Made by a program: the position numbers and the translations under genes
Origin: Cupriavidus phytohabitans
Lineage (GTDB): Bacteria > Pseudomonadota > Gammaproteobacteria > Burkholderiales > Burkholderiaceae
Length of the DNA: 64,000 nt
Assembly: GCF_000426345.1 (NCBI RefSeq)
Contig: NZ_AUFE01000004.1
Coordinates: 1-64,000 of the forward strand
Direction: 5' to 3'
In this document: piece after piece, positions 1 to 64,000 of the stretch
How positions within the stretch are numbered: position 1 is the first letter of the stretch
How the letters are laid out: every line of letters begins with the position of its first letter
Notes under the pieces: generated by a model
What the model was told of the DNA's origin: nothing
The model's input: the letters and a program-made list of their open reading frames with translations, nothing else
The model's database searches: none

Positions 1-623
1 GGCTTCTTCTCGCCGCCGGTGACTTCCACTTCGGTCCAGAAGGGCAGGTCATCGCCGTAGTAGTCGGAGTCGTACAGGAAGCCGCCGTGCTCGACCACCA
101 GCCGGCGCGTGTTGGGGCTGTCGCGCCCGGTGTACCAGCCCAGCGGCATCGAGCCGGTCAGGTCCTTGATGAGCTGCATGCCGATGCGCATGTGCTCGCG
201 CTCGGTGGCCTCGTCGATGTTCTGGTAGTGGATCCAGCGCCAGCCGTGGCAGGCGATCTCGTGGCCCAGCTCGACGAAGGCGCGGGTCAGTTCGGGATGG
301 CGCTGCAGCGCCATCGACACGCCGAAGATGGTCAGCGGCAGGCCGCGCTTTTCGAACTCGCGCAGGATGCGCCAGACGCCGGCGCGCGAACCGTATTCAT
401 AGATGCCCTCCATGCTCATGTGGCGGTCGGGATAGGCCGCGGCGCCGACAATCTCGGAGAGGAACTGCTCGGAGGCGGCGTCGCCGTGCAGCACGCAGTT
501 CTCGCCGCCTTCTTCGTAGTTGAGGACGAACTGCAGCGCGACGCGCGCGCCGCCCGGCCAGCGCGCGTGGGGAGGTTGGGCGCCGTAGCCGATCAGGTCG
601 CGGGGATAACGTGTCTGGAGCAT
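1..623 (-). CDS. puuE: Allantoinase, polysaccharide-deacetylase type (PuuE), 3' part outside the window
   Basis: Hydrolyses allantoin to allantoate in purine breakdown (family knowledge). The ATG is at 623-621 and the frame is open to base 1, giving 207 visible residues. The N-terminus reads MLQTRYPRDLIGYGAQPP, followed by VLNYEEGGENCVLHGD, the YEYGSRAGVWR block and HEIACHGWRWIHY, all hallmarks of the PuuE branch of NodB-like deacetylases rather than the amidohydrolase-type AllB. The C-terminal part lies beyond the left edge. It is followed downstream on the same strand by nothing visible, and preceded by a racemase and an NCS1 carrier that fit an allantoin-use unit. Confidence 0.9.
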   Translation of the reverse strand, partial: MLQTRYPRDLIGYGAQPPHARWPGGARVALQFVLNYEEGGENCVLHGDAASEQFLSEIVGAAAYPDRHMSMEGIYEYGSRAGVWRILREFEKRGLPLTIFGVSMALQRHPELTRAFVELGHEIACHGWRWIHYQNIDEATEREHMRIGMQLIKDLTGSMPLGWYTGRDSPNTRRLVVEHGGFLYDSDYYGDDLPFWTEVEVTGGEKK

Positions 624-653
624 GTTGCTGGATCAGGTAAGTTGTTCTCGAAG

Positions 654-705
654 CCTCAGTTCAGCGCCTCAGTTGAGCGCCTCAGTTGAGCGCCTCAGTT
701 GAGCG
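654..705. repeat. Four tandem 13-bp repeats spanning the racemase stop codon
   Basis: Units CCTCAGTTGAGCG at 667-679, 680-692 and 693-705 are identical; the unit at 654-666 differs at one base (C for G). Read on the minus strand each copy contains CTCAACTGA, that is Leu-Asn-stop, so the last codons of the racemase have been copied three more times into the gap before puuE. The array looks like replication slippage. Confidence 0.9.
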
Positions 706-1429
706 CATAAGGCGCCAGCATGCCGGCATACGCCTTGGGCAGCGGCCGCGCCCAGTCGCCGCGCTTGCTGGTGGCCAGCCGCACCGAGACCATCGCCTCG
801 GCCAGCTTGACCGCGCACGTGACGCCGTCGATCACCGGCGCGCCGATGGCGTCGGCGATCTCGTCGCACAGGTCGGTCATGCCGGCGCAGCCGAGCACGA
901 TGCATTCGCTGCGGTCTTCCACCAGCGCGCGGCGGCACGCCTCGGTGATGATGCGGCGCGCGTCCGAGCCGGGGCGCTCCAGGTCGAGCACCGGCAGGTC
1001 GCAGGCGCGCACATTGCTGCAGAAGCGCTTCATGCCATAGCGCTCGGCCAGGTGCCAGGCGATATTGCAGGTGCGCGCCAGCGTGGTCACCACGCTGAAG
1101 CTGCTGCCGACCATGCTGGCCATGTGCATCGCCGCCTCGGCGATGCCGATCACGGGGCCGCGCGCCACCTCGCGCGCCGCGTACAGGCCCGGGTCGCCGA
1201 AGCAGGCGATGACATAGCCGTCCACGCCTTCCTGCTCGCCGGCCAGGATCTCGTCGAGGATGCCGGGCACCGACAGCGCCTCGTCATAGTGGCTCTCGAT
1301 CGAGGCCGGGCCCATGCGCGGGCTGACCGCGCTGATGCGCGTGCCCTGCTCGGCCACGGCGCGGGCGCACTGGCCGATCTTCTCGGTCATGCTCTCGGTG
1401 GTATTGGGGTTGATGATCTTCAGCTTCAT
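695..1429 (-). CDS. Asp/Glu/hydantoin racemase family protein, likely allantoin racemase
   Basis: 244 residues, the usual length for hydantoin/allantoin racemases. Two catalytic-type cysteines are present: Cys76 in VIACFGDP and Cys181 in VLGCAGMTD. The N-terminus MKLKIINPNTTESMT is the family's phosphate-loop-like opening. These enzymes interconvert ureide or hydantoin stereoisomers by a two-base mechanism. Its place between puuE and an NCS1 carrier points to allantoin as substrate, so HpxA-like; hydantoin racemase (HyuA) is the alternative. Only 71 bases separate its stop from the puuE start, and these hold the 13-bp tandem repeats. Confidence 0.85.
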   Translation of the reverse strand: MKLKIINPNTTESMTEKIGQCARAVAEQGTRISAVSPRMGPASIESHYDEALSVPGILDEILAGEQEGVDGYVIACFGDPGLYAAREVARGPVIGIAEAAMHMASMVGSSFSVVTTLARTCNIAWHLAERYGMKRFCSNVRACDLPVLDLERPGSDARRIITEACRRALVEDRSECIVLGCAGMTDLCDEIADAIGAPVIDGVTCAVKLAEAMVSVRLATSKRGDWARPLPKAYAGMLAPYALN

Positions 1430-1472
1430 GGGTGCGGCTCTGGGATGGATGCTGTCGAAAGGGGGATGTCGT

Positions 1473-3008
1473 TCAAACCTGGCCGGAGGCCGGCGCGGCG
1501 GGCGCGGCGAGATGGCCCGGCATCATGCGCGGCGCCAGCTGGCGGTACAGCACCAGCGCGATGCCCATGCCGATGAACCAGCTGTAGTTGGCCGCCGCCT
1601 GCCAGGCCGGCACCACCACGCACAGGATCGGGATGATGGCCGCGGGGATCATGGTGGCCACCGCCGCCGGGTTGAAGCCATTGCGGTACCAGTAGCGGCC
1701 GCGCGGGTTCAGCGTGTACAGGTCATCGACTTCCACGTGCTGGCGCCGCACCAGGTAGTAGTCGGCGATCAGGATGCCGAACAGCGGGCCGATGAAGGCA
1801 CCCAGCACGTCCAGCGTGTAGTGGATCACGGCCGGGTTGTTGTACAGGTTCCAGGGCGTGATGAAGATCGAGGCCACCGCGGCGATCATGCCGCCGGTGC
1901 GCCAGCTGATGTGCTTGGGCGAGACGTTGGAGAAGTCGAACGCCGGCGACACGAAGTTGGCGACGATGTTGATGCCGATGGTCGCGGTCATGAAGGTGAA
2001 GGCGCCCAGCAGCATGGCGAAGGTGCTGTCGATATGGCTTACCGTCTCCACCGGGTCGGTGATCAGCTTGCCGAACACCGGCAGCGTGGCCGAGGTGGTG
2101 ATCACGGTCAGCAGCGAGAAGCCCAGGAAGTTGACCGGCAGGCCCCAGAAGTTGCCGCGCTTGACCGACTTGAAATCCTTGGCATAGCGCGAGAAGTCGC
2201 CGAAATTCAGCATCGGGCCGGAGAAGTACGACACCACCAGCGCGATCGCGCTCAGCATCACCGGCACCGCTTCCCAGCCGCTGTACTTGACGAAGCTCAG
2301 CGTGAAGTTGACGTTCTCCCAGCCGGCCTTGTTCACCAGCCAGATCGCCAGCGCGATCATCACCACGTACACCGCCGGGCCGGCCCAGTCGATGAACTTG
2401 CGGATGGTCTCCATGCCGGTCCAGAACACCAGCGCCTGCAGCACCCAAAGCACCATGAACGCGGCCCAGCCCAGCGTCGACAGCCCGGCAAAGCCGTGCA
2501 GCTTGACGTCGGCATACGGCGCCAGTGACGGGAAGAAGTGAAGCGCCAGCACCAGGAAGGCGCTCGATGCGAGGTAGGTCTGGATCCCGTACCACGCCAC
2601 CGCGATCAGCCCGCGGATGATGGCCGGGATATTCGCGCCGAGCACGCCGAACGAGGCCCGGCAGATCACCGGGTAAGGCGTGCCGGTCACCTGGCTGGGT
2701 TTGGCCACCAGGTTGCAGAAGAACTGCACGATCACAATCCCGACCAGCAGCGACACCAGCACCTGCCAGCTGGTCAGCCCCAGGGCGAACAGGCTGCCGG
2801 CGGTGATGTAGCCGCCCACGCTGTGCACGTCGGACATCCAGAAGGCAAAGATGTTGTAAGTGCCCCAGGTCTGCTTGCGCAGCGGCGCCAGGTCCTCATT
2901 GGTCAGCCGTTCGTCGTAGGTGGGCTTGATCAGGGCATTGCCGTGTGCGGCATGCCCTGCCTGTGGCGCGCCGGCGGTCGCGTCTGGCGTTACGGTCGTT
3001 TGCATCAT
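1473..3008 (-). CDS. NCS1-family nucleobase/allantoin:cation symporter
   Basis: 511 residues with about twelve hydrophobic segments. The NCS1 signature is clear: LAPLRKQTWGTYNIFAFW near residue 41, then SVGGYITAGSLFALGL, and FCNLVAKPSQVTGTPYPVICRASFG. The C-terminus carries the charged VRRQHVEVDDLY stretch. The family imports allantoin, hydantoins, cytosine or uracil with Na+ or H+; the neighbouring ureide enzymes favour allantoin (PucI-like). Two ATG codons (3008, 3005) are possible starts. It is the first gene of the minus-strand unit, 43 bases before the racemase, so the operator-like boxes at 3096-3150 probably control all three genes. Confidence 0.88.
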   Translation of the reverse strand: MMQTTVTPDATAGAPQAGHAAHGNALIKPTYDERLTNEDLAPLRKQTWGTYNIFAFWMSDVHSVGGYITAGSLFALGLTSWQVLVSLLVGIVIVQFFCNLVAKPSQVTGTPYPVICRASFGVLGANIPAIIRGLIAVAWYGIQTYLASSAFLVLALHFFPSLAPYADVKLHGFAGLSTLGWAAFMVLWVLQALVFWTGMETIRKFIDWAGPAVYVVMIALAIWLVNKAGWENVNFTLSFVKYSGWEAVPVMLSAIALVVSYFSGPMLNFGDFSRYAKDFKSVKRGNFWGLPVNFLGFSLLTVITTSATLPVFGKLITDPVETVSHIDSTFAMLLGAFTFMTATIGINIVANFVSPAFDFSNVSPKHISWRTGGMIAAVASIFITPWNLYNNPAVIHYTLDVLGAFIGPLFGILIADYYLVRRQHVEVDDLYTLNPRGRYWYRNGFNPAAVATMIPAAIIPILCVVVPAWQAAANYSWFIGMGIALVLYRQLAPRMMPGHLAAPAAPASGQV

Positions 3009-3095
3009 CTGAGTCTCCTGGCAGATGGTTGTCTTGACGATAGGCGAACGTGCGGCCGTTTGGCTCTTTTGTGCGCCGTGGGATGCTTGTTGTGC

Positions 3096-3150
3096 TGTCT
3101 ACTAAATTGTCTACAAAATGATTTGAAGCTGTAGACGATGTTGTAGATCA
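3096..3150 (-). promoter_or_regulatory. Cluster of GTCTAC/GTAGAC boxes upstream of the NCS1 carrier (putative GntR-type operator)
   Basis: Four related boxes: TGTCTACTAA (3096-3105), TTGTCTACAA (3107-3116), CTGTAGAC (3129-3136) and TTGTAGATCA (3141-3150). Pairs of them face each other, so the array is an inverted repeat of doublets. TTGT-NN-ACAA is the shape bound by FadR-subfamily GntR repressors, which often control purine or ureide catabolism. No GntR gene is in the window. The region is AT-rich relative to its surroundings and lies 90-140 bases before the carrier start. Confidence 0.5.
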
Positions 3151-3254
3151 CGGTTTCGTGATTGTCAACATTCGTTTTCCCGAAAGAGGGGGGAGGGGTG
3201 CGGGGTTATAGGGGGAGAAGGGACGGCTCTCGCCGTGCCTGGCGGCGCACAAAT

Positions 3255-3282
3255 GAAAAGACCCCGCGCAAAGGCGGGGTCA
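3255..3282 (-). terminator. Rho-independent terminator downstream of the siderophore receptor
   Basis: Perfect 8-bp stem (3260-3267 with 3274-3281), 6-nt loop, followed on the minus strand by CTTTTC. It lies 110 bases after the receptor stop at 3392 and is oriented to end transcription coming from that gene. Confidence 0.75.
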
Positions 3283-3314
3283 AGGCTGCTGCCAATTTCA
3301 AAATCGCGTTGTGT

Positions 3315-3361
3315 TCTCCGCTCTCCCATTTATGGGAGAGGGGCGGGGGAGAGGGCCGGAG
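3315..3361. repeat. Dispersed CTCTCCC/GGGAGAG palindrome, copy 1
   Basis: CTCTCCCA-TTTA-TGGGAGAG hairpin followed by a purine-rich GGGGCGGGGGAGAGGGC tail. It resembles copies at 46093-46124, 55308-55351 and 55389-55430, so it is a member of a dispersed intergenic repeat family. Confidence 0.7.
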
Positions 3362-3391
3362 GGAGAAAACCGGCGGACCGGAGGACTGAAC

Positions 3392-5562
3392 TCAGTAAGC
3401 AATCTTCGCCGTCAGACTCACGCTGCGCGGATCACCCGGCTGCAGATAGTTCTCATACTGGAAGCCCCAGTACCGCTTGTTGGTCAGGTTGTTCAGCGCC
3501 GCGCGCAGCGTCAGGTCCTTGCCATACACGCGCGTGTTGTAGGTGGCGCCGAGTTTGAACACGGTATAGCCGCCAGCCTCCAGCGTATTGGACGCATTGA
3601 GCTTGATATTGCTGGTGTACTTTCCGTCGACGCCAACCCGCAGGCCCGGCACGTACGGCACGCGGTAGCTGATGCGGCCCGCCAGCACCAGTTCCGGCGC
3701 GCCGGCCACGCGGTTGTCGATGTTGGCATTGCCCTTGTCGTAGTAGGAGTCGAGGTACATCGCGCTGCCGCCGAATTCCCATTGCGAACCGAGGCGATAG
3801 ACGCCCGCCAGCTCCACGCCCTGGTAGATCGAGGAGCCGTCCTGCACCCGCGTCGGCACGCCGTTGCTGACGCTGTCATATTCCGCGCCGCGCTCGATGC
3901 GGAACAGCGCGGCGGTGGCGCTCCACTTCTGCTGGTCGGCCTTGACGCCGATCTCATACTGCTTGCTGCGGATCGGGCTGAGCAGCTGGCGCGCGTTGGT
4001 GTAGCCATCCGGCACGATCGAGCCGGGCTCCAGCGCTTCCACGTAGCTGGCGTAGACCGTGGCTGCAGGCACCGGCTTGAACATCAGCGCGAGCGTCGGC
4101 GTGACCACGCCGTTCTTGGTGTAGTTGGTGGCCGCCGGCACGTAGCCGTTCTGCTCGAAATTGGTGACGCGCAGGCCGGCCAGCACCGACCAGCGCTCGC
4201 TCAGCTGCACGGTATCGCTGGCAAAAATCGACTTCTGCGTGATGTCGCTGTTGCGCACCTTGTTGAACGCGGTCGAGCTGAAGTACGTGTTGGTATTGGG
4301 CTCGAAGATATTGCCGGTGCCGATCGTGCCGGCAAAGCCGTTGTTGTCATAGCGGTCGATCTGCTTCTGCCACGACAGGCCGGCCACCAGCTGGTGGCCG
4401 AACGGGCCGGTGCGGAACTTGCCCTCGAGCATCGCCTGCCAATAGCCCACCTGCTGGTTCTGCGCGGTGTCGTAGCGCGTGTCGACGTAGTCGCCGGCCT
4501 GGTTCAACACGCCATACAGGCTCTCGTTGCGGCTGCGGTTGACCTTGCTGAAGCTGTAATTGGTGCTGAGCGCCCAGTCCGGGTTGACCTGGTAGCGCAG
4601 GCCCGTGGTGTAGAGCTGCAGGTTGGTGTTCAGGTGCTGGTCGCTGCCGGCGAAGTTCCGGATGCGGCCGGAGACCGCGGCGGGCAGTGCCTGGTCGGTG
4701 TAGGTCCAGAAGCTGAACGAGGGCATCTGCCCGGTGGTGCGCCGGTCCTGGTAGATCGAGTCGAAGGTCCAGGTCAGGTCTTTGGTCAGGCGCGCGTCCA
4801 GGCCCAGCGATACGGTGTCGCGGTTGACATTGCGCGCGTTGTACGGCGTGCCTTCCTCGTGCGTGTAGTTGAGCCGGTAGCCGAACATGTTGTCCGGGCC
4901 CGCGCGGCCGCCGAGGTCGATGTGCTCGCTCCACACGTTGGCGGCGCGGTAGCCCAGCTCGAACGAAGCGGTAAAGGTATCGGTCGGCTTCTTGGTGACG
5001 TAGTTGACGATGCCGCCCGGGGTGCCAAAGCCGTACATGAAGCCCGGCAGGCCCTTGAGCAGTTCCACCTGGTCCATATGCTCGTATGGCAGCGTGATGC
5101 CGTATGCGACGAACGGCAGCCCGTTGATCTTGAAGCCGTTCTGCCAGTCGACCTGCAGGCCGCGCACGGTCAGGTAGCTGGACCAGCTGTTGTAGGCGTT
5201 GCTGTTGTCGGTGACCGAGGCATCCATGGCAAACACGTCGCCTAGCTTGCTGACCTGGCGGTCGGCCAGGTCCTCGCCGGTGACGATGGTCGTGGAATAC
5301 GGCGTGTCGAGCTGCGTGCGCGAGCCCAGTGCGCCGGTGCTGGCCTTCTTCTGGAGCTGCAGGCCTGCGTCATCGACGGCGGTGGCGCTGACCGTCACGG
5401 CGGGCAGCGATTGCGGCCCGGCGCCCGCGGCTGCCTCCTGCGCCAGCGCGGCCGCCGCCGGGAAGCCGGTGAGGACGGCCAGGTGCGCCAGTATGGCGAG
5501 ATGGCGAGATGGCGAGGCTTGGGTGCGCGCACGCGGGCGGCGCGGATGTCGGCGTGGTTCAT
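3392..5562 (-). CDS. TonB-dependent siderophore receptor, apparently out of frame with its natural start (8-bp repeat tract)
   Basis: Outer-membrane receptor for ferric siderophore uptake. After the cleavage-like AAALAQEA site come LPAVTVSATAV, a plug domain (TPYSTTIVTGEDLADRQVSKL, GLPGFMYGFGTPGGIVNYVTKKP) and a beta-barrel ending in SLTAKIAY with terminal aromatic Tyr. There is no N-terminal signalling extension. The only ATG between the Fur-like box and the signal peptide, 5562-5560 (MNHADIRAARV), is out of frame because three copies of ATGGCGAG (5493-5516) lie inside the signal-peptide codons; two copies would join it in frame and give a textbook signal peptide. The uninterrupted receptor frame extends up to an ATG at 5668, but that lies upstream of the Fur-like box. 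Either phase-variable, or frameshifted. Confidence 0.85.
5493..5516. repeat. Three perfect 8-bp tandem repeats in the signal-peptide codons of the receptor
   Basis: ATGGCGAG at 5493-5500, 5501-5508 and 5509-5516 (CTCGCCAT on the coding strand). The unit is not a multiple of three, so gain or loss of a copy changes the reading frame. Two or five copies put ATG 5562 in frame with the receptor; three do not. Confidence 0.92.
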
Positions 5563-5605
5563 GCTTGGCGGTAAGACAGGCAGGCCTGTATGTAAATGTA
5601 GATAC

Positions 5606-5626
5606 AAATGCGAATAATTCGCATTT
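5606..5626 (-). promoter_or_regulatory. Fur-box-like palindrome before the siderophore receptor
   Basis: A perfect 10-1-10 inverted repeat centred on 5616 with core GCGAATAATTCGC, close to the GAGAATAATTCTC form of many proteobacterial Fur sites. It lies 43 bases upstream of ATG 5562, where an iron-repressed promoter would be expected. The in-frame ATG at 5668 is upstream of it, which argues against that codon as the normal start. Confidence 0.8.
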
Positions 5627-5668
5627 ACGAAAAGTCGGAATGATGGGCACGCGGACATGCGGCGTCAA

Positions 5669-5980
5669 GGACGGCGCGGAGGGTGTTGCGTAGAAAGCAA
5701 CGGAGGTTACCGTTGCATGTGATGTGGCGTTCGCTCAGTCCTGAAGGATCTGAAAAGTGGACGGAGATGAGTCGTGATGAAAATGGACGGGCAAGCGATC
5801 CGTCATCAGCGGCCTACAACGGCTTCTGGATCCCCTCATAAACCTTGACCAGCGCCTCCAGCCGGCCGCTTGCACGGCTCGATCGAACCCCGGCGTCTTC
5901 TCCCGGTGCCCGGATAGGCGGCGTCCAGCGTGAATGCGCGGAACGCCCTGCCTGGTATGGAAGCGCCAGGGGATAGGCGC
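5669..5980. other. Gap between receptor upstream region and permease 3' end
   Basis: 312 bases. No convincing gene. A minus-strand reading ending at 5814 (last residues LEALVKVYEGIQKPL) looks protein-like for about 15 residues but joins no recognisable domain; it could be a gene remnant. No hairpin or promoter was recognised. Confidence 0.4.
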
Positions 5981-7516
5981 CTATTCGGCCGTCACTGGAG
6001 CGGCGCCGCGCGCGGTGACGCCGTCGCCCCCGCCGCCGCCGGCCGGCAGCGCGGGGAATTCCATCTCGGCATAGCGCACGAAGCGGGTCTTGCGCACGAT
6101 CCGGTAGCCCGCCCAGATCGCCAGGAAGATCGGGATGCCGATGTAGGTGGCGGCCACGCCGACCCAGTCGATCTTGCCGCTGGCGAAGGCCTGGTAGTTC
6201 TGGCCCAGCGTGACGATCAGGCATAGCGCGAAGGCGAAGATCGGCCCGTAGGGAAAGAACGGCGAACGGTAGGGCAGGCGCGACAGGTCATGGCCCTGCG
6301 CGACAAAGCCCTTGCGGAAGCGGTAGTGGCTGATCGCGATGCCCAGCCACGCGATGAAGCCGGTCATGCCTGACAGGTTCAGCAGCCACAGGTACACGGC
6401 CTTGCTTTCGAACAGCGAGGTGAGAAAACACAGCGTGCCCACCGCGGTGGTCGCCAGCAGCGCCACCCGTGGCACGCCGTTGCGCGTCAGCCGCGCGAAA
6501 ATGCGCGGCGCGCGCCCTTCGGTGGCCAGGTTGTAGAGCATGCGGGTCGATGCGTACATGCCGGAATTGCCTGCCGACAGCACCGCGGTCAGGATCACCG
6601 CGTTCATCACGCCGGCGGCGAAGGCCAGGCCGGCATGGCGGAACACCAGCGTGAACGGGCTCACGCCCACGGTCTGCACGTCGCTCTTGAGCAGGCTGGG
6701 GTCGGTGTAGGGGATCAGGATGCCGATGATCAGGATCGCCAGCACATAGAACAGCAGGATGCGCCAGAACACCTGCCGCACCGCGCGCGGGATGTTCTTC
6801 GCCGGGTCGGCCGATTCGCCGGCGGCCACGCCGATCAGTTCGGTGCCCTGGAACGAGAAGCCGGCGATCATGGCCACGCCGATCAGCGCCGGCAGCCCGC
6901 CGACAAACGGCGCATCGCCGAGGGTCAGGTTGCCCAGCCCGTGCGAGGCCGGCATGTCGCCCCGCAGGATGCCGAAGATCATCAGCGTGCCGATGCCGAT
7001 AAAGGCGATCACCGTCACTACCTTGACCAGCGCGCACCAGTACTCGGCCTCGCCGAAGCCGCGCACCGAGATCGCATTGAGCGCGAACATCAGCCCGAGG
7101 AACAGCGCGCTCCACAGCACGCCTGGCGTGTCGGGGAACCAGTACAGCATCACCAGCTGCGCCGCGGCCAGTTCAACCGCGATGGTCACCGCCCAGTTGT
7201 ACCAGTAGTTCCACCCCAGCGCGAAGCCGAAACCTTCGTCGACATAGCGCGCGCCGTAGGTGGCGAACGAGCCCGATACCGGCATGTACGCGGCCAGTTC
7301 GCCCAGGCTGGTCATCAGGAAATACACCATCGCGCCGATCAGGATGTAGGCGGCCAGCGCGCCGCCGGGCCCGGCCTGCGCGATGGTGGCGCCGGACGCC
7401 ACGAACAGCCCCGTGCCGATCGAGCCGCCGATGGCGATCATGGTGAGATGGCGGGCGCGCAGCGTGCGGCGCAGCGTGGGCGCGGGCGCGCCTGAAGTGG
7501 AAGGTTGGCTGGACAT
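5981..7516 (-). CDS. lysP: Lysine-specific permease, APC superfamily
   Basis: 511 residues from the ATG at 7516. Close to E. coli LysP from end to end: LRARHLTMIAIGGSIGTGLF, SGATIAQAGPGGAL, SLGELAAYMPVSGSFATYG, GFGFALGWNYWYNWAVT, GFSFQGTELIGVAAGES and SGNSGMYASTRMLYNLA are all present. About twelve membrane segments; imports L-lysine with protons at the inner membrane. The ATG at 7540, eight codons upstream, is possible but adds nothing to the family alignment. It stands alone, divergent from the phospholipase-D gene. Arginine or other amino acids cannot be excluded as substrates. Confidence 0.9.
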   Translation of the reverse strand: MSSQPSTSGAPAPTLRRTLRARHLTMIAIGGSIGTGLFVASGATIAQAGPGGALAAYILIGAMVYFLMTSLGELAAYMPVSGSFATYGARYVDEGFGFALGWNYWYNWAVTIAVELAAAQLVMLYWFPDTPGVLWSALFLGLMFALNAISVRGFGEAEYWCALVKVVTVIAFIGIGTLMIFGILRGDMPASHGLGNLTLGDAPFVGGLPALIGVAMIAGFSFQGTELIGVAAGESADPAKNIPRAVRQVFWRILLFYVLAILIIGILIPYTDPSLLKSDVQTVGVSPFTLVFRHAGLAFAAGVMNAVILTAVLSAGNSGMYASTRMLYNLATEGRAPRIFARLTRNGVPRVALLATTAVGTLCFLTSLFESKAVYLWLLNLSGMTGFIAWLGIAISHYRFRKGFVAQGHDLSRLPYRSPFFPYGPIFAFALCLIVTLGQNYQAFASGKIDWVGVAATYIGIPIFLAIWAGYRIVRKTRFVRYAEMEFPALPAGGGGGDGVTARGAAPVTAE

Positions 7517-7882
7517 CGGGACTCGGGTCGGGACGCGCAAAAGCGCGCAACTATGCCGGGGATCGCCTGCGGAGGCAACGCGGGCCGGAGGTGCCGCCCG
7601 GGCCTGCCGCTGGGCCGGCTGCAGGCCGGTATATACAGCCTGGCGGCGGGATCATAAGAGAAAACGCAGTGCAGGAAAAGCCGCAACCTTGATGCAGTCC
7701 ATGCCGCAGCGCGTCAGCCATGTAGGACAAAGACCCCGCGCGGAAAGGAATGGCACCGGTGCCGTCACCTCCTGCCGGGGTGTATTGTCGTGATAGCGGA
7801 TGGCACGCCACATGCAGTCAGAGTGCAGTTGCGTGCACGACGTGTCCGGGCCGGCGCCTTCGTGGCGCAGGGAGATCCATGG
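7517..7882. other. Divergent intergenic region, lysP / clsC-like gene
   Basis: 366 bases holding the promoters of both neighbours. I saw no riboswitch-like fold, strong operator or hairpin. A GGGAGA ribosome-binding site for the right-hand gene is at about 7870-7875. Confidence 0.5.
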
Positions 7883-9547
7883 ATGTTCCAGACATTTTTC
7901 TGCCACTATCCGTTCGCTACCTGCCGCCAGCGCTCACAACCGCTGGCCGCGCTGCCGCTGGCAATCACGCTGGCGCTGGCGCTGGCCATCGGGCTGGCCG
8001 GTTGCGCCAGCCTGCCGGCATCGGCCCAGCGCCCGCCGTCCAGCGCGCCCGCCGCCACCGCCACCACCGCGGATACGCCGCTGGGCAAGGCGCTGGCCCC
8101 GCGCCTGGCACAGCGCCCCGGCGAGTCCCTGTTCTACCCGCTCTCGTCGGGCCCCGATGCGCTGGCCGCACGCCTGGCGATGGCGCGCGCCGCCCAGCGC
8201 AGCCTTGACCTGCAGACCTACATCCTGGAGCCGACCGGCACCGGCGCCGCGGTGCTGGGCGATATCATCGACGCCGCCGACCGCGGCGTGCGCGTGCGCA
8301 TGCTGCTCGACGACCTGCGTACCGGCGCCGAGCTGGACAAGGTCCTGTCGGCGATCGATTCGCATCCCAATATCGAAGTGCGCCTGTTCAACCCGGTTGC
8401 CAACCGCAGCCTGCGCTGGCTGGAAATGCTGGCGGATTTCAGCCGGCTGGACCGGCGCATGCATAACAAGTCGATGACGGTGGACAACCAGATGTCGGTG
8501 GTGGGCGGGCGCAATATCGGCGATGCCTACTTCTCCGCCCGTACCGACATGGACTTCAGCGACCTCGACGTGCTGATTGCCGGCCCGGCGGTGCCGCAGG
8601 TATCGGCGGTCTTCGACGAATACTGGAATGACAAGTCGTCCTACCCGGTGGTGGCGCTGATTCCGGAGGGCAAGGAGGCGCCGGTGGAAATGCGCAGCCT
8701 GCGCAAGCGCCTGGAAGCGCGCGGTGACCAGGCAAAGGCCAGCCAGTACGTGCAGGAACTGCTCGACTCGGGCCTGGCCAAGGGCATCGAAAGCGGCCAT
8801 ATGCCGGCCTACACCGGCAAGGCCACGGTAGTCTCCGACAAGGCCGCCAAGATTACCCACCAGATCCATGACGATCCCGGCCATGCCACCGCCCGGCTGG
8901 AAAAGATGATCAGCAGCGCGCAAAAGGAGGTCTTGCTGATTTCCCCATACTTCGTCCCCGACGACGACGGCGAGGCCTGGCTGATCGCGATCGCAAGGCG
9001 CGGCATCCGTGTGCGCATCCTGACCAATTCCTTCGCCGCCACCGACGTCAGCGCGGTGCATGCGGGCTATGCCCCGCACCGCAAGGCACTGGTGGCCGCC
9101 GGCATCGAGCTGTACGAGCTCAAGCCCAGCGCCTATGCCGAGCTGGCGCAGCGCGGCAAAGCCGCCAAGGGTTCGCGCTCGCGCTCCTGGCTGTCATCGA
9201 GCCGCGCCAGCCTGCACGCCAAGAACTACATCGTCGACCGGCGCCTGGTGTTCATCGGCTCGCTCAACATGGATCCGCGCTCGGCCAGGCTGAACACCGA
9301 GATGGGCATCGTGCTCGACAGCCCGGCACTGGCCGAGCGCATGATCAAGACCACCGAGGATGGCCTGCTCGACATGGCCTACCGCGTCGGCGTGCGCACC
9401 GATGCCGACGGCAACAATGCGCGCCTGACGTGGACCACGCGCGAGAAGGGGCAGCTCACCACCTACGACAGCGAGCCCGGCATGGGCGCGCTGCAGCATC
9501 TGGGCATCGGCGTGCTGCGTGTGCTGCCGATCAAGGAAGAGTTGTAA
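7883..9547 (+). CDS. clsC: Phospholipase D family lipoprotein, ClsC-like cardiolipin synthase
   Basis: 554 residues from ATG 7883, which has GGGAGA eight bases upstream; an open frame extends upstream to 7790 but lacks that support. A hydrophobic leader ends in a lipobox-like IGLAGCAS. Two HKD motifs are complete: HNKSMTVDNQMSVVGGRN (His about 194) and HAKNYIVDRRLVFIGSLN (His about 445). The first one and its GGRNIGDAYF tail match E. coli ClsC, which makes cardiolipin from phosphatidylglycerol and phosphatidylethanolamine. ClsC of E. coli works with YmdB; no ymdB is adjacent here. A phospholipase role is the alternative. Confidence 0.85.
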   Translation: MFQTFFCHYPFATCRQRSQPLAALPLAITLALALAIGLAGCASLPASAQRPPSSAPAATATTADTPLGKALAPRLAQRPGESLFYPLSSGPDALAARLAMARAAQRSLDLQTYILEPTGTGAAVLGDIIDAADRGVRVRMLLDDLRTGAELDKVLSAIDSHPNIEVRLFNPVANRSLRWLEMLADFSRLDRRMHNKSMTVDNQMSVVGGRNIGDAYFSARTDMDFSDLDVLIAGPAVPQVSAVFDEYWNDKSSYPVVALIPEGKEAPVEMRSLRKRLEARGDQAKASQYVQELLDSGLAKGIESGHMPAYTGKATVVSDKAAKITHQIHDDPGHATARLEKMISSAQKEVLLISPYFVPDDDGEAWLIAIARRGIRVRILTNSFAATDVSAVHAGYAPHRKALVAAGIELYELKPSAYAELAQRGKAAKGSRSRSWLSSSRASLHAKNYIVDRRLVFIGSLNMDPRSARLNTEMGIVLDSPALAERMIKTTEDGLLDMAYRVGVRTDADGNNARLTWTTREKGQLTTYDSEPGMGALQHLGIGVLRVLPIKEEL

Positions 9548-9654
9548 ACATCGCTGCGCTGCGGCGACGCGCCTTTCCTGAACCATCGTTTGCGGTTATG
9601 GTTTTTGGCTTCATTGCACTGTGCCGTCCCGGCACGCCCGCCGCAAGGAGCGTT

Positions 9655-10746
9655 ATGAAAGCCGCCGTCCTGCATCAACCCAAGACCCCGCTCGTGATCG
9701 AAGACGTTGCCATCGGCAAGCCCGGCCCGCGCGAGGTGCTGGTGCGCACCGCTGCCGTGGGCGTCTGCCATTCTGACCTGCATTTCCTGGACGGCGCCTA
9801 TCCGTATCCGATGCCGGCCATACTGGGACACGAGGCCGCCGGCGTGGTCGAGCAGGTTGGCGCCGAGGTGCGCACGGTCAGGCCCGGCGACCACGTCATC
9901 ACCTGCCTGTCGGCGTACTGCGGCCATTGCGAGCATTGCCTGACGGGGCACCTGTCCCTGTGCACCGAGCCCGATACCCGCCGCCGCGAAGGCGAGGAGC
10001 CGCGCCTGATGGCGCGACAGGGCGGACCCATGAACCAGTTCCTGAACCTGTCGGCCTTTGCCGAGCAGATGCTGATCCACGAACACGCACTGGTGGCGAT
10101 CCGCCGCGACATGCCGCTGGACCGCGCCGCGCTGATCGGCTGCGCCGTCACCACGGGCATGGGCGCGGTCATCCATACCGCCAGGGTGCAGCCGGGCGAG
10201 ACCGTGGCCGTGATCGGCTGCGGCGGCATTGGCCTGGCCACGGTCAACAGTGCCGCGATTGCCGGCGCCGGCCGCATCATCGCCATCGACCGCGTGCCGG
10301 CCAAGCTGGAACTGGCGCGCAAGTTCGGCGCCACCGACGTGATCGATGCCGGCAATGCCGACGTGCCCGATGCCGTGCGCGAGCTGACCGGCGGCGGCGT
10401 GCATCACGCCTTCGAGGCCATCGGCCTGAAGCAGACCACCGAGCAGGCCTTTGCCATGCTGCGCCGCGGCGGCACCGCCACCGTGATCGGCATGATCGCG
10501 CCGGGCGTCAGGATCGAACTGAAGGGCAGCGACTTCCTGAGTGAAAAGCGCATCCAGGGCTCGCTGATGGGCTCGAACCGCTTTCCGGTCGACATGCCGC
10601 GCATGGTCGATTTCTACATGGGCGGCAGGCTGCACCTGGACGAGCTGATCGCACAGCGCCTGCCGCTGGAGCGCATCAACGATGCCTTCGACGAACTGCG
10701 CCGCGGCGAGCTGGCGCGTTCGGTGATCCTGTTCGAGTCAGCGTAG
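9655..10746 (+). CDS. Zinc-dependent alcohol dehydrogenase (MDR family)
   Basis: 363 residues; ATG 9655 follows AAGGAG. Catalytic zinc ligands Cys38 (GVCHSDLH) and His59 (GHEAAG), and a full structural-zinc set Cys89, Cys92, Cys95, Cys103 in CGHCEHCLTGHLSLC. A Rossmann GCGGIGLATV motif binds NAD(H). The class resembles aryl-alcohol / class III-like dehydrogenases; the natural substrate cannot be told. Stands alone; the following LysR gene is co-directional 97 bases downstream across a large inverted repeat. Confidence 0.88.
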   Translation: MKAAVLHQPKTPLVIEDVAIGKPGPREVLVRTAAVGVCHSDLHFLDGAYPYPMPAILGHEAAGVVEQVGAEVRTVRPGDHVITCLSAYCGHCEHCLTGHLSLCTEPDTRRREGEEPRLMARQGGPMNQFLNLSAFAEQMLIHEHALVAIRRDMPLDRAALIGCAVTTGMGAVIHTARVQPGETVAVIGCGGIGLATVNSAAIAGAGRIIAIDRVPAKLELARKFGATDVIDAGNADVPDAVRELTGGGVHHAFEAIGLKQTTEQAFAMLRRGGTATVIGMIAPGVRIELKGSDFLSEKRIQGSLMGSNRFPVDMPRMVDFYMGGRLHLDELIAQRLPLERINDAFDELRRGELARSVILFESA

Positions 10747-10767
10747 AGGGGCTGTTTGCATGGATCT

Positions 10768-10799
10768 GCGCCATTGTCCACACTGTGGGACAATGGCGC
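10768..10799. promoter_or_regulatory. 12-bp-arm inverted repeat between the dehydrogenase and the LysR gene
   Basis: GCGCCATTGTCC (10768-10779) and its perfect complement at 10788-10799, with 8 bases between. No T-run follows. It is either a transcription terminator for the dehydrogenase or an operator/auto-regulatory site of the LysR protein that starts 45 bases downstream. Confidence 0.55.
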
Positions 10800-10843
10800 T
10801 CTCCAATGGCAGCCGCCCCATCCCTACCCGCCGCATCCCACGC

Positions 10844-11782
10844 ATGAGGACAATCGATTGGAAAGACTGGGAAATCTTCTGCCGCGTGGTGGAAGGCGGC
10901 GGCTTTACCCAGGGCGCCGAACTGGCGCAGGTGCCCAAATCCTCCGCCAGCGCCGCCGTGGCGCGGCTGGAAGGCCAGCTCGGCACGCGGCTGTTCGAGC
11001 GCACCACGCGCCGCGTGCGTGTCACCGAGCGCGGTCAGCAACTGTATGACCGGATCGCGCCGCTGTTTGCCGAGCTGCACGAGATCAGCGCCGAAGCCGC
11101 CTCGGGCAGCGCCGAGGTCAGCGGCGTGCTGCGCATCTCCACCCCGTATGAAGTCGGCTCGCAGCACCTGTCGGAAACGCTGACGCGGGTGTTGCGCGCC
11201 CACCCGGGCCTGCGCGTGCAGGTCGATGTCAGCTGGGACCAGCCCGACCTGGTTCGCCATGGCTACGATCTGGCCTTCGTCATGACCAACACCGGGCTGA
11301 ATGACACCTCGTTCGCCAGCAAGCGCGTGGTGCTGATCGAGCGCGCCTTCTACGCCGCGCCGGCGCTGATCCGCGCGCGCGGGCTGCCGCGCACGCCGCA
11401 GGACCTGCAGGGCTGGCCCACGCTGGGCAACGCCGATGACAAGCATTGGGAATTCCTGCGCGACGGCGTCGAGATCGCGCGCGTGGACGTGGAGCCGCGC
11501 ATCGGTACCCACAACGCGGAGCTGCGGCTGAAGGCTGCCATCGACGGGCTGGGGGTGACGCGGCTGTCGCCGCGCTTCGTGCAGGAGCAGCTGGAGCTGG
11601 GGCAACTGGTGCGGGTGCTGCCAGCCTATGCCTCGTCGCCGCTCAAGGTCTACGTGCTGATGCCGGCGCGCAAGCTGATGCCGGCCAGCGTGCGCGTATT
11701 CCTTGACGTGCTTGAGCAGACCGTCGGCGTGCCGGAGACGGGGCGCCCGCCGGCGCGCAAGCGCGGAACGCTGGCGCCTTAG
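10844..11782 (+). CDS. LysR-family transcriptional regulator
   Basis: 312 residues from ATG 10844 (MRTIDWKDWEIFCRVVEGG). The N-terminal winged helix is standard: GFTQGAELAQVPKSSASAAVARLEGQ, then LGTRLFERTTRRVRVTERG. A LysR substrate-binding domain follows (GVLRISTPYEVGSQHLSE onward). An earlier ATG at 10760 would add 28 residues, but these fall within the inverted repeat and do not resemble the family. The target is unknown; the adjoining dehydrogenase is a candidate. Confidence 0.88.
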   Translation: MRTIDWKDWEIFCRVVEGGGFTQGAELAQVPKSSASAAVARLEGQLGTRLFERTTRRVRVTERGQQLYDRIAPLFAELHEISAEAASGSAEVSGVLRISTPYEVGSQHLSETLTRVLRAHPGLRVQVDVSWDQPDLVRHGYDLAFVMTNTGLNDTSFASKRVVLIERAFYAAPALIRARGLPRTPQDLQGWPTLGNADDKHWEFLRDGVEIARVDVEPRIGTHNAELRLKAAIDGLGVTRLSPRFVQEQLELGQLVRVLPAYASSPLKVYVLMPARKLMPASVRVFLDVLEQTVGVPETGRPPARKRGTLAP

Positions 11783-11803
11783 GCAGCCGCCGCTGCGGCC
11801 GGC

Positions 11804-12310
11804 TCAGTAAGGCTGGTCCGCGGGCCGGATCTCGAAGCGCAATTGCTCGGCCAGGTCGAGCATCTCTTCGTCATCCTCGCTGCGCGTGATCCAGCCGGCG
11901 TAGGCATCGCCGCCGGTATCCCAGTTCCACAGGGTATAGCCGGCCACGCGCAGCTGGTTGTGGGCCAGCTCCATCAGCTCGGGCACGCTGGTGTTCTCCA
12001 GGAACGCCTCGTCCTCGGGTTCGTCCGTGCCCCAGTCGATTTCCAGGTCGATGCGCTCGCACAGCTGGTTCAGGCAGCCGATAAAGGACTGGCAGTCCTT
12101 CCAGTCGACGAAGAAGCCGGATTGCCAGTCGATGACTTCGCGCACCACCCACAGCAGCTCGCCGCCGTCGGTGTCGTCGTCCTCCGCGTCAAGCAGCGCG
12201 TCTTCGAACATCGACAGCTGCGCCGCCGTCTGCGCGCTGTCGTCGAGGTTGATCAGGGCGAAGAAACGCGCGATCGCGTCCTGCGTGTCGTCGTCCAGTG
12301 ATGTGGCCAT
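11804..12310 (-). CDS. Acidic hypothetical protein, DUF6630-like
   Basis: 168 residues, strongly acidic (many Asp/Glu runs such as DAEDDDTDGG and RSEDDEEM), no signal peptide or membrane segment. The pattern DWKDCQSFIGCLNQLCERID, EIDWG and NWDTGGDAYAGWI agrees with what I remember of DUF6630 proteins. No function is known. It is convergent with the LysR gene and 56 bases upstream of (before) the ArsR-type gene, transcribed in the same direction. The family name is from memory. Confidence 0.7.
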   Translation of the reverse strand: MATSLDDDTQDAIARFFALINLDDSAQTAAQLSMFEDALLDAEDDDTDGGELLWVVREVIDWQSGFFVDWKDCQSFIGCLNQLCERIDLEIDWGTDEPEDEAFLENTSVPELMELAHNQLRVAGYTLWNWDTGGDAYAGWITRSEDDEEMLDLAEQLRFEIRPADQPY

Positions 12311-12365
12311 GCGGGATCTCCTGTGGTGCCGTGCGGCTCAATCGTGCCGCGACTTATGCCGCGAT

Positions 12366-13055
12366 TCATGCCGCGATGCGCATGATCTCGCGTTGGCCCG
12401 CCGGTGTCACGCGCAACGCGCGCGATGTGCGCGTGGTCTCGACCCAGCCGCGCTCCAGCAGGCTGCCCAGCAGCGCCGCGCCCAGCGCGCCGCCGAGGTG
12501 GGGTTTGCGCTCGCTCCAGTCCGGGCAGGTGCAGGCAAACTGGCGCCGCTTGCGCCGCGCTGCAGCAATGTCGATGCCCAGTCCCGCCAGCGCCTGCGCG
12601 CCGTCGCCGCTCAGCTCCACGCGCCGCGCATCGAGCACCAGCCAGCCGCTATGCGTCATCCGTTCGAACAGTCCCACGGCCAGTTCGCCGGCCAGGTGGT
12701 CGTAGCACGTACGCGCCTGCCGCAGCGCCGGCGGCGCGGCGCGCGACACCGGCACGTCGCGCAGCCGCGGCGGCCGGCTGGCCAGCGACGCCGACGCCAG
12801 CGCCTCGATCGCCACGCCGATCTCCGGCGCGGCCAGCCGGTAATACCGGTTGCGCCCGCGCGTCTCCACCGCCAGCAGCCCGCCCTCGGTCAGCCGCGCC
12901 AGGTGCCCGCTGGCGGACGACGCCGACAGGCCGGCGATCAGTGCCAGTTCACCGGCGGGGCGGGCGCTGCCGTCCATCAGGGCCCATAGCATGGCGGCGC
13001 GGCCGGGGTCGGCGAGCAGGCCAGCCAGCTGGCTGATGCCGGGGGTGTAATCCAT
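12366..13055 (-). CDS. ArsR/SmtB-type winged-helix regulator
   Basis: 229 residues from ATG 13055 (MDYTPGISQLAGLLADPGR). The DNA-binding part reads LADPGRAAMLWALMDG, PAGELALIAGLSASSASGHL and RLTEGGLLAVETRGRNRYY. The C-terminal half (CYDHLAGELAVGLFERM, FACTCPDWSERKPHLGGALG) is typical of the longer ArsR relatives in proteobacteria. The metal-type Cys pairs of SmtB are not evident, apart from CTC in the C-terminal region. The open frame continues upstream past 13055 but that part overlaps the promoter region of the divergent gcvT and is not coding. Confidence 0.82.
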   Translation of the reverse strand: MDYTPGISQLAGLLADPGRAAMLWALMDGSARPAGELALIAGLSASSASGHLARLTEGGLLAVETRGRNRYYRLAAPEIGVAIEALASASLASRPPRLRDVPVSRAAPPALRQARTCYDHLAGELAVGLFERMTHSGWLVLDARRVELSGDGAQALAGLGIDIAAARRKRRQFACTCPDWSERKPHLGGALGAALLGSLLERGWVETTRTSRALRVTPAGQREIMRIAA

Positions 13056-13150
13056 GGTTTGGCTCGGGGTGAAGGGTCCAATGCGGAGTATAGGACTGAA
13101 CGCGAGCAGTGGCAGTCGTTGTGCTGCTCTGCAGGTGGTTACCACGCCTG

Positions 13151-13224
13151 GCGTGAGTGTCCCATGTGAATGCCGCTTTCGTTCTATCGGCGATTCCAGC
13201 GATTTGATGTACTGGCACGCAACG
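13151..13224 (+). promoter_or_regulatory. Shared promoter element, copy in front of gcvT
   Basis: Contains TTCTATC at 13182-13188 and TGTACTGGC starting 26 bases later (13208). By hand alignment 54 of 74 positions match the region before sdaA (15995-16068) without gaps. The TTCTATC to TACT spacing is the same before purU. Likely an activator-dependent promoter; TACT would sit near -10. Confidence 0.6.
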
Positions 13225-13292
13225 TCGCCGTTGATCGACGGACCATGGCCGATTCCGTGCCCGCAACCCTGATTGCCCACTGACCCAAAGCG

Positions 13293-14429
13293 ATGACTAA
13301 AGGTCCCCCGCATTGGCAGCACACGCCACTGTATGATCGCCACCGTCTCCTTCATGCTCGCATAGGCGACGTCGATGGCTGGAAGCTTCCTGCCGCCTAC
13401 GGATCCCAGATCGAAGAGCACCACACAGTGCGCGAAGATGCCGGCATGTTCGACATGTCGCATCTGTGCGTGGTTGACCTGCACGGCCCGGATGCGCGAA
13501 TGTTTCTCGGCAAGCTCTTGTCGAACGACGTCGGAAAGCTGAAGACAGCTGGAAAGGCACTGTATAGCTGCATGCTTGACCAGTCCGGCGGCGTGATCGA
13601 TGACCTGGTCATTTACTACCTGGGGGAGCAGCATTTCCGTGCCGTCCTGAACGCGCACACGGCCGCCAGCGACCTCGAGTGGATCCGGGCAAAGGTCAGC
13701 GAGGCGAAAGCGGATGTGACCGTGATCCCGCGACGCCAGGATTGCGTGGCGGACGATGTTGAACCATTAGCGGTCATCGCCGTGCAAGGACCGAAGGCTC
13801 GGGAAAAAGTATTCCGGGCGGTTCCGGCTTCCCGCCATGCCGAAAGGCTGAAGCCGTTTAATTCCACTATCGTCCATGATTCGGCAATTGGGGAGTTGAT
13901 GGTGGCGAGAACCGGCAAAACCGGCGAGGACGGCTTCGAATTGCTGCTGCTCGCCAGCCACGCTGGTCGTGTCTGGGACATGCTGCGGTCGGCAGGCATC
14001 AGCGCGGTGGGCCATGAAGCATGGGATACGCTTCGGCTCGAGGCAGGGATGCACCGGATCGGGAAGGACATGGATCTCCATACCTCGCCGCTCGATGCCG
14101 GTCTGGGCTGGAGTGTCGAGCTGGATTCAGACCGTGATTTCTTCGGTAAGTCGGCCGTGTGCGCCCGCCGCCAGACGCAGCAGTTCGTTGGGCTCGCCCT
14201 GGAAGGCAGCGCCGCTGTCCCGGCGGCGCACAGCACAGTGACCAGCGGGAAGGGCGCGGTGATCGGCAAGGTCACCAGCGGAACCTATAGCCCGACGCTG
14301 GGCATCGCCATTGCGTTGGCGCGCGTGGCGCCCGACATCAGGATCGGCTCGCAGGTCAATGTGGAGGTCTACAAGAACAGGATTGCCGCGAAAGTGGTGC
14401 GCCCTCCATTCGTGCGGGGCGGCATCTGA
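13293..14429 (+). CDS. gcvT: Aminomethyltransferase (glycine cleavage T-protein), orphan copy
   Basis: 378 residues, normal for GcvT. HTPLYDRHRLLHARIGDVDG and FDMSHLCVVDLHGPDA open the folate-binding domain; GGVIDDLVIYYL carries the conserved Asp used with tetrahydrofolate; the C-terminus has GKVTSGTYSPTLGIAIALA. T-protein transfers the aminomethyl carbon of glycine to THF together with GcvH and GcvP, neither of which is nearby. Codon use is visibly less GC-biased than its neighbours. Its promoter element matches that of sdaA, so it is probably induced with the betaine/sarcosine genes. Action on another methylated amine is possible. Confidence 0.88.
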   Translation: MTKGPPHWQHTPLYDRHRLLHARIGDVDGWKLPAAYGSQIEEHHTVREDAGMFDMSHLCVVDLHGPDARMFLGKLLSNDVGKLKTAGKALYSCMLDQSGGVIDDLVIYYLGEQHFRAVLNAHTAASDLEWIRAKVSEAKADVTVIPRRQDCVADDVEPLAVIAVQGPKAREKVFRAVPASRHAERLKPFNSTIVHDSAIGELMVARTGKTGEDGFELLLLASHAGRVWDMLRSAGISAVGHEAWDTLRLEAGMHRIGKDMDLHTSPLDAGLGWSVELDSDRDFFGKSAVCARRQTQQFVGLALEGSAAVPAAHSTVTSGKGAVIGKVTSGTYSPTLGIAIALARVAPDIRIGSQVNVEVYKNRIAAKVVRPPFVRGGI

Positions 14430-14624
14430 GGCTTTCGGCCTGGTGATGATCCAGGCGCGGCGATCAGCGGGATGGGCTTACGGCTTGGCGAGCAATTCAA
14501 GCAACGCGCTGGCGTCCCGGAGGTCCGCGGTATCGAAGCCTTTGCTGAGAGGATGGGCGATGGTGACGGGCCGGGCAGGCATGCATCTGTCCGAAGACTG
14601 CGCTAAGTTGGCCGATGGCCGCAA

Positions 14625-15722
14625 TCATGGCTGGCTTGCGCTTTCGCTTTCTCCTTCACCGAGCGCGCACAGCGCGTCGCCATCATTGCCGGCCAGCGCG
14701 GATTCGGCGGGAGTCGCGCCCTTGTCGCGGTAGGCCGCGGGCGGCACGCCATACTGCTTGCGGAATTCGCGGCCGAGATGCGAGGCATCGGCAAAGCCGC
14801 AGCTCAGCGCGATGTCGGCGACGGCGCGGTCCGAACTGGTCAGCAGCCACGCGGCGGTGCGCAGCCGCACCTGCTTGGCGAATGCCTGCGGGCTCTTGCC
14901 AGTCTCGGCCTTGAACAGGCGCTCCAGCTGCCGCGCCGACAGGTCGAGCTTGCACGCAAGCGCCTCCAGCGGCAGCGCGCGCCCGACGTGCTGCTCCATC
15001 AGCAGGATCGCGCGCTTGACCTTCGGGTGCGTCGCCGGTTCGAGGCCTGGCGGATGTGGCTGCGGCGCATTGCCCTTCTGCATCTCGCCCACCAGCAGGA
15101 TCCGCAGCGCCTTCTGCACGGTGGCATGGTCGAAGTGGCGCAGCAGGATCGCGGCGGCGACGTCGATCGACGCGCGCCCGCCCGAACAGGTGATGCGCCG
15201 GCGGTCGATCACGAACAGCCGGTCGGCGACCAGCAGATCCGGATCGACCGACGGGAAGCGCTCGATGAAATCCCAGTAGTGGAACCAGCTGACGCAAGCC
15301 CGGTGGCCATCGAGCACGCCGGCGCGCATCAGGGAAAACACCCCGGTGCAGATGCCGACGATGGTCGCGCCGCCGCCCGCCGCGCGGCGGATGAAGTCGA
15401 GCGTCTCGGGACCGGCCTGCGGCCCCGAATGGAGCAGCCCGCCGACCACCACCACATAGTCGAACGGCTCTGCTTCGTCAAAGGTCTCCCAGGGCGCGAC
15501 CTGGATCCCGCAGCTCGCGCGCACCGGCGCGAGTGTGTTGCCGATCACGCTCCACACGCAGCGCACCGGCTTGCTGTAGTCGCCATCGTCCGCCGACAGC
15601 CGCAGCATGTCGACGAAGCCCGAAAACGCGGTCAGCGTGAAGTTCGGCAGCAGCACGATGCCAAAGCGGATGCGCCGTGGGGCCGGCTCGGCAACAGGAG
15701 AAACAGGAACGTCTGGTGTCAT
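14625..15722 (-). CDS. GlxA-type AraC regulator with DJ-1/PfpI (GATase1) sensor domain
   Basis: 365 residues from ATG 15722; ATG 15734 four codons earlier is equally possible. Residues about 20-190 form a GATase1-like domain (FGIVLLPNFTLTAFSGFVDML, VGICTGVFSLMRAG with the nucleophile-elbow Cys), followed by an AraC HTH pair (RALPLEALACKLDLSARQLERLF, DIALSCGFADASHLGREFRK). This architecture is that of GbdR, SouR, CdhR and ArgR of Pseudomonas, which sense betaine, sarcosine, carnitine and arginine. Divergent from sdaA-sox genes, so a sarcosine or serine/glycine sensor is a reasonable inference. Confidence 0.87.
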   Translation of the reverse strand: MTPDVPVSPVAEPAPRRIRFGIVLLPNFTLTAFSGFVDMLRLSADDGDYSKPVRCVWSVIGNTLAPVRASCGIQVAPWETFDEAEPFDYVVVVGGLLHSGPQAGPETLDFIRRAAGGGATIVGICTGVFSLMRAGVLDGHRACVSWFHYWDFIERFPSVDPDLLVADRLFVIDRRRITCSGGRASIDVAAAILLRHFDHATVQKALRILLVGEMQKGNAPQPHPPGLEPATHPKVKRAILLMEQHVGRALPLEALACKLDLSARQLERLFKAETGKSPQAFAKQVRLRTAAWLLTSSDRAVADIALSCGFADASHLGREFRKQYGVPPAAYRDKGATPAESALAGNDGDALCALGEGESESASQP

Positions 15723-15734
15723 GGCGGCATCCAT

Positions 15735-16101
15735 CTTGACAGGCTCGCACGGGCGGGCGCATCCGGTTTACCCCGGAAGTCGACTGGCGGGGGAGGGTGC
15801 GCTGGCCCGGGGAAACTGGTGATGCGCACTGCATCCGTTCAGCCCGCCACCGCTGCGCCCGCCCCCGTCTTGCGCCCGCTCGCACGACGCATTCCGTCCC
15901 AGCCAGAGTCGCCGATCCACCCGCCGCGGACTTGCACAATTCCGACGTGAATCATCGCCAAAGCGAAATCCGGGCCCGTACGGCGCGGTGACTGGCGGTG
16001 GTATCCCACGCCGATGCCGGTTTTGTTCTATCTGCAAATCCTGCGCTCTGCTGTACTGGCTTCCAACGACAGCAACCCAGCACCCGCAGTGAGGCAGTCA
16101 G
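15735..16101. other. Divergent control region between the AraC regulator and sdaA
   Basis: 367 bases. The right half holds the shared promoter element for sdaA (15995-16069). In the left half no clear operator or hairpin was recognised. Confidence 0.5.
15995..16069 (+). promoter_or_regulatory. Shared promoter element, copy in front of sdaA
   Basis: TTCTATC at 16026-16032 and TGTACTGGC from 16052, spacing 26, with GATGCCG upstream of TTCTATC as in the gcvT copy. It ends about 32 bases before the sdaA start and therefore probably includes the -10 region. Confidence 0.6.
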
Positions 16102-17490
16102 ATGAATGTCAGCGTATTCGACCTGTTCAAGATCGGCATCGGACCCTCGAGTTCGCATACGGTCGGCCCGATGATCGCCGCGTGCCGCTTCGTATCCCAC
16201 CTCGAGGATGCGAACCTGCTCGGCTTCGTACGCCGCGTCCGGGCGGAATTGTATGGCTCGCTCGGTGCCACCGGCAAGGGCCATGGCACCGACAAGGCGG
16301 TGCTGCTCGGCCTGGAAGGGAGCCTGCCCGACCGGATCGACCCGGACCTGATCGAGCCGCGCCTCGCGCAGATCCGCAAGGACAAGCGCGTGCTGCTGCT
16401 CGGCAAGCATGAGATCGGCTTCGAGGAAAAGGAGCACCTCGGCTTCTACCGTCGCCTGATGAGCGGCACGGGCAGTGTCGTGCACCCGAACGGCATGCGC
16501 TTCCAGGCGTTCGACGAGCAGGGGCAGTTGCTGGTCGAGAAGGAGTATTACTCGATCGGCGGCGGCTTCGTGGTCAACCGCGATGGCGAGCGCGTGAACG
16601 GCGTGCGCGCGGCGGCGGAGGTGCCATACCCGTTCCGCACCGGCGCTGAGCTGATGCAGGCGTGCCGCGGCAGCGGGCTGTCGATCGCCGAGCTGGTCTT
16701 CCGCAATGAATGCGCGCTGCGGCCGGCCGAAGACGTGCGCGCCGGGCTGCTGGCGATCTGGCACGCCATGGCCGCCTGCGTCGAGCGCGGCTGCAAGGTC
16801 GAGGGCGAGCTGCCCGGCCCGATGCGCGTGAGGCGCCGCGCGGCGGAGCTCAATTACCGGCTGCGCACGCGTTCCGAGGAATCGCTGCGCGATCCGCTGT
16901 CGATGCTCGACTGGGTCAACCTGTACGCGATGGCGGTCAATGAAGAGAACGCGGCGGGCGGCCGCGTCGTCACCGCGCCGACCAACGGCGCGGCCGGCGT
17001 GATCCCCGCGGTGCTCCACTACTACGTGAAGTTCGTGCCCGGCTCGAACGACGATGGCATCGTCGACTTCCTGCTGACGGCGGCCGCGATCGGCATGATC
17101 TACAAGGAGACTGCGTCGATCTCCGGCGCCGAGGTCGGCTGCCAGGGCGAGGTCGGCGTGGCGTGCTCGATGGCCGCGGCCGCGCTCGCGGCGGTGATGG
17201 GCGGCACGCCCGACCAGGTCGAGAACGCCGCGGAAATCGGCATGGAGCACAACCTCGGCATGACCTGCGACCCGGTTGGCGGGCTGGTGCAGATTCCCTG
17301 CATCGAGCGCAACGCAATGGGCGCGATCAAGGCGCTCAACGCCTCGCGCATGGCCCTCAAGGGCGATGGCCAGCATTACGTGTCGCTCGACTCGGTGATC
17401 AAGACCATGCGCGAGACCGGCGCCGACATGAAGACGAAGTACAAGGAGACGTCGCGCGGCGGACTGGCCGTGAACGTCATTGAATGCTAA
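16102..17490 (+). CDS. sdaA: L-serine ammonia-lyase, iron-sulfur type
   Basis: 462 residues, single-chain form with alpha and beta domains fused. [20 protein letters not shown] is the family N-terminus, with the SSSHTVGPM motif. Cysteines for the 4Fe-4S cluster occur in the C-terminal half ([15 protein letters not shown] and [12 protein letters not shown]). Deaminates serine to pyruvate and ammonia. Here it closes the betaine route: glycine made by sarcosine oxidase is turned to serine by GlyA and to pyruvate by this enzyme. The next gene, soxB, starts 13 bases after its stop, so the operon is sdaA-soxBDAG-folB-like. Confidence 0.95.
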
Positions 17491-17503
17491 GGGGGTGCAT
17501 CAG

Positions 17504-18748
17504 ATGAGCCGCTATTCGATATTCAGTCTGTTCCGCAACGGGCTGTCCTACCACGAGAACTGGGAAAAGCAGTGGAGGAGTCCCGAGCCCAGGCGCGAGT
17601 ATGACGTGGTCATCGTCGGCGGCGGCGGCCACGGCCTCGCGACCGCGTACTACCTGGCGAAGGAGCACGGCATCACCAATGTGGCGGTGCTGGAGAAGGG
17701 ATGGATCGGCGGCGGCAACACCGCGCGCAACACCACCATCGTGCGTTCCAACTACCTGTGGGACGAGTCCGCGGCGCTCTACGAGAAGGCAATGAAGCTG
17801 TGGGAGGGCCTGTCGCAGGACCTGAACTACAACGTCATGTTCAGCCAGCGCGGCGTGCTCAACCTGGCGCACACGTTGCAGGACGTGCGCGACACCGAGC
17901 GGCGCGTGAACGCGAACCGCCTGAATGGCGTCGACGCCGAATTCCTGACGCCCGCGCAGGTCAAGGAGATCGAGCCCACCATCAACCTGAACAGCCGCTA
18001 TCCGGTGCTGGGCGCATCGATCCAGCGGCGCGCGGGGGTGGCCCGGCACGATGCCGTGGCCTGGGGCTTCGCGCGCGGCGCCGACCGCGCCGGCGTCGAC
18101 ATCATCCAGAACTGCCAGGTCACCGGCATCCGCCGCAACGGCGGCGCGGTGGTCGGCGTCGAGACGGTGAAGGGCTTCATCAGGGCCAAGAAGGTAGCGG
18201 TCGTTGCCGCCGGCAACACCACCACGCTGGCTGACATGGCGGGCATCCGGCTGCCGCTGGAAAGCCACCCGCTGCAGGCGCTGGTGTCCGAGCCGATCAA
18301 GCCGGTGGTCAACTCGGTGATCATGTCCAACGCGGTGCACGCCTACATCAGCCAGTCCGACAAGGGCGACCTGGTGATCGGCGCGGGCATCGACCAGTAC
18401 ACCGGCTTCGGCCAGCGCGGCAGCTTCCAGGTCATCGAAGGCACGCTGCAGGCCATCGTCGAGATGTTCCCCGTGTTCTCGCGCGTGCGCATGAACCGCC
18501 AATGGGGCGGCATCGTCGACACCTCGCCGGACGCGTGCCCGATCATCAGCAAGACCGACGTGAAGGGCCTCTACTTCAACTGCGGCTGGGGCACGGGCGG
18601 GTTCAAGGCGACGCCTGGCTCGGGCTGGGCTTATGCGCACACCATCGCGCGCGACCAGCCGCATGCGCTGAACGCACCCTTCTCGCTGGACCGCTTCTAT
18701 ACCGGCCACCTGATCGACGAGCACGGCGCCGCCGCTGTCGCGCACTGA
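17504..18748 (+). CDS. soxB: Sarcosine oxidase beta subunit
   Basis: 414 residues from ATG 17504, preceded by AAGGGGG; the open frame extends to 17480 but overlaps sdaA. FAD site [22 protein letters not shown] near residue 35; the [16 protein letters not shown]-like segment ([15 protein letters not shown]) has the His that carries covalent FMN in heterotetrameric sarcosine oxidases. C-terminus [10 protein letters not shown] and [14 protein letters not shown] is typical. Oxidises sarcosine to glycine with THF as one-carbon acceptor and O2 giving H2O2, in the cytoplasm with SoxD, SoxA and SoxG. Confidence 0.96.
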
Positions 18749-18767
18749 ACCCAAGCAGGAGATAGAC

Positions 18768-19064
18768 ATGTTGCTGATCCATTGTCCATGGTGCGGCCCG
18801 CGCGCCGAATCCGAATTCTCGTGCGGCGGCGAAGCCGACATCGCGCGTCCGCTCGAGACCGACAAGCTGTCCGACCGCGAATGGGGCGATTACCTGTTCA
18901 TGCGCACCAACACCCGCGGCACGCACCGCGAACAGTGGATCCACGCGCAGGGCTGCCGCCGCTGGTTCAAGGTCGAGCGCGACACCGTCAGCTATGACAT
19001 CAAGGGCTACGAGACTTTCGGCCAGCCCGCCGCCAACGCACAGCAAGGAAGGGGCAAGCAATGA
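18768..19064 (+). CDS. soxD: Sarcosine oxidase delta subunit
   Basis: 98 residues. Zinc-site ligands of SoxD are visible: Cys6 and Cys9 in HCPWCGPR, and a downstream His/Cys pair in WIHAQGCRRWF. GDYLFMRTNTRGTHREQW is diagnostic of the family. The gene follows soxB after 19 bases with an AGGAGA site and overlaps soxA by 4 bases (ATGA), which indicates translational coupling. It binds zinc and ties the other subunits together. Confidence 0.96.
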   Translation: MLLIHCPWCGPRAESEFSCGGEADIARPLETDKLSDREWGDYLFMRTNTRGTHREQWIHAQGCRRWFKVERDTVSYDIKGYETFGQPAANAQQGRGKQ

Positions 19065-22000
19065 GCCAGAAAGACCGACTCGGCACGGGCGGCCGCATCA
19101 ATCGCGGCAAGCCCCTGTCCTTCACCTTCAACGGCCGCGTGTACCAGGGCTTCCAGGGCGACACGCTGGCCTCGGCGCTGCTCGCCAACGGCGTGCGCTT
19201 CGTCGCACGCAGCTTCAAGTACCACCGGCCGCGCGGCATCATGACCGCGGACGTGGCGGAGCCGAATGCCGTGGTGCAGCTGGAGCGCGGTGCCTATACG
19301 GTGCCCAATGCGCGGGCCACGGAGATCGAGCTGTACCAGGGTCTGGTCGCGGCAAGCGTGAACGCGGAGCCGGATCTGGAGCGCGACCGCATGGCGGTCA
19401 ACCAGAAGTTTGCGCGCTTCATGCCCGCCGGCTTTTACTACAAGACTTTCATGTGGCCGCGCAAGATGTGGCCCAGGTACGAGGAGAAGATCCGCGAGGC
19501 GGCCGGGCTCGGCAAGGCGCCCACGACGCTGGATGCCGATCGCTACGACAAATGCTACGCGCACTGCGACGTGCTCGTCGTCGGCGGAGGGCCGACCGGC
19601 CTGGCCGCGGCGCACGCGGCGGCGGTGACCGGTGCGCGCGTGATCCTGGTCGATGACCAGTGCGAGCTCGGCGGCAGCCTGCTGTCCGGACGCGCCGACA
19701 TCAACGGCAAGCCCGCGCTGCAGTGGGTCGCCGAGATCGAAGGCAAGCTGCGCAAGCTGCCGGACGTGACCATCCTGTCGCGCAGCAACGCCTTCGGCTA
19801 CCAGGACCATAATCTGGTTACCGTCACGCAGCGCCTGACCGACCACCTGTCGGTCTCGATGCGCCACGGCTCGCGCGAGCTGCTGTGGAAGATCCGCGCA
19901 AAGCGCGTGATCCTCGCGACCGGTGCGCACGAGCGCCCGATCGTCTTCGGCAACAACGACCTGCCGGGTGTGATGATGGCGTCGGCGGTGTCGACCTACA
20001 TCCACCGCTACAGCGTGCTGCCGGGACGCGACACGGTGGTGTTCACCAACAATGACCGCGGCTACCAGGCGGCGCTTGACCTGAAGGCGTGCGGCGCCAG
20101 GGTGACGGTCGTCGATCCGCGTGCCACCACCAGCGGCGCGCTGCCCGCGGCGGCGAAGCGGCAGGGCGTGAACGTGATGAACGGCGCGGTCGTGGTGGCT
20201 GCCGCCGGCAAGCAGCACGTCACGTCGGTCAGCGTCGCGTCCTATGCCAACGGCAAGGCCGGCGGCAAGGTGTCGAGGATCGCCTGCGACCTCGTCGCGA
20301 TGTCGGGTGGCCTGAGCCCGGTGCTGCACCTGTTCGCACAATCGGGCGGCAAGGCGCAGTGGAGCGACGAGAAGACCTGCTTCGTGCCGGGCAAGTCGAT
20401 GCAGGCCCAGTGCAGCATCGGCGCGGCCGCGGGCGAATTCAACCTCGCGTTGGCGCTGCCGGTGGCGCTGGAAGCGGGCGCCGAGGCGGCGAAGGCCGCC
20501 GGCTTTGCAACGGCGAAGCGGCTGGCGGCGCCGAAGGTCAGCGCCGTCGCCGAAGGTCCGCTGCTGCCGCTGTGGCTGGTCGGCAGCCGCGAGGCCGCCG
20601 CGCGCGGGCCCAAGCAGTTCGTCGACTTCCAGAACGACGTCGCGGCCTCGGACATCCTGCTGGCGGCGCGCGAAGGCTTCGAGTCGGTCGAGCACGTGAA
20701 GCGCTACACCGCGATGGGCTTCGGCACCGACCAGGGCAAGCTCGGCAACATCAACGGCATGGCGATCCTGGCGCAGGCGCTGGGCAAGTCGATTCCCGAG
20801 ACCGGCACGACCACGTTCCGGCCCAACTACACGCCGGTCACGTTCGGCACCTTCGCCGGACGCGAGGTCGGCGATTTCCTCGACCCGGTGCGCAAGACCT
20901 GCGTGCACGAATGGCATGTCGCGAACGGCGCGCTGTTCGAGGACGTCGGCAACTGGAAGCGCCCCTGGTATTTCCCCAGGCGGGGCGAGGACCTGCACGC
21001 CGCGGTGAAGCGCGAATGCCTGGCGGTGCGCAACAGCGTCGGCATCCTCGATGCGTCGACCCTGGGCAAGATCGACATCCAGGGCCCGGACGCGGTCACG
21101 CTGCTCAACTGGATGTACACCAACCCGTGGGGCAAGCTCGAAGTCGGCAAGTGCCGCTACGGGCTGATGCTGGACGAGAACGGCATGGTGTTCGACGACG
21201 GCGTGACGGTGCGGCTCGGCGAGCAGCATTTCATGATGACCACGACCACCGGCGGCGCCGCGCGCGTTCTGACGTGGCTCGAGCGCTGGCTGCAGACCGA
21301 GTGGCCCGACATGAAGGTCCGCCTGTCCTCGGTGACCGATCACTGGGCGACGTTCGCGGTGGTCGGGCCGAAGAGCCGCAAGGTGCTGCAGAAGGTCTGC
21401 GCCGACATTGACTTTGCCAACGCGGCCTTCCCGTTCATGAGCTACCGCAACGGCACCGTGGCCGGCGCCAAGGCGCGTGTGATGCGCATCAGCTTCTCGG
21501 GCGAGCTGGCATACGAGGTCAACGTGCCCGCCAACGCCGGGCGTGCGGTGTGGGAAGCGCTGATGGCCGCGGGCGCCGAGTTCGACATCACGCCGTACGG
21601 CACCGAGACCATGCACGTGCTGCGCGCCGAGAAGGGCTACATCATCGTCGGCCAGGACACCGACGGCTCGATCACCCCGTACGACCTCGGCATGGGCGGG
21701 CTGGTGGCGAAATCGAAGGATTTCCTCGGCAAGCGCTCGCTGACGCGCTCGGACACGGCGAAGGAAGGCCGCAAGCAGTTCGTCGGCCTGCTGACCGACG
21801 ACGCGCAGTTCGTGCTGCCCGAGGGAGCCCAGATCATCGCGCCGGGCACGAGGGTGTCGACGACCGAGCCGACGCCCATGATCGGCCACGTGACGTCGAG
21901 CTATTACAGCCCGATCCTGCAGCGCTCGATCGCTCTCGCCGTAGTGAAGGGCGGCCTGGGCAAGATGGGCGAGAGCGTCGCGATCCCGCTGGCCGATGGC

Positions 22001-22072
22001 CGCCGCGTGAGCGCGAAGATCTCGAGCCCGGTTTTTTACGATACCGAAGGAGTGCGCCAGAATGTGGAATGA
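19061..22072 (+). CDS. soxA: Sarcosine oxidase alpha subunit
   Basis: 1003 residues, normal length. In order: a ferredoxin-like N-terminal domain (LSFTFNGRVYQGFQGDTLASALLANG), an NAD-binding FAD/NAD fold (DVLVVGGGPTGLAAAHAA, near residue 168), and a GcvT-like folate domain in the last 380 residues (GILDASTLGKIDIQGPDA, GTETMHVLRAEKGYIIVGQD). The folate domain captures the sarcosine methyl as 5,10-methylene-THF. Overlaps soxD by 4 and soxG by 11 bases. Confidence 0.96.
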   Translation: MSQKDRLGTGGRINRGKPLSFTFNGRVYQGFQGDTLASALLANGVRFVARSFKYHRPRGIMTADVAEPNAVVQLERGAYTVPNARATEIELYQGLVAASVNAEPDLERDRMAVNQKFARFMPAGFYYKTFMWPRKMWPRYEEKIREAAGLGKAPTTLDADRYDKCYAHCDVLVVGGGPTGLAAAHAAAVTGARVILVDDQCELGGSLLSGRADINGKPALQWVAEIEGKLRKLPDVTILSRSNAFGYQDHNLVTVTQRLTDHLSVSMRHGSRELLWKIRAKRVILATGAHERPIVFGNNDLPGVMMASAVSTYIHRYSVLPGRDTVVFTNNDRGYQAALDLKACGARVTVVDPRATTSGALPAAAKRQGVNVMNGAVVVAAAGKQHVTSVSVASYANGKAGGKVSRIACDLVAMSGGLSPVLHLFAQSGGKAQWSDEKTCFVPGKSMQAQCSIGAAAGEFNLALALPVALEAGAEAAKAAGFATAKRLAAPKVSAVAEGPLLPLWLVGSREAAARGPKQFVDFQNDVAASDILLAAREGFESVEHVKRYTAMGFGTDQGKLGNINGMAILAQALGKSIPETGTTTFRPNYTPVTFGTFAGREVGDFLDPVRKTCVHEWHVANGALFEDVGNWKRPWYFPRRGEDLHAAVKRECLAVRNSVGILDASTLGKIDIQGPDAVTLLNWMYTNPWGKLEVGKCRYGLMLDENGMVFDDGVTVRLGEQHFMMTTTTGGAARVLTWLERWLQTEWPDMKVRLSSVTDHWATFAVVGPKSRKVLQKVCADIDFANAAFPFMSYRNGTVAGAKARVMRISFSGELAYEVNVPANAGRAVWEALMAAGAEFDITPYGTETMHVLRAEKGYIIVGQDTDGSITPYDLGMGGLVAKSKDFLGKRSLTRSDTAKEGRKQFVGLLTDDAQFVLPEGAQIIAPGTRVSTTEPTPMIGHVTSSYYSPILQRSIALAVVKGGLGKMGESVAIPLADGRRVSAKISSPVFYDTEGVRQNVE

Positions 22073-22715
22073 ACAAGGTATTGCTACGGCATTGGCCGAC
22101 GCGCCGGCGCCGAACGCCCGCACGCGTGACGTGCGCCTGGAGTCGCCGCTGGTCGGCGCGGCCAGCCTGCTGGAAGCTCCGCACCTGCGCGGGTCGATGT
22201 ACTTCACGTTGCGCGAGCGGCAGTTCCTCGACCTGGTCATCGTGCGGGGCGAACTGGCCGATCCCGCGTTCGTCGATGCGTTCGAGGGCGTGGTGGGCTG
22301 TTGTCCGCCGGCCGCCCCCAACACGGTTGCGCGTGGCGCCGCGTACGACGTGCTGTGGCTGGGCCCGGACGAATGGCTGGTGCGATCGAACGGGCCGGTG
22401 CCGGCCGGCGTGCTGGAGGACAAGCTGGCGCCGGCCATTGCCGGCTCGTATTCGGCCGCGGTCGACGTCGGCAGCGGCTACACCGTGATCGAAATCAGTG
22501 GGGATCGTGTGCGCGATGTGCTGGCGCGGGGCTGCCCCCTCGACCTGCATCCGCGCGTGTTCCGGACCGGGCAGTGCGCCCAGAGCCATTACTTCAAGGC
22601 GCCGATCATACTGGTGCCGACCGGCGACGACCGTTTCGAGATCGTGGTGCGGCGCAGCTTCGCGGACTACTTCTGCCGCATCCTGCTTGACGCGGCGACG
22701 CCGCTGCTGTCATGA
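22062..22715 (+). CDS. soxG: Sarcosine oxidase gamma subunit
   Basis: 217 residues. ESPLVGAASLLEAP, FLDLVIVRGELADPAFVDAF, LWLGPDEWLVRS and RGCPLDLHPRVF are conserved SoxG segments; fold related to the GcvT family. Needed for the heterotetramer. Starts within the last 11 bases of soxA and ends with a 4-base overlap with the following FolB-like gene, so all five frames are coupled. Confidence 0.95.
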   Translation: MWNEQGIATALADAPAPNARTRDVRLESPLVGAASLLEAPHLRGSMYFTLRERQFLDLVIVRGELADPAFVDAFEGVVGCCPPAAPNTVARGAAYDVLWLGPDEWLVRSNGPVPAGVLEDKLAPAIAGSYSAAVDVGSGYTVIEISGDRVRDVLARGCPLDLHPRVFRTGQCAQSHYFKAPIILVPTGDDRFEIVVRRSFADYFCRILLDAATPLLS

Positions 22716-23176
22716 AGCCGGTCGAGGAGGCGTTCAGCGATCCACAGGCGGGGCTCAAGGCATTCGATGGCCTGAACGCCCCGCTGCTGCCCGGGCGGGG
22801 CTGGAGCGTGTTCGTCGATGCATTGACGGTGCCGGTGCGCATCGGCATCCATCCGCACGAACATGACGCTCCGCAGCCGGTCGTGATCGACGCGCGCCTG
22901 GGCTACCGGCGCGAGCCGAGCGAAGAGTCCGAGTGGATCGACTACGAGGGCTATTGCACGCGCGTCGCCGCGTTTCTGGCGCGCAAGCCGCATACGCGGC
23001 TGCTCGAGACGCTGGTGGCCGATATCGCGGAGCTGTCGTTCCGCGAATGGCCGGCGCTCGACACCCTGACCCTCGCGGTGCACAAGCCGAAGATCTGGCC
23101 TGGCACGCAGCGCGTGGGCGTCGAACTGGAATGGACGCGCGCCGACTACCTGCGCCGCGGCGGCAAGCCCCGCTGA
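22712..23176 (+). CDS. Dihydroneopterin aldolase-like protein (FolB family) in the sox operon
   Basis: 154 residues, somewhat longer than FolB (about 120) because of a 30-residue N-terminal extension. WSVFVDALTVPVRIGIHPHE is the FolB opening; a Glu in HEHDAPQPVVIDARLGY, the Tyr in WIDYEGYC and the Lys in LAVHKPKIWP correspond to the catalytic Glu, Tyr and Lys of dihydroneopterin aldolase. It could supply folate precursors when sarcosine breakdown raises demand for THF, or act on a folate breakdown product. ATGA overlap with soxG supports a role tied to sarcosine oxidase. Main folB is presumably elsewhere. Confidence 0.85.
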   Translation: MKPVEEAFSDPQAGLKAFDGLNAPLLPGRGWSVFVDALTVPVRIGIHPHEHDAPQPVVIDARLGYRREPSEESEWIDYEGYCTRVAAFLARKPHTRLLETLVADIAELSFREWPALDTLTLAVHKPKIWPGTQRVGVELEWTRADYLRRGGKPR

Positions 23177-23228
23177 GCGGGGGAGAGCGGCACCGTGCCG
23201 GCGAGATGGCGGCGCCGGCCAAGCGCGC

Positions 23229-23273
23229 GTCGGGTTTAGCATGCAGCCGGCACGGCCATGGAGACTACTCTCG
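23229..23273 (+). promoter_or_regulatory. Promoter-like element in front of the porin, shared with fdhA
   Basis: GTCGGGTTTAGCATGCAG, then CACGGC and ACTACTCTCG. The same order with small changes occurs at 24525-24568 before fdhA. TACTCT would fit a weak -10. It lies 66 bases upstream of the porin start. Confidence 0.5.
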
Positions 23274-23338
23274 TAGGCGCGCCGCTGCCGTGCCGATCGG
23301 CGTGGCGGCGCGCGCCACCATACGAGGAGGAAAATCCA

Positions 23339-24487
23339 ATTAAAAAAGCCACGCTAGGCTCGACTATCGCCCTGCTGTTTTCCACGTCCGCCTTCGCCCA
23401 GGGCAGCGTGACGCTGTACGGCATCATCGACGAAGGCATCAACTACACCAACAATGTCGGCGGAGACCGGCTGGTTGAGATGCAAAGCGGCTTCGCGCAA
23501 GGCAGCCGCTGGGGCCTGAAGGGCTCGGAAGACCTGGGAGGGGGCGTCAAGGCCCTGTTCCAGCTCGAGAACGGCTTCAACGCCAGCACTGGCAGGGCGG
23601 CGCAAGGCGGCGTGCTGTTTGGCCGGCAGGCCTATGTCGGCCTGGCCGACGACCGGCTCGGGACCATCACGCTCGGGCGCCAGTACGATTCCGTGATCGA
23701 CTACCTGGCACAGACGACCGTGGTCGGCAACTGGGGCGGCTACCTGTTCGGCCACCCTTACGACAACGACAACATGGTCTACTCGTTCCGTGTCAATAAT
23801 ACGGTCAAGTACACCAGCCCCACGCTTGGCGGGTTCCAGTTCGGGGGCACGTACAGCTTCAGCAACGACACCAACTTTGCCAACAACCGCCAGTACGGCG
23901 CGGGCATGCAGTACGCGAATGGCGGCTTGTTGCTGGCGGCTGCCTACCTGCAGGCCGACAACCCGTCGGCAACGGCCAACGGTGCGATCAGCAGCGGCGG
24001 CGACCAGAACTTCCTGGCCCGGCGCCTGCGCATCTTCGGGGCCGGCGTCAACTACACATTCGGTGCCGCGACCGCTGGCTTCGCCTACTCCAACACGAAC
24101 CTGACGCAGCCGCTGTCGACCTCGTACATCTCCGGATCGATCCTGCCCGCCACCGGCACGCTGGATGCGCTCAAGTTCCAGAACTTCGAGTTCAATTTCA
24201 AGTACCAGTTCACGCCGGCGTTCTATGCCGGCGCGGTTTACACCCTGACCACGGAGAAGTTCCAGGCGTCGTCGGGCGAGGCCAGGCCCAAGGTCCACAG
24301 CATCGGCCTGATGGCGGACTACAACTTCTCGAAGAGGACCGACGTCTATCTGCAGGGCGTCTATCAGCGCGTGAGCGGCGACAAGACTGGCACGGCATTG
24401 GACCGGGCCTACATCCCCGGCGCGGCCGACTCGTCGTCGTCGTCGAGCCAGGTGCTGGTGCGCGCGGCAATTCGCCACAAGTTCTGA
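23339..24487 (+). CDS. Outer-membrane porin (Gram-negative porin, OmpC-like), apparent ATT start
   Basis: 382 residues if started at the ATT of 23339-23341. AGGAGG ends 8 bases before it, and the frame then reads (I)KKATLGSTIALLFSTSAFAQ, the usual Burkholderiales porin leader with ATT in place of ATG. Mature part begins GSVTLYGIIDEGINYTNN, contains SRWGLKGSEDLGGGVKALFQ and ends in RAAIRHKF with the C-terminal Phe for outer-membrane insertion. An in-frame ATG at 23258 would add 27 mostly polar residues before the leader and lies within the promoter-proximal region, so it is unlikely. Probably lets betaine or its products cross the outer membrane, by context. Confidence 0.88.
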   Translation: MKKATLGSTIALLFSTSAFAQGSVTLYGIIDEGINYTNNVGGDRLVEMQSGFAQGSRWGLKGSEDLGGGVKALFQLENGFNASTGRAAQGGVLFGRQAYVGLADDRLGTITLGRQYDSVIDYLAQTTVVGNWGGYLFGHPYDNDNMVYSFRVNNTVKYTSPTLGGFQFGGTYSFSNDTNFANNRQYGAGMQYANGGLLLAAAYLQADNPSATANGAISSGGDQNFLARRLRIFGAGVNYTFGAATAGFAYSNTNLTQPLSTSYISGSILPATGTLDALKFQNFEFNFKYQFTPAFYAGAVYTLTTEKFQASSGEARPKVHSIGLMADYNFSKRTDVYLQGVYQRVSGDKTGTALDRAYIPGAADSSSSSSQVLVRAAIRHKF

Positions 24488-24524
24488 GCCGTTAGCGGGC
24501 GATGTCGGGCCTGCTCAAACGGAC

Positions 24525-24568
24525 GTCGGATTTTGCACGAAGCGCCACGGCTCTCCGCACTACTCTCG
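24525..24568 (+). promoter_or_regulatory. Promoter-like element in front of fdhA, shared with the porin
   Basis: GTCGGATTTTGCACGAAGC, CACGGC and ACTACTCTCG, arranged as before the porin with only one-base gaps. It lies 74 bases upstream of the fdhA start. Confidence 0.5.
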
Positions 24569-24641
24569 AACACGCATGCCGTGCATGCCGCGTCGACTGG
24601 CGCGGGGGCGGCAGGCCTTAACGAGACATGGAGACAAGGCG

Positions 24642-25841
24642 ATGAGCAACAACCGGGGTGTCGTTTATCTTGGACCGGGCAAGGTCGAGGTGCAGAACAT
24701 CGACTATCCGAAAATGGTCGATCCGACCGGGCGCGTGATCGGGCACGGCGTGATCCTCAAGGTCGTGAGCACGAATATCTGCGGCTCGGACCAGCACATG
24801 GTGCGCGGCCGCACGACCGCAGAGGTGGGCCTCGTGCTCGGCCACGAGATCACCGGCGAGGTGATCGAGATCGGCCGCGACGTCGAGACGCTGAAGCTCG
24901 GCGACCTGGTGTCGGTGCCGTTCAACGTTGCCTGCGGCCGCTGCGCGATGTGCAAGGAGCAACACACCGGCGTTTGCCTCAGCGTCAATCCGTCGCGTGC
25001 CGGCGGTGCGTATGGCTACGTCGACATGGGTGGGTGGATCGGCGGGCAGGCCGAGTACGTGATGGTGCCGTACGCCGACTTCAACCTGCTGAAGTTCCCC
25101 GACCGGGACCAGGCGATGGCGAAGATCCGCGACCTCACCTGCCTGTCGGACATTCTGCCAACCGGCTACCACGGCGCCGTGACCGCAGGCGTGAAGCCGG
25201 GCTCAACCGTTTACATCGCCGGCGCAGGACCGGTCGGCATGGCGGCGGCGGCATCCGCGCGGCTGCTGGGCGCGGCGTGCACCATCGTCGGCGACATGAA
25301 CCCGGCGCGCCTTGCCCACGCAAAGGCGATGGGATTCGAGGTCGTAGACCTGTCGCGGGACGCGACGCTGGGCGAGCAGATCGCCGCCATCCTCGGCACG
25401 CCGGAGATCGATTGCGCGGTCGACTGCGTCGGCTTCGAGGCGCACGGCCACGGCGCGTCGGGCCACGTGGAAGAGGCGCCCGCGACAGTGCTGAACTCGC
25501 TGATGGAGATCACCCGGCCGGCCGGTGCGATCGGCATCCCAGGCCTTTACGTGACCGATGACCCGGGTGCGAAGGACGCTGCGGCGCAACGCGGCAGCCT
25601 GAGCATCCGCTTCGGCCTCGGCTGGGCCAAGTCGCATTCCTTCCACACAGGCCAGACACCCGTGCTGAAGTACAACCGCAACCTGATGCAGGCCATCCTT
25701 CACAATCGCCTGCCCATTGCGGAAATCGTCAATGTGTCCGTGATTTCACTGGACCAGGCGCCGGAAGGCTACCAGCAGTTCGACGGTGGCGCACCGCGCA
25801 AATTCGTCATCGATCCGCATGGGATGCTGGCGGCCGCCTGA
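24642..25841 (+). CDS. fdhA: Glutathione-independent formaldehyde dehydrogenase
   Basis: 399 residues from ATG 24642, after GGAGACAAGG. Very close to Pseudomonas putida FdhA: MSNNRGVVYLGPGKVEVQ, STNICGSDQHMVRGRT (catalytic zinc Cys), LGHEITGEVIEIG, structural-zinc VACGRCAMCKEQHTGVC, NAD fold YIAGAGPVGMAAAASA. Oxidises the formaldehyde released by betaine and dimethylglycine demethylation to formate with NAD+ (dismutase activity is known in the family). Monocistronic, ended by a strong hairpin. Confidence 0.95.
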   Translation: MSNNRGVVYLGPGKVEVQNIDYPKMVDPTGRVIGHGVILKVVSTNICGSDQHMVRGRTTAEVGLVLGHEITGEVIEIGRDVETLKLGDLVSVPFNVACGRCAMCKEQHTGVCLSVNPSRAGGAYGYVDMGGWIGGQAEYVMVPYADFNLLKFPDRDQAMAKIRDLTCLSDILPTGYHGAVTAGVKPGSTVYIAGAGPVGMAAAASARLLGAACTIVGDMNPARLAHAKAMGFEVVDLSRDATLGEQIAAILGTPEIDCAVDCVGFEAHGHGASGHVEEAPATVLNSLMEITRPAGAIGIPGLYVTDDPGAKDAAAQRGSLSIRFGLGWAKSHSFHTGQTPVLKYNRNLMQAILHNRLPIAEIVNVSVISLDQAPEGYQQFDGGAPRKFVIDPHGMLAAA

Positions 25842-25876
25842 GCGGTCGTGCGCCGCGCGAAGGTAGCCGGCACAAA

Positions 25877-25906
25877 GAAGGGGCGGCCCGTGGGCCGCCC
25901 CTTTCC
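25877..25906. terminator. Bidirectional terminator between fdhA and the AraC gene
   Basis: Perfect 10-bp stem GGGGCGGCCC/GGGCCGCCCC (25880-25889 with 25892-25901), 2-base loop, T-run CTTTCC on the right and AAAGAA on the left. It serves the convergent genes fdhA (+) and the AraC regulator (-). Confidence 0.85.
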
Positions 25907-25957
25907 ATTGCCACTCGTTCGCGCCGAAACAGCGCAATGCTGGCGCCTGCCGTCCAT

Positions 25958-26983
25958 TCATGCGTGCAACACCGGCGCATACGCCTGCGCCTTGCCATGG
26001 CCCGCCGGCTTCGCCAGCGGCGCGGCCTGCTGCCGGCGCTCCCGCGTCGGTGCGACCCCGAACGCCTCGCGGTAGCTCTTGCTGAAATGGCATGCGGACT
26101 GGAAGCCGCACGCCATGGTGATGTGCATGATCGACATGTCGGTCTGCAGCAGCAGTTCGCGCGCGCGGCGCAGGCGCAGCGTCAGGTAATAGTGTGTCGG
26201 CGTCATGCCGAGATGGTCGCGGAACAGGCGCTGCAGTTGGCGCTGCGACATGCTTGCAAGGCGCGCAAGCTCCTCTCGCGACAGTGGTTCCTCGATGTTG
26301 TTCTCCATCAGCGAAATCACCTCGAACAGCGACTTGTTCGCCGAGCCCAGCCGCGCCACCAGCGGCATCTTCTGCTGCGCGCTTGTGTCCCGCACGTGTT
26401 CGACGATGAACTGCTCGGCGATCTGTGTGACGCGGCCCGTGCCGACGCGCCTGGCGATCAGGTACAGCATCATGTCGAGCGGCGCGACGCCGCCGGTGCA
26501 GGTCACCCGGTCGCGGTCGATCACGAACAGTTCCTTCAGAAAGCGGGTGTCGGGAAACTCCTCCTTCAGCGCCGACATGTTCTCCCAGTGAATGGCGCAG
26601 GCATAGCCGGCCAGCAGCCCCGACTTGGCCAGCGCGTAGGTGCCGGTGCAAAGGCTGCCGAGCATCAGGCCGTCGCGCGCCGCGCGGCGCAGCGTCGACA
26701 GGTGGGCAGCATCGGTGGAGCGCTGGACGTCGATCCCGCCGCAGACGAACACGATGTCCGGTCGCCCGATGCTGTCCACCGGACGGGTATCGATCGTCAG
26801 GCCGTTGCTGGCGGTCACGGGGCCGCCTTCCGGACTGACGACAGACCAGCGGTACAGCTCCTGCCCGCTCAGGTAGTTCGCCATGCGCAGCACTTCGATG
26901 GCGTTGGTAAACGCGATCATCGTGAAGTTTGGCAGTGGCATGAACGCGAAGTGGGACAGCGACGCGGTTCGGTCGGAGGACAT
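25958..26983 (-). CDS. GbdR/SouR-type AraC regulator with GATase1 sensor domain
   Basis: 341 residues from ATG 26983 (MSSDRTASLSHFAFMPLP); the longer frame upstream is not conserved. GATase1 domain: FTMIAFTNAIEVLRMANYL, SLCTGTYALAKSGLLAGYA, with VTCTGGVAPLDMMLYLI. HTH pair: LSREELARLASMSQRQLQRLF and ITMACGFQSACHFSKSYRE. Clearly a paralogue of the regulator at 43286 (shared EVLRMANYL, TCTGG, PTHYYLTLRLRRARE). Probably activates betaine, dimethylglycine or sarcosine genes. It faces glyA divergently. Which of the two is GbdR cannot be told from sequence. Confidence 0.87.
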   Translation of the reverse strand: MSSDRTASLSHFAFMPLPNFTMIAFTNAIEVLRMANYLSGQELYRWSVVSPEGGPVTASNGLTIDTRPVDSIGRPDIVFVCGGIDVQRSTDAAHLSTLRRAARDGLMLGSLCTGTYALAKSGLLAGYACAIHWENMSALKEEFPDTRFLKELFVIDRDRVTCTGGVAPLDMMLYLIARRVGTGRVTQIAEQFIVEHVRDTSAQQKMPLVARLGSANKSLFEVISLMENNIEEPLSREELARLASMSQRQLQRLFRDHLGMTPTHYYLTLRLRRARELLLQTDMSIMHITMACGFQSACHFSKSYREAFGVAPTRERRQQAAPLAKPAGHGKAQAYAPVLHA

Positions 26984-27451
26984 GGGGGCGTTCCTTGGTG
27001 CTTTGTCGGCGACTTGCTGGCCTGGGGAGCCATGGTGCCGTTGTCTATGGGCTATTGATAATGCGGGCGCAACAAACGTGCCATACGGCGAAACCCTAGC
27101 AATGGGGGCGACAACAGCCGCAAGCGCCGCAATGCACCGTATGCGCGACACGTGCGCCAGCGCGCGGCGCGCCAGGATGCACCATGCCAGTGCGGCGCGG
27201 GGAATACCTCGGGAGGTGCCACGCGCGCCACCGCATGCGCGCCGCTTCGCTTGCGTCCAGAGCCCTACTTGTTCAAATCGGACGCGAATGGCGGAAATGG
27301 AAAAGAACGCGTCTGAATTCACCAACCGGCCAAAAACGCGAACGACAAGAATAGATCCGTCGGCAACGCTGCGTTGAACAGGGCAAATCGCCCCAGGCGC
27401 AGCGGGCGTCTCGCCCCGTCAGCAGCCATTTCAATCAGTCACGGATACCCT
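26984..27451. other. Divergent control region between the AraC regulator and glyA
   Basis: 468 bases. Expected to hold both promoters. I could not identify a copy of either shared promoter element with matching spacing, nor a riboswitch. CCTACTTG at about 27268 recalls the TACT core of the purU element but the upstream spacing differs. Confidence 0.4.
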
Positions 27452-28726
27452 ATGTCGAACACCAAGTCTTTCTTCTCGCAGTCCCTGGCCGAGCGCGACT
27501 CGCGGGTGCGCGGCGCACTCCTCAAGGAACTCGAGCGGCAGCAGTCGCAGGTCGAAATGATCGCTTCGGAAAACATCGTGTCGCGCGCGGTGCTCGAGGC
27601 GCAAGGCTCGGTGCTGACCAACAAGTACGCCGAGGGATACCCGGGCAAGCGCTACTACGGTGGCTGCGAGTTCGCGGATGAAGTCGAAGCGCTTGCCATC
27701 GATCGCGTGAAGGAGCTCTTCAATGCCGGCTTCGCCAACGTGCAGCCGCACTCCGGAGCGCAGGCCAACGGCGCGGTGATGCTGGCGCTGGCCAAGCCGG
27801 GCGACACCGTGCTGGGCATGTCGCTCGATGCCGGTGGCCACCTGACCCATGGCGCCAAGCCAGCCCTGTCCGGCAAGTGGTTCAACGCCGTGCAGTACGG
27901 GGTGAACCGCGACACCATGCTGATCGACTACGACCAGGTCGAAGCGCTCGCGCATGAGCACAAGCCGAGCCTGATCATCGCCGGCTTCTCGGCCTACCCG
28001 CGCAAGCTGGATTTCGCCCGCTTCCGCGCGATTGCCGACAGCGTCGGCGCGAAGCTGATGGTCGACATGGCGCACATCGCCGGCGTGATCGCCGCGGGCC
28101 GCCATCCGAACCCGGTCGAGCATGCCCACGTCGTCACCTCGACCACGCACAAGACCTTGCGCGGGCCGCGCGGCGGCTTCGTGCTGACCAACGACGAAGA
28201 GATCGCCAGGAAGATCAATTCGGCCGTGTTCCCCGGCCTGCAGGGCGGCCCGCTGATGCACGTGATCGCGGGCAAGGCGGTCGCTTTTGGCGAGGCGCTG
28301 CAGCCGGAGTTCAAGACCTACATCGACAACGTGCTGGCGAACGCGCAGGCGCTCGGCGAAGTCCTGAAGGAGGGCGGCGTCGACCTGGTGACAGGCGGCA
28401 CCGACAACCACCTGCTGCTGGTCGACCTGCGCCCGAAGGGACTCAAGGGCACGCAGGTCGAACAGGCGCTCGAGCGCGCCGGCATCACCTGCAACAAGAA
28501 CGGTATTCCCTTCGACACCGAGAAGCCGACGATCACATCGGGCATCCGCCTTGGCGCCCCGGCTGCCACGACGCGCGGCTTCGGCGTCGCGGAGTTCCGC
28601 GAGATCGGCCGGTTGATCCTGGAGGTGTTCGAGGCGCTGCGCGCGAACCCGGAAGGGGACCCGGCCACGGAGCAGCGCGTGCGGAGCGAGATCTTCGCGC
28701 TGTGCGACCGCTTCCCGATCTACTGA
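27452..28726 (+). CDS. glyA: Serine hydroxymethyltransferase, cluster copy
   Basis: 424 residues from ATG 27452 ([16 protein letters not shown]). PLP-binding [13 protein letters not shown] with Lys about 234; [38 protein letters not shown] all standard. Joins glycine with 5,10-methylene-THF to make serine, using both products of sarcosine oxidase. A second housekeeping glyA is expected elsewhere. First gene of a long co-directional run (glyA, dipeptidase, V4R protein, dgcAB, etfAB, gbcAB). An upstream in-frame ATG at 27374 is not supported by the family. Confidence 0.95.
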
Positions 28727-28763
28727 ACACCGACATGACCCGAGCCAAGGAGTGGAGCAACCC

Positions 28764-29735
28764 ATGAGCCCGCTGCACGAAGACAGCATCATCATCGACG
28801 GCCTGAACATCTCGAAGTTCGAGCGGTCCGTGTTCGAAGACATGCGCAAGGGCGGCGTCACCGCCGCGAACTGCACCGTTTCGGTCTGGGAAAACTTCAC
28901 CAAGACCGTCGACAACATCGCGCTGATGAAGCAGCAGATCCGCGAGCACGGCGAACTGCTGACACTGGTGCGCACCACCGACGACATCCGCCGCGCGAAG
29001 CGGGATGGCAAGACCGGCGTGATACTCGGCTTCCAGAACGCGCATGCGTTCGAGGACAACCTCGGCTACATCGAAGCGTTCGCCGACATGGGCGTGCGCG
29101 TCGTGCAGCTGTGCTACAACACGCAGAACCTGGTCGGCACCGGCTGCTACGAGCGTGACGGCGGGCTGTCCGACTTCGGCCGTGAAGTGATCACCGAGAT
29201 GAACCGTGTCGGGATCATGGTCGACCTGTCGCATGTCGGCGGCAAGACCTCGTCCGAAGCGATTGCCTTCTCGAAGAAGCCGGTCTGCTACTCGCACTGC
29301 CTGCCGTCCGGCCTGAAGGAGCATCCGCGCAACAAGAGCGATGAGCAGCTCAAGGAAATCGCCGACGCCGGCGGCTTCGTTGGCGTGACCATGTTTGCGC
29401 CGTTCCTGAAGCGCGGGATCGAGGCGACGGTTGACGACTACATCGAAGCGATCGATTACGTCGTGAACCTGGTCGGCGAGGATGCAGTCGGCATCGGCAC
29501 GGACTTCACGCAGGGCTACAGCACGGAATTCTTCGACATGCTGACGCACGACAAAGGCCGCTATCGCCGCCTGACCAACTTCGGCAAGGTGATCAATCCC
29601 GAGGGCATCCGCACCATCGGGGAGTTCCCGAACCTGACCGCGGCGATGGAGCGCGCGGGCTGGAAGCCCTCGCGCATCCGCAAGATCATGGGCGAGAACT
29701 GGGTACGGGTGTTCAAGGAAGTCTGGGGCGCCTGA
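28764..29735 (+). CDS. Membrane dipeptidase family protein (peptidase M19, renal-dipeptidase-like)
   Basis: 323 residues from ATG 28764 with AAGGAG upstream. Metal-binding and family patterns: IIIDGLNISKFE (the usual HxD of M19 reads DGLN here), LGFQNAHAFEDNL, VDLSHVGGKTSSEAI, YSHCLPSGLKEHPRN, GIGTDFTQGY, and GENWVRVFKEVW. The N-terminal His-x-Asp zinc ligands are thus not evident while the later His residues are kept, so hydrolytic activity should not be assumed. Pseudomonas has an orthologue in the same place beside dgcA; its role in betaine use is unknown. Confidence 0.87.
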   Translation: MSPLHEDSIIIDGLNISKFERSVFEDMRKGGVTAANCTVSVWENFTKTVDNIALMKQQIREHGELLTLVRTTDDIRRAKRDGKTGVILGFQNAHAFEDNLGYIEAFADMGVRVVQLCYNTQNLVGTGCYERDGGLSDFGREVITEMNRVGIMVDLSHVGGKTSSEAIAFSKKPVCYSHCLPSGLKEHPRNKSDEQLKEIADAGGFVGVTMFAPFLKRGIEATVDDYIEAIDYVVNLVGEDAVGIGTDFTQGYSTEFFDMLTHDKGRYRRLTNFGKVINPEGIRTIGEFPNLTAAMERAGWKPSRIRKIMGENWVRVFKEVWGA

Positions 29736-29875
29736 GCCGGCGCCAGCGCCGGTCGTAGAACCCTTCAGCGATTTACTACAAAACGGGACGTGCCCTCGCG
29801 CCGCGCGGGCACGCGGGCAATGCCGCGCCTGCGCCACGACGCAAGCGGCGAAATCATCCTCACGGAGCCACCACG

Positions 29876-30409
29876 ATGCAACCGCAACTGCCGATCGACG
29901 TCAATCCCGACACCGGCGTCTGGACTACCGATGCGCTGCCGATGCTGTATGTCCCGCGCCATTTCTTCACGAACAACCACGTCGCGGTCGAAGAGACGCT
30001 CGGCGCCGATGCATACGCCGAGATCCTCTACAAGGCGGGGTACAAGTCCGCGTACCACTGGTGCGACAAGGAGGCCCAGCTGCACGGGCTCACCGGCATG
30101 GCCGTCTATGAGCACTACCTGAAGCGGCTGTCGCAGCGCGGCTGGGGTCTCTTCTCCCTGCTCGAGGCCGATCCGGCCACGGCGCATGCGCGTATCGCGC
30201 TGCACCACTCGTCGTTCGTGCTCGCGCAGCCGGGCAAGGAAGGCAAGCTCTGCTACATGTTCGCCGGCTGGTTCGCCGGCGCGATGGACTGGGTCAACGA
30301 CACGGCGCCGGCTGGCACGGGCGGGCCGCGCGCGCAATCGAAGGAAGCGCAGTGCGCGGCCGAAGGCCACGAGCATTGCGTGTTCGAGGTGTCGGCAATC
30401 GGCCACTGA
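29876..30409 (+). CDS. V4R-domain protein (DUF5943), betaine-cluster associated
   Basis: 177 residues, no signal peptide. MLYVPRHFFTNNHVAVEETLG starts a 4-vinyl-reductase (V4R) small-ligand domain; the C-terminal EAQCAAEGHEHCVFEVS has the paired Cys/His typical of V4R proteins. Similar proteins lie next to dgcA in Pseudomonas. Function unknown; ligand sensing or a chaperone role toward DgcAB are possible. 140 bases separate it from the dipeptidase and an AGCCACC site precedes the ATG. Confidence 0.82.
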   Translation: MQPQLPIDVNPDTGVWTTDALPMLYVPRHFFTNNHVAVEETLGADAYAEILYKAGYKSAYHWCDKEAQLHGLTGMAVYEHYLKRLSQRGWGLFSLLEADPATAHARIALHHSSFVLAQPGKEGKLCYMFAGWFAGAMDWVNDTAPAGTGGPRAQSKEAQCAAEGHEHCVFEVSAIGH

Positions 30410-30473
30410 GCGTCCCCCGAGCCAGATTTCATCCGCAACACGAAAGACATACGAACGCCAGAGGTCGCCTGCG

Positions 30474-32537
30474 ATGCGCTATCCCCACCTGTTTAAACCC
30501 TTGCAGCTCAACCAGCTGACGCTGCGCAACCGGATCGTCAGCACCGCGCACGCCGAGGTGTATGCCGAACCGGACGGCCTGCCGGGCGACCGCTACATCC
30601 GCTATTACGAAGAAAAGGCGAAGGGCGGTGTCGGCCTGGCGATCTGCGGCGGCTCCAGCCCGGTATCGATCGACAGCCCCCAGGGCTGGTGGAAGTCGGT
30701 GAATCTTGCCACGGACAGGATCGTCGAGCCCCTCTCCCGGCTGGCGGAGACGATGCATCGCCACGGCGCGAAGATCATGATCCAGGCCACCCATATGGGC
30801 CGCCGCTCGGCGTTCCACGGCGAGCACTGGCCGCACCTGATGTCGCCGTCGGGCGTGCGCGAGCCGGTGCACCGCGGCAACGCCAAGATCATCGAGGTAG
30901 AGGAAATCCGCCGGATCATCGCCGACTTCGCCACCGCGGCAAAGCGCGTCAAGGACGCCGGGATGGACGGCATCGAGATCTCGGCCGCGCACCAGCACCT
31001 GATCGACCAGTTCTGGAGCCCGCGCACCAACTTCCGCACCGACGAGTGGGGCGGCAGCCTGCAGAACCGCCTGCGCTTCGGCGTGGAGGTGCTGCAGGCG
31101 GTGCGCGAGGCGGTCGGCAAGGACTTCTGCGTCGGCCTGCGCATGTGCGGCGACGAGTTCCACGAGGATGGGCTCGATCAGCAGCAGCTCAAGGAGATCG
31201 CGCAGGCCATGTCCGAGTCGGGGCTGATCGACTACCTCGGCGTGATCGGATCGGGCGCGGATACGCACAACACGCTGGCCAACTGCATGCCGCCGATGGC
31301 GCTGCCGCCCGAGCCCTTCGTGCACCTGGCGGCGGGGATCAAGTCGGTGGTCAGGATCCCGGTGATGCACGCGCAGAGCATCCGCGACGCCGGGCAGGCC
31401 GAACGGCTGCTGGCAAGCGGCATGGTCGACCTGGTCGGCATGACGCGCGCGCAGATGGCCGACCCGCACATGGTCATCAAGATCCGCGACGGCCGCGAGG
31501 ACGAGATCAAGCAATGCGTTGGCGCGAACTACTGCATCGACCGCCAGTACAACGGCCTCGACGTGCTGTGCGTGCAGAATGCGGCCACGTCGCGCGAAGC
31601 GACGATGCCCCACGTGATCGAGAAATCGCGTGGACCGAAGCGCAAGATCGTGGTGGTCGGCGCGGGCCCGGCGGGCCTGGAGGCGGCGCGCGTTGCGCGG
31701 TCACGCGGCCATGACGTGGTGCTGTTCGAGAAGAATGCCGAAGTCGGGGGGCAGATCATGCTGGCCTCGAAGGCACCGCAACGCGAGCAGATGGCCGGCA
31801 TCGTGCGCTGGTTCGACATGGAGACCAAGCGCCTCGGCGTTGACCGCCGGCTCGGCGTGGAGGCCGACGCAAGGATGATCATGGCCGAGAAGCCGGACAT
31901 CATCGTGCTGGCCACGGGTGGCCGCGCCTTCTCCGACCAGATCCCCGCGTGGGGCGTTGCCGAAGGGCTGGCCGTCAGTTCGTGGGAGGTGCTGTCCGGG
32001 CGTGTCGAAGCGAAGCAGAACGTACTGGTCTATGACGGCGTCAGCACGCATGCAGGAGCGGGAGTCGCCGACTACCTGGCAAGCCGCGGCGCAAAAGTCG
32101 AGATCGTCACGCCCGACGTGAAGGTCGCCGACGACTGCGGCGGCACGACCTTCCCGATCTTCTATCGCCGCCTGTATGCGCAGGGCGTGATCCATACGCC
32201 CAACTACTGGCTCGACCGTGTCTACGAGGAAGACGGCAAGAAGATCGCGGTGCTGCGCAACGAGTACACGGAAGAACTCGAGGAGCGCGCGGTCGACCAG
32301 GTCGTGATCGAGAACGGTTCGACGCCGAACGACGCGCTCTACTGGAAGCTCAAGCCGGAATCGGTCAACCGCGGCCAGGTCGACGTGCACAAGCTGTTTG
32401 CCGCCGAGCCGCAGCCGTGCCTGTCGGAGACGCTCGGCAACGGCCGCTTCCTGCTGTTCCGCGTTGGCGACTGCATCTCGATGCATAACATCCACGGCGC
32501 GATCTACGACGCGCTGCGGCTCGTCAAGGATTTCTGA
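30474..32537 (+). CDS. dgcA: Dimethylglycine demethylase, catalytic flavoprotein subunit
   Basis: 687 residues from ATG 30474. An old-yellow-enzyme TIM barrel binds FMN (LFKPLQLNQLTLRNRIVST, EISAAHQHLIDQFWSPRTN), followed by 4Fe-4S cysteines (CVGANYC, then VLCVQN), and an FAD/NAD domain (IVVVGAGPAGLEAARVAR). This matches DgcA of Pseudomonas, which demethylates dimethylglycine to sarcosine with release of formaldehyde. The frame is open further upstream to 30186 but that overlaps the V4R gene. Followed by dgcB after 2 bases. Confidence 0.95.
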   Translation: MRYPHLFKPLQLNQLTLRNRIVSTAHAEVYAEPDGLPGDRYIRYYEEKAKGGVGLAICGGSSPVSIDSPQGWWKSVNLATDRIVEPLSRLAETMHRHGAKIMIQATHMGRRSAFHGEHWPHLMSPSGVREPVHRGNAKIIEVEEIRRIIADFATAAKRVKDAGMDGIEISAAHQHLIDQFWSPRTNFRTDEWGGSLQNRLRFGVEVLQAVREAVGKDFCVGLRMCGDEFHEDGLDQQQLKEIAQAMSESGLIDYLGVIGSGADTHNTLANCMPPMALPPEPFVHLAAGIKSVVRIPVMHAQSIRDAGQAERLLASGMVDLVGMTRAQMADPHMVIKIRDGREDEIKQCVGANYCIDRQYNGLDVLCVQNAATSREATMPHVIEKSRGPKRKIVVVGAGPAGLEAARVARSRGHDVVLFEKNAEVGGQIMLASKAPQREQMAGIVRWFDMETKRLGVDRRLGVEADARMIMAEKPDIIVLATGGRAFSDQIPAWGVAEGLAVSSWEVLSGRVEAKQNVLVYDGVSTHAGAGVADYLASRGAKVEIVTPDVKVADDCGGTTFPIFYRRLYAQGVIHTPNYWLDRVYEEDGKKIAVLRNEYTEELEERAVDQVVIENGSTPNDALYWKLKPESVNRGQVDVHKLFAAEPQPCLSETLGNGRFLLFRVGDCISMHNIHGAIYDALRLVKDF

Positions 32538-32539
32538 CC

Positions 32540-34465
32540 ATGAATCCGTCCTTGCTGATTACCGCCCTGCTGTGGCTGTCGGTGGCCGGCCTTGCCTTCG
32601 CGGTGCTGCGGCGCGCGTCGTACTGGCGGCTCGGCCGGGCCGCCGCGCCCGGCTCGTTCGGCATCGCCAACCTGTTCGCAATCCCCAAGCGCTATTTCGT
32701 CGACCTGCACCACGTGGTGGCGCGCGATCCGTACATCGCGAAGACGCACGTGGCCACGGCGGGCGGCGCGATCGCCGCGCTGGCGCTGGTGTTCGTCAAC
32801 TACGGCCTCGCGATCTACTCGCCGTGGCTCGACAAGCTCATCCTGGTCGCTGCGCTCGCGATGCTGGTCGGCGCGGTGTTCGTGTGGCGCCGCCGCAAGG
32901 CGAAGGATGTGCCGGCGCGCCTGTCGAAGGGCCCGTGGAATACGCTGCCCTGGCTGCTCGGCTCGTTCGCGCTGGGCCTGGCGCTGTACACCGTGGTGCC
33001 GGCCGAGGTGATGTCGGGCGCATTCGCCGTGCTGTGCGCGGTGCTGATCGGCGTCGGCGCATTCGCGATGACAGTCGGCGCCGCCACCGGCGGACCGATG
33101 AAGCATGCGATGGCTGGCCTGCTGCACCTGGCCTTCCACCCGCGCCAGGAGCGCTTCGCGGCGACACCCGAGTCGTACACCGGCAGCGGCACCGCCACGC
33201 CGCCGACGGCGCTCAAGATGCCCGACATTGAGCAAAGGGAATACGGTGTCGCGAAACCGGTCGAGTTCCGCTGGAACCAGTTGCTGAGCTTCGACGCCTG
33301 CGTGCAATGCGGCAAGTGCGAGGCGGCGTGTCCGGCGTTCGCCTCCGGCCAGCCGCTCAACCCGAAAAAGCTGATCCAGGACCTGGTCGTCGGCATGGCG
33401 GGCGGCAGCGATGCCGCCTACGCCGGCAGCCCCACGCCGGGGATTCCCGTCGGCCGGCATCGGGGCGAACCCAACGGGCCGATCGTGTCCGGCCTGATCG
33501 AGGCGCAGACGCTGTGGTCGTGCACCACCTGCCGCGCCTGCGTGCAGGAATGCCCGATGCTGATCGAGCACGTCGATGCGATCGTCGACATGCGCCGCAA
33601 CCAGACGCTGGTGCATGGCACCGTGCCCGGCAAGGGCGCCGAAGTGCTGGCGAACCTGCGCGAGACCGGCACCATGGGCGGCTTCGACAAGGCGGCGCGC
33701 TACGACTGGTCGGTGGACCTGAACGCACCCATTGCGCGGCCGGACAAGGCGGTCGACGTGCTGGTCGTGGCTGGAGAAGGGGGCTTCGACATGCGGTACC
33801 AGCGCACGCTGCGCGCGCTGGTCAAGGTGCTGAACAAGGCCGGCGTCGACTATGCGGTGCTGGGCGAGGCCGAAACCGACACGGGCGACGTCGCGCGCCG
33901 CCTCGGCGACGAGGCCACCTTCCAGCAGTTGGCCAGGCACCTGATCGGCACGCTGGACGCGCTCTCGTTCAAGCAGATCGTGACGGCCGACCCGCACGTG
34001 ATGCACAGCCTGCGCAACGAATACCGCGCGCTGGGCCTGCGCGTGACGGTGAAGCACCACACCACGTATCTTGCCGAACTTGCGTCGACCGGACTGATCG
34101 CGCCCAAGGCGGTGGAGGCGCTGCGCGAGAAGCGCACCACCTACCACGACCCGTGCTACCTCGGCCGCTACAACGGCGAAACCGAGGCGCCGCGCAAGCT
34201 GCTCAAGACCATCGGCATCCAGGTGATCGAAATGGAACGCCACGGCATGCGCGGCCGGTGCTGCGGAGGTGGCGGCGGCGCACCGCTGACCGACATCCCC
34301 GGCAAGCAGCGCATCCCAGATATCCGCATCGCCGATGCGCGCGCGGTGGGCGCGGAAGTGGTCGCGGTCGGATGTCCCAACTGCACCGCGATGCTCGAGG
34401 GCGTCGTCGGCCCGCGGCCGGACGTGCTCGACGTGGCTGAACTGGTTGCCGCTTCGCTGGAGTGA
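32540..34465 (+). CDS. dgcB: Dimethylglycine demethylase iron-sulfur membrane subunit
   Basis: 641 residues. Four to five hydrophobic segments in the first 220 residues (LLITALLWLSVAGLAFAVL and GAIAALALVFVNYGLAIY among them), two 4Fe-4S binding runs (CVQCGKCEAACP and CTTCRACVQECP) around residues 255 and 330, and a CCG domain with RCCGGGGGAP and CPNCTAML. Passes electrons from DgcA/ETF to the quinone pool at the inner membrane (inference from heterodisulfide-reductase-like architecture). Confidence 0.95.
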   Translation: MNPSLLITALLWLSVAGLAFAVLRRASYWRLGRAAAPGSFGIANLFAIPKRYFVDLHHVVARDPYIAKTHVATAGGAIAALALVFVNYGLAIYSPWLDKLILVAALAMLVGAVFVWRRRKAKDVPARLSKGPWNTLPWLLGSFALGLALYTVVPAEVMSGAFAVLCAVLIGVGAFAMTVGAATGGPMKHAMAGLLHLAFHPRQERFAATPESYTGSGTATPPTALKMPDIEQREYGVAKPVEFRWNQLLSFDACVQCGKCEAACPAFASGQPLNPKKLIQDLVVGMAGGSDAAYAGSPTPGIPVGRHRGEPNGPIVSGLIEAQTLWSCTTCRACVQECPMLIEHVDAIVDMRRNQTLVHGTVPGKGAEVLANLRETGTMGGFDKAARYDWSVDLNAPIARPDKAVDVLVVAGEGGFDMRYQRTLRALVKVLNKAGVDYAVLGEAETDTGDVARRLGDEATFQQLARHLIGTLDALSFKQIVTADPHVMHSLRNEYRALGLRVTVKHHTTYLAELASTGLIAPKAVEALREKRTTYHDPCYLGRYNGETEAPRKLLKTIGIQVIEMERHGMRGRCCGGGGGAPLTDIPGKQRIPDIRIADARAVGAEVVAVGCPNCTAMLEGVVGPRPDVLDVAELVAASLE

Positions 34466-34469
34466 ACTG

Positions 34470-35642
34470 ATGGACACGATCAAACGAATCGATCCGCGCC
34501 GGCCGTTCATCATCACGGCGGCGGGCCTCAGGCGCATCACGCTGGGCGAGGCCGGCAGCGCGGACGCTGGCGCGGCGCACTGGCCCGCGCACGGGCACGG
34601 CGCGGCGGCAAAGCCGCGGCGGGCGGTTGGCGACCCGCGCTATGTGATGCTGGTTGCCGCGCACAGCGAGCGTGGCGCGCTCGACGACCATGCGCGCCAG
34701 GCGCTAGCCGCGGCGGCGCTGCTGGCCGACGCGCAGACCGAGGTAGTGCTGCTGGTGTTCGGCGAGATGAAGGACGATGCGGCGGAACTGGGCGCGGACA
34801 AGCTGATCGCCCTGCCGGAGTTCGACCGCCGCACGTTCGCCCCCGAGGCGGAACTGCGGGCGCTACAGGCATGCGCCACCGCCCTTTCGGCCAGGCATGT
34901 CTTCATTCCGGACAACGCCGCGGGCGACGGCGATCTCGGCCGGCGCTATGCGGCAGCGGCGGCCGAGGCCGGAGCGAGCGTCGCGACGCATGTGGTCGAG
35001 ATCGATGCACGCCACGTCGGCACGTATGCGCACGCCAGGCGATCGTTCGCGACCCGCGCGCTGCCCGACGTGATCCTGCTGGCGCCGGGCGCGGTCGACG
35101 CGAAGCTGCCGTTCACCGGCGCAGGCGAGCGGCTTTCGCCCGACTTCCTGTGCGCGAAGGGGAGCAGCACGCACCCGTACCGCGATCTAGGCATCGAGGA
35201 GATCGATGCCGCCCGGGTGGCGCTCGAGGAGGCGGACTTCATCGTCGCGGCCGGCAACGGGGTGACCGACATCGGCGCGTTCGAGCGTCTGGCGGGCGCG
35301 TTCGGCGCGGCCATCGCCGCCAGCCGGGTCGCCGTGGACAACGGGCATTTCACCCGCGACAAGCAGGTCGGCGCCACTGGCAAGACGGTCGAGGCGAGCG
35401 TCTACATCGCGTTCGGCATCTCCGGCGCGGTGCAGCACCTGCAAGGCATCAAGGACTGCCGCCACGTGATCGCCGTCAATGTCGACGGCAGCGCGCCGAT
35501 CGCCAAGCGCGCGAACCTGACCATTGTCGGCGACGCGCACGAGACCATTGCCGCGCTGATGGCGCTGGTGCAGGCCGCACGCCCGGCGCGTGGAAAACCG
35601 GCTCCGGCAGGGCCAAGGGAACTCGCAGGAGTCGCAGCATGA
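34470..35642 (+). CDS. etfA: Electron transfer flavoprotein alpha subunit, cluster-specific
   Basis: 390 residues from ATG 34470, 5 bases after the dgcB stop. The C-terminal FAD domain is canonical: AASRVAVDNGHFTRDKQVG, GKTVEASVYIAFGISGAVQH and AVNVDGSAPIAKRANL. The N-terminus (about 60 residues, with a His/Gly-rich WPAHGHGAAAK patch) is longer than in housekeeping EtfA and marks this as the dimethylglycine-specific paralogue. Overlaps etfB by 4 bases (ATGA). Confidence 0.94.
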   Translation: MDTIKRIDPRRPFIITAAGLRRITLGEAGSADAGAAHWPAHGHGAAAKPRRAVGDPRYVMLVAAHSERGALDDHARQALAAAALLADAQTEVVLLVFGEMKDDAAELGADKLIALPEFDRRTFAPEAELRALQACATALSARHVFIPDNAAGDGDLGRRYAAAAAEAGASVATHVVEIDARHVGTYAHARRSFATRALPDVILLAPGAVDAKLPFTGAGERLSPDFLCAKGSSTHPYRDLGIEEIDAARVALEEADFIVAAGNGVTDIGAFERLAGAFGAAIAASRVAVDNGHFTRDKQVGATGKTVEASVYIAFGISGAVQHLQGIKDCRHVIAVNVDGSAPIAKRANLTIVGDAHETIAALMALVQAARPARGKPAPAGPRELAGVAA

Positions 35643-36424
35643 ACGCCCCCCGACAAGTGAAGCGCATCGCGGTGCTGGTATCCGTTGGCCGTCATCCGGT
35701 CAGCGGCGCACCGCGCTACAGCCGCAACGACGCCGCCGCGCTGGAGCTCGGGCGCGGCCTGGCCGGCAAGCACGGCGCGCAGCTCGCCGTGCTGCACGCG
35801 GGCGATGCCGCCGATCCGGCACTCGCTGACTACCTGGCGCTCGGCGCAAGCGAGGTTGAGGTACTGCCGTGCGGGGCTGGCGACGACGGGGCGCGCGTGC
35901 TGGCCGCGCAACTGGAGCACTGCGACCTGGTGTTGACAGGCACCCGCGCGGAGGGCGCTTACGACACCGGCATGCTGCCGTACCGCCTCGCCGCGGTGCT
36001 TGGCCGGCCGCTGGTTGGCGCCGCCGTGGACGTCGACATCGAGGGCGGGCGCGTTGCCGTGCGGCAGTTCCTGCCCAAGGGCCTGCGCCGGCGCGTCGAT
36101 GCGGCGCTGCCCGCGGTGGTCGCGGTGCACCCGCTCGCCAACGCGCAGCCGCGCTATGCCCATGCGCGCCTGCGCGGCGGCGCCATCCGCACCGCGCCGG
36201 CCGCACGCTGCGCGGACAGCGATGCGGCGGCGTGGTCGCTCGGCGCCGTCGAGCGCAAGCCGGTCAAGCTGGCGGCCGCCGAAAAGCGCTCGGGCCACGC
36301 CCGCATGCTGTCGGCGACGACCACCGAGAGCCGCGGCGGGAACGTCGTAAACGGTGGGACTTCGGTCGAAAAAGCACAAGTCATCCTCGCGTATTTACGC
36401 GAGCATCAACTCATCGACTACTGA
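35639..36424 (+). CDS. etfB: Electron transfer flavoprotein beta subunit, cluster-specific
   Basis: 261 residues from ATG 35639. KRIAVLVSVGRHPVSGAPRYSRNDAAAL, the CDLVLTGTRAEGAYDTGMLPY core and the C-terminal AQVILAYLREHQLIDY are ETF-beta features. Forms the carrier that takes electrons from DgcAB. Start and stop overlap/spacing with etfA (4 bases) indicate one operon. A longer open frame upstream of 35639 lies inside etfA and is not coding. Confidence 0.93.
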   Translation: MNAPRQVKRIAVLVSVGRHPVSGAPRYSRNDAAALELGRGLAGKHGAQLAVLHAGDAADPALADYLALGASEVEVLPCGAGDDGARVLAAQLEHCDLVLTGTRAEGAYDTGMLPYRLAAVLGRPLVGAAVDVDIEGGRVAVRQFLPKGLRRRVDAALPAVVAVHPLANAQPRYAHARLRGGAIRTAPAARCADSDAAAWSLGAVERKPVKLAAAEKRSGHARMLSATTTESRGGNVVNGGTSVEKAQVILAYLREHQLIDY

Positions 36425-36477
36425 CATTGCCGGTCTGTCGGCAAACAACCAGGGACGCAGGGAATCCGGAGCAAACG

Positions 36478-37716
36478 ATGAACGTATCGGCAGACATTCG
36501 CGCGCTGGTGGAGCGGCGCAAGGCGGGCCACAGCCTCGAGGCGCCTTTTTACCTGAGCGAGGAAATCTTCGCGCTCGACATGGAGGCAATCTTCCGCCAG
36601 CACTGGATCCAGGTGGCGGTCGAGCCCGACGTGCCGGAGCCGGGAGACTACGTGACCGTCGAGCTTGGCCAGGACTCGATCCTGATCGTGCGCGACGACG
36701 ACATGCAGGTCCGCGCATACCACAACGTGTGCCGCCATCGCGGCGCACGGCTGTGCAACGAGGACAAGGGCACGGTTGGCAACATCGTGTGCCCATACCA
36801 CAGCTGGACCTACAACCTGAGTGGCGAGCTGATGTTCGCCGAGCACATGGGCGAGAAGTTCGACCGCTGCAAGCACAGCCTGAAGTCGGTACACGTGGAG
36901 AACCTTGCCGGGCTGATCTTTGTCTGCCTGGCCAAGGAGCCGCCGGACTTCGCGCCGATGCGCACTGCGATGGAACCGTACCTGCTGCCGCACGACCTGC
37001 CGAACACCAAGGTCGCCGCGCAGGTCGACATCATCGAACAGGGCAACTGGAAGCTCACGATGGAGAACAACCGCGAGTGCTACCACTGCGTGGCCAACCA
37101 TCCGGAGCTGACCATTTCGCTGTACGAGTACGGCTTCGGCTACCAGCGCTCGCCGGCCAACGCGGAGGGCATGGAAGCGTTCGAGCGCACCTGCGACACG
37201 CGCGCCGCGCAATGGGAAGCGATGAAGCTGCCATCGGCGGAAATCGAGCGGCTGCTGGAGACCACGGGTTTCCGCACGCAGCGCCTGCCGCTGGACCGCA
37301 GCGGCGAATCGCAGACGCTGGACGCGAAGGTGGCCTCGAAGAAACTGCTTGGGAACTTCGAGCAGGCAGACCTCGGCGGGCTTTCCTTCTGGACCCAGCC
37401 TAACTCGTGGCATCACTTCATGAGCGACCACATCGTGACGTTCTCGGTGATCCCGCTGTCGGCCGGCGAGACCCTGGTCCGCACCAAATGGCTGGTACAC
37501 AAGGATGCGCGCGAGGGCGTCGACTACGACGTGAAGAACCTGACCGCGGTCTGGAACGCGACCAATGACCAGGACCGCGCGCTGGTCGAGTACTCGCAGC
37601 GCGGCGCGGCGAGCAGCGCGTACGAGCCCGGCCCGTACTCGCCGTTCACCGAAGGCCTGGTCGAGAAATTCTCGGCATGGTATGTCCGCCGGCTCGCCGA
37701 GCAGATCGGCGCCTGA
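36478..37716 (+). CDS. gbcA: Glycine betaine monooxygenase, Rieske oxygenase subunit
   Basis: 412 residues from ATG 36478. Rieske centre Cys85, His87, Cys105, His108 (CRHRGARLC, IVCPYHSW). Mononuclear iron pocket ENNRECYHCVANHPEL with Glu200, His203 and His208. C-terminal catalytic domain with WHHFMSDHIVTFSVIPL. Demethylates glycine betaine to dimethylglycine with O2, releasing formaldehyde; electrons come from GbcB. In Pseudomonas gbcA and gbcB are divergent; here they are co-directional 21 bases apart. Confidence 0.96.
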   Translation: MNVSADIRALVERRKAGHSLEAPFYLSEEIFALDMEAIFRQHWIQVAVEPDVPEPGDYVTVELGQDSILIVRDDDMQVRAYHNVCRHRGARLCNEDKGTVGNIVCPYHSWTYNLSGELMFAEHMGEKFDRCKHSLKSVHVENLAGLIFVCLAKEPPDFAPMRTAMEPYLLPHDLPNTKVAAQVDIIEQGNWKLTMENNRECYHCVANHPELTISLYEYGFGYQRSPANAEGMEAFERTCDTRAAQWEAMKLPSAEIERLLETTGFRTQRLPLDRSGESQTLDAKVASKKLLGNFEQADLGGLSFWTQPNSWHHFMSDHIVTFSVIPLSAGETLVRTKWLVHKDAREGVDYDVKNLTAVWNATNDQDRALVEYSQRGAASSAYEPGPYSPFTEGLVEKFSAWYVRRLAEQIGA

Positions 37717-37737
37717 GCGCAAGGAGCGGAGGTTGAC

Positions 37738-38904
37738 ATGATGCGCGATGCGGTGCATTTCGAATCAGCGGACAGCCGGGTGACGCGCCCGGCGTTCTGG
37801 AACGCGCTTCCCGAGCGCTGGACGAGCGACGTGGAGGAAACGCTGGTGTGCTGCCACGTGCGGCAGGAAACGCACGACGTGAAGAGCTTCTTCTTCCGTT
37901 CGCCCCAGGGGCGCGCCTTTGTGTTCGAGCCGGGGCAGTTCATCACGCTGGAACTCGACATCGACGGCGAGACGATCAATCGCTGCTACACGATCTCGTC
38001 TTCGCCGGCGCAGCCGCACACGGTCTCGATCACGGTCAAGCGGGTGCCGGGTGGCAAGGTGTCGAACTGGCTGCACGACACGGTGACGCCGGGCATGCCG
38101 ATCCGCATGCTCGGGCCTGGCGGCGAGTTCACCTGCGCGCGGCACCCGGCGCACAAGTACCTGTTCCTGTCCGCGGGCTCGGGCATCACGCCGCTGATGT
38201 CGATGAGCCGTGCGCACCACGATCTCGCCGAGGACCGCGACATCGTCTTCCTGCACAGCGCGCGCACGCCGGACGACATCATCTTTGCCCGCGAGCTGGA
38301 CCTGATCGCGGCAAACCAGGCGAACTTCCGCACCGCGTTCGTTTGCGAGCGTGTCGGCGCGCGGACCAACTGGCCGGGCGTCACCGGATTCCTGTCGCTG
38401 CCGCTGCTGAAGCTGATCGCGCCGGATTTCATGGAGCGCGAGATCTTCACGTGCGGCCCGGCCCCCTACATGAAGGCGGTGCGCGAGCTGCTTGACGAAG
38501 CCGGCTTCGATCGCAGGCGCTACCACGAGGAGAGCTTCTCCTTCGAGACCTTGAACGCTGAGCCCGCCCCCGGCGAAGCGGCCGAGGCTGCCGGGGAGGG
38601 CAAGGGGGGCACACCAGCAGCCAACGGCCATGCCGACATGGCGCGGTTCAACATCAGCTTCGCCAGAAGCGCACGGGACATTGCCTGCGGCGCGGGGCAG
38701 AACGTGCTGGACGCGGCGCGCCAGTCGGGCGTGCGGCTGCCTGCGTCATGCACGCAGGGCATGTGCGGGACGTGCAAGGTCAAGCTGGTCAGCGGGCAGG
38801 TCGACATGAAGCACAACGGCGGCATCCGCCAGCGCGAGATCGACCAGGGCATGGTGCTGCTGTGCTGCAGCAAGCCGCTGTCGGACCTCGTGATCGACAA
38901 GTGA
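37738..38904 (+). CDS. gbcB: Glycine betaine monooxygenase reductase subunit
   Basis: 388 residues; ATG 37738 (or 37741) follows GGAGG closely. FAD part GQFITLELDIDGETINRCYTIS, NAD part FLSAGSGITPLMSMSRAHH and FTCGPAPYMKAV, and C-terminal 2Fe-2S ferredoxin domain LPASCTQGMCGTCKVKLVSG with a last Cys pair in LLCCSKPL. Supplies NADH electrons to GbcA. Ends 75 bases before the binding-protein gene. Confidence 0.95.
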   Translation: MMRDAVHFESADSRVTRPAFWNALPERWTSDVEETLVCCHVRQETHDVKSFFFRSPQGRAFVFEPGQFITLELDIDGETINRCYTISSSPAQPHTVSITVKRVPGGKVSNWLHDTVTPGMPIRMLGPGGEFTCARHPAHKYLFLSAGSGITPLMSMSRAHHDLAEDRDIVFLHSARTPDDIIFARELDLIAANQANFRTAFVCERVGARTNWPGVTGFLSLPLLKLIAPDFMEREIFTCGPAPYMKAVRELLDEAGFDRRRYHEESFSFETLNAEPAPGEAAEAAGEGKGGTPAANGHADMARFNISFARSARDIACGAGQNVLDAARQSGVRLPASCTQGMCGTCKVKLVSGQVDMKHNGGIRQREIDQGMVLLCCSKPLSDLVIDK

Positions 38905-38979
38905 GGCCTGGCACGCACAGCGGCCGACGGTTCGTATTCAGAAGGTGAGCGCCTCGGCGCCGATTAAAGGAGGGTAGAC

Positions 38980-39843
38980 ATGAAACTTCTCGGAAAACTA
39001 TTCTGCACTGGCGCTGCATCGGTCATGCTGACATGGAGCGCGCTCGCGCTCGGGGACACCAAGCCAACGTTGAAGATCGGCTACGTCGAGGGTTGGGATG
39101 ACAGCGTTGCCACCACCAACGTGGCCGCGCGCATCATCGAGAAGAAGCTGGGGTATCCGGTGCAGCTCGTGCCGGTGGCGGCGGGCGTGATGTGGCAGGG
39201 CGTCGCGCGCGGCGACCTCGACGCGACGCTGTCGGCATGGCTGCCGGTCACGCAGGGCGCCTACTGGGAGCAGTTCAAGACCAAGGTGGTCAACCTCGGG
39301 CCCAACTTTACCGAAGCGCGGATCGGCCTGATCGTTCCGGCTTCCGTCAGCGCGAAAAGCATCGACGAGCTCAACGCGCGGAAGGCCTCGTTCGAGGGCC
39401 GCATCGTCGGCATCGATGCCGGCGCCGGCGTGATGCGCAAGGCGTCCGAGGCGATCAAGAGCTATGGCCTGAGCTATTCGCTGATGCCCAGCTCGGGCAG
39501 CGCGATGACGGTCGAGCTGGCGCGCTCGATGAGCGCGAACAAGCCGGTGGTCGTGACCGGCTGGGCGCCTCACTGGATGTTCGCCAAGTGGAAGCTGCGC
39601 TTCCTCGACGATCCCAAGAAGGTGTTCGGGGAGTCCGAGCACGTCGACAACGTCGTGAACCCGGGCCTGGAGAACAAGGCGAAGCCGGTCGTGGCCTTCC
39701 TGAAGAAGTTCCAGTGGAAGCCGGGCGAGATCGATAGCGTGATGCTGGCGATCCAGAACGGCACTAAGCCGGATGCAGCCGCCGACGCCTGGATTGCCGC
39801 GCATGGGGACCGCGTCAGTGCGTGGCTCGAGAACACGCAGTAA
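38980..39843 (+). CDS. Glycine betaine ABC transporter substrate-binding protein (OpuAC/ProX type)
   Basis: 287 residues, AAAGGAGGG site before the ATG. Signal peptide MKLLGKLFCTGAASVMLTWS with cleavage around ALALG. The Trp-rich ligand box is present: YVEGWDDSVAT, VMWQGVARGDLDATLSAWLP, VTGWAPHWMFAKW, as in betaine-binding proteins where aromatic residues cage the trimethylammonium. Periplasmic partner of the ProV/ProW-like pair at 41227-43273, from which it is separated by purU on the other strand. Confidence 0.93.
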   Translation: MKLLGKLFCTGAASVMLTWSALALGDTKPTLKIGYVEGWDDSVATTNVAARIIEKKLGYPVQLVPVAAGVMWQGVARGDLDATLSAWLPVTQGAYWEQFKTKVVNLGPNFTEARIGLIVPASVSAKSIDELNARKASFEGRIVGIDAGAGVMRKASEAIKSYGLSYSLMPSSGSAMTVELARSMSANKPVVVTGWAPHWMFAKWKLRFLDDPKKVFGESEHVDNVVNPGLENKAKPVVAFLKKFQWKPGEIDSVMLAIQNGTKPDAAADAWIAAHGDRVSAWLENTQ

Positions 39844-39872
39844 ATCCGTCAAGCCACGACACTCGCAACAAC

Positions 39873-39911
39873 GCGGGCCACGATCGTTTTGCGATCGTGG
39901 CCCGCTTTCTT
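39873..39911. terminator. Bidirectional terminator between the binding-protein gene and purU
   Basis: Perfect 14-bp stem GCGGGCCACGATCG (39873-39886) with its complement (39892-39905), TTTTG loop, and TTTCTT on the right. It lies between convergent genes and probably ends both. Confidence 0.9.
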
Positions 39912-39915
39912 GCGC

Positions 39916-40788
39916 TTACTGGAATACCACCGTCCGGTCCCCGTTCAGGAACACCCGCCGCTCGATGAACGCCTTCACCGCGCGCGCCAGCGTGATGCAT
40001 TCCACGTCGCGGCCGACCGCAAGCAGCTGCTCCGGCCGGTACGAATGATCGACGCGCTCGACGGCCTGCTCGATGATCGGGCCTTCGTCGAGGTCGTCGG
40101 TGACGAAGTGGGCGGTCGCGCCGATCAGCTTGACGCCGCGCGCATGCGCCTGGTGATAGGGCCTGGCACCCTTGAAGCCAGGCAGGAATGAATGGTGGAT
40201 GTTGATCGCGCGGTTGGCCAGTTTCGCGCTGGTCGCGGCCGAGAGAACCTGCATGTAGCGGGCGAGGATCACCAGCTCCGCGCCGCTCGACTCGAGCAGG
40301 TCCAGCCAGCGCGCTTCCTGCTCGCCCTTGGTCTCGGGCGTGATCGGGAAGTGCCGGAACGGCAGGTCATGCTGGCGCGCCAGCGGCTCCAGGTCGGCAT
40401 GGTTCGAGGCGACCCCCACGATATCCATCTTCAGCTCGCCCATGCGCCAGCGGAACAGCAGGTCCGCCAGGCAATGCTCGAGCTTCGACACCATGATCAG
40501 CACCCGGGGACGGGCGTGCGCATCGTGGATGGCCCACTGCATGCCGTAGCCCTGCGCGATCGGCGTGAATTCCTGCCGCAGCCGGCCGACATCCAGCGCC
40601 CGCGCGTCCGTCGGGTGGAACACGCAACGCAGGAAGAAGCGGTTGCTCAGGTCGTCGTCGAAGACGGTCAGTTCGTCGATGTAGCAGCGATGGCGCTCGA
40701 GCAGCCCGACGGTGGCGGCGACCTGGCCGGGGGCGCTCGGGCACGACAGCGTCAGGATGTGCTGTTGTGAAGGAGACTGCGCGTTCAT
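39916..40788 (-). CDS. purU: Formyltetrahydrofolate deformylase
   Basis: 290 residues from ATG 40788 (MNAQSPSQQHILTLSCPS), with AGAGG upstream. N-terminal ACT domain (about 1-80), then the formyltransferase fold with INIHHSFLPGFKGARPYHQA (Asn-x-His) and TDDLDEGPIIEQ (catalytic Asp). Releases formate and THF from 10-formyl-THF, preventing one-carbon overload during sarcosine use. In Pseudomonas it belongs to the sox gene group. The promoter carries the same TTCTATC-TACT element as gcvT and sdaA. Confidence 0.94.
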   Translation of the reverse strand: MNAQSPSQQHILTLSCPSAPGQVAATVGLLERHRCYIDELTVFDDDLSNRFFLRCVFHPTDARALDVGRLRQEFTPIAQGYGMQWAIHDAHARPRVLIMVSKLEHCLADLLFRWRMGELKMDIVGVASNHADLEPLARQHDLPFRHFPITPETKGEQEARWLDLLESSGAELVILARYMQVLSAATSAKLANRAINIHHSFLPGFKGARPYHQAHARGVKLIGATAHFVTDDLDEGPIIEQAVERVDHSYRPEQLLAVGRDVECITLARAVKAFIERRVFLNGDRTVVFQ

Positions 40789-40845
40789 GCGATTCCTCTC
40801 TGGGTTGACTGGCCGCGGACGCCTCGTGCGCGCACATGCCATGCG

Positions 40846-40905
40846 CCAAGTAGATCAGGCCATGCGGGCACCGGATAGAACCGAAGCGCCGCGTGGCTGG
40901 TATCG
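40846..40905 (-). promoter_or_regulatory. Shared promoter element, copy in front of purU
   Basis: On the minus strand TTCTATC (40880-40874) is followed by TCTACTTGG starting 26 bases later (40854), the same spacing as before gcvT and sdaA. The upstream GCGGCGCTTCGG corresponds to GCCGCTTTCG in the gcvT copy. It lies about 60 bases before the purU start. Confidence 0.55.
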
Positions 40906-41226
40906 ACGCGCCACGCCGCACGTAGCGCCGTCCCGCCCATGTCGGATGGTTGGCGCCGTTTGTGGACAGTCGCCGTCAAATTCGCCTTGCCGGATTGCCG
41001 TTGTCGCATTTGCGCAAGCACTTGTCGGAATTAGTCGGCAGGGGAGGGCGTTTCTTGGCAACCATGTAGGGAATCGCGCAACGCAGGTTGCAAAGCGACG
41101 ACAAGGTTTGCTCAGGCATTCCAGGGAGGAAGGTAGTAACGCGCCGCCAGCGCTTCCCGGACGAGTGGAGAAAGCGTTGGCATGCCATATGACGAGTGAG
41201 TCCCCGCAGGGCCAGGAGAGGTTTCG
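40906..41226. other. Region upstream of proV-like gene
   Basis: 321 bases. Apart from the purU promoter element at the left, there is a run of TTGCGCAA-like and TGCCGG repeats around 40990-41040 but no convincing operator or promoter. The proV-like gene has only a modest GGAGAGG site. Confidence 0.4.
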
Positions 41227-42384
41227 ATGGATAGTCCAAAGGTCGTGGTCGAAGGTCTGTGCAAGGTATTTGGCAGCAATCCCAAGCAGGCACTCGACAT
41301 GCTCGCCGCCGGTTCGACGAAGGATGAGGTATTCCGGCGCACCGGCCACGTGGTCGGTGTGCACAACGTGTCGTTCGACGTCAGGGAAGGCGAAATATTC
41401 GTGCTGATGGGCCTGTCGGGATCCGGCAAGTCGACGCTGATCCGCCTCGTGAACCGGCTGGTCGAACCGACCGCCGGCAAGGTGCTGATCGGCGGGCGCG
41501 ATGTGGCAGCCGTGAGCCGCGGCGAGCTGATCGCGCTGCGCCGCAAGGACATGAGCATGGTGTTCCAGTCGTTCGCGCTGATGCCGCAGCGCACCGTGCT
41601 GTCCAATGCCGCATTCGGCCTGGAGGTGGCTGGGGTCGGCAGGAAGGAGCGCGAGCGCCGCGCCATGGAAGTGCTGGAGCAGGTCGGCCTGGCCACGTTC
41701 GCGCAGAAGCTGCCGCGCGAGCTGTCGGGCGGCATGCAGCAGCGCGTGGGCCTGGCGCGCGCGCTGGCGGTCAATCCGTCGCTGATGATCATGGACGAGG
41801 CGTTCTCGGCCCTCGATCCGCTCAAGCGCAAGGAGATGCAGAATGTGCTGCTGCAGCTGCAGAAGGAGCACCGCCGCACCATCATGTTCGTATCGCATGA
41901 CCTGGAGGAGGCGCTGCGCATCGGCAGCCGGATCGCGATCATGGAGGGCGGCCGGCTCGTCCAGGTCGGCACGCCGCAGGAGATCATTGCCAACCCTGCC
42001 GACAACTACGTGCGTACGTTCTTCGACGGCATCGATACGAGCCGCTACCTGACCGCCGGCGACCTGATGCAGACCAACGCCGTGCCGACGCTGTCGAAAC
42101 TCGACGCGGCCAACGTCGCCGCGACGCTGAACGGCGGCGAAGACTATGCCTTCGTGCTCGATGCGCAGCGCAAGCTCCGCGGCTTCGTCACGCGCGACGC
42201 CACGCAGGGCGTGCGGCCGGTGGAAAGCATCCGGCGCAACGCTTCGCTCGACCATGTCGTCGAGCGCGTGGTCGCGAACCCGAATGCGCTGCCGGTCGTC
42301 GACGACGACGGCTGCTATTGCGGCTCGGTCAGCCGCGCCGTCATCCTGAAAGCCATCACGCGCTCGCGAGGTAACCATGTCTGA
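41227..42384 (+). CDS. proV: Glycine betaine/proline ABC transporter ATP-binding protein (ProV-like)
   Basis: 385 residues, GGAGAGG before ATG 41227. Walker A GLSGSGKSTLIRL, Q-loop VFQSFALMPQR, signature LSGGMQQRVGLARAL, Walker B SLMIMDEAFSALDP, H-loop FVSHD. The last 100 residues form a CBS-like pair that in OpuA senses ionic strength. N-terminal LCKVFGSNPKQALDMLAAG is typical of ProV. Powers uptake through the permease that overlaps its end by 8 bases. Confidence 0.93.
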   Translation: MDSPKVVVEGLCKVFGSNPKQALDMLAAGSTKDEVFRRTGHVVGVHNVSFDVREGEIFVLMGLSGSGKSTLIRLVNRLVEPTAGKVLIGGRDVAAVSRGELIALRRKDMSMVFQSFALMPQRTVLSNAAFGLEVAGVGRKERERRAMEVLEQVGLATFAQKLPRELSGGMQQRVGLARALAVNPSLMIMDEAFSALDPLKRKEMQNVLLQLQKEHRRTIMFVSHDLEEALRIGSRIAIMEGGRLVQVGTPQEIIANPADNYVRTFFDGIDTSRYLTAGDLMQTNAVPTLSKLDAANVAATLNGGEDYAFVLDAQRKLRGFVTRDATQGVRPVESIRRNASLDHVVERVVANPNALPVVDDDGCYCGSVSRAVILKAITRSRGNHV

Positions 42385-43273
42385 ACTCCTGCCCCTCGGC
42401 CGCTGGGTCGACCAATCCGTCCATTACCTCCTCGATCACGACGCGGCGACGTTCGACGCCATCGGCCGCGCCATCGGGGGCCTCGCTGAACTGATCGAGC
42501 GCGGGCTGCAAGCCGTGCCGATGTGGCTGATGATGGCGATCTTCATCGGCATCGGGCTGTGGCGCGTAGGCTGGCGCTTCGCGGTCTTCACCGCCGCGTC
42601 GCTGTTCGTGATCTTCGCAACCGGCTTCTGGGACCAGACCATCCTCACGCTGGGCCTTACGCTGTCCTCGACCGTCATCAGCCTGCTGCTCGGCGTTCCG
42701 CTCGGCATCTGGGCGGCAAGGAGCAGGGTGGTGGCGGCCACCGTCCGTCCGGTGCTCGACCTGATGCAGACCATGCCCGCGTTCGTCTACCTGATACCCG
42801 CGGCGATGCTCTTCGGCCTGGGCCGCGTGCCGGGCATCCTTGCCACGGTGATCTTCGCCATGCCGCCAGCGGTCCGGCTGACCTGCCTTGGCATCCGCCA
42901 GGTGAACATGGAGATCGTCGAAGCCGGCCACGCCTTCGGCTGTACGCCGTGGCAACTGTTGTACAAGGTGCAGTTCCCGAATGCGCTGCCCTCGATCATG
43001 CAGGGGGTGAACCAGACGATCATGATGGCGCTGTCGATGGTGATCATCGCGTCGATGGTGGGCGCCGGCGGCCTGGGCAACGAGGTGCTGGCGAGCATCC
43101 AGCGCCTGGATATCGGCCTGGGCTTTGAAAGCGGCCTGTCGGTCGTGCTGCTGGCAATCATCCTGGACCGCATCACCGAAAGCTTTGGCCGCGCGCCGGG
43201 GTCCGTGAAGGCACCACTGTTCTCGGGACTCAGGCAATTGTTCAGCACCAAGGCAAGCACGGCGCAAGCCTGA
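42377..43273 (+). CDS. proW: Glycine betaine/proline ABC transporter permease (ProW-like)
   Basis: 298 residues with six to seven hydrophobic segments. The coupling loop EAGHAFGCTPWQLLYKVQFPNALPSIMQG with the EAA motif is characteristic, along with MQTMPAFVYLIPAAMLFGLG. N-terminal WVDQSVHYLLDHDAATFDAIG resembles ProW. Overlaps the ATPase gene by 8 bases and is followed 12 bases later by the AraC regulator, so the transporter and a regulator form one unit. Confidence 0.93.
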   Translation: MSELLPLGRWVDQSVHYLLDHDAATFDAIGRAIGGLAELIERGLQAVPMWLMMAIFIGIGLWRVGWRFAVFTAASLFVIFATGFWDQTILTLGLTLSSTVISLLLGVPLGIWAARSRVVAATVRPVLDLMQTMPAFVYLIPAAMLFGLGRVPGILATVIFAMPPAVRLTCLGIRQVNMEIVEAGHAFGCTPWQLLYKVQFPNALPSIMQGVNQTIMMALSMVIIASMVGAGGLGNEVLASIQRLDIGLGFESGLSVVLLAIILDRITESFGRAPGSVKAPLFSGLRQLFSTKASTAQA

Positions 43274-43285
43274 TCCCGACCAGCC

Positions 43286-44299
43286 ATGCACGACGAGATC
43301 GATGAGGTAACTGTTGCGGCCGTGCCAGCTGGTAGCGCTTCACCTCCGATGTCGGCGCTCGCACATTTCGGCTTTCTGACCTTGCCGGACTTCTCGATGA
43401 TTGCGTTCTCGAGCGCGGTCGAGGTGCTGCGCATGGCAAACTATCTCGGGCGCGCCGACCACTACAGCTGGTCGATCTATTCAACCAACGGCGCGCCGGC
43501 GTATGCCAGCAACGGCATCGCAGTGCGTCCGACCCGCGCCCTCGATGCCTCGGCTTTGCCGGACGTGATGATCGTCTGCGGAGGCATTGACATCCGCGAC
43601 GCCGTCGACGACGGCACGCGCACGATGCTTGCCGGACTCGCCGGGCGGGGCATGCCGCTCGGCGGGATCTGCACAGGCGCCTATGCCTTGATGTCCAGCA
43701 AGCTGCTGGACGGCTACCGCTGCGCCGTGCATTGGGAAAACCGGTCCACGCTCCACGAAGAGTTTCCGCTGGTGCAGTTCGCGGACGAACTGTTTGTCGT
43801 CGATGGCGACCGGCTTACCTGCACGGGTGGCACGGCGCCGATCGACATGATGCTCTATCTGGTCGGGCTGCGCTTCGGCCAGAAGCTTGCCACGCAGGTA
43901 TCCGAGCAGTTCATCCTCGAACGCATACGTAGTGCGACCGATTCCCAGCCGATTCCGGTCTATGCGCGCGTTGGCCTGTCGCGGGCGGAGTTGATCGAGG
44001 TGGTCCGGCTGATGGAGGCGAATATCGAGGAGCCGCTGTCGCTTGACGAACTCGCGCGGCTGGTGCGGCTGTCGCAGCGGCATCTGCAGCGAATGTTCAA
44101 GTTCTATCTGAACGTGTCGCCGACCCACTACTACCTCACCCTGCGCCTGAAGCGCGCGCGCGAGATGCTGCGCACCAGCAACGCCTCGATTGCCAGTGTG
44201 ACGACGGCCTGCGGGTTCCAGTCGCCATGTCATTTCAGCAAGGCGTACCGCGCGCAGTTTGGGCATGCCCCCAGCCATGAACGGCGGCAGTCGGGATAA
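43286..44299 (+). CDS. GbdR-type AraC regulator with GATase1 sensor domain
   Basis: 337 residues. GATase1 sensor (LAHFGFLTLPDFSMIAFSSA, EVLRMANYLGRADHYSWSIY, GGICTGAYALMSSKLLDGY, TCTGGTAPIDMMLYLVGL) then AraC HTH (LDELARLVRLSQRHLQRMF, SVTTACGFQSPCHFSKAYR). Strongly like the regulator at 25958. Its genetic coupling to the ProVW-like transporter makes it the better GbdR (betaine/dimethylglycine sensor) candidate, which is inference. Paralogous third member at 14625. Confidence 0.87.
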   Translation: MHDEIDEVTVAAVPAGSASPPMSALAHFGFLTLPDFSMIAFSSAVEVLRMANYLGRADHYSWSIYSTNGAPAYASNGIAVRPTRALDASALPDVMIVCGGIDIRDAVDDGTRTMLAGLAGRGMPLGGICTGAYALMSSKLLDGYRCAVHWENRSTLHEEFPLVQFADELFVVDGDRLTCTGGTAPIDMMLYLVGLRFGQKLATQVSEQFILERIRSATDSQPIPVYARVGLSRAELIEVVRLMEANIEEPLSLDELARLVRLSQRHLQRMFKFYLNVSPTHYYLTLRLKRAREMLRTSNASIASVTTACGFQSPCHFSKAYRAQFGHAPSHERRQSG

Positions 44300-44363
44300 C
44301 AACGCCCGGCGTGATGCGGATGATCAAGTGCTGCTTCAGGCATGCTGTCATGGGTGATGGCGG

Positions 44364-45120
44364 AATTCGCTCTACACGCTGAGCAAGAGCCAGAACCAGC
44401 GCGCGCTGATGTTCCAGATGCTGGCGCCCGACAACACTGGCGCGAGGCCGGCGTGGAAGCGGGCTTCGAGTCGGTGCCGCTGCACGGCTATGTGCATCTC
44501 TTCCACCTGGAGTGGCACCGCAATCTCTGGGTGCATGTGCAGCACCTGACCGAGTACCGCTACCAGCCCGAGCTGCGCGACAAGCTGGTGCTGCCGGACC
44601 ACCACCGCGACCTGATCGATATCCTGACCTCGCACATGGACGTGCTGGTGCAGGACTTCGTGCCCGGCAAGTCGGGCGGCACCACCATCCTGTGCCAGGG
44701 CGCGCCGGGGCTGGGCAAGACGCTGACCGCCGAGGTCTATGCCGAAGTCCTCGCGCCATCGTCGCCGAGTTCCTGCGCACGCTGGAGTACTTCAACGGCC
44801 TGCTGTTCATGACCACCAACCGCATCGGCGATGTCGACGATGCCATCCTGTCGCGCTGCATCGCCACCATCCACTACGAGACGCCGGGCAAGGACGATGC
44901 GCGGCGCCTGTGGCGGCTGCAGGCGGCGCAGTCCGGCGCCGAGCTGGGCGCCGAGCTGGGCGACGGGCTGGTCGAGGCGCTGCTGCGGGCCTACCCCAAG
45001 GCCAGCGGACGCGATATCAAGGAGCTGCTCAAGCGGGCCACGCGCTATGCCCGCGCGCGGGAGGTGCCGCTGACTGAAGACGTGTTCAGGCTGTGCGGGC
45101 AATTCCGGGGACTGAACTGA
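44364..45120 (+). pseudogene. AAA ATPase gene remnant with frameshifts and internal deletion
   Basis: Three frames are needed to read it: NSLYTLSKSQNQRALMFQML (from 44364), then HWREAGVEAGFESVPLHGYV through the Walker A GAPGLGKTLTAEVYAEV (frame shifted near 44435), then AIVAEFLRTLEYFNGLLFMT to the stop at 45120 (shifted near 44750). The junction near 44750 has lost the part that should contain Walker B (LLDEAD) and roughly 60-75 residues. The 5' part is absent. It is thus dead, and lies at the right edge of the betaine region. Confidence 0.85.
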
Positions 45121-45185
45121 AGCGCGCCCTGAAGCGTGCGCCAGCGGTATCATGGCGCATCTCCCAACGCCGCTGACGCGCCTCC

Positions 45186-45776
45186 ATGAGCCTCGATCCT
45201 GCCGAACTGCAGGCTGTACGGCCCTACCTGCTGCGCTTTGCGCGCCTGCAACTGCGCGATGAGGTGCTGGCGGAAGACGCGGTCTCGGAAACGCTGCTGG
45301 CCGCGCTGGAGCACCCGGAGCGCTTTGCCGGCCACTCGTCGCTGCGCACCTACCTGGTCGGCATCCTCAAGCACAAGCTGATCGACAGCCTGCGCAGCGG
45401 CCGGCGCGAGGTGCGGCTGGCGCTGGTGGCGCCGGAGGACGGCGAGGCCCCGTCGGAGCAGGAGGCGCTGGATGCGCTGTTCACGCGCAACGGCCACTAC
45501 CAGGATCCGCCTTCCGACTGGGGCGATCCCGAGCGCGCCTTCGAGCGCCGCGAGTTCTTTGAAATCCTGCAGCTATGCGTCGACCGGCTGCCGCCGCGGC
45601 TGGGCCGGCTCTTCATGATGCGCGAATGGCTGGAGCTCGATACCGAAGAAATCTGTCAGGTCTTGCAGATCAGCGCGACCAATGCATGGGCCATGCTGTA
45701 CCGGGCCCGCATGCGGCTGCGCGAGTGCCTGGAACTGCGCTGGTTCGGGCAGCGTGGCGCTGCCGGCGAGGGCTGA
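45186..45776 (+). CDS. Sigma-70 family RNA polymerase sigma factor (ECF type)
   Basis: 196 residues. Region 2 DEVLAEDAVSETLLAAL and LRTYLVGILKHKLIDSLR, and region 4 LELDTEEICQVLQISATNAW followed by MLYRARMRLRECLELRWFG. Acts with core RNA polymerase on a small target set. The adjoining gene encodes a short zinc-finger protein that looks like its anti-sigma partner. Signals and targets are not evident; the nearby divergent secreted repeat protein or the czc genes are candidates. Confidence 0.9.
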   Translation: MSLDPAELQAVRPYLLRFARLQLRDEVLAEDAVSETLLAALEHPERFAGHSSLRTYLVGILKHKLIDSLRSGRREVRLALVAPEDGEAPSEQEALDALFTRNGHYQDPPSDWGDPERAFERREFFEILQLCVDRLPPRLGRLFMMREWLELDTEEICQVLQISATNAWAMLYRARMRLRECLELRWFGQRGAAGEG

Positions 45777-45822
45777 TCGGCCCTTGCGAACGATCTCGTC
45801 CACTTAACCCTCGGCAACGACC

Positions 45823-46026
45823 ATGCCCGACCGCCCCGCCCGCCGCCTGCTGCCGGACTGCAAAGAAGTCCACCACCTGACCATGAAGGGGCTGGACCAG
45901 CCTTTGTCGTGGGTGGAACGGCTGCGCGTGCGCGGCCACCTGGCGATCTGCGAAGCCTGCACCGTGTTCAGCGCGCAGATGCGGACCATGCGGGAGGCGA
46001 TGCGGCGAATGGGGCGGGAGGATTGA
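45823..46026 (+). CDS. Small zinc-finger (zf-HC2) protein, probable anti-sigma factor
   Basis: 67 residues, cytoplasmic, no membrane helix. The pattern DCKEVHHLTMKGLDQPL, VRGHLAICEACTVF gives Cys, His, and HxxxCxxC, the ZAS zinc-anti-sigma fold. It is 46 bases after the sigma-factor stop, so co-transcribed. Anti-sigma factors of this mini size, with only the zinc domain, are known to sense oxidants or bind in the cytoplasm. Confidence 0.8.
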   Translation: MPDRPARRLLPDCKEVHHLTMKGLDQPLSWVERLRVRGHLAICEACTVFSAQMRTMREAMRRMGRED

Positions 46027-46092
46027 GGCCGCTGTCCGTAGCCAGGGGTCGCGCCTGGATGCGCTGAACGTAAGCTGACGGCACTGGCAAAG

Positions 46093-46124
46093 GCTCCCCT
46101 CTCCCGCAGGCGGGAGAGGGGAGC
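46093..46124. terminator. 15-bp stem hairpin (dispersed palindrome, copy 2), terminator between convergent genes
   Basis: GCTCCCCTCTCCCGC at 46093-46107 pairs perfectly with 46110-46124, loop AG. Same family as copies at 3315, 55308 and 55389. It sits between the zinc-finger gene and the convergent repeat-protein gene. Confidence 0.7.
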
Positions 46125-46137
46125 AAACCCACGGCAA

Positions 46138-46443
46138 TTACGCACGCGCACCCTCGCCGTAGGGGTCGAAACCACCCACGCGGCTGCCTTCGCTGTACGG
46201 GTCGAAGCTGCGCGCCGGGGCCGCCGACACGCCGCGACGGTCCAGTCCGGCCACCGTGCGGGCGCCGTCCACATACGGATCGGGCTTGCCGGCGCGGGCG
46301 CCATCGGTGAAGGCATCGTGCGAGCGGAACTCGTAGCCATACTTGTCGCCGGGCAGCCGTTCGGCGGCAGTAGCGGCGTGCGCGGCGCCGAGGGCGGCCA
46401 GCGACAGGAACAGGGCGGAAGCGAAGCGGGCGGTCTTGGTCAT
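46138..46443 (-). CDS. Small secreted protein with DPYxxGxR repeats, unknown function
   Basis: 101 residues. Signal peptide MTKTARFASALFLSLAALGA ending AHAATAAE. The mature 75 residues hold four copies of a D(A/P)(F/Y)xDGAR-like unit: HDAFTDGARAG, PDPYVDGARTV, FDPYSEGSRVG and FDPYGEGARA. No known domain recognised. Acidic/aromatic repeats might bind metal or calcium, by analogy only. Divergent from czcI across a 246-base AT-rich region, convergent with the sigma/anti-sigma pair. Confidence 0.75.
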   Translation of the reverse strand: MTKTARFASALFLSLAALGAAHAATAAERLPGDKYGYEFRSHDAFTDGARAGKPDPYVDGARTVAGLDRRGVSAAPARSFDPYSEGSRVGGFDPYGEGARA

Positions 46444-46689
46444 GAGATTTCTCCAGTATTGTTCGTTGAATCTGGCAGAACGTTTGGCATTGAGTACGTG
46501 CCGTTCATGTAACGAACTATAGGAGCCTTTGCCGAGCGAAAACGGGGATCGGTGTGGATAGGTTATTCAAAAAATTTGAAATAAGATTTACCATCCTTCA
46601 CCCGTTATGGCATGACGCAAATGTAATCGGCTCATCGCGTGAACCCCGGCCAGCCTCGGTTAAACTTGCGGCTCGCCGCCATTCCCGAC
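46444..46689. promoter_or_regulatory. Divergent AT-rich control region, repeat-protein gene / czcI
   Basis: 246 bases, distinctly less GC-rich than the neighbourhood. Contains the small palindrome TTCAAA-AAA-TTTGAA (46566-46580) and the AT-rich stretch GAAATAAGATTTACC just after it. Likely the promoters of the metal-efflux genes to the right and the repeat-protein gene to the left. Confidence 0.45.
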
Positions 46690-47058
46690 ATGCAACGCCT
46701 GCTCCTCATCGTCCTCGCGCTGATCCTGCCGCTCCAGTTCGCCTGGGCGGGAGCGGCCGCGTATTGCCGGCATGAGGTGGCAACGGCGGCCAAGGCGCAC
46801 CTGGGGCATCACGAGCACCAGCACAAGGCCGATGCCGGCCAGCATGCAACCAAGGCCGGCGCCGATGTCGACAAGCTGGGCGTTGCCGATCCCGACTGCG
46901 GCGTCTGCCATATCGCCTCGGTGCCGTTCGCACGCGCCGACGGGCCACGCGTGCAGGCCAGCCAGCGCGTTGCACTGGCGCAGGCCCCGCCGCAGTCCGG
47001 TTTCTCCTCCCACAGCGCCAGGGCCCCCGACCGCCCGCAGTGGCCCCGTCTCGCTTAG
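46690..47058 (+). CDS. czcI: CzcI-like periplasmic metal-responsive protein
   Basis: 122 residues from ATG 46690. MQRLLLIVLALILPLQFAWA is a signal peptide, followed by YCRHE, a His patch HLGHHEHQHK (residues about 37-46) and the PDCGVCHIAS Cys pair. This matches CzcI, the small protein ahead of czcCBA in C. metallidurans, thought to modulate the response to zinc/cadmium/cobalt. Followed by czcC 96 bases later. Confidence 0.82.
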   Translation: MQRLLLIVLALILPLQFAWAGAAAYCRHEVATAAKAHLGHHEHQHKADAGQHATKAGADVDKLGVADPDCGVCHIASVPFARADGPRVQASQRVALAQAPPQSGFSSHSARAPDRPQWPRLA

Positions 47059-47154
47059 CCGGCGAGACGACGCTACCCGCTTCCCTGACTTCTTCCTGAT
47101 TCGCTGAACTCAGGCGTCTCGCCGAATTCCCGGTTTCTTTCCTGGTGCAATTCG

Positions 47155-48435
47155 ATGCGAAGACTTTTGCTGCCGCTGGGGCTGGCGGCCGTCCTGACCA
47201 GCCCGCTTGCCGGCGTCGCCCAGACGCCACCATCCGCCATCCAACCCTCGCCGTACGCCACCGGTGCGGGCGCTGCGGGCGTATCCGAGCCATCCGGCAC
47301 GCTGACGCTGGACGCCGCGCTGGCGCTGGCCGAAGCCGGCAGCTTCGCGCTGTCCGCCGCCGGCAAGGAGCTCGACGCCACCGAGGGCGACCTGACGCAG
47401 GCGCGCGTGATTCCCAACCCCGAGCTGGCGGTGTCGATGGAAGACACGCGCCGCGCCACGCGCTCGACCACCGGGCAGTTCAACGTGCCAATCGAGCTGG
47501 GCGGCAAGCGCGCTGCCCGCATCGGCGTGGCCGAGCGTGGCCGCGAACTGGCGCAGGCCGAGCTGGGCGGCGTGCGCGCCGAACTGCGCGCGGCGGTGAT
47601 CGCGCGCTTCTTCGGCGTGCTGGTCGCGCAGGAGCGCGTCAAGCTGGCCGAGGGCTCGGTCGGCATCGCCAGCCGTGCGGCGCAGGCCGCCTCGCGCCGT
47701 GTCGCCGCCGGCAAGGTCGCGCCGCTGGAAGCAACGCGCGCGCAGGTCGAGCAGGCCAACGCCGAGCTGGAGCTGGCCGAGGCCACTGGCGCGCTGCAGT
47801 CGGCACGGCAGTCGCTGGCCGCGCTGTGGGGCAATGCCGCGCCGCGCTTCGCGCAGGCACAGGGCGACCTCGACGCGCTGCCGTCGCGCCCCGCGCCCGC
47901 CGCGCTGGAGACCGCGCTGGAAGATTCGCCGCTGCTGGCCGCCAGCCGGCTCTCCGCCGAACGCAGCCGCGCCGAAGTGGCGGTGGCGCGCAGCCGCCAG
48001 TACCCCGACGTCACCGTCAGCCTCGGCGCCAAGCGCGACAACGAGGCCAACCGCAACATGGCCGTGCTGGGCGTGGCGATCCCGCTGCCGCTGTTCGACC
48101 GCAACCAGGGCAACCTGTACGCGGCGCTGCGCCGCGCCGACCGCGCGCAGGATGTGCATGCCGCCAACCGCATCCGGCTGGCCAATGAACTGCAGCAGGC
48201 GTCGACGCAGCTGTCGGTGTCGCGCGCCGCGGCGCAGACGCTGCAGGGCTCGGTGCTGCCCGCGGCGGAGCAGGCGTATGCCGCCGCTTCGCGCGGGTTC
48301 GAGGCCGGCAAGTTCAATTTCCTCGATGTGCTGGATGCCCAGCGCACCCTGTTCCAGGCGCGCATCCGCTACCTGGACGTGCTGGCCCGCACCTATGACG
48401 CGGCCGCCAGCATCGACCGCATCCTCGGACACTGA
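47155..48435 (+). CDS. czcC: Outer-membrane factor of heavy-metal RND efflux (CzcC-like)
   Basis: 426 residues. Signal peptide MRRLLLPLGLAAVLTSPLAG, then TolC-like OEP repeats: LTLDAALALAEAGSFALSA, ARVIPNPELAVSMEDT, AVPIPLPLFDRNQGN-type segment (VAIPLPLFDRNQG) and the C-terminal helical FEAGKFNFLDVLDAQRTL. Forms the outer channel with CzcB and CzcA. 17 bases before czcB. Confidence 0.9.
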   Translation: MRRLLLPLGLAAVLTSPLAGVAQTPPSAIQPSPYATGAGAAGVSEPSGTLTLDAALALAEAGSFALSAAGKELDATEGDLTQARVIPNPELAVSMEDTRRATRSTTGQFNVPIELGGKRAARIGVAERGRELAQAELGGVRAELRAAVIARFFGVLVAQERVKLAEGSVGIASRAAQAASRRVAAGKVAPLEATRAQVEQANAELELAEATGALQSARQSLAALWGNAAPRFAQAQGDLDALPSRPAPAALETALEDSPLLAASRLSAERSRAEVAVARSRQYPDVTVSLGAKRDNEANRNMAVLGVAIPLPLFDRNQGNLYAALRRADRAQDVHAANRIRLANELQQASTQLSVSRAAAQTLQGSVLPAAEQAYAAASRGFEAGKFNFLDVLDAQRTLFQARIRYLDVLARTYDAAASIDRILGH

Positions 48436-48452
48436 TACGGAAGGCTCCAAGC

Positions 48453-49745
48453 ATGGCAATAAGCAAGCAACAACGGGCCGCGGTGGTGGCCATCCTGGTC
48501 GCGGGGCTGCTGGGCGGCGCGGCGATCCTGTTCACGGGCAAGGGCGGTAGTTCAGGCGAGGCCGGGCATGAGCATGGCGAACACGCTGAACAAGGCGAGC
48601 ATGCCGACCATGGCGACGGCCACGCGCACGACCAGCCGGCAAGTTCGCCGGCCAGCGCCCCCGCTGCCGCCGCTGCGCCCGCGCAGGCCGCCGACCAGCC
48701 CCACGTCATCAGGCTGACGCCGGAGCAGGTGCAGCAGGCCGGCATCGGCATCGCCACGGCAGGCCCCGCGCCGCTGCGCGGCAGTGTCGATTTCCCCGGC
48801 GAGATCCGCTTCAACGACGACCGCACCGCGCACGTGGTGCCGCGCGTCGCGGGCGTGGCCCAGGCGGTGCCGGCCAACCTGGGCGAGCAGGTCGCCAAAG
48901 GCCAGGTGCTGGCCGTGATCGCCAGCACGGCACTGGCCGAGCAACGCAGCGAACTGCTCGCGGCGCAGCGGCGCGAGGCGCTGGCGCGCGCCACCTACGC
49001 GCGCGAGAAGACGCTGTGGCAGGAAAAGATCTCCGCCGAGCAGGACTACCAGCAGGCCCGCACCGCGCTGGAAGAGGCGCAGATCGCGGTGCAGAACGCT
49101 AGGCAGAAGCTGGTTGCGATCGGCGCGTCGGAGAGCGCCGCTAAGGATGGCAAGGGAGGCAGCCTGAACCAGTTCGCGCTGCGCGCCCCGTTCGACGGCA
49201 TCATCGTGGAGAAGCACCTGTCGCTGGGCGAGGCCGTCAAGGAAGACGCCAGCGTCTTCACCATCTCGGACCTGAGTTCGGTATGGGCCGAGTTCGTGGT
49301 GTCGGCGCGCGACCTCGACCAGGTGCGCGTGGGCGAGACCGTCAGGATCCGCTCCACCGCCTCCGAGACGCAGGCGGAGGGCAAGGTCTCCTACGTCGGC
49401 GCGCTGCTCGGCGAGCAGACCCGCACCGCCAAGGCACGCGTGACGCTGGCCAATCCCGGCATGGCGTGGCGGCCCGGCCTGTTCGTCACCGTCAGCGTCC
49501 TCGGCGCCGCGACGCAGGTGCCGGTGACGGTGGAAGCCGATGCCGTGCAGCAGGTCGACGGGCGCAGCGCCGTGTTCGTCGCGGTGCCGGGCGGGTTTGC
49601 CGTGCAGCCGGTCAAGACCGGCCGCAGCGGCGGCAAGCTGGTCGAGATCACCGAAGGCCTGCAGGCCGGTGCGCGCTACGCCGCGGCCAACAGCTTCATC
49701 CTCAAGTCCGAGCTGGGTAAGGCCAGCGCCGGGCATGAGCATTGA
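48453..49745 (+). CDS. czcB: Membrane fusion protein of heavy-metal RND efflux (CzcB-like)
   Basis: 430 residues. N-terminal membrane anchor AVVAILVAGLLGGAAILF, then a His/Asp/Glu-rich metal-binding stretch (residues about 35-57, HEHGEHAEQGEHADHGDGH). Biotin-lipoyl and coiled-coil hairpin (AQAVPANLGEQVAKGQVLAV), beta-barrel (LRAPFDGIIVEKHLSLGEAV). Links CzcA to CzcC and probably hands metal ions to the pump. Confidence 0.92.
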   Translation: MAISKQQRAAVVAILVAGLLGGAAILFTGKGGSSGEAGHEHGEHAEQGEHADHGDGHAHDQPASSPASAPAAAAAPAQAADQPHVIRLTPEQVQQAGIGIATAGPAPLRGSVDFPGEIRFNDDRTAHVVPRVAGVAQAVPANLGEQVAKGQVLAVIASTALAEQRSELLAAQRREALARATYAREKTLWQEKISAEQDYQQARTALEEAQIAVQNARQKLVAIGASESAAKDGKGGSLNQFALRAPFDGIIVEKHLSLGEAVKEDASVFTISDLSSVWAEFVVSARDLDQVRVGETVRIRSTASETQAEGKVSYVGALLGEQTRTAKARVTLANPGMAWRPGLFVTVSVLGAATQVPVTVEADAVQQVDGRSAVFVAVPGGFAVQPVKTGRSGGKLVEITEGLQAGARYAAANSFILKSELGKASAGHEH

Positions 49746-49757
49746 GCGGGAGGCGCC

Positions 49758-52937
<3,180 letters not shown>

Positions 52938-52994
52938 AGCGTTTCCCCGGCGCACGCGGCAAACTGGCGGCACATTCAGTCCTCATGTGCCGCC

Positions 52995-54128
52995 ATGCTG
53001 CCTGCCGCCGTGTCCGATACCGACGCCGCCATCGACCCGCTTAGCGCCGTCACGCACCCCGATCCCTACCCGTACTACCGCGAACTGGCGACGCACCGGC
53101 CGTTCTTCCGCGACCAGCGGCTCGGCTTGTGGGTGGCCGCCGGCGCGCGCGAAGTGGCGGAGGTGCTGTCCCATCCCGAGTGCCGCGTGCGCCCGCCCGC
53201 GCAGCCGGTGCCGCCCGTACTGGCCGGCTCGCCCGCCGGCGATCTCTTCGGCCGGCTGATCCGCATGAACGACGGCGCGGCGCACGCGCCGTTGAAGGGA
53301 TTGCTGATGCCGATGCTGGCCACCATCGACGCGTCCGTCGCCGCCCATCGCGCGGCTGCGCTGGCTGAACTGCTGGACGCCGACACGGCATTGTCCGCCG
53401 GGCGCATCAATGGCTTCCTGTTCACGCTGCCGGTGGTGACGCTGGCCGACCTGCTCGGCTTGCCGGTCGCCGTGGATCGCGCTACCGCCGCGGCAGCGGC
53501 CGGCCATGTGGCAGCCTTTGCCGCCGCACAGTCGCCGCTCGCCGATGCGAACGCCGTGCAAGCCGGCGCCGACGCCGCGCAATGGCTCGGCAGCTGGCTC
53601 GCCGATGCCGTACCGGCAGCAGGCCCGTTGCCGTCGTTGCACCAGGCCGCGCGCGCTGCGGGCATCGATGCCCAAGCGGTGTCGGCCAACACCATCGGCT
53701 TGCTGGTGCAGGCCTGCGAAGCCACCGCCGCGCTGGCAGGCAATACACTGCTGCATCTCGGCCGTGGCACGGTGCGGGCCGGTACCGCGCCGGAAGTACT
53801 GGCCGCGCAAGTGGCGGTGCTGGATCCGCCGGTGCAGAACACGCGGCGATTCCTCGCCGCCGATGCTCGCCTGTGCGGCCACGACATCAAGGCCGGCGAC
53901 GCGGTGCTGGTGCTGCTGGCCGCGGCTTCCTGCATTGGCATGGCGGATGGCAAACGCCCATGGACCTTCGGCCACGGCCGCCACGCGTGTCCCGGCGACA
54001 GGCTGGCGCAGGCGCTCGCCGGCGCCACGGTCCGCGCGTTGCTGGCGCGCGGCGCCGATCCGGCCGCACTGGCGCGCGCGTTCCGGTATCGTCCTTCGTT
54101 GAACGCACGCATCCCGCATTTCTGCTGA
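52995..54128 (+). CDS. Cytochrome P450-like protein lacking ExxR
   Basis: 377 residues, a little short for a P450. Haem-ligand loop FGHGRHACPGDRLAQ with Cys332. The I-helix segment LVQACEATAAL has the acid-alcohol Glu-Ala-Thr. In the K-helix, where AEVARHDPPVQNTRR would be expected, the sequence is AAQVAVLDPPVQNTRR, so both Glu and Arg of ExxR are replaced (Gln, Val), and the meander loop is shortened by about ten residues before the haem loop. Haem binding is likely, classical monooxygenase activity uncertain. Followed by an ABM-domain gene. Confidence 0.85.
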   Translation: MLPAAVSDTDAAIDPLSAVTHPDPYPYYRELATHRPFFRDQRLGLWVAAGAREVAEVLSHPECRVRPPAQPVPPVLAGSPAGDLFGRLIRMNDGAAHAPLKGLLMPMLATIDASVAAHRAAALAELLDADTALSAGRINGFLFTLPVVTLADLLGLPVAVDRATAAAAAGHVAAFAAAQSPLADANAVQAGADAAQWLGSWLADAVPAAGPLPSLHQAARAAGIDAQAVSANTIGLLVQACEATAALAGNTLLHLGRGTVRAGTAPEVLAAQVAVLDPPVQNTRRFLAADARLCGHDIKAGDAVLVLLAAASCIGMADGKRPWTFGHGRHACPGDRLAQALAGATVRALLARGADPAALARAFRYRPSLNARIPHFC

Positions 54129-54155
54129 GACCCCTACTAAAAGCACGGAGCCCTC

Positions 54156-54512
54156 ATGATCGCCGTCATCTTTGAAGTCGAGCCCGCAGCGGGCCGCCGC
54201 GATGCCTACCTCGATATCGCCGCAAGGCTGCGCAGCGAGCTGGAGACCATCGACGGCTTTATCTCGGTCGAACGCTTCCAGAGCCTGACCAACCCGGGCA
54301 AGGTCCTGTCGCTATCGTTCTTCCGTGACGAGGCCGCGGTGATCGCCTGGCGCAATACCGTGGCGCACCGCGAGGCGCAGGCCGCCGGCCGCGGCGGCGT
54401 GTTCGCCGACTACCGCCTGCGTGTGGCACAGGTGCTGCGCGACTACGGCATGCACGCGCGCGACGAAGCCCCCGCCGACAGCCGCGCGGTGCACGACCGC
54501 AAGCCCGGCTGA
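54156..54512 (+). CDS. Antibiotic biosynthesis monooxygenase (ABM) domain protein
   Basis: 118 residues, single ABM dimeric alpha/beta barrel: MIAVIFEVEPAAGRRDAYLD, TIDGFISVERFQSLTNPGKVLSLSFF-like core and AWRNTVAHREAQAAGRGG. The family covers quinol/anthrone monooxygenases and haem-degrading proteins without cofactor. 27 bases after the P450 stop and 11 bases before the TauE gene, so one operon is likely. Its partner role to the P450 is inference. Confidence 0.85.
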   Translation: MIAVIFEVEPAAGRRDAYLDIAARLRSELETIDGFISVERFQSLTNPGKVLSLSFFRDEAAVIAWRNTVAHREAQAAGRGGVFADYRLRVAQVLRDYGMHARDEAPADSRAVHDRKPG

Positions 54513-54523
54513 AGGAGCCAGCG

Positions 54524-55279
54524 ATGACGATGGAAGCCATCGGCACGCAAGCCGCCTTTATCGGCCTGACCTTCCTGCTGGCCGGCTTTGTCAAAGGCGT
54601 GGTCGGCCTGGGCCTTCCCACCGTCGCGGTGGGGCTGCTCGGGCTGTTGATGCCGCCGGCGCAGGCCGCGGCGCTGCTGGTGGCGCCGTCGATGGTGACC
54701 AACGTGGTGCAGCTGTTCAGCGGTCCCCGCTTCGGGCAACTGGTACTTCGGCTGTGGCCGATGCTCGCGGCGATCTGCGCCGGCACGTGGCTGTGCACCG
54801 CGCTGGTGCCGACAGGGTTGACGACGCATGCCACCTCGGCGCTGGGCGTGGCGTTGGTGCTGTACGCGGTGGTTGGACTGGCGGCGGTAAAGTTGCACGT
54901 CAAGCCGGCGGCGGAGGCCTGGCTCGGGCCATTGGTCGGCCTGGTGACTGGCGCGATCACTGCGGTGACCGGCGTGTTCGTGATTCCCGCCGTGCCTTAC
55001 CTGCAAGGGTTGGGACTCGAAAAGGAAAGCCTGGTGCAGGCGCTGGGTCTGTCCTTCACGATATCGACCATTGCGCTGGCGGTCAGCCTGGCGCTGGGCG
55101 GATCGCTGCTGCACACACCGGTGCTGGGGGCTTCACTGCTGGCGCTGGTGCCCGCGCTCGGCGGCATGTTCATCGGGCAATGGCTGCGGCATCGCATCAG
55201 TGCGGAGCGATTTCGCAAGCTGTTTTTCTGCGGGCTGCTGGTGCTGGGCGGCGAGCTGGCGATGCGCGGTCTCTCCTGA
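54524..55279 (+). CDS. TauE/SafE family sulfite/anion permease
   Basis: 251 residues with about eight hydrophobic segments. TFLLAGFVKGVVGLGLPTVAVGLLG, PAQAAALLVAPSMVTNV and GAITAVTGVFVIPAVPYLQG are the TauE repeat halves. The family exports sulfite or sulfoacetate. Third gene of the P450-ABM-TauE unit; ended by the repeat pair at 55308-55430. Confidence 0.88.
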   Translation: MTMEAIGTQAAFIGLTFLLAGFVKGVVGLGLPTVAVGLLGLLMPPAQAAALLVAPSMVTNVVQLFSGPRFGQLVLRLWPMLAAICAGTWLCTALVPTGLTTHATSALGVALVLYAVVGLAAVKLHVKPAAEAWLGPLVGLVTGAITAVTGVFVIPAVPYLQGLGLEKESLVQALGLSFTISTIALAVSLALGGSLLHTPVLGASLLALVPALGGMFIGQWLRHRISAERFRKLFFCGLLVLGGELAMRGLS

Positions 55280-55307
55280 CCGCAGGTCGATGCTATACCG
55301 CCGGTTT

Positions 55308-55430
55308 GCTCCCCTCTCCCACTTGCGGGAGAGGGGCAGGGGTGAGGGCAGGCGGTCGCTATGCCGATGCATGACTTCGTCGACGTCCCCGCCCTCACCC
55401 CGACCCTCTCCCGCAAGCGGGAGAGGGAGC
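55308..55430. repeat. Pair of inverted dispersed palindromes, copies 3 and 4
   Basis: Copy 3 (55308-55351) reads CTCCCCTCTCCC-ACTT-GCGGGAGAGGGG then CAGGGGTGAGGGC. Copy 4 (55389-55430) is nearly its reverse complement, CCCTCACCCCGA then CCTCTCCC-GCAAG-CGGGAGAGGGAG. The pair straddles a 37-base spacer, between convergent genes, and could act as a bidirectional terminator, like a BIME. Confidence 0.7.
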
Positions 55431-55471
55431 ACACAAGCGTCAGGCAAGGGGCATGGGTACGCGCACGGCCC

Positions 55472-56221
55472 TCAACGCCCCGCCTGCACGACCCGCCCAT
55501 TCAACGGCTGCACCGGCCGCGCATTCATCCGGTAAAGCTTGCGGAACGCCGCCAATTGCGCCGCCGAAATCTCCACCGGCGTTTTCAACACCTGCCACTT
55601 CACATCCTCGCTGCAAGGCGGCGTGGTCAGCGAGCCGGTGAACGCCCAGTAGGATTGCTGCGCGGGCAGCAGCGCCGCCACGTCAATCGGCGCACCCAGC
55701 TCGCGCGATTCACCGGCCCTGGCCGGCAGCCTGGCAAAGACCGGCTGCAACGCCGCATTCTCGCGCCCGGTCTTGAACAGCACCGCCACCACCGCCAGCT
55801 TGCCTTCTGCGTTCTGGTGCACCAGGTGCGCCACCAGCGGGTACGCCTTGCCGTTGATCTTCTCCTCGCTCGGCGTATGGAAGTGGAACTGCACCAGCTT
55901 GTACGCCGTGCCGTCGAACTCGGCTTGCCCGCCCGCAGGCAAGTTGACCTGGATGGTATGGCCGTTGTTGACCACGGTTGCCTGCGTCGCGGTGTAGCCA
56001 AAGCCGATCGGCTTCAGGTCGGCGCTCACGGCCTTGTCGGTACGGATATCGATGGGCGACTGGTGCTTGCCCAGCGTGCAGGTCTTGTAGCCGGCGTCGA
56101 GCTCGCCCCAATGGCCGGCGCCGGTCGGTCCGGCGTAGCTCCAGTGGGTGTCGTTGCCTGCCCAGGCGGCAGGGGCGAGCAGAGCTGCGCAAATGGTGAT
56201 GGCCGGCAGCTTGATGGTCAT
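55472..56221 (-). CDS. Alpha-type carbonic anhydrase, periplasmic
   Basis: 249 residues from ATG 56221, signal peptide MTIKLPAITICAALLAPAAW ending AWAGN. WSYAGPTGAGHWGEL, QSPIDIRTDKA, zinc histidines in LVQFHFHTPSEE and the AHLVHQN segment, and the substrate loop TGSLTTPPCSEDVKW are all intact. Hydrates CO2 to bicarbonate in the periplasm. Longer frame from 56332 is not needed. Convergent with the TauE gene across the repeat pair. Confidence 0.93.
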   Translation of the reverse strand: MTIKLPAITICAALLAPAAWAGNDTHWSYAGPTGAGHWGELDAGYKTCTLGKHQSPIDIRTDKAVSADLKPIGFGYTATQATVVNNGHTIQVNLPAGGQAEFDGTAYKLVQFHFHTPSEEKINGKAYPLVAHLVHQNAEGKLAVVAVLFKTGRENAALQPVFARLPARAGESRELGAPIDVAALLPAQQSYWAFTGSLTTPPCSEDVKWQVLKTPVEISAAQLAAFRKLYRMNARPVQPLNGRVVQAGR

Positions 56222-56399
56222 ATCGGTGCGTCCTCGTGTAGGTGACCCCCTTGTACCCGGATCTCCCGGGTTGGCACGGTCTGATGCCAGGCCTGACCCG
56301 GGCCCGAAATCATGCAGCAAAACTCGCCCCACGCGAACACAGCATTACTGAATTCCGGTCTGCACTGCGCTTATTGCTGGTACATGGCAGACATCATGA

Positions 56400-56431
56400 C
56401 AGGCACGGCCGGCATGATCCGGCCGTGCCTG
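56400..56431 (-). terminator. Hairpin at the end of the DUF3606 gene
   Basis: Perfect 13-bp stem CAGGCACGGCCGG (56400-56412) with 56419-56431, 6-base loop CATGAT, starting 3 bases past the stop of the minus-strand gene. There is no strong T-run, so an attenuating or rho-assisted role is also possible. Confidence 0.6.
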
Positions 56432-56434
56432 GCT

Positions 56435-56635
56435 TCAGTGTGGCGGGGTGCCCGGCTGGCCTGACTCCAGCTGGTCCCGCACCGCGGCGATATGGTCGCC
56501 GGCGGCATCGACGGCCGCTTCGAGATCCTGCTCGCTGCAGTGAAGCTCGCGGCACCAGTACTGCACTTCAAGCGGATCCATCAGGTTAACGCGGCCCGGA
56601 TCCAAAGGCCTGAACTGGCTCGTTGCATCGATCAT
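56435..56635 (-). CDS. Small DUF3606-type protein
   Basis: 66 residues from ATG 56635. GRVNLMDPLEVQYWCRELHCS and EAAVDAAGDHIAAVRDQLESG follow the DUF3606 pattern (DxxRINxxDxxEVxYW then an EExLxxAVxxVG motif). Function unknown. Divergent from the esterase gene. Ends on the 13-bp stem above. Confidence 0.8.
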   Translation of the reverse strand: MIDATSQFRPLDPGRVNLMDPLEVQYWCRELHCSEQDLEAAVDAAGDHIAAVRDQLESGQPGTPPH

Positions 56636-56787
56636 GCTCGCCTCCTGTCCGTGCCTCGGCGCGACACGACCCTTGCATTGTAGGCAGTGATCGCGATCGC
56701 GTTGCATGCAATGCGGACGCTGTGCGCCATGCCATGCACGCGACTCGGCATATGATGCACGGGTTACCCACGCCGACAGGACACCGC

Positions 56788-57888
56788 ATGCCCCGCTCTT
56801 CCGGTGCAAAGCTCTGGTCCACGCTGAACAAGGCCGCCACGCGCAATGCCCGCCGCATGCAGCGCGAGCTCAACCGCAACATCACCAGGCCGATGACCGA
56901 GGCCATCGTGCGCAACGCGGTGAAGCAATCCGCTGCAGTCACCGCGGCCACGCAACGCGCGCTGTCCGGCGTGGTATCGCCGGCCGAGCCGCCGCGCAGC
57001 CGCGGCAGCGGGCGCTGGGAGGAGGGCAGCTGGGGCGCCGGGCCGCTCGCGCCGCGGCGCTATCGCATCTTCGTGCCGGCAGGCGCCAATGGCAGGCGCC
57101 GCGCACCGATGCTGGTGTTGCTGCATGGCTGCGGGCAGGACACCGCCAGCTTCGCCGCGGTCACGCGTGCCGCCGCCGTGGCGCGCGAAGCCGGCTGGGT
57201 GGTGCTGCTGCCCGAGCAGAGTTCGCAGGCGAATGCGCAGCGCTGCTGGAACTGGTTCAAGCCCGCCGGGCAGGGCGCAGTGGAAGCCGGCCTGCTGATG
57301 GCGATGATCGAGCAGGCATGCCGCATGCATCCGGTGGCGGCGAATCGCGTCAGTGTGCTCGGCCTGTCAGCGGGTGGGGCGATGGCATTGACGCTCGGCC
57401 TGCGCTATCCCGCGCGCTTCGCGGCGGTCGGCTCGCATTCCGGTGCAGTGCCGTGGAGCGCCACCAACGCGGCCCAGGCAACACGCGCGATGCGCGGCCA
57501 GCGCGGGCCTGATGCGCAGGCCGTCCGCGCGCTGCGCCTGGGCCTTGCCGGCCGGCGCCCGCCGCCGCTGTTGCTGCTGCATGGCGATGCCGACGCCATG
57601 GTCGATTTCAGCAACGCCACCGCGGCGGCGGCGCTGTGGATGCACCTGCAGCCCGAAGGCGCGCATCCCCTCGCTGCCGTGCCGGCGCGGCGCGTCCAGC
57701 GCGGCATGCGGCGTGCGGTCGATGTGTTCGACTGGACCGAGGGCAAGGCGCCCTACCTGCGGCTGGTGCGGATCGAAGGGCTGGGCCACGCCTGGAGCGG
57801 CGGGGCGGGAGGGCATGCGTTCTCGGATCCGGCGGGGCCCGATGGGTTGAAGCTGGCGTTGCGGTTTTTTCTGGAGGTCGGGGGATAA
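56788..57888 (+). CDS. PHB depolymerase-family esterase (LpqC-like), no signal peptide visible
   Basis: 366 residues from ATG 56788. Oxyanion region LVLLHGCGQDTASFA, lipase box GLSAGGAMALT with Ser194, acid LLHGDADAMVDF and His in GLGHAWSGG. The first 50 residues are basic and helical (TLNKAATRNARRMQRELNRN), unlike the secretory leader of extracellular depolymerases, so it is probably intracellular. Could hydrolyse stored polyhydroxybutyrate (granule protein-like) or another ester; the choice is inference. An earlier in-frame ATG at 56623 is unsupported. Confidence 0.86.
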   Translation: MPRSSGAKLWSTLNKAATRNARRMQRELNRNITRPMTEAIVRNAVKQSAAVTAATQRALSGVVSPAEPPRSRGSGRWEEGSWGAGPLAPRRYRIFVPAGANGRRRAPMLVLLHGCGQDTASFAAVTRAAAVAREAGWVVLLPEQSSQANAQRCWNWFKPAGQGAVEAGLLMAMIEQACRMHPVAANRVSVLGLSAGGAMALTLGLRYPARFAAVGSHSGAVPWSATNAAQATRAMRGQRGPDAQAVRALRLGLAGRRPPPLLLLHGDADAMVDFSNATAAAALWMHLQPEGAHPLAAVPARRVQRGMRRAVDVFDWTEGKAPYLRLVRIEGLGHAWSGGAGGHAFSDPAGPDGLKLALRFFLEVGG

Positions 57889-57894
57889 GCCGCC

Positions 57895-58209
57895 TCACCC
57901 CAGTGACACCGGCTCAATCACCACATCACTGACCGCGCAAGCCACGCACGGCAGGATCAGCCCTTCCTCTTTCTCATCCAGGCTCAGCCCAGGCCATTCG
58001 ATCCGGTAGCGGATGGATCCGGCAAGCAGCCGGCTGGCACAGGCGCGGCAGGTGCCGTTGCGGCAGGAGTTGGGCAGCGGCACGCCGTCGAGCAACGCGG
58101 CTTCCAGCAAGCTCAGTTCGGGCGACGCGGCAAAGGTCTGGCCACCCGGCAGCACCTGTGCGGTGAATTCCCCGTCGATGTCAGCGACGGACGCTGAGGG
58201 TTCATCCAT
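57895..58209 (-). CDS. 2Fe-2S ferredoxin, plant type
   Basis: 104 residues from ATG 58209. Cluster cysteines in LPNSCRNGTCRACASRLL (CxxxxCxxC) and a fourth in ILPCVACA, about 30 residues later. LSLLEAALLDGVPLPNSC is typical of the ferredoxin domain. Short, stand-alone electron carrier; it overlaps the downstream end of the YigZ gene by 8 bases, so the two are co-transcribed. Partner oxygenase not in the window. Confidence 0.88.
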   Translation of the reverse strand: MDEPSASVADIDGEFTAQVLPGGQTFAASPELSLLEAALLDGVPLPNSCRNGTCRACASRLLAGSIRYRIEWPGLSLDEKEEGLILPCVACAVSDVVIEPVSLG

Positions 58210-58819
58210 GGGATTCGTCCTGTGCCTGCGGAAACTGCGCGCGCCCATGGGTGGCGTCGCGCAGGGCATCGCGGGCCGCATCCACTTGCGTGGCTGGAAG
58301 GCGCAGCACCAGCGTTGCCAGCGCGCCGTAGGCGGTATCGGCCAGCGTGCAGCCGTGCTGGGCGGCCTGCTCGATCCAGCGGCGCACGCGCGGCTCGTCG
58401 GCATAGTCGACCGATATCGTCAGCGTGGCGTAGGCGATGCGCTCGATGCGTTCGGCCGACTTCAGCGCGGCGGCGATGGCATCGGTGTAAGCGCGCACCA
58501 ACCCGCCAGCACCCAGCTTGACACCGCCGTAGTAGCGCACCACCGCGGCCAGTACGCCGTCGAGATCGTGGTGGCGCAGTACTTCCAGGATCGGCCGGCC
58601 GGCCGTGCCGGAAGGCTCGCCGTCGTCGGACATGCCCGACGCGCCGCCGGCGAGCAGCGCCCAGCACACATGGGTAGCGGTCGGGTGTTCCGCGCGCAGC
58701 GCCTGCAGCACGGCCATGGCCGCGTCGCGGTCGGCCACCGGCAAGGCCAGGGCCAGGAAACGGCTCTTGCGGATTTCGATTTCGGCCTGGACGGGGCGGG
58801 CTAGCGTGTAGGTCGGCAA
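58202..58819 (-). CDS. YigZ/IMPACT family protein, probable TTG start
   Basis: 205 residues if begun at the TTG of 58819-58817, giving (L)PTYTLARPVQAEIEIRKSRF. The family signature is complete: IRKSRFLALALPV, ATHVCWALLAG, GMSDDGEPSGTAGRPILEVL and VVRYYGGVKLGAGGLVRAY. YigZ/IMPACT proteins are UPF0029; the bacterial role is unclear (linked to translation or stress). No strong Shine-Dalgarno was seen; upstream codons belong to an unconserved region. Confidence 0.78.
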   Translation of the reverse strand: MPTYTLARPVQAEIEIRKSRFLALALPVADRDAAMAVLQALRAEHPTATHVCWALLAGGASGMSDDGEPSGTAGRPILEVLRHHDLDGVLAAVVRYYGGVKLGAGGLVRAYTDAIAAALKSAERIERIAYATLTISVDYADEPRVRRWIEQAAQHGCTLADTAYGALATLVLRLPATQVDAARDALRDATHGRAQFPQAQDESHG

Positions 58820-59082
58820 GCGGGACAGATGGAAAAAAGCTGCGCGGTGCGGTCGCGGACAGAACCCGCAAGTGTACCGCAGCGGATTACCCATCCCGGC
58901 CGCGCCCCGCCTCAAGTGTTGCATCGTCAACTTTCTGTCACAAAGACGCCCTACGATCTGCGGCGGTCGGGCGCAATGCCGTCCGCCGCCCGCCTGTGCC
59001 AACAGGTGCCCGGCCGCCCGCGTGGTGCCGGCGCGATCAAGCAGTCAAAAAACCAGATCCATCCCTTTCCCCGGATAAAACC

Positions 59083-61071
59083 ATGCAACAACAACCTGAT
59101 GCTGGCCGCCGCAAGGCCCTGAAACTGCTGGCGGGCGCGCCGATGCTTCCGCTTGGCCTGGCTTCCGCCGGCCTGCTGGCCGGCTGCGGCGGCGGCGACG
59201 ATGCCGTGGCGGCACCTTCACCCGCCACGGCGCCTGGCGCCACCTTCACCACGGCCGAGTTCATCCCCATGAACGCGCCCACGCTGGCGGAGCCCGCGGC
59301 GATGGCGACCACCACCGTGGGCTCGAGCCTGAAAGTGTCGTTCAGCGACGGCAGCAGCACCACCTACAAGCTTGCATACCAGCCGTTCTTCATCACCGGC
59401 GACATGCTGCCGGACGGCAAGGGCGGCACTGTCGTGGCTGGCGGCTACTACAACATCAACAACCAGCCGATCCTGGACAACTCCGTGGCCGGCAAGGAAC
59501 GCCAGTTCTTCTCCGACGCACCGGACGGCAGCTCGCTGCTGACGCTGGCCAACCCGGCCGTGCCCGGCGTCAAGGGCAACACCGTGTTCGCGGTGGTGCA
59601 GTTCGAGTACACCTCGCGCAACCAGAACAACACCAGCATGTACGGCCTGCTGCCGTCGCCGATCGCCGTGGTGACGCTGGACCAGGACCCCGCCACCGGC
59701 AAGCTGACCCCGGTGAAGTACCACAACGTCGATACCTCCGGCGTCAACGGCCTGTGGATCACCTGCGGCGCGAGCCTGTCGCCGTGGAACACCCACCTGT
59801 CGAGCGAAGAGTACGAAACCGACCTGAAGGACGCCGCGGCTGTCACGCAGCTGCAGGGCTACAGCCAGAACCTGTATGGCGACGCCACCAAGGCCAACGC
59901 CTACAACTACGGCCACCTGCCCGAAGTGACGGTCAACCCAGACGGCACCGGCACCATCAAGAAGCACTACTGCCTCGGCCGCATCTCGCACGAGCTGGTG
60001 CAGGTCATGCCCGACGAGCGCACCGTGCTGATGGGCGACGATGCCACCAACGGTGGCCTGTTCATGTTCATCGCCGACAAGGCGCGCGACCTCTCCAGCG
60101 GCTCGCTGTACGTGGGCAAGTGGCAGCAGACCTCGGGCGTCGGCCCGGGCAGCGCCACGCTGTCGTGGATCAAGCTGGGCAGCGCCACCAGCGCCGAGAT
60201 CCGCGCGCTGGTCGATGGCGGCATCCGGCTGGCCGACATCATGGACGTGCAGACCGCCAACCCGAACGACAGCAGCTACACCCGCATCCTGTACAACGGC
60301 AAGGCCAACTGGATCAAGCTGGTGCCGGGCATGGAAAAGGCCGCGGCCTACCTGGAAACCCACCGCTACGCCGCGCTGGTCGGCGGCAGCCTGGGCTTCA
60401 CCAAGATGGAAGGCACCACGGTCAACATCAAGGACAAGAAGGCCTACTCGGCAATGTCGCGCATCGAGTCGAGCATGCTCGCCGGCAATGCCGCCAACGC
60501 GGGCGACATCCAGGTCGAAGGCCCGTACTCCGGCGCCGTCTATGAGCTGAACCTGAAGGGCGGCCAGACCGACAAGGGCGGAAGCGCCATCGACAGCGAA
60601 TGGGTGCCGGTCGACATGGCCGCGGTGCCGGCGCTGGTCAGCGAAGACCTCGGTGGCGGCAAGATGAAGCAGCAGGACGTGCTCGGCAACTTCGCCAACC
60701 CGGACAAGGTTGCCACGCCCGATAACCTCAAGTTCTCGGAGAAGCTGCGCACGCTGTTCGTCGGCGAGGACAGCAACACCCACGTCAACAACTTCCTGTG
60801 GGCCTACAACGTCGATACGAAAGTGCTGAGCCGCGTACTGTCGTGCCCGGCCGGCGCCGAATCGACCGGCTTGCATGCGGTGGACGAGATCAACGGCTGG
60901 ACCTATGTGATGAGCAACTTCCAGCACGTGGGCGACTGGGAATCGCCGCTGCATGACACGGTCAAGCCCACGCTCGACCCGCTGGTGCGTGCCAATTACA
61001 AGGACCGCTTCGGCGCGGCGGTGGGCTACCTGACCGGGGATCCGACGGGCGTGAAGCTGTCGAAGGCCTGA
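59083..61071 (+). CDS. phoX: PhoX-type alkaline phosphatase, lipoprotein-like leader
   Basis: 662 residues from ATG 59083. N-terminus has a twin-Arg pattern GRRKALKLLAG and a lipobox-like LLAGCGGG, so export by Tat with possible lipid attachment. Later blocks: GDMLPDGKGGTVVAGGYYN, GLWITCGASLSPWNTHLSSEE, GRISHELVQVMPDERTVLMGDD, GEDSNTHVNNFLWAYNVDT, which are PhoX (Fe/Ca phosphatase) features. Hydrolyses phosphomonoesters outside the cytoplasm under phosphate shortage. A single CTGTCA at 58935-58940 hints at a Pho-box half site, weakly. Confidence 0.9.
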   Translation: MQQQPDAGRRKALKLLAGAPMLPLGLASAGLLAGCGGGDDAVAAPSPATAPGATFTTAEFIPMNAPTLAEPAAMATTTVGSSLKVSFSDGSSTTYKLAYQPFFITGDMLPDGKGGTVVAGGYYNINNQPILDNSVAGKERQFFSDAPDGSSLLTLANPAVPGVKGNTVFAVVQFEYTSRNQNNTSMYGLLPSPIAVVTLDQDPATGKLTPVKYHNVDTSGVNGLWITCGASLSPWNTHLSSEEYETDLKDAAAVTQLQGYSQNLYGDATKANAYNYGHLPEVTVNPDGTGTIKKHYCLGRISHELVQVMPDERTVLMGDDATNGGLFMFIADKARDLSSGSLYVGKWQQTSGVGPGSATLSWIKLGSATSAEIRALVDGGIRLADIMDVQTANPNDSSYTRILYNGKANWIKLVPGMEKAAAYLETHRYAALVGGSLGFTKMEGTTVNIKDKKAYSAMSRIESSMLAGNAANAGDIQVEGPYSGAVYELNLKGGQTDKGGSAIDSEWVPVDMAAVPALVSEDLGGGKMKQQDVLGNFANPDKVATPDNLKFSEKLRTLFVGEDSNTHVNNFLWAYNVDTKVLSRVLSCPAGAESTGLHAVDEINGWTYVMSNFQHVGDWESPLHDTVKPTLDPLVRANYKDRFGAAVGYLTGDPTGVKLSKA

Positions 61072-61197
61072 CGCCAGGCGGTCGCCGTGGCATGAAGGCG
61101 GCGGCGATTCGCCGCCGCCGGTGCATCCCGGGTCCGCGCGGAGTCTGCTACGCTAGCCGCTAATCCGGCAAACGAGCCGGCAAACGAGCCAGTCGCC

Positions 61198-61815
61198 ATG
61201 ACCGACCAGACCCACGACCCCGACGCGCGCCGCATGGCGCCCGCCACCGAGCGCAATCGCGCGCCCATCCTCGCGGTGCTGCGCAATGTGCTGCCCGCCA
61301 GCGGCACGGTCCTGGAAATCGCCAGCGGCACCGGCCAGCATGCGGTGCACTTTGCCGCGGCGTTTCCAGGCCTGACCTGGCAGCCGAGCGATCCCGACAG
61401 TGCCGCGCGCGAATCGATTGCCGCATGGACCGCGCATGCGGGGTTGGCCAATGTGCGCGCGCCGCTGGACCTTGACGTGTGCCGCCAGCCCTGGGGCATC
61501 GATGTCGCCGATGCCATTGTCTGCATCAACATGCTCCATATCTCGCCGTGGGCCGCGGCCGAGGCACTGTTCGCCGGCGCGGGCAAGCTACTGAAGCCTG
61601 GCGGCGTGCTCTACCTGTATGGTCCCTATCGCCGCGGCGGCGCGCATACCGCGCCGAGCAATGCCGCCTTCGACGCACAGTTGCGCGCCACGGACGCTGA
61701 ATGGGGCGTGCGCGACATGGAAGACGTGGCTGCGCTGGGCGCAGCGCAGGGATTGCGCTGCGACGAGCCGGTGCCGATGCCGGCGAACAACTTCAGCCTG
61801 GTGTTCCGCAAATAG
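61198..61815 (+). CDS. DUF938 family SAM-dependent methyltransferase
   Basis: 205 residues. SAM site VLEIASGTGQHAVHFA, then CINMLHISPWAAAEALFAGA and LYLYGPYRRGGAHTAPSN, the DUF938 signature. Cytoplasmic, no leader. Substrate not known. Sits alone, with a short intergenic region before it and the convergent TauE gene after. Confidence 0.88.
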   Translation: MTDQTHDPDARRMAPATERNRAPILAVLRNVLPASGTVLEIASGTGQHAVHFAAAFPGLTWQPSDPDSAARESIAAWTAHAGLANVRAPLDLDVCRQPWGIDVADAIVCINMLHISPWAAAEALFAGAGKLLKPGGVLYLYGPYRRGGAHTAPSNAAFDAQLRATDAEWGVRDMEDVAALGAAQGLRCDEPVPMPANNFSLVFRK

Positions 61816-61833
61816 CCGCGTTGCGCGGCGCTT

Positions 61834-62598
61834 TCAGCCGCGCACCAGCATCACGATGGCCGTGGCGATCAGGCACGCGGCAAACAGTTCGCGCAGGCGC
61901 CGCTCGGGCAGCCGGTGCGCCAGCGCCACGCCCCAGGAGATCGTCAGCATGCCGCCCAGCGAAAGCGGAATGCCGCTGGCCCAGTCGACATGCCCGGCGT
62001 GGGCATACGTGCCCAGCGCCACCACCGCGCCGGGCGTCACCAGGGCCAGCGCCAGCCCCTGAGCCGCGGCCTGGCGCAGCCCGAACAGCCCCACCAGCGC
62101 CGGCGCCGCGACCACGCCGCCGCCCACGCTGAAGAAGCCGGAAAAGACGCCGCCGACCGCGCCGACCAGCGGGATCCAGTGCGGCGACACGCGCGCCTGC
62201 TGCGCCGTGGCCGCGCGCCCCGGCAGCAGCCGCCACAGGAAGTACAGCGCCAGCCCGATCATGAAGACCGCGAAGATGCGCCGCAGCGCCTGCGCGTCCA
62301 TCGCGGTGGCCGCGCGTGCCGACAGCCAGGTAGCCAGCACCGCCGACAGGCCCAGCACCAGCGCGGTGCGCAGGGCAATATCCGCGCGCCTGCGGTACTG
62401 CCAGAAGCCGATCAGCACATTGGGCGCGATCATCACGAGTGCGGTGCCTTGCGCCAGCTGCTGGTCCATGCCGTAGATCAGGCCCAATGCCGGGATCGCG
62501 ATCAGCCCGCCGCCGATGCCGAACAGCCCGCCCACCGCGCCGAGCATGCCGCCAAGGCCAAAAATCAGGAGCGAGGACAGCAGGGAATGGTCAGGCAT
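61834..62598 (-). CDS. TauE/SafE family permease, second copy
   Basis: 254 residues from ATG 62598; a TTG frame extends to 62622 but adds nothing. FGLGGMLGAVGGLFGIGGGLIAIPAL is the family repeat, duplicated as GAVGGVFSGFFSVGGGVVAAPAL later; AQGTALVMIAPNVLIGFWQYRR in between. About eight membrane segments. Sulfite or similar anion export; a link with the neighbouring cysteine synthase is possible but the genes are divergent. Confidence 0.87.
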   Translation of the reverse strand: MPDHSLLSSLLIFGLGGMLGAVGGLFGIGGGLIAIPALGLIYGMDQQLAQGTALVMIAPNVLIGFWQYRRRADIALRTALVLGLSAVLATWLSARAATAMDAQALRRIFAVFMIGLALYFLWRLLPGRAATAQQARVSPHWIPLVGAVGGVFSGFFSVGGGVVAAPALVGLFGLRQAAAQGLALALVTPGAVVALGTYAHAGHVDWASGIPLSLGGMLTISWGVALAHRLPERRLRELFAACLIATAIVMLVRG

Positions 62599-62828
62599 CG
62601 GAGGAGGGGTGAGGCAGGGCAAGGCAGGGCAGGGGCAATGCGGGACGTGAAAGCGGCGGCGCGCGAAAAACCGGAAGCGCGAAGCGGAAAGCCGGATGCG
62701 CAGCGGGCACCATCATACGCGACAGGGCCCCGCAGCTGCTTTGCACTAAAATCGTCGTGCATTTCGATCCAGCGGCGCCGGCTGCCCGCCAGGGCGCTGC
62801 CGCGCCGCGCCCCGCCACGGAGAAAACG

Positions 62829-63746
62829 ATGAAGGTCCAGAACATCCTGCAGACGATCGGCAATACCCCGCATATCCGCATCAACCGCCTGTTCGGCAGC
62901 GGGCACGAAGTCTGGATCAAGTCCGAGCGCAGCAATCCGGGCGCCTCGATCAAGGACCGCATCGCGCTGTCGATGGTCGAAGACGCCGAGCGCCGCGGCG
63001 TGCTGAAGCCGGGCGGCACCATCATCGAGCCGACCTCCGGCAACACCGGCATCGGCCTGGCCATGGTGGCCGCGGTCAAGGGCTACAAGCTGGTGCTGGT
63101 GATGCCGGACAGCATGTCGATCGAGCGCCGCCGGCTGATGCTGGCCTACGGCGCCAGCTTCGACCTGACCCCGCGCGAGAAGGGCATGAAGGGCGCGATC
63201 GCGCGTGCCGAGGAACTGGTCGCCGCCACGCCCGGCGCCTGGATGCCGCAGCAGTTCGACAACCCCGCCAACGTCGATGTGCATATGCGCACCACCGCGC
63301 AGGAGATCCTGAGCGACTTCCCCGAAGGGCTCGACGTGCTGATCACCGGCGTCGGCACCGGCGGCCACCTGACCGGCTGCGCCCGGGTGCTGAAGGAAAA
63401 GTGGCCGCAGCTCAAGGTGTTCGGCGTCGAGCCGGTGGCCTCGCCGGTGATCTCCGGCGGCGCGCCGGCACCGCACCCGATCCAGGGCATCGGCGCCGGC
63501 TTTATCCCCGGCAACCTCGACACCGCGCTGCTCGACGGCGTGATCCAGGTCGATGCCGAACCCGCGCGCGAGATGGCCCGCCGCTGCGCGCGCGAAGAAG
63601 GCATCCTGGTCGGCATCTCGTCCGGCGCGACACTGGCCGCGATCGCGCAGAAACTGCCGGAGCTGCCGGCGAATGCGCGCGTGCTGGGCTTCAACTACGA
63701 CACCGGCGAACGCTACCTGACGGTGGAAGGCTTCCTGCCGGCCTGA
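62829..63746 (+). CDS. cysK: Cysteine synthase (O-acetylserine sulfhydrylase)
   Basis: 305 residues from ATG 62829, GGAGA upstream. PLP lysine Lys42 in [14 protein letters not shown], phosphate loop [48 protein letters not shown] and [10 protein letters not shown]. Makes cysteine from O-acetylserine and sulfide. The sequence is nearer to CysK than to CysM in the [10 protein letters not shown] and GIGAGFIP blocks. A possible -10 TAAAAT is at about 62747. Confidence 0.93.
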
Positions 63747-63797
63747 GGCCGCTGGCTGGCGGCGACGCCGGGCCAGGCGGTCGGCGGATGCGCGCCG

Positions 63798-64000
63798 TCA
63801 GCGCGAGGACAGGCGGTGGCGCTTGTGCCAGTCGGCCAGCGACTCCTCCGGCCAGGTGTCGCAGTGCACGTGGCCCTTGCCCTTGGGCACATCGACCCAG
63901 GGCGCGGCGGATTCCAGCGAGGCCTCCACCACCTCGGGCGGGCGCGGCAGCGGCGTGTCGATGGCCGACGCGTGCGGATGCACCAGCTCCGGCCAGCGCG
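63798..64000 (-). CDS. Unrecognised protein, C-terminal end only
   Basis: The minus-strand frame runs from beyond the right edge to a stop at 63798. Visible C-terminal residues include WVDVPKGKGHVHCDTWPEES and end in DWHKRHRLSSR. Upstream of the GTG at 63983 the frame stays open (RWPELV), so the true start is outside the window. No domain recognised; His/Lys-rich tail noted. Confidence 0.5.
   Translation of the reverse strand, partial: RWPELVHPHASAIDTPLPRPPEVVEASLESAAPWVDVPKGKGHVHCDTWPEESLADWHKRHRLSSR

Follow-up and report, generated by a model that had tools for sequence, protein, structure and literature searches.

Three genes in the window (the whole 64,000-nucleotide stretch analysed here), gcvT, sdaA and purU, serve the disposal of glycine, serine and one-carbon units and carry the same promoter element. 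Which protein reads this element, and in response to which metabolite? The region is a betaine-to-pyruvate cluster, with gcvT standing alone upstream of the rest. GATR_A, on the minus strand, is divergent from sdaA, which is followed by soxB, soxD, soxA and soxG; after soxG come genes for a porin, fdhA, GATR_B, glyA, a dipeptidase, a DUF5943/V4R protein, dgcA, dgcB and etf, and then gbcA, gbcB, a binding protein, purU (minus strand), an ABC transporter and the GbdR-like regulator (Table 1). The products of soxA, soxB, sdaA, purU, fdhA, glyA and gcvT score above their curated family cut-offs and those of soxD, soxG and gbcA below theirs, while dgcA, dgcB, gbcB and the etf, porin and transporter genes were named by sequence reading and gene order. 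The genome has another gcvT-like gene on contig C12, of which the cluster gcvT is a paralog with 54% identity. Likely, sdaA is the first gene of an operon with soxB, of predicted extent, and because it heads sdaA-soxBDAG, sarcosine oxidase is probably part of the regulon.

Table 1. Promoter elements, their genes and the candidate regulators in the window
Feature	Position	Strand	Remarks
gcvT element, distal half-site TGGCG-N6-TCCCA	13149-13164	+	sequence
gcvT element, proximal half-site TGCCG-N6-TTCTATC	13171-13188	+	B box at presumed -38 to -32
gcvT extended -10, TGA-TGTACT	13205-13213	+	putative role; predicted transcription start ~13220
gcvT paralog (T protein)	13293-14429	+	passes curated family score
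GATR_A, GATase1 (DJ-1/PfpI) + AraC HTH regulator	14625-15734	-	divergent from sdaA; proposed activator
sdaA element, distal half-site TGGCG-N6-TCCCA	15993-16008	+	sequence
sdaA element, proximal half-site TGCCG-N6-TTCTATC	16015-16032	+	sequence
sdaA extended -10, TGC-TGTACT	16049-16057	+	putative role; predicted start ~16064
sdaA, L-serine ammonia-lyase	16102-17490	+	TIGR00720, 732 bits, above cut-off
soxB, sarcosine oxidase beta subunit	17504-18748	+	TIGR01373, 728 bits, above cut-off; scanned from 17480
soxD, sarcosine oxidase delta subunit	18768-19064	+	TIGR01374, 112.4 bits, just below cut-off 116.5
soxA, sarcosine oxidase alpha subunit	19061-22072	+	TIGR01372, 1425 bits, above cut-off
soxG, sarcosine oxidase gamma subunit	22062-22715	+	TIGR01375, 112.7 bits, below cut-off 144
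GATR_B, second GATase1-AraC regulator	25958-26983	-	divergent from glyA
purU, formyltetrahydrofolate deformylase	39916-40788	-	TIGR00655, above cut-off, scanned from 40842; start chosen at 40788
purU extended -10, TGA-TCTACT	40849-40857	-	putative role; predicted start ~40842
purU element, proximal half-site CGGCG-N6-TTCTATC	40874-40891	-	sequence
purU element, distal half-site TGGCG-N6-TACCA	40898-40913	-	sequence
GbdR-like protein, third GATase1-AraC regulator	43286-44299	+	

Anatomy of the shared element

The heptamer TTCTATC lies at 13182 (+), 16026 (+) and 40880 (-), upstream of gcvT, sdaA and purU, respectively, and at all three promoters T(G/C)TACT starts 26 bases past its start (19 bases between), confirming the coordinates and common spacing of the original prediction. 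The ungapped identity it gave for the gcvT and sdaA promoters, 54 of 74 positions, was reproduced from 13151 and also holds over 13148-13221. A whole-genome search with this spacing, the check then proposed, returned three exact matches to TTCTATC-N19-TSTACT in 7,579,563 bases (260 contigs), namely these three promoters, and none to the pattern read backward; the exact pattern occurs far above chance. When up to two mismatches were allowed, the counts (37 forward and 30 reverse) were close to those of the backward control (34 and 32), so that inexact matches represent chance and only exact or strong profile matches are meaningful. A sequence-only profile built from 18 element sites, this genome's three among them, scored these three training-set members at 69.4, 65.8 and 56.4 bits before dropping to 17.7 bits for a fourth match, which was rejected as a further site as it lies inside a reading frame, read as CcmC-like. 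A random spread over unrelated promoters, which would have spoken against the prediction, was looked for and not found among exact and strong profile matches.

The element comprises 65 bp, with two direct half-sites, TGSCG-N6-TYCYA, placed 22 bp apart and followed by TGN-TSTACT, and it has no -35. By its position TTCTATC is the second (B) box of the inner half-site, where a -35 would lie. TGN-TSTACT is a putative extended -10, because TGN directly precedes TSTACT; with TSTACT placed at -12 to -7, the distal half-site would span -71 to -56 and TTCTATC would cover -38 to -32. The binding sequence had been expected within the 30 bases before TTCTATC; the predicted site is not limited to these, as it starts 33 bases before TTCTATC and takes in TTCTATC itself. 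In an ungapped alignment of 18 sites 27 of 74 columns are invariant, the conserved blocks being TGGCG and TCCCA upstream, GCCG and GTTCTATC downstream, TG, and TSTACT. Since the genus sites were picked solely on TTCTATC-N19-TSTACT, conservation elsewhere in the element is not built in, and across 28 sites the mean major-base frequency is 0.97 in the 18 unselected box columns (distal half-site, inner A box and TGN) versus 0.67 in the 43 other unselected columns. The window's own three sequences show three-way agreement in 15 of the 18 box columns versus 6 of the 43 others (Fisher p = 4e-7, a descriptive value only, as the boxes were drawn after the sequences had been inspected).

In sequence, the layout matches a class II AraC-type promoter, in that it lacks a consensus -35 and has a pair of direct half-sites of which the inner covers the -35 position (given the assumed -10). 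At araBAD, AraC occupies two direct half-sites (I1-I2) with 21-bp spacing, each composed of a 5' box and, at a distance of 11 bp, a 3' box; the inner half-site lies over the -35 of a weak promoter. The half-site layout there is like that of our element, although the sensor domain of AraC is unrelated to that of GATR_A.

A plain -35/-10 promoter was considered and rejected, given a spacing of 20 bp and conservation that extends outside the hexamers. Very improbable, in our estimate, is also a constitutive or sigma-factor-type promoter that spread by duplication and obeys no specific regulator, with TTCTATC as an odd -35. One of the gcvT and sdaA copies may indeed derive from the other, as their 54 of 74 identities allow; yet TTCTAT would sit 20 bp from the -10, the conservation tracks a direct repeat outside the hexamers, and the purU promoter has the same boxes while sharing only 36 of 74 positions with gcvT and 37 of 74 with sdaA. 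In the samples searched, moreover, the element is limited to a single family and linked to GATR_A, as described below.

Co-occurrence of the element with GATR_A

Among 60 genomes of the genus, our own included, the exact pattern occurs at 31 places in 20 genomes and the backward control at 4 places in 4 genomes. The 28 places outside our genome comprise 14 before sdaA, seven before gcvT (of which one, in G018, is a remnant), four before purU and three before nothing recognisable, the last figure being about the level of the backward control (4). At E<=0.01 the profile matches in 114 of 249 family genomes, spread over 11 of 25 genera, and the 62 of these loci that were inspected hold 63 matches, located before sdaA (41), purU (18), soxB (2), glyA (1) and a DMT/EamA-type transporter gene (1, identified by sequence reading). 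The strict 65-bp pattern, searched in 84,980 species genomes, returned 75 stretches from Burkholderia, Paraburkholderia, Trinickia, Cupriavidus and Ralstonia (Ralstonia sp. NFACC01 only), of which 66 lie before sdaA, four before gcvT, three before purU and two at a sequence end. A divergent GATR_A gene is located less than 2 kb away in 63 of the 75; for the stretches with sdaA the figure is 61 of 66, and the other five have less than 1500 bp of upstream sequence. At E<=1e-4 and with stricter filters applied, samples of 379 order and 350 class genomes gave nothing outside the family, the 4 and 1 genomes matched, respectively, all belonging to it.

GATR_A contains both PF01965 (42.7 bits) and PF12833 (87.3 bits) above their gathering scores and is thereby a GATase1-AraC regulator. 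Of the 249 family genomes, 106 encode an ortholog (a search at 1e-60 matched 109, from which three with only 36-38% identical paralogs were removed), and all 106 have a profile match, with best E-values per genome from 1.1e-19 to 3.4e-4, although the relatedness of these genomes means that 106 out of 106 does not amount to 106 independent events. In eight genomes a profile match occurs with no GATR_A present: five of these genomes are no more than chance would give, two contain decayed purU promoters (G250 and G273) and one, G032, has a strong match. The weak matches of this kind (E 0.002-0.008) are in G044, G075, G160, G171, G202 and G250, and in the first five the sequence around the match holds no homolog of the window, as chance would give. 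G032, listed as 100% complete, carries a strong element before gcvT with no GATR_A or GbdR-like match at 1e-60 (absence calls for both proteins being based on few candidates scored per genome), and is a real counterexample to the assignment of GATR_A unless its element is a relic.

Could the element instead be read by the GbdR-like protein or GATR_B, or by all three regulators? The genomic distribution leaves room for this. GbdR-like orthologs are found in 104 family genomes (106 minus G210 and G250, whose best E-values of 1.1e-69 and 1.7e-93 were taken to denote paralogs), every one of them with a profile match, and they accompany GATR_A in 103 of its 106 genomes, so that only four genomes tell the two proteins apart. 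An overlap of sites has a precedent in GbdR and CdhR of P. aeruginosa, and the A boxes resemble the half-sites GCCGC and GGTCGC of these two proteins, as given in the part of PMC5806209 covered. Against it, three genomes (G062, G104 and G179) have GATR_A and the element with no GbdR-like match at 1e-60, a search that also picks up GATR_B (54% identical, 8.5e-116 in its own genome), and hence lack a close homolog of either; G104 does encode a further GATase1-AraC protein ~9 kb from GATR_A, 39% identical to GATR_B. G273, with a GbdR-like protein and no GATR_A, retains only a decayed purU site (E 5.7e-5). Other promoters of the betaine cluster are without the element, a profile search of the window at glyA, fdhA, dip, gbcA, choV and SBP having failed to find it. 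Lastly, the recognition helices are kept among GATR_A orthologs and differ from those of both the GbdR-like protein and GATR_B (17, 13 and 15 sequences). We therefore regard a reader other than GATR_A, or in addition to it, as improbable.

The gene order around GATR_A leads to the same protein. In G062 it runs purU-glyA, element, GATR_A, element, sdaA-sox, which is, judged by this arrangement, a minimal regulon, and in G179 and G139 the element is directly upstream of soxB. The best two GATR_A homologs from outside the family (in G569 and G620 of two other families, 62-63% identical) adjoin purU, and in G569 also soxB. TGNCG-N6-TTCTA is present upstream of purU and soxB in G569 and of purU in G620, against expectations of 0.04 and 0.01 per locus, the first box having been widened from TGSCG to TGNCG after these promoters were read; each locus has one further match elsewhere. 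A 47% identical homolog in G620 is separated from sdaA by two half-site-like sequences, and two more are present elsewhere in the locus, all under a looser pattern. Three more distant homolog loci (43-47%; L292, L293 and L294) have no half-site at the promoter, with one match inside the sox genes of L293 and none in L292 or L294; further homologs outside the family, 39-41% identical, occur in G635, G338 and G564. As the element travels with the GATR_A gene across related bacteria, GATR_A is very probably the switch. Thus the original prediction of a single activator among the three GATase1-AraC proteins is borne out as to the shared element, and is narrowed by the evidence to the protein at 14625-15734 as the predicted activator.

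Proposed activation and relation to known regulators

Taken from sequence and gene order, the explanation we consider probable is that GATR_A activates sdaA-soxBDAG, purU and the second gcvT via class II activator-dependent sigma-70 promoters, with sarcosine as the most likely inducer. A GATR_A dimer would bind the two direct half-sites, at about -71 to -32, with the inner B box TTCTATC substituting for the -35. From the -35 position GATR_A would touch RNA polymerase, which may use the extended -10 TGN-TSTACT. Inducer-bound GATR_A, most likely with sarcosine, would turn on sdaA-soxBDAG, purU and the cluster-borne gcvT, whose products would oxidise sarcosine, remove the resulting glycine and serine, and regenerate free folate from formyl-folate.

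Sarcosine is favoured as the inducer because each of the three minimal clusters (G062, G104 and G179) has sox genes together with GATR_A. A different inducer of GATR_A, such as glycine, serine or another metabolite, would accord with targets that act after sarcosine (serine deaminase, T protein and formyl-folate deformylase, and glyA in G062), but with the sox genes beside GATR_A in each of these clusters we judge it unlikely.

SouR acts in sarcosine catabolism, and on the basis of gene neighbourhood GATR_A is probably a SouR-like sarcosine regulator. The control of betaine, sarcosine and carnitine use by GATase1-AraC proteins is known from P. aeruginosa, where the sites of CdhR, GbdR, SouR and ArgR are described as similar, according to the part of PMC5806209 covered. 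SouR and GbdR have in common with GATR_A their domain make-up, the link to sarcosine or betaine catabolism and similar direct half-sites (PMC5806209, in part). What sets the present system apart is its set of targets (sdaA-sox, purU and gcvT), its B box TTCTATC and its 22-bp spacing. CdhR likewise has direct half-sites (GGTCGC, with a 15-bp spacer and a 34-bp footprint), which imply a spacing of 21 bp compared to 22 bp here; it is described, however, as class I and bound well upstream, while our element overlaps the -35 position (PMC5806209, same part). The covered parts of PMC12323605 and PMC8041468 contained no site sequence. On the GbdR model NF052371 (cut-off 480 bits) GATR_A scores 171, the GbdR-like protein 366-367 and GATR_B 387 bits, so that none passes. 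A scan of 14 control genomes detected the family in three, and none of the three bears the name Pseudomonas.

A literature search at the level of titles and abstract openings, with subscription journals mostly outside its scope, returned no description of the element or of a GATR_A regulon in Burkholderiaceae. The kind of system is known; the site, the targets and the assignment of the regulator are new here. For Cupriavidus, Burkholderia, Paraburkholderia, Trinickia and a Ralstonia-labelled genome, they define a precise candidate site, and a candidate protein to bind it, through which the disposal of sarcosine, glycine and serine may be regulated. The view of GATase1-AraC control derived from Pseudomonas is thereby widened to a second lineage. 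In addition, formyl-folate deformylase and a second T protein become connected with the use of sarcosine, which annotation by itself does not reveal.

The second T-protein gene

The position of gcvT varies within the genus. The gene lies away from the GbdR-like gene and carries the element in our genome and in G043, G049, G002, G023 and G032, and it also carries the element in G045, where gcvT precedes a choW-type gene that is followed by the GbdR-like gene. In eight genus genomes (G010, G014, G021, G038, G039, G042, G050 and G055) the GbdR-like gene is followed, after 99-132 bp, by the start of gcvT, and at these loci the profile (E<=1) finds the purU element only, with none before gcvT. We tentatively postulate that GATR_A governs an overflow regulon for one-carbon units, glycine and serine, apart from a betaine-responsive one, and that the second T-protein gene may switch control by moving, a suggestion about as open to doubt as to belief and leaning slightly to the former. 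In G034 a distance of 2.4 kb separates gcvT from the GbdR-like gene that it follows, and 0.8 kb before gcvT there is an element (39.3 bits), which precedes a 243-aa frame read as a shortened sdaA; in G018 an intact element is followed by only a gcvT stub of about 17 codons.

Two further conserved features were seen in the cluster: 13 of 15 genus sequences have two copies of GTCGG with 21-bp spacing upstream of fdhA, and a conserved block lies between GATR_B and glyA.

Occurrences of the promoter element beyond intact units

The 65-bp AraC-type element that precedes gcvT, sdaA and purU was also encountered in one genome, G254 (genus g20, locus L142), where it scores 54.7 bits upstream of a gene labelled by reading as a DMT/EamA-type transporter, making this gene a possible additional regulon member. 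Remnants of the known units were observed as well. In G018, the element of the gcvT promoter is intact while the gcvT behind it is truncated after ~17 codons: a promoter fossil. G034 carries an extra element upstream of a shortened sdaA-like frame, immediately preceding gcvT; the arrangement resembles a second copy of the sdaA unit in the course of decay.

Coordinates of the features described
Feature	Sequence	Position	Strand	Context
gcvT promoter element	G018, locus L086	9750	minus
Extra element and sdaA-like frame	G034, locus L071	15573-16431
fdhA upstream region	window	24500-24640
Conserved block	window	27295-27450		GATR_B-glyA intergenic
DUF5943 + V4R-like protein	window	29876-30409		between dipeptidase gene and dgcA
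Putative CzcCBA-type metal efflux system	window	47155-52937		three consecutive genes

Candidate sites for other regulators

The intergenic block between glyA and the second GATase1-AraC regulator gene (GATR_B) is strongly conserved across 14 Cupriavidus sequences and contains TCTGAATTC and GACAAGAATAGA. Comparison of this block with the element gave no match, and it is probably a site for a different regulator. Upstream of fdhA, a GTCGG repeat with 21 bp spacing occurs in 13 of 15 genus sequences, and may be where a related GATase1-AraC protein binds, its second box being a different one.

Regulator copies and other window genes

A strong element lies upstream of gcvT in G032 (loci L088/L105), and a search of this genome for a close match to the proposed activator GATR_A or the GbdR-like regulator found none. 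Second GATR_A-like copies, 71-75% identical, are located at other places in G133, G107, G278, G170, G091, G254, G229, G214, G071, G276, G101, G163, G242 and G219.

The DUF5943/V4R-like gene is retained in the betaine cluster across the genus. Within the putative efflux trio, the first two genes were named from reading, and a family score places the third among the CusA/CzcA-family RND pumps.
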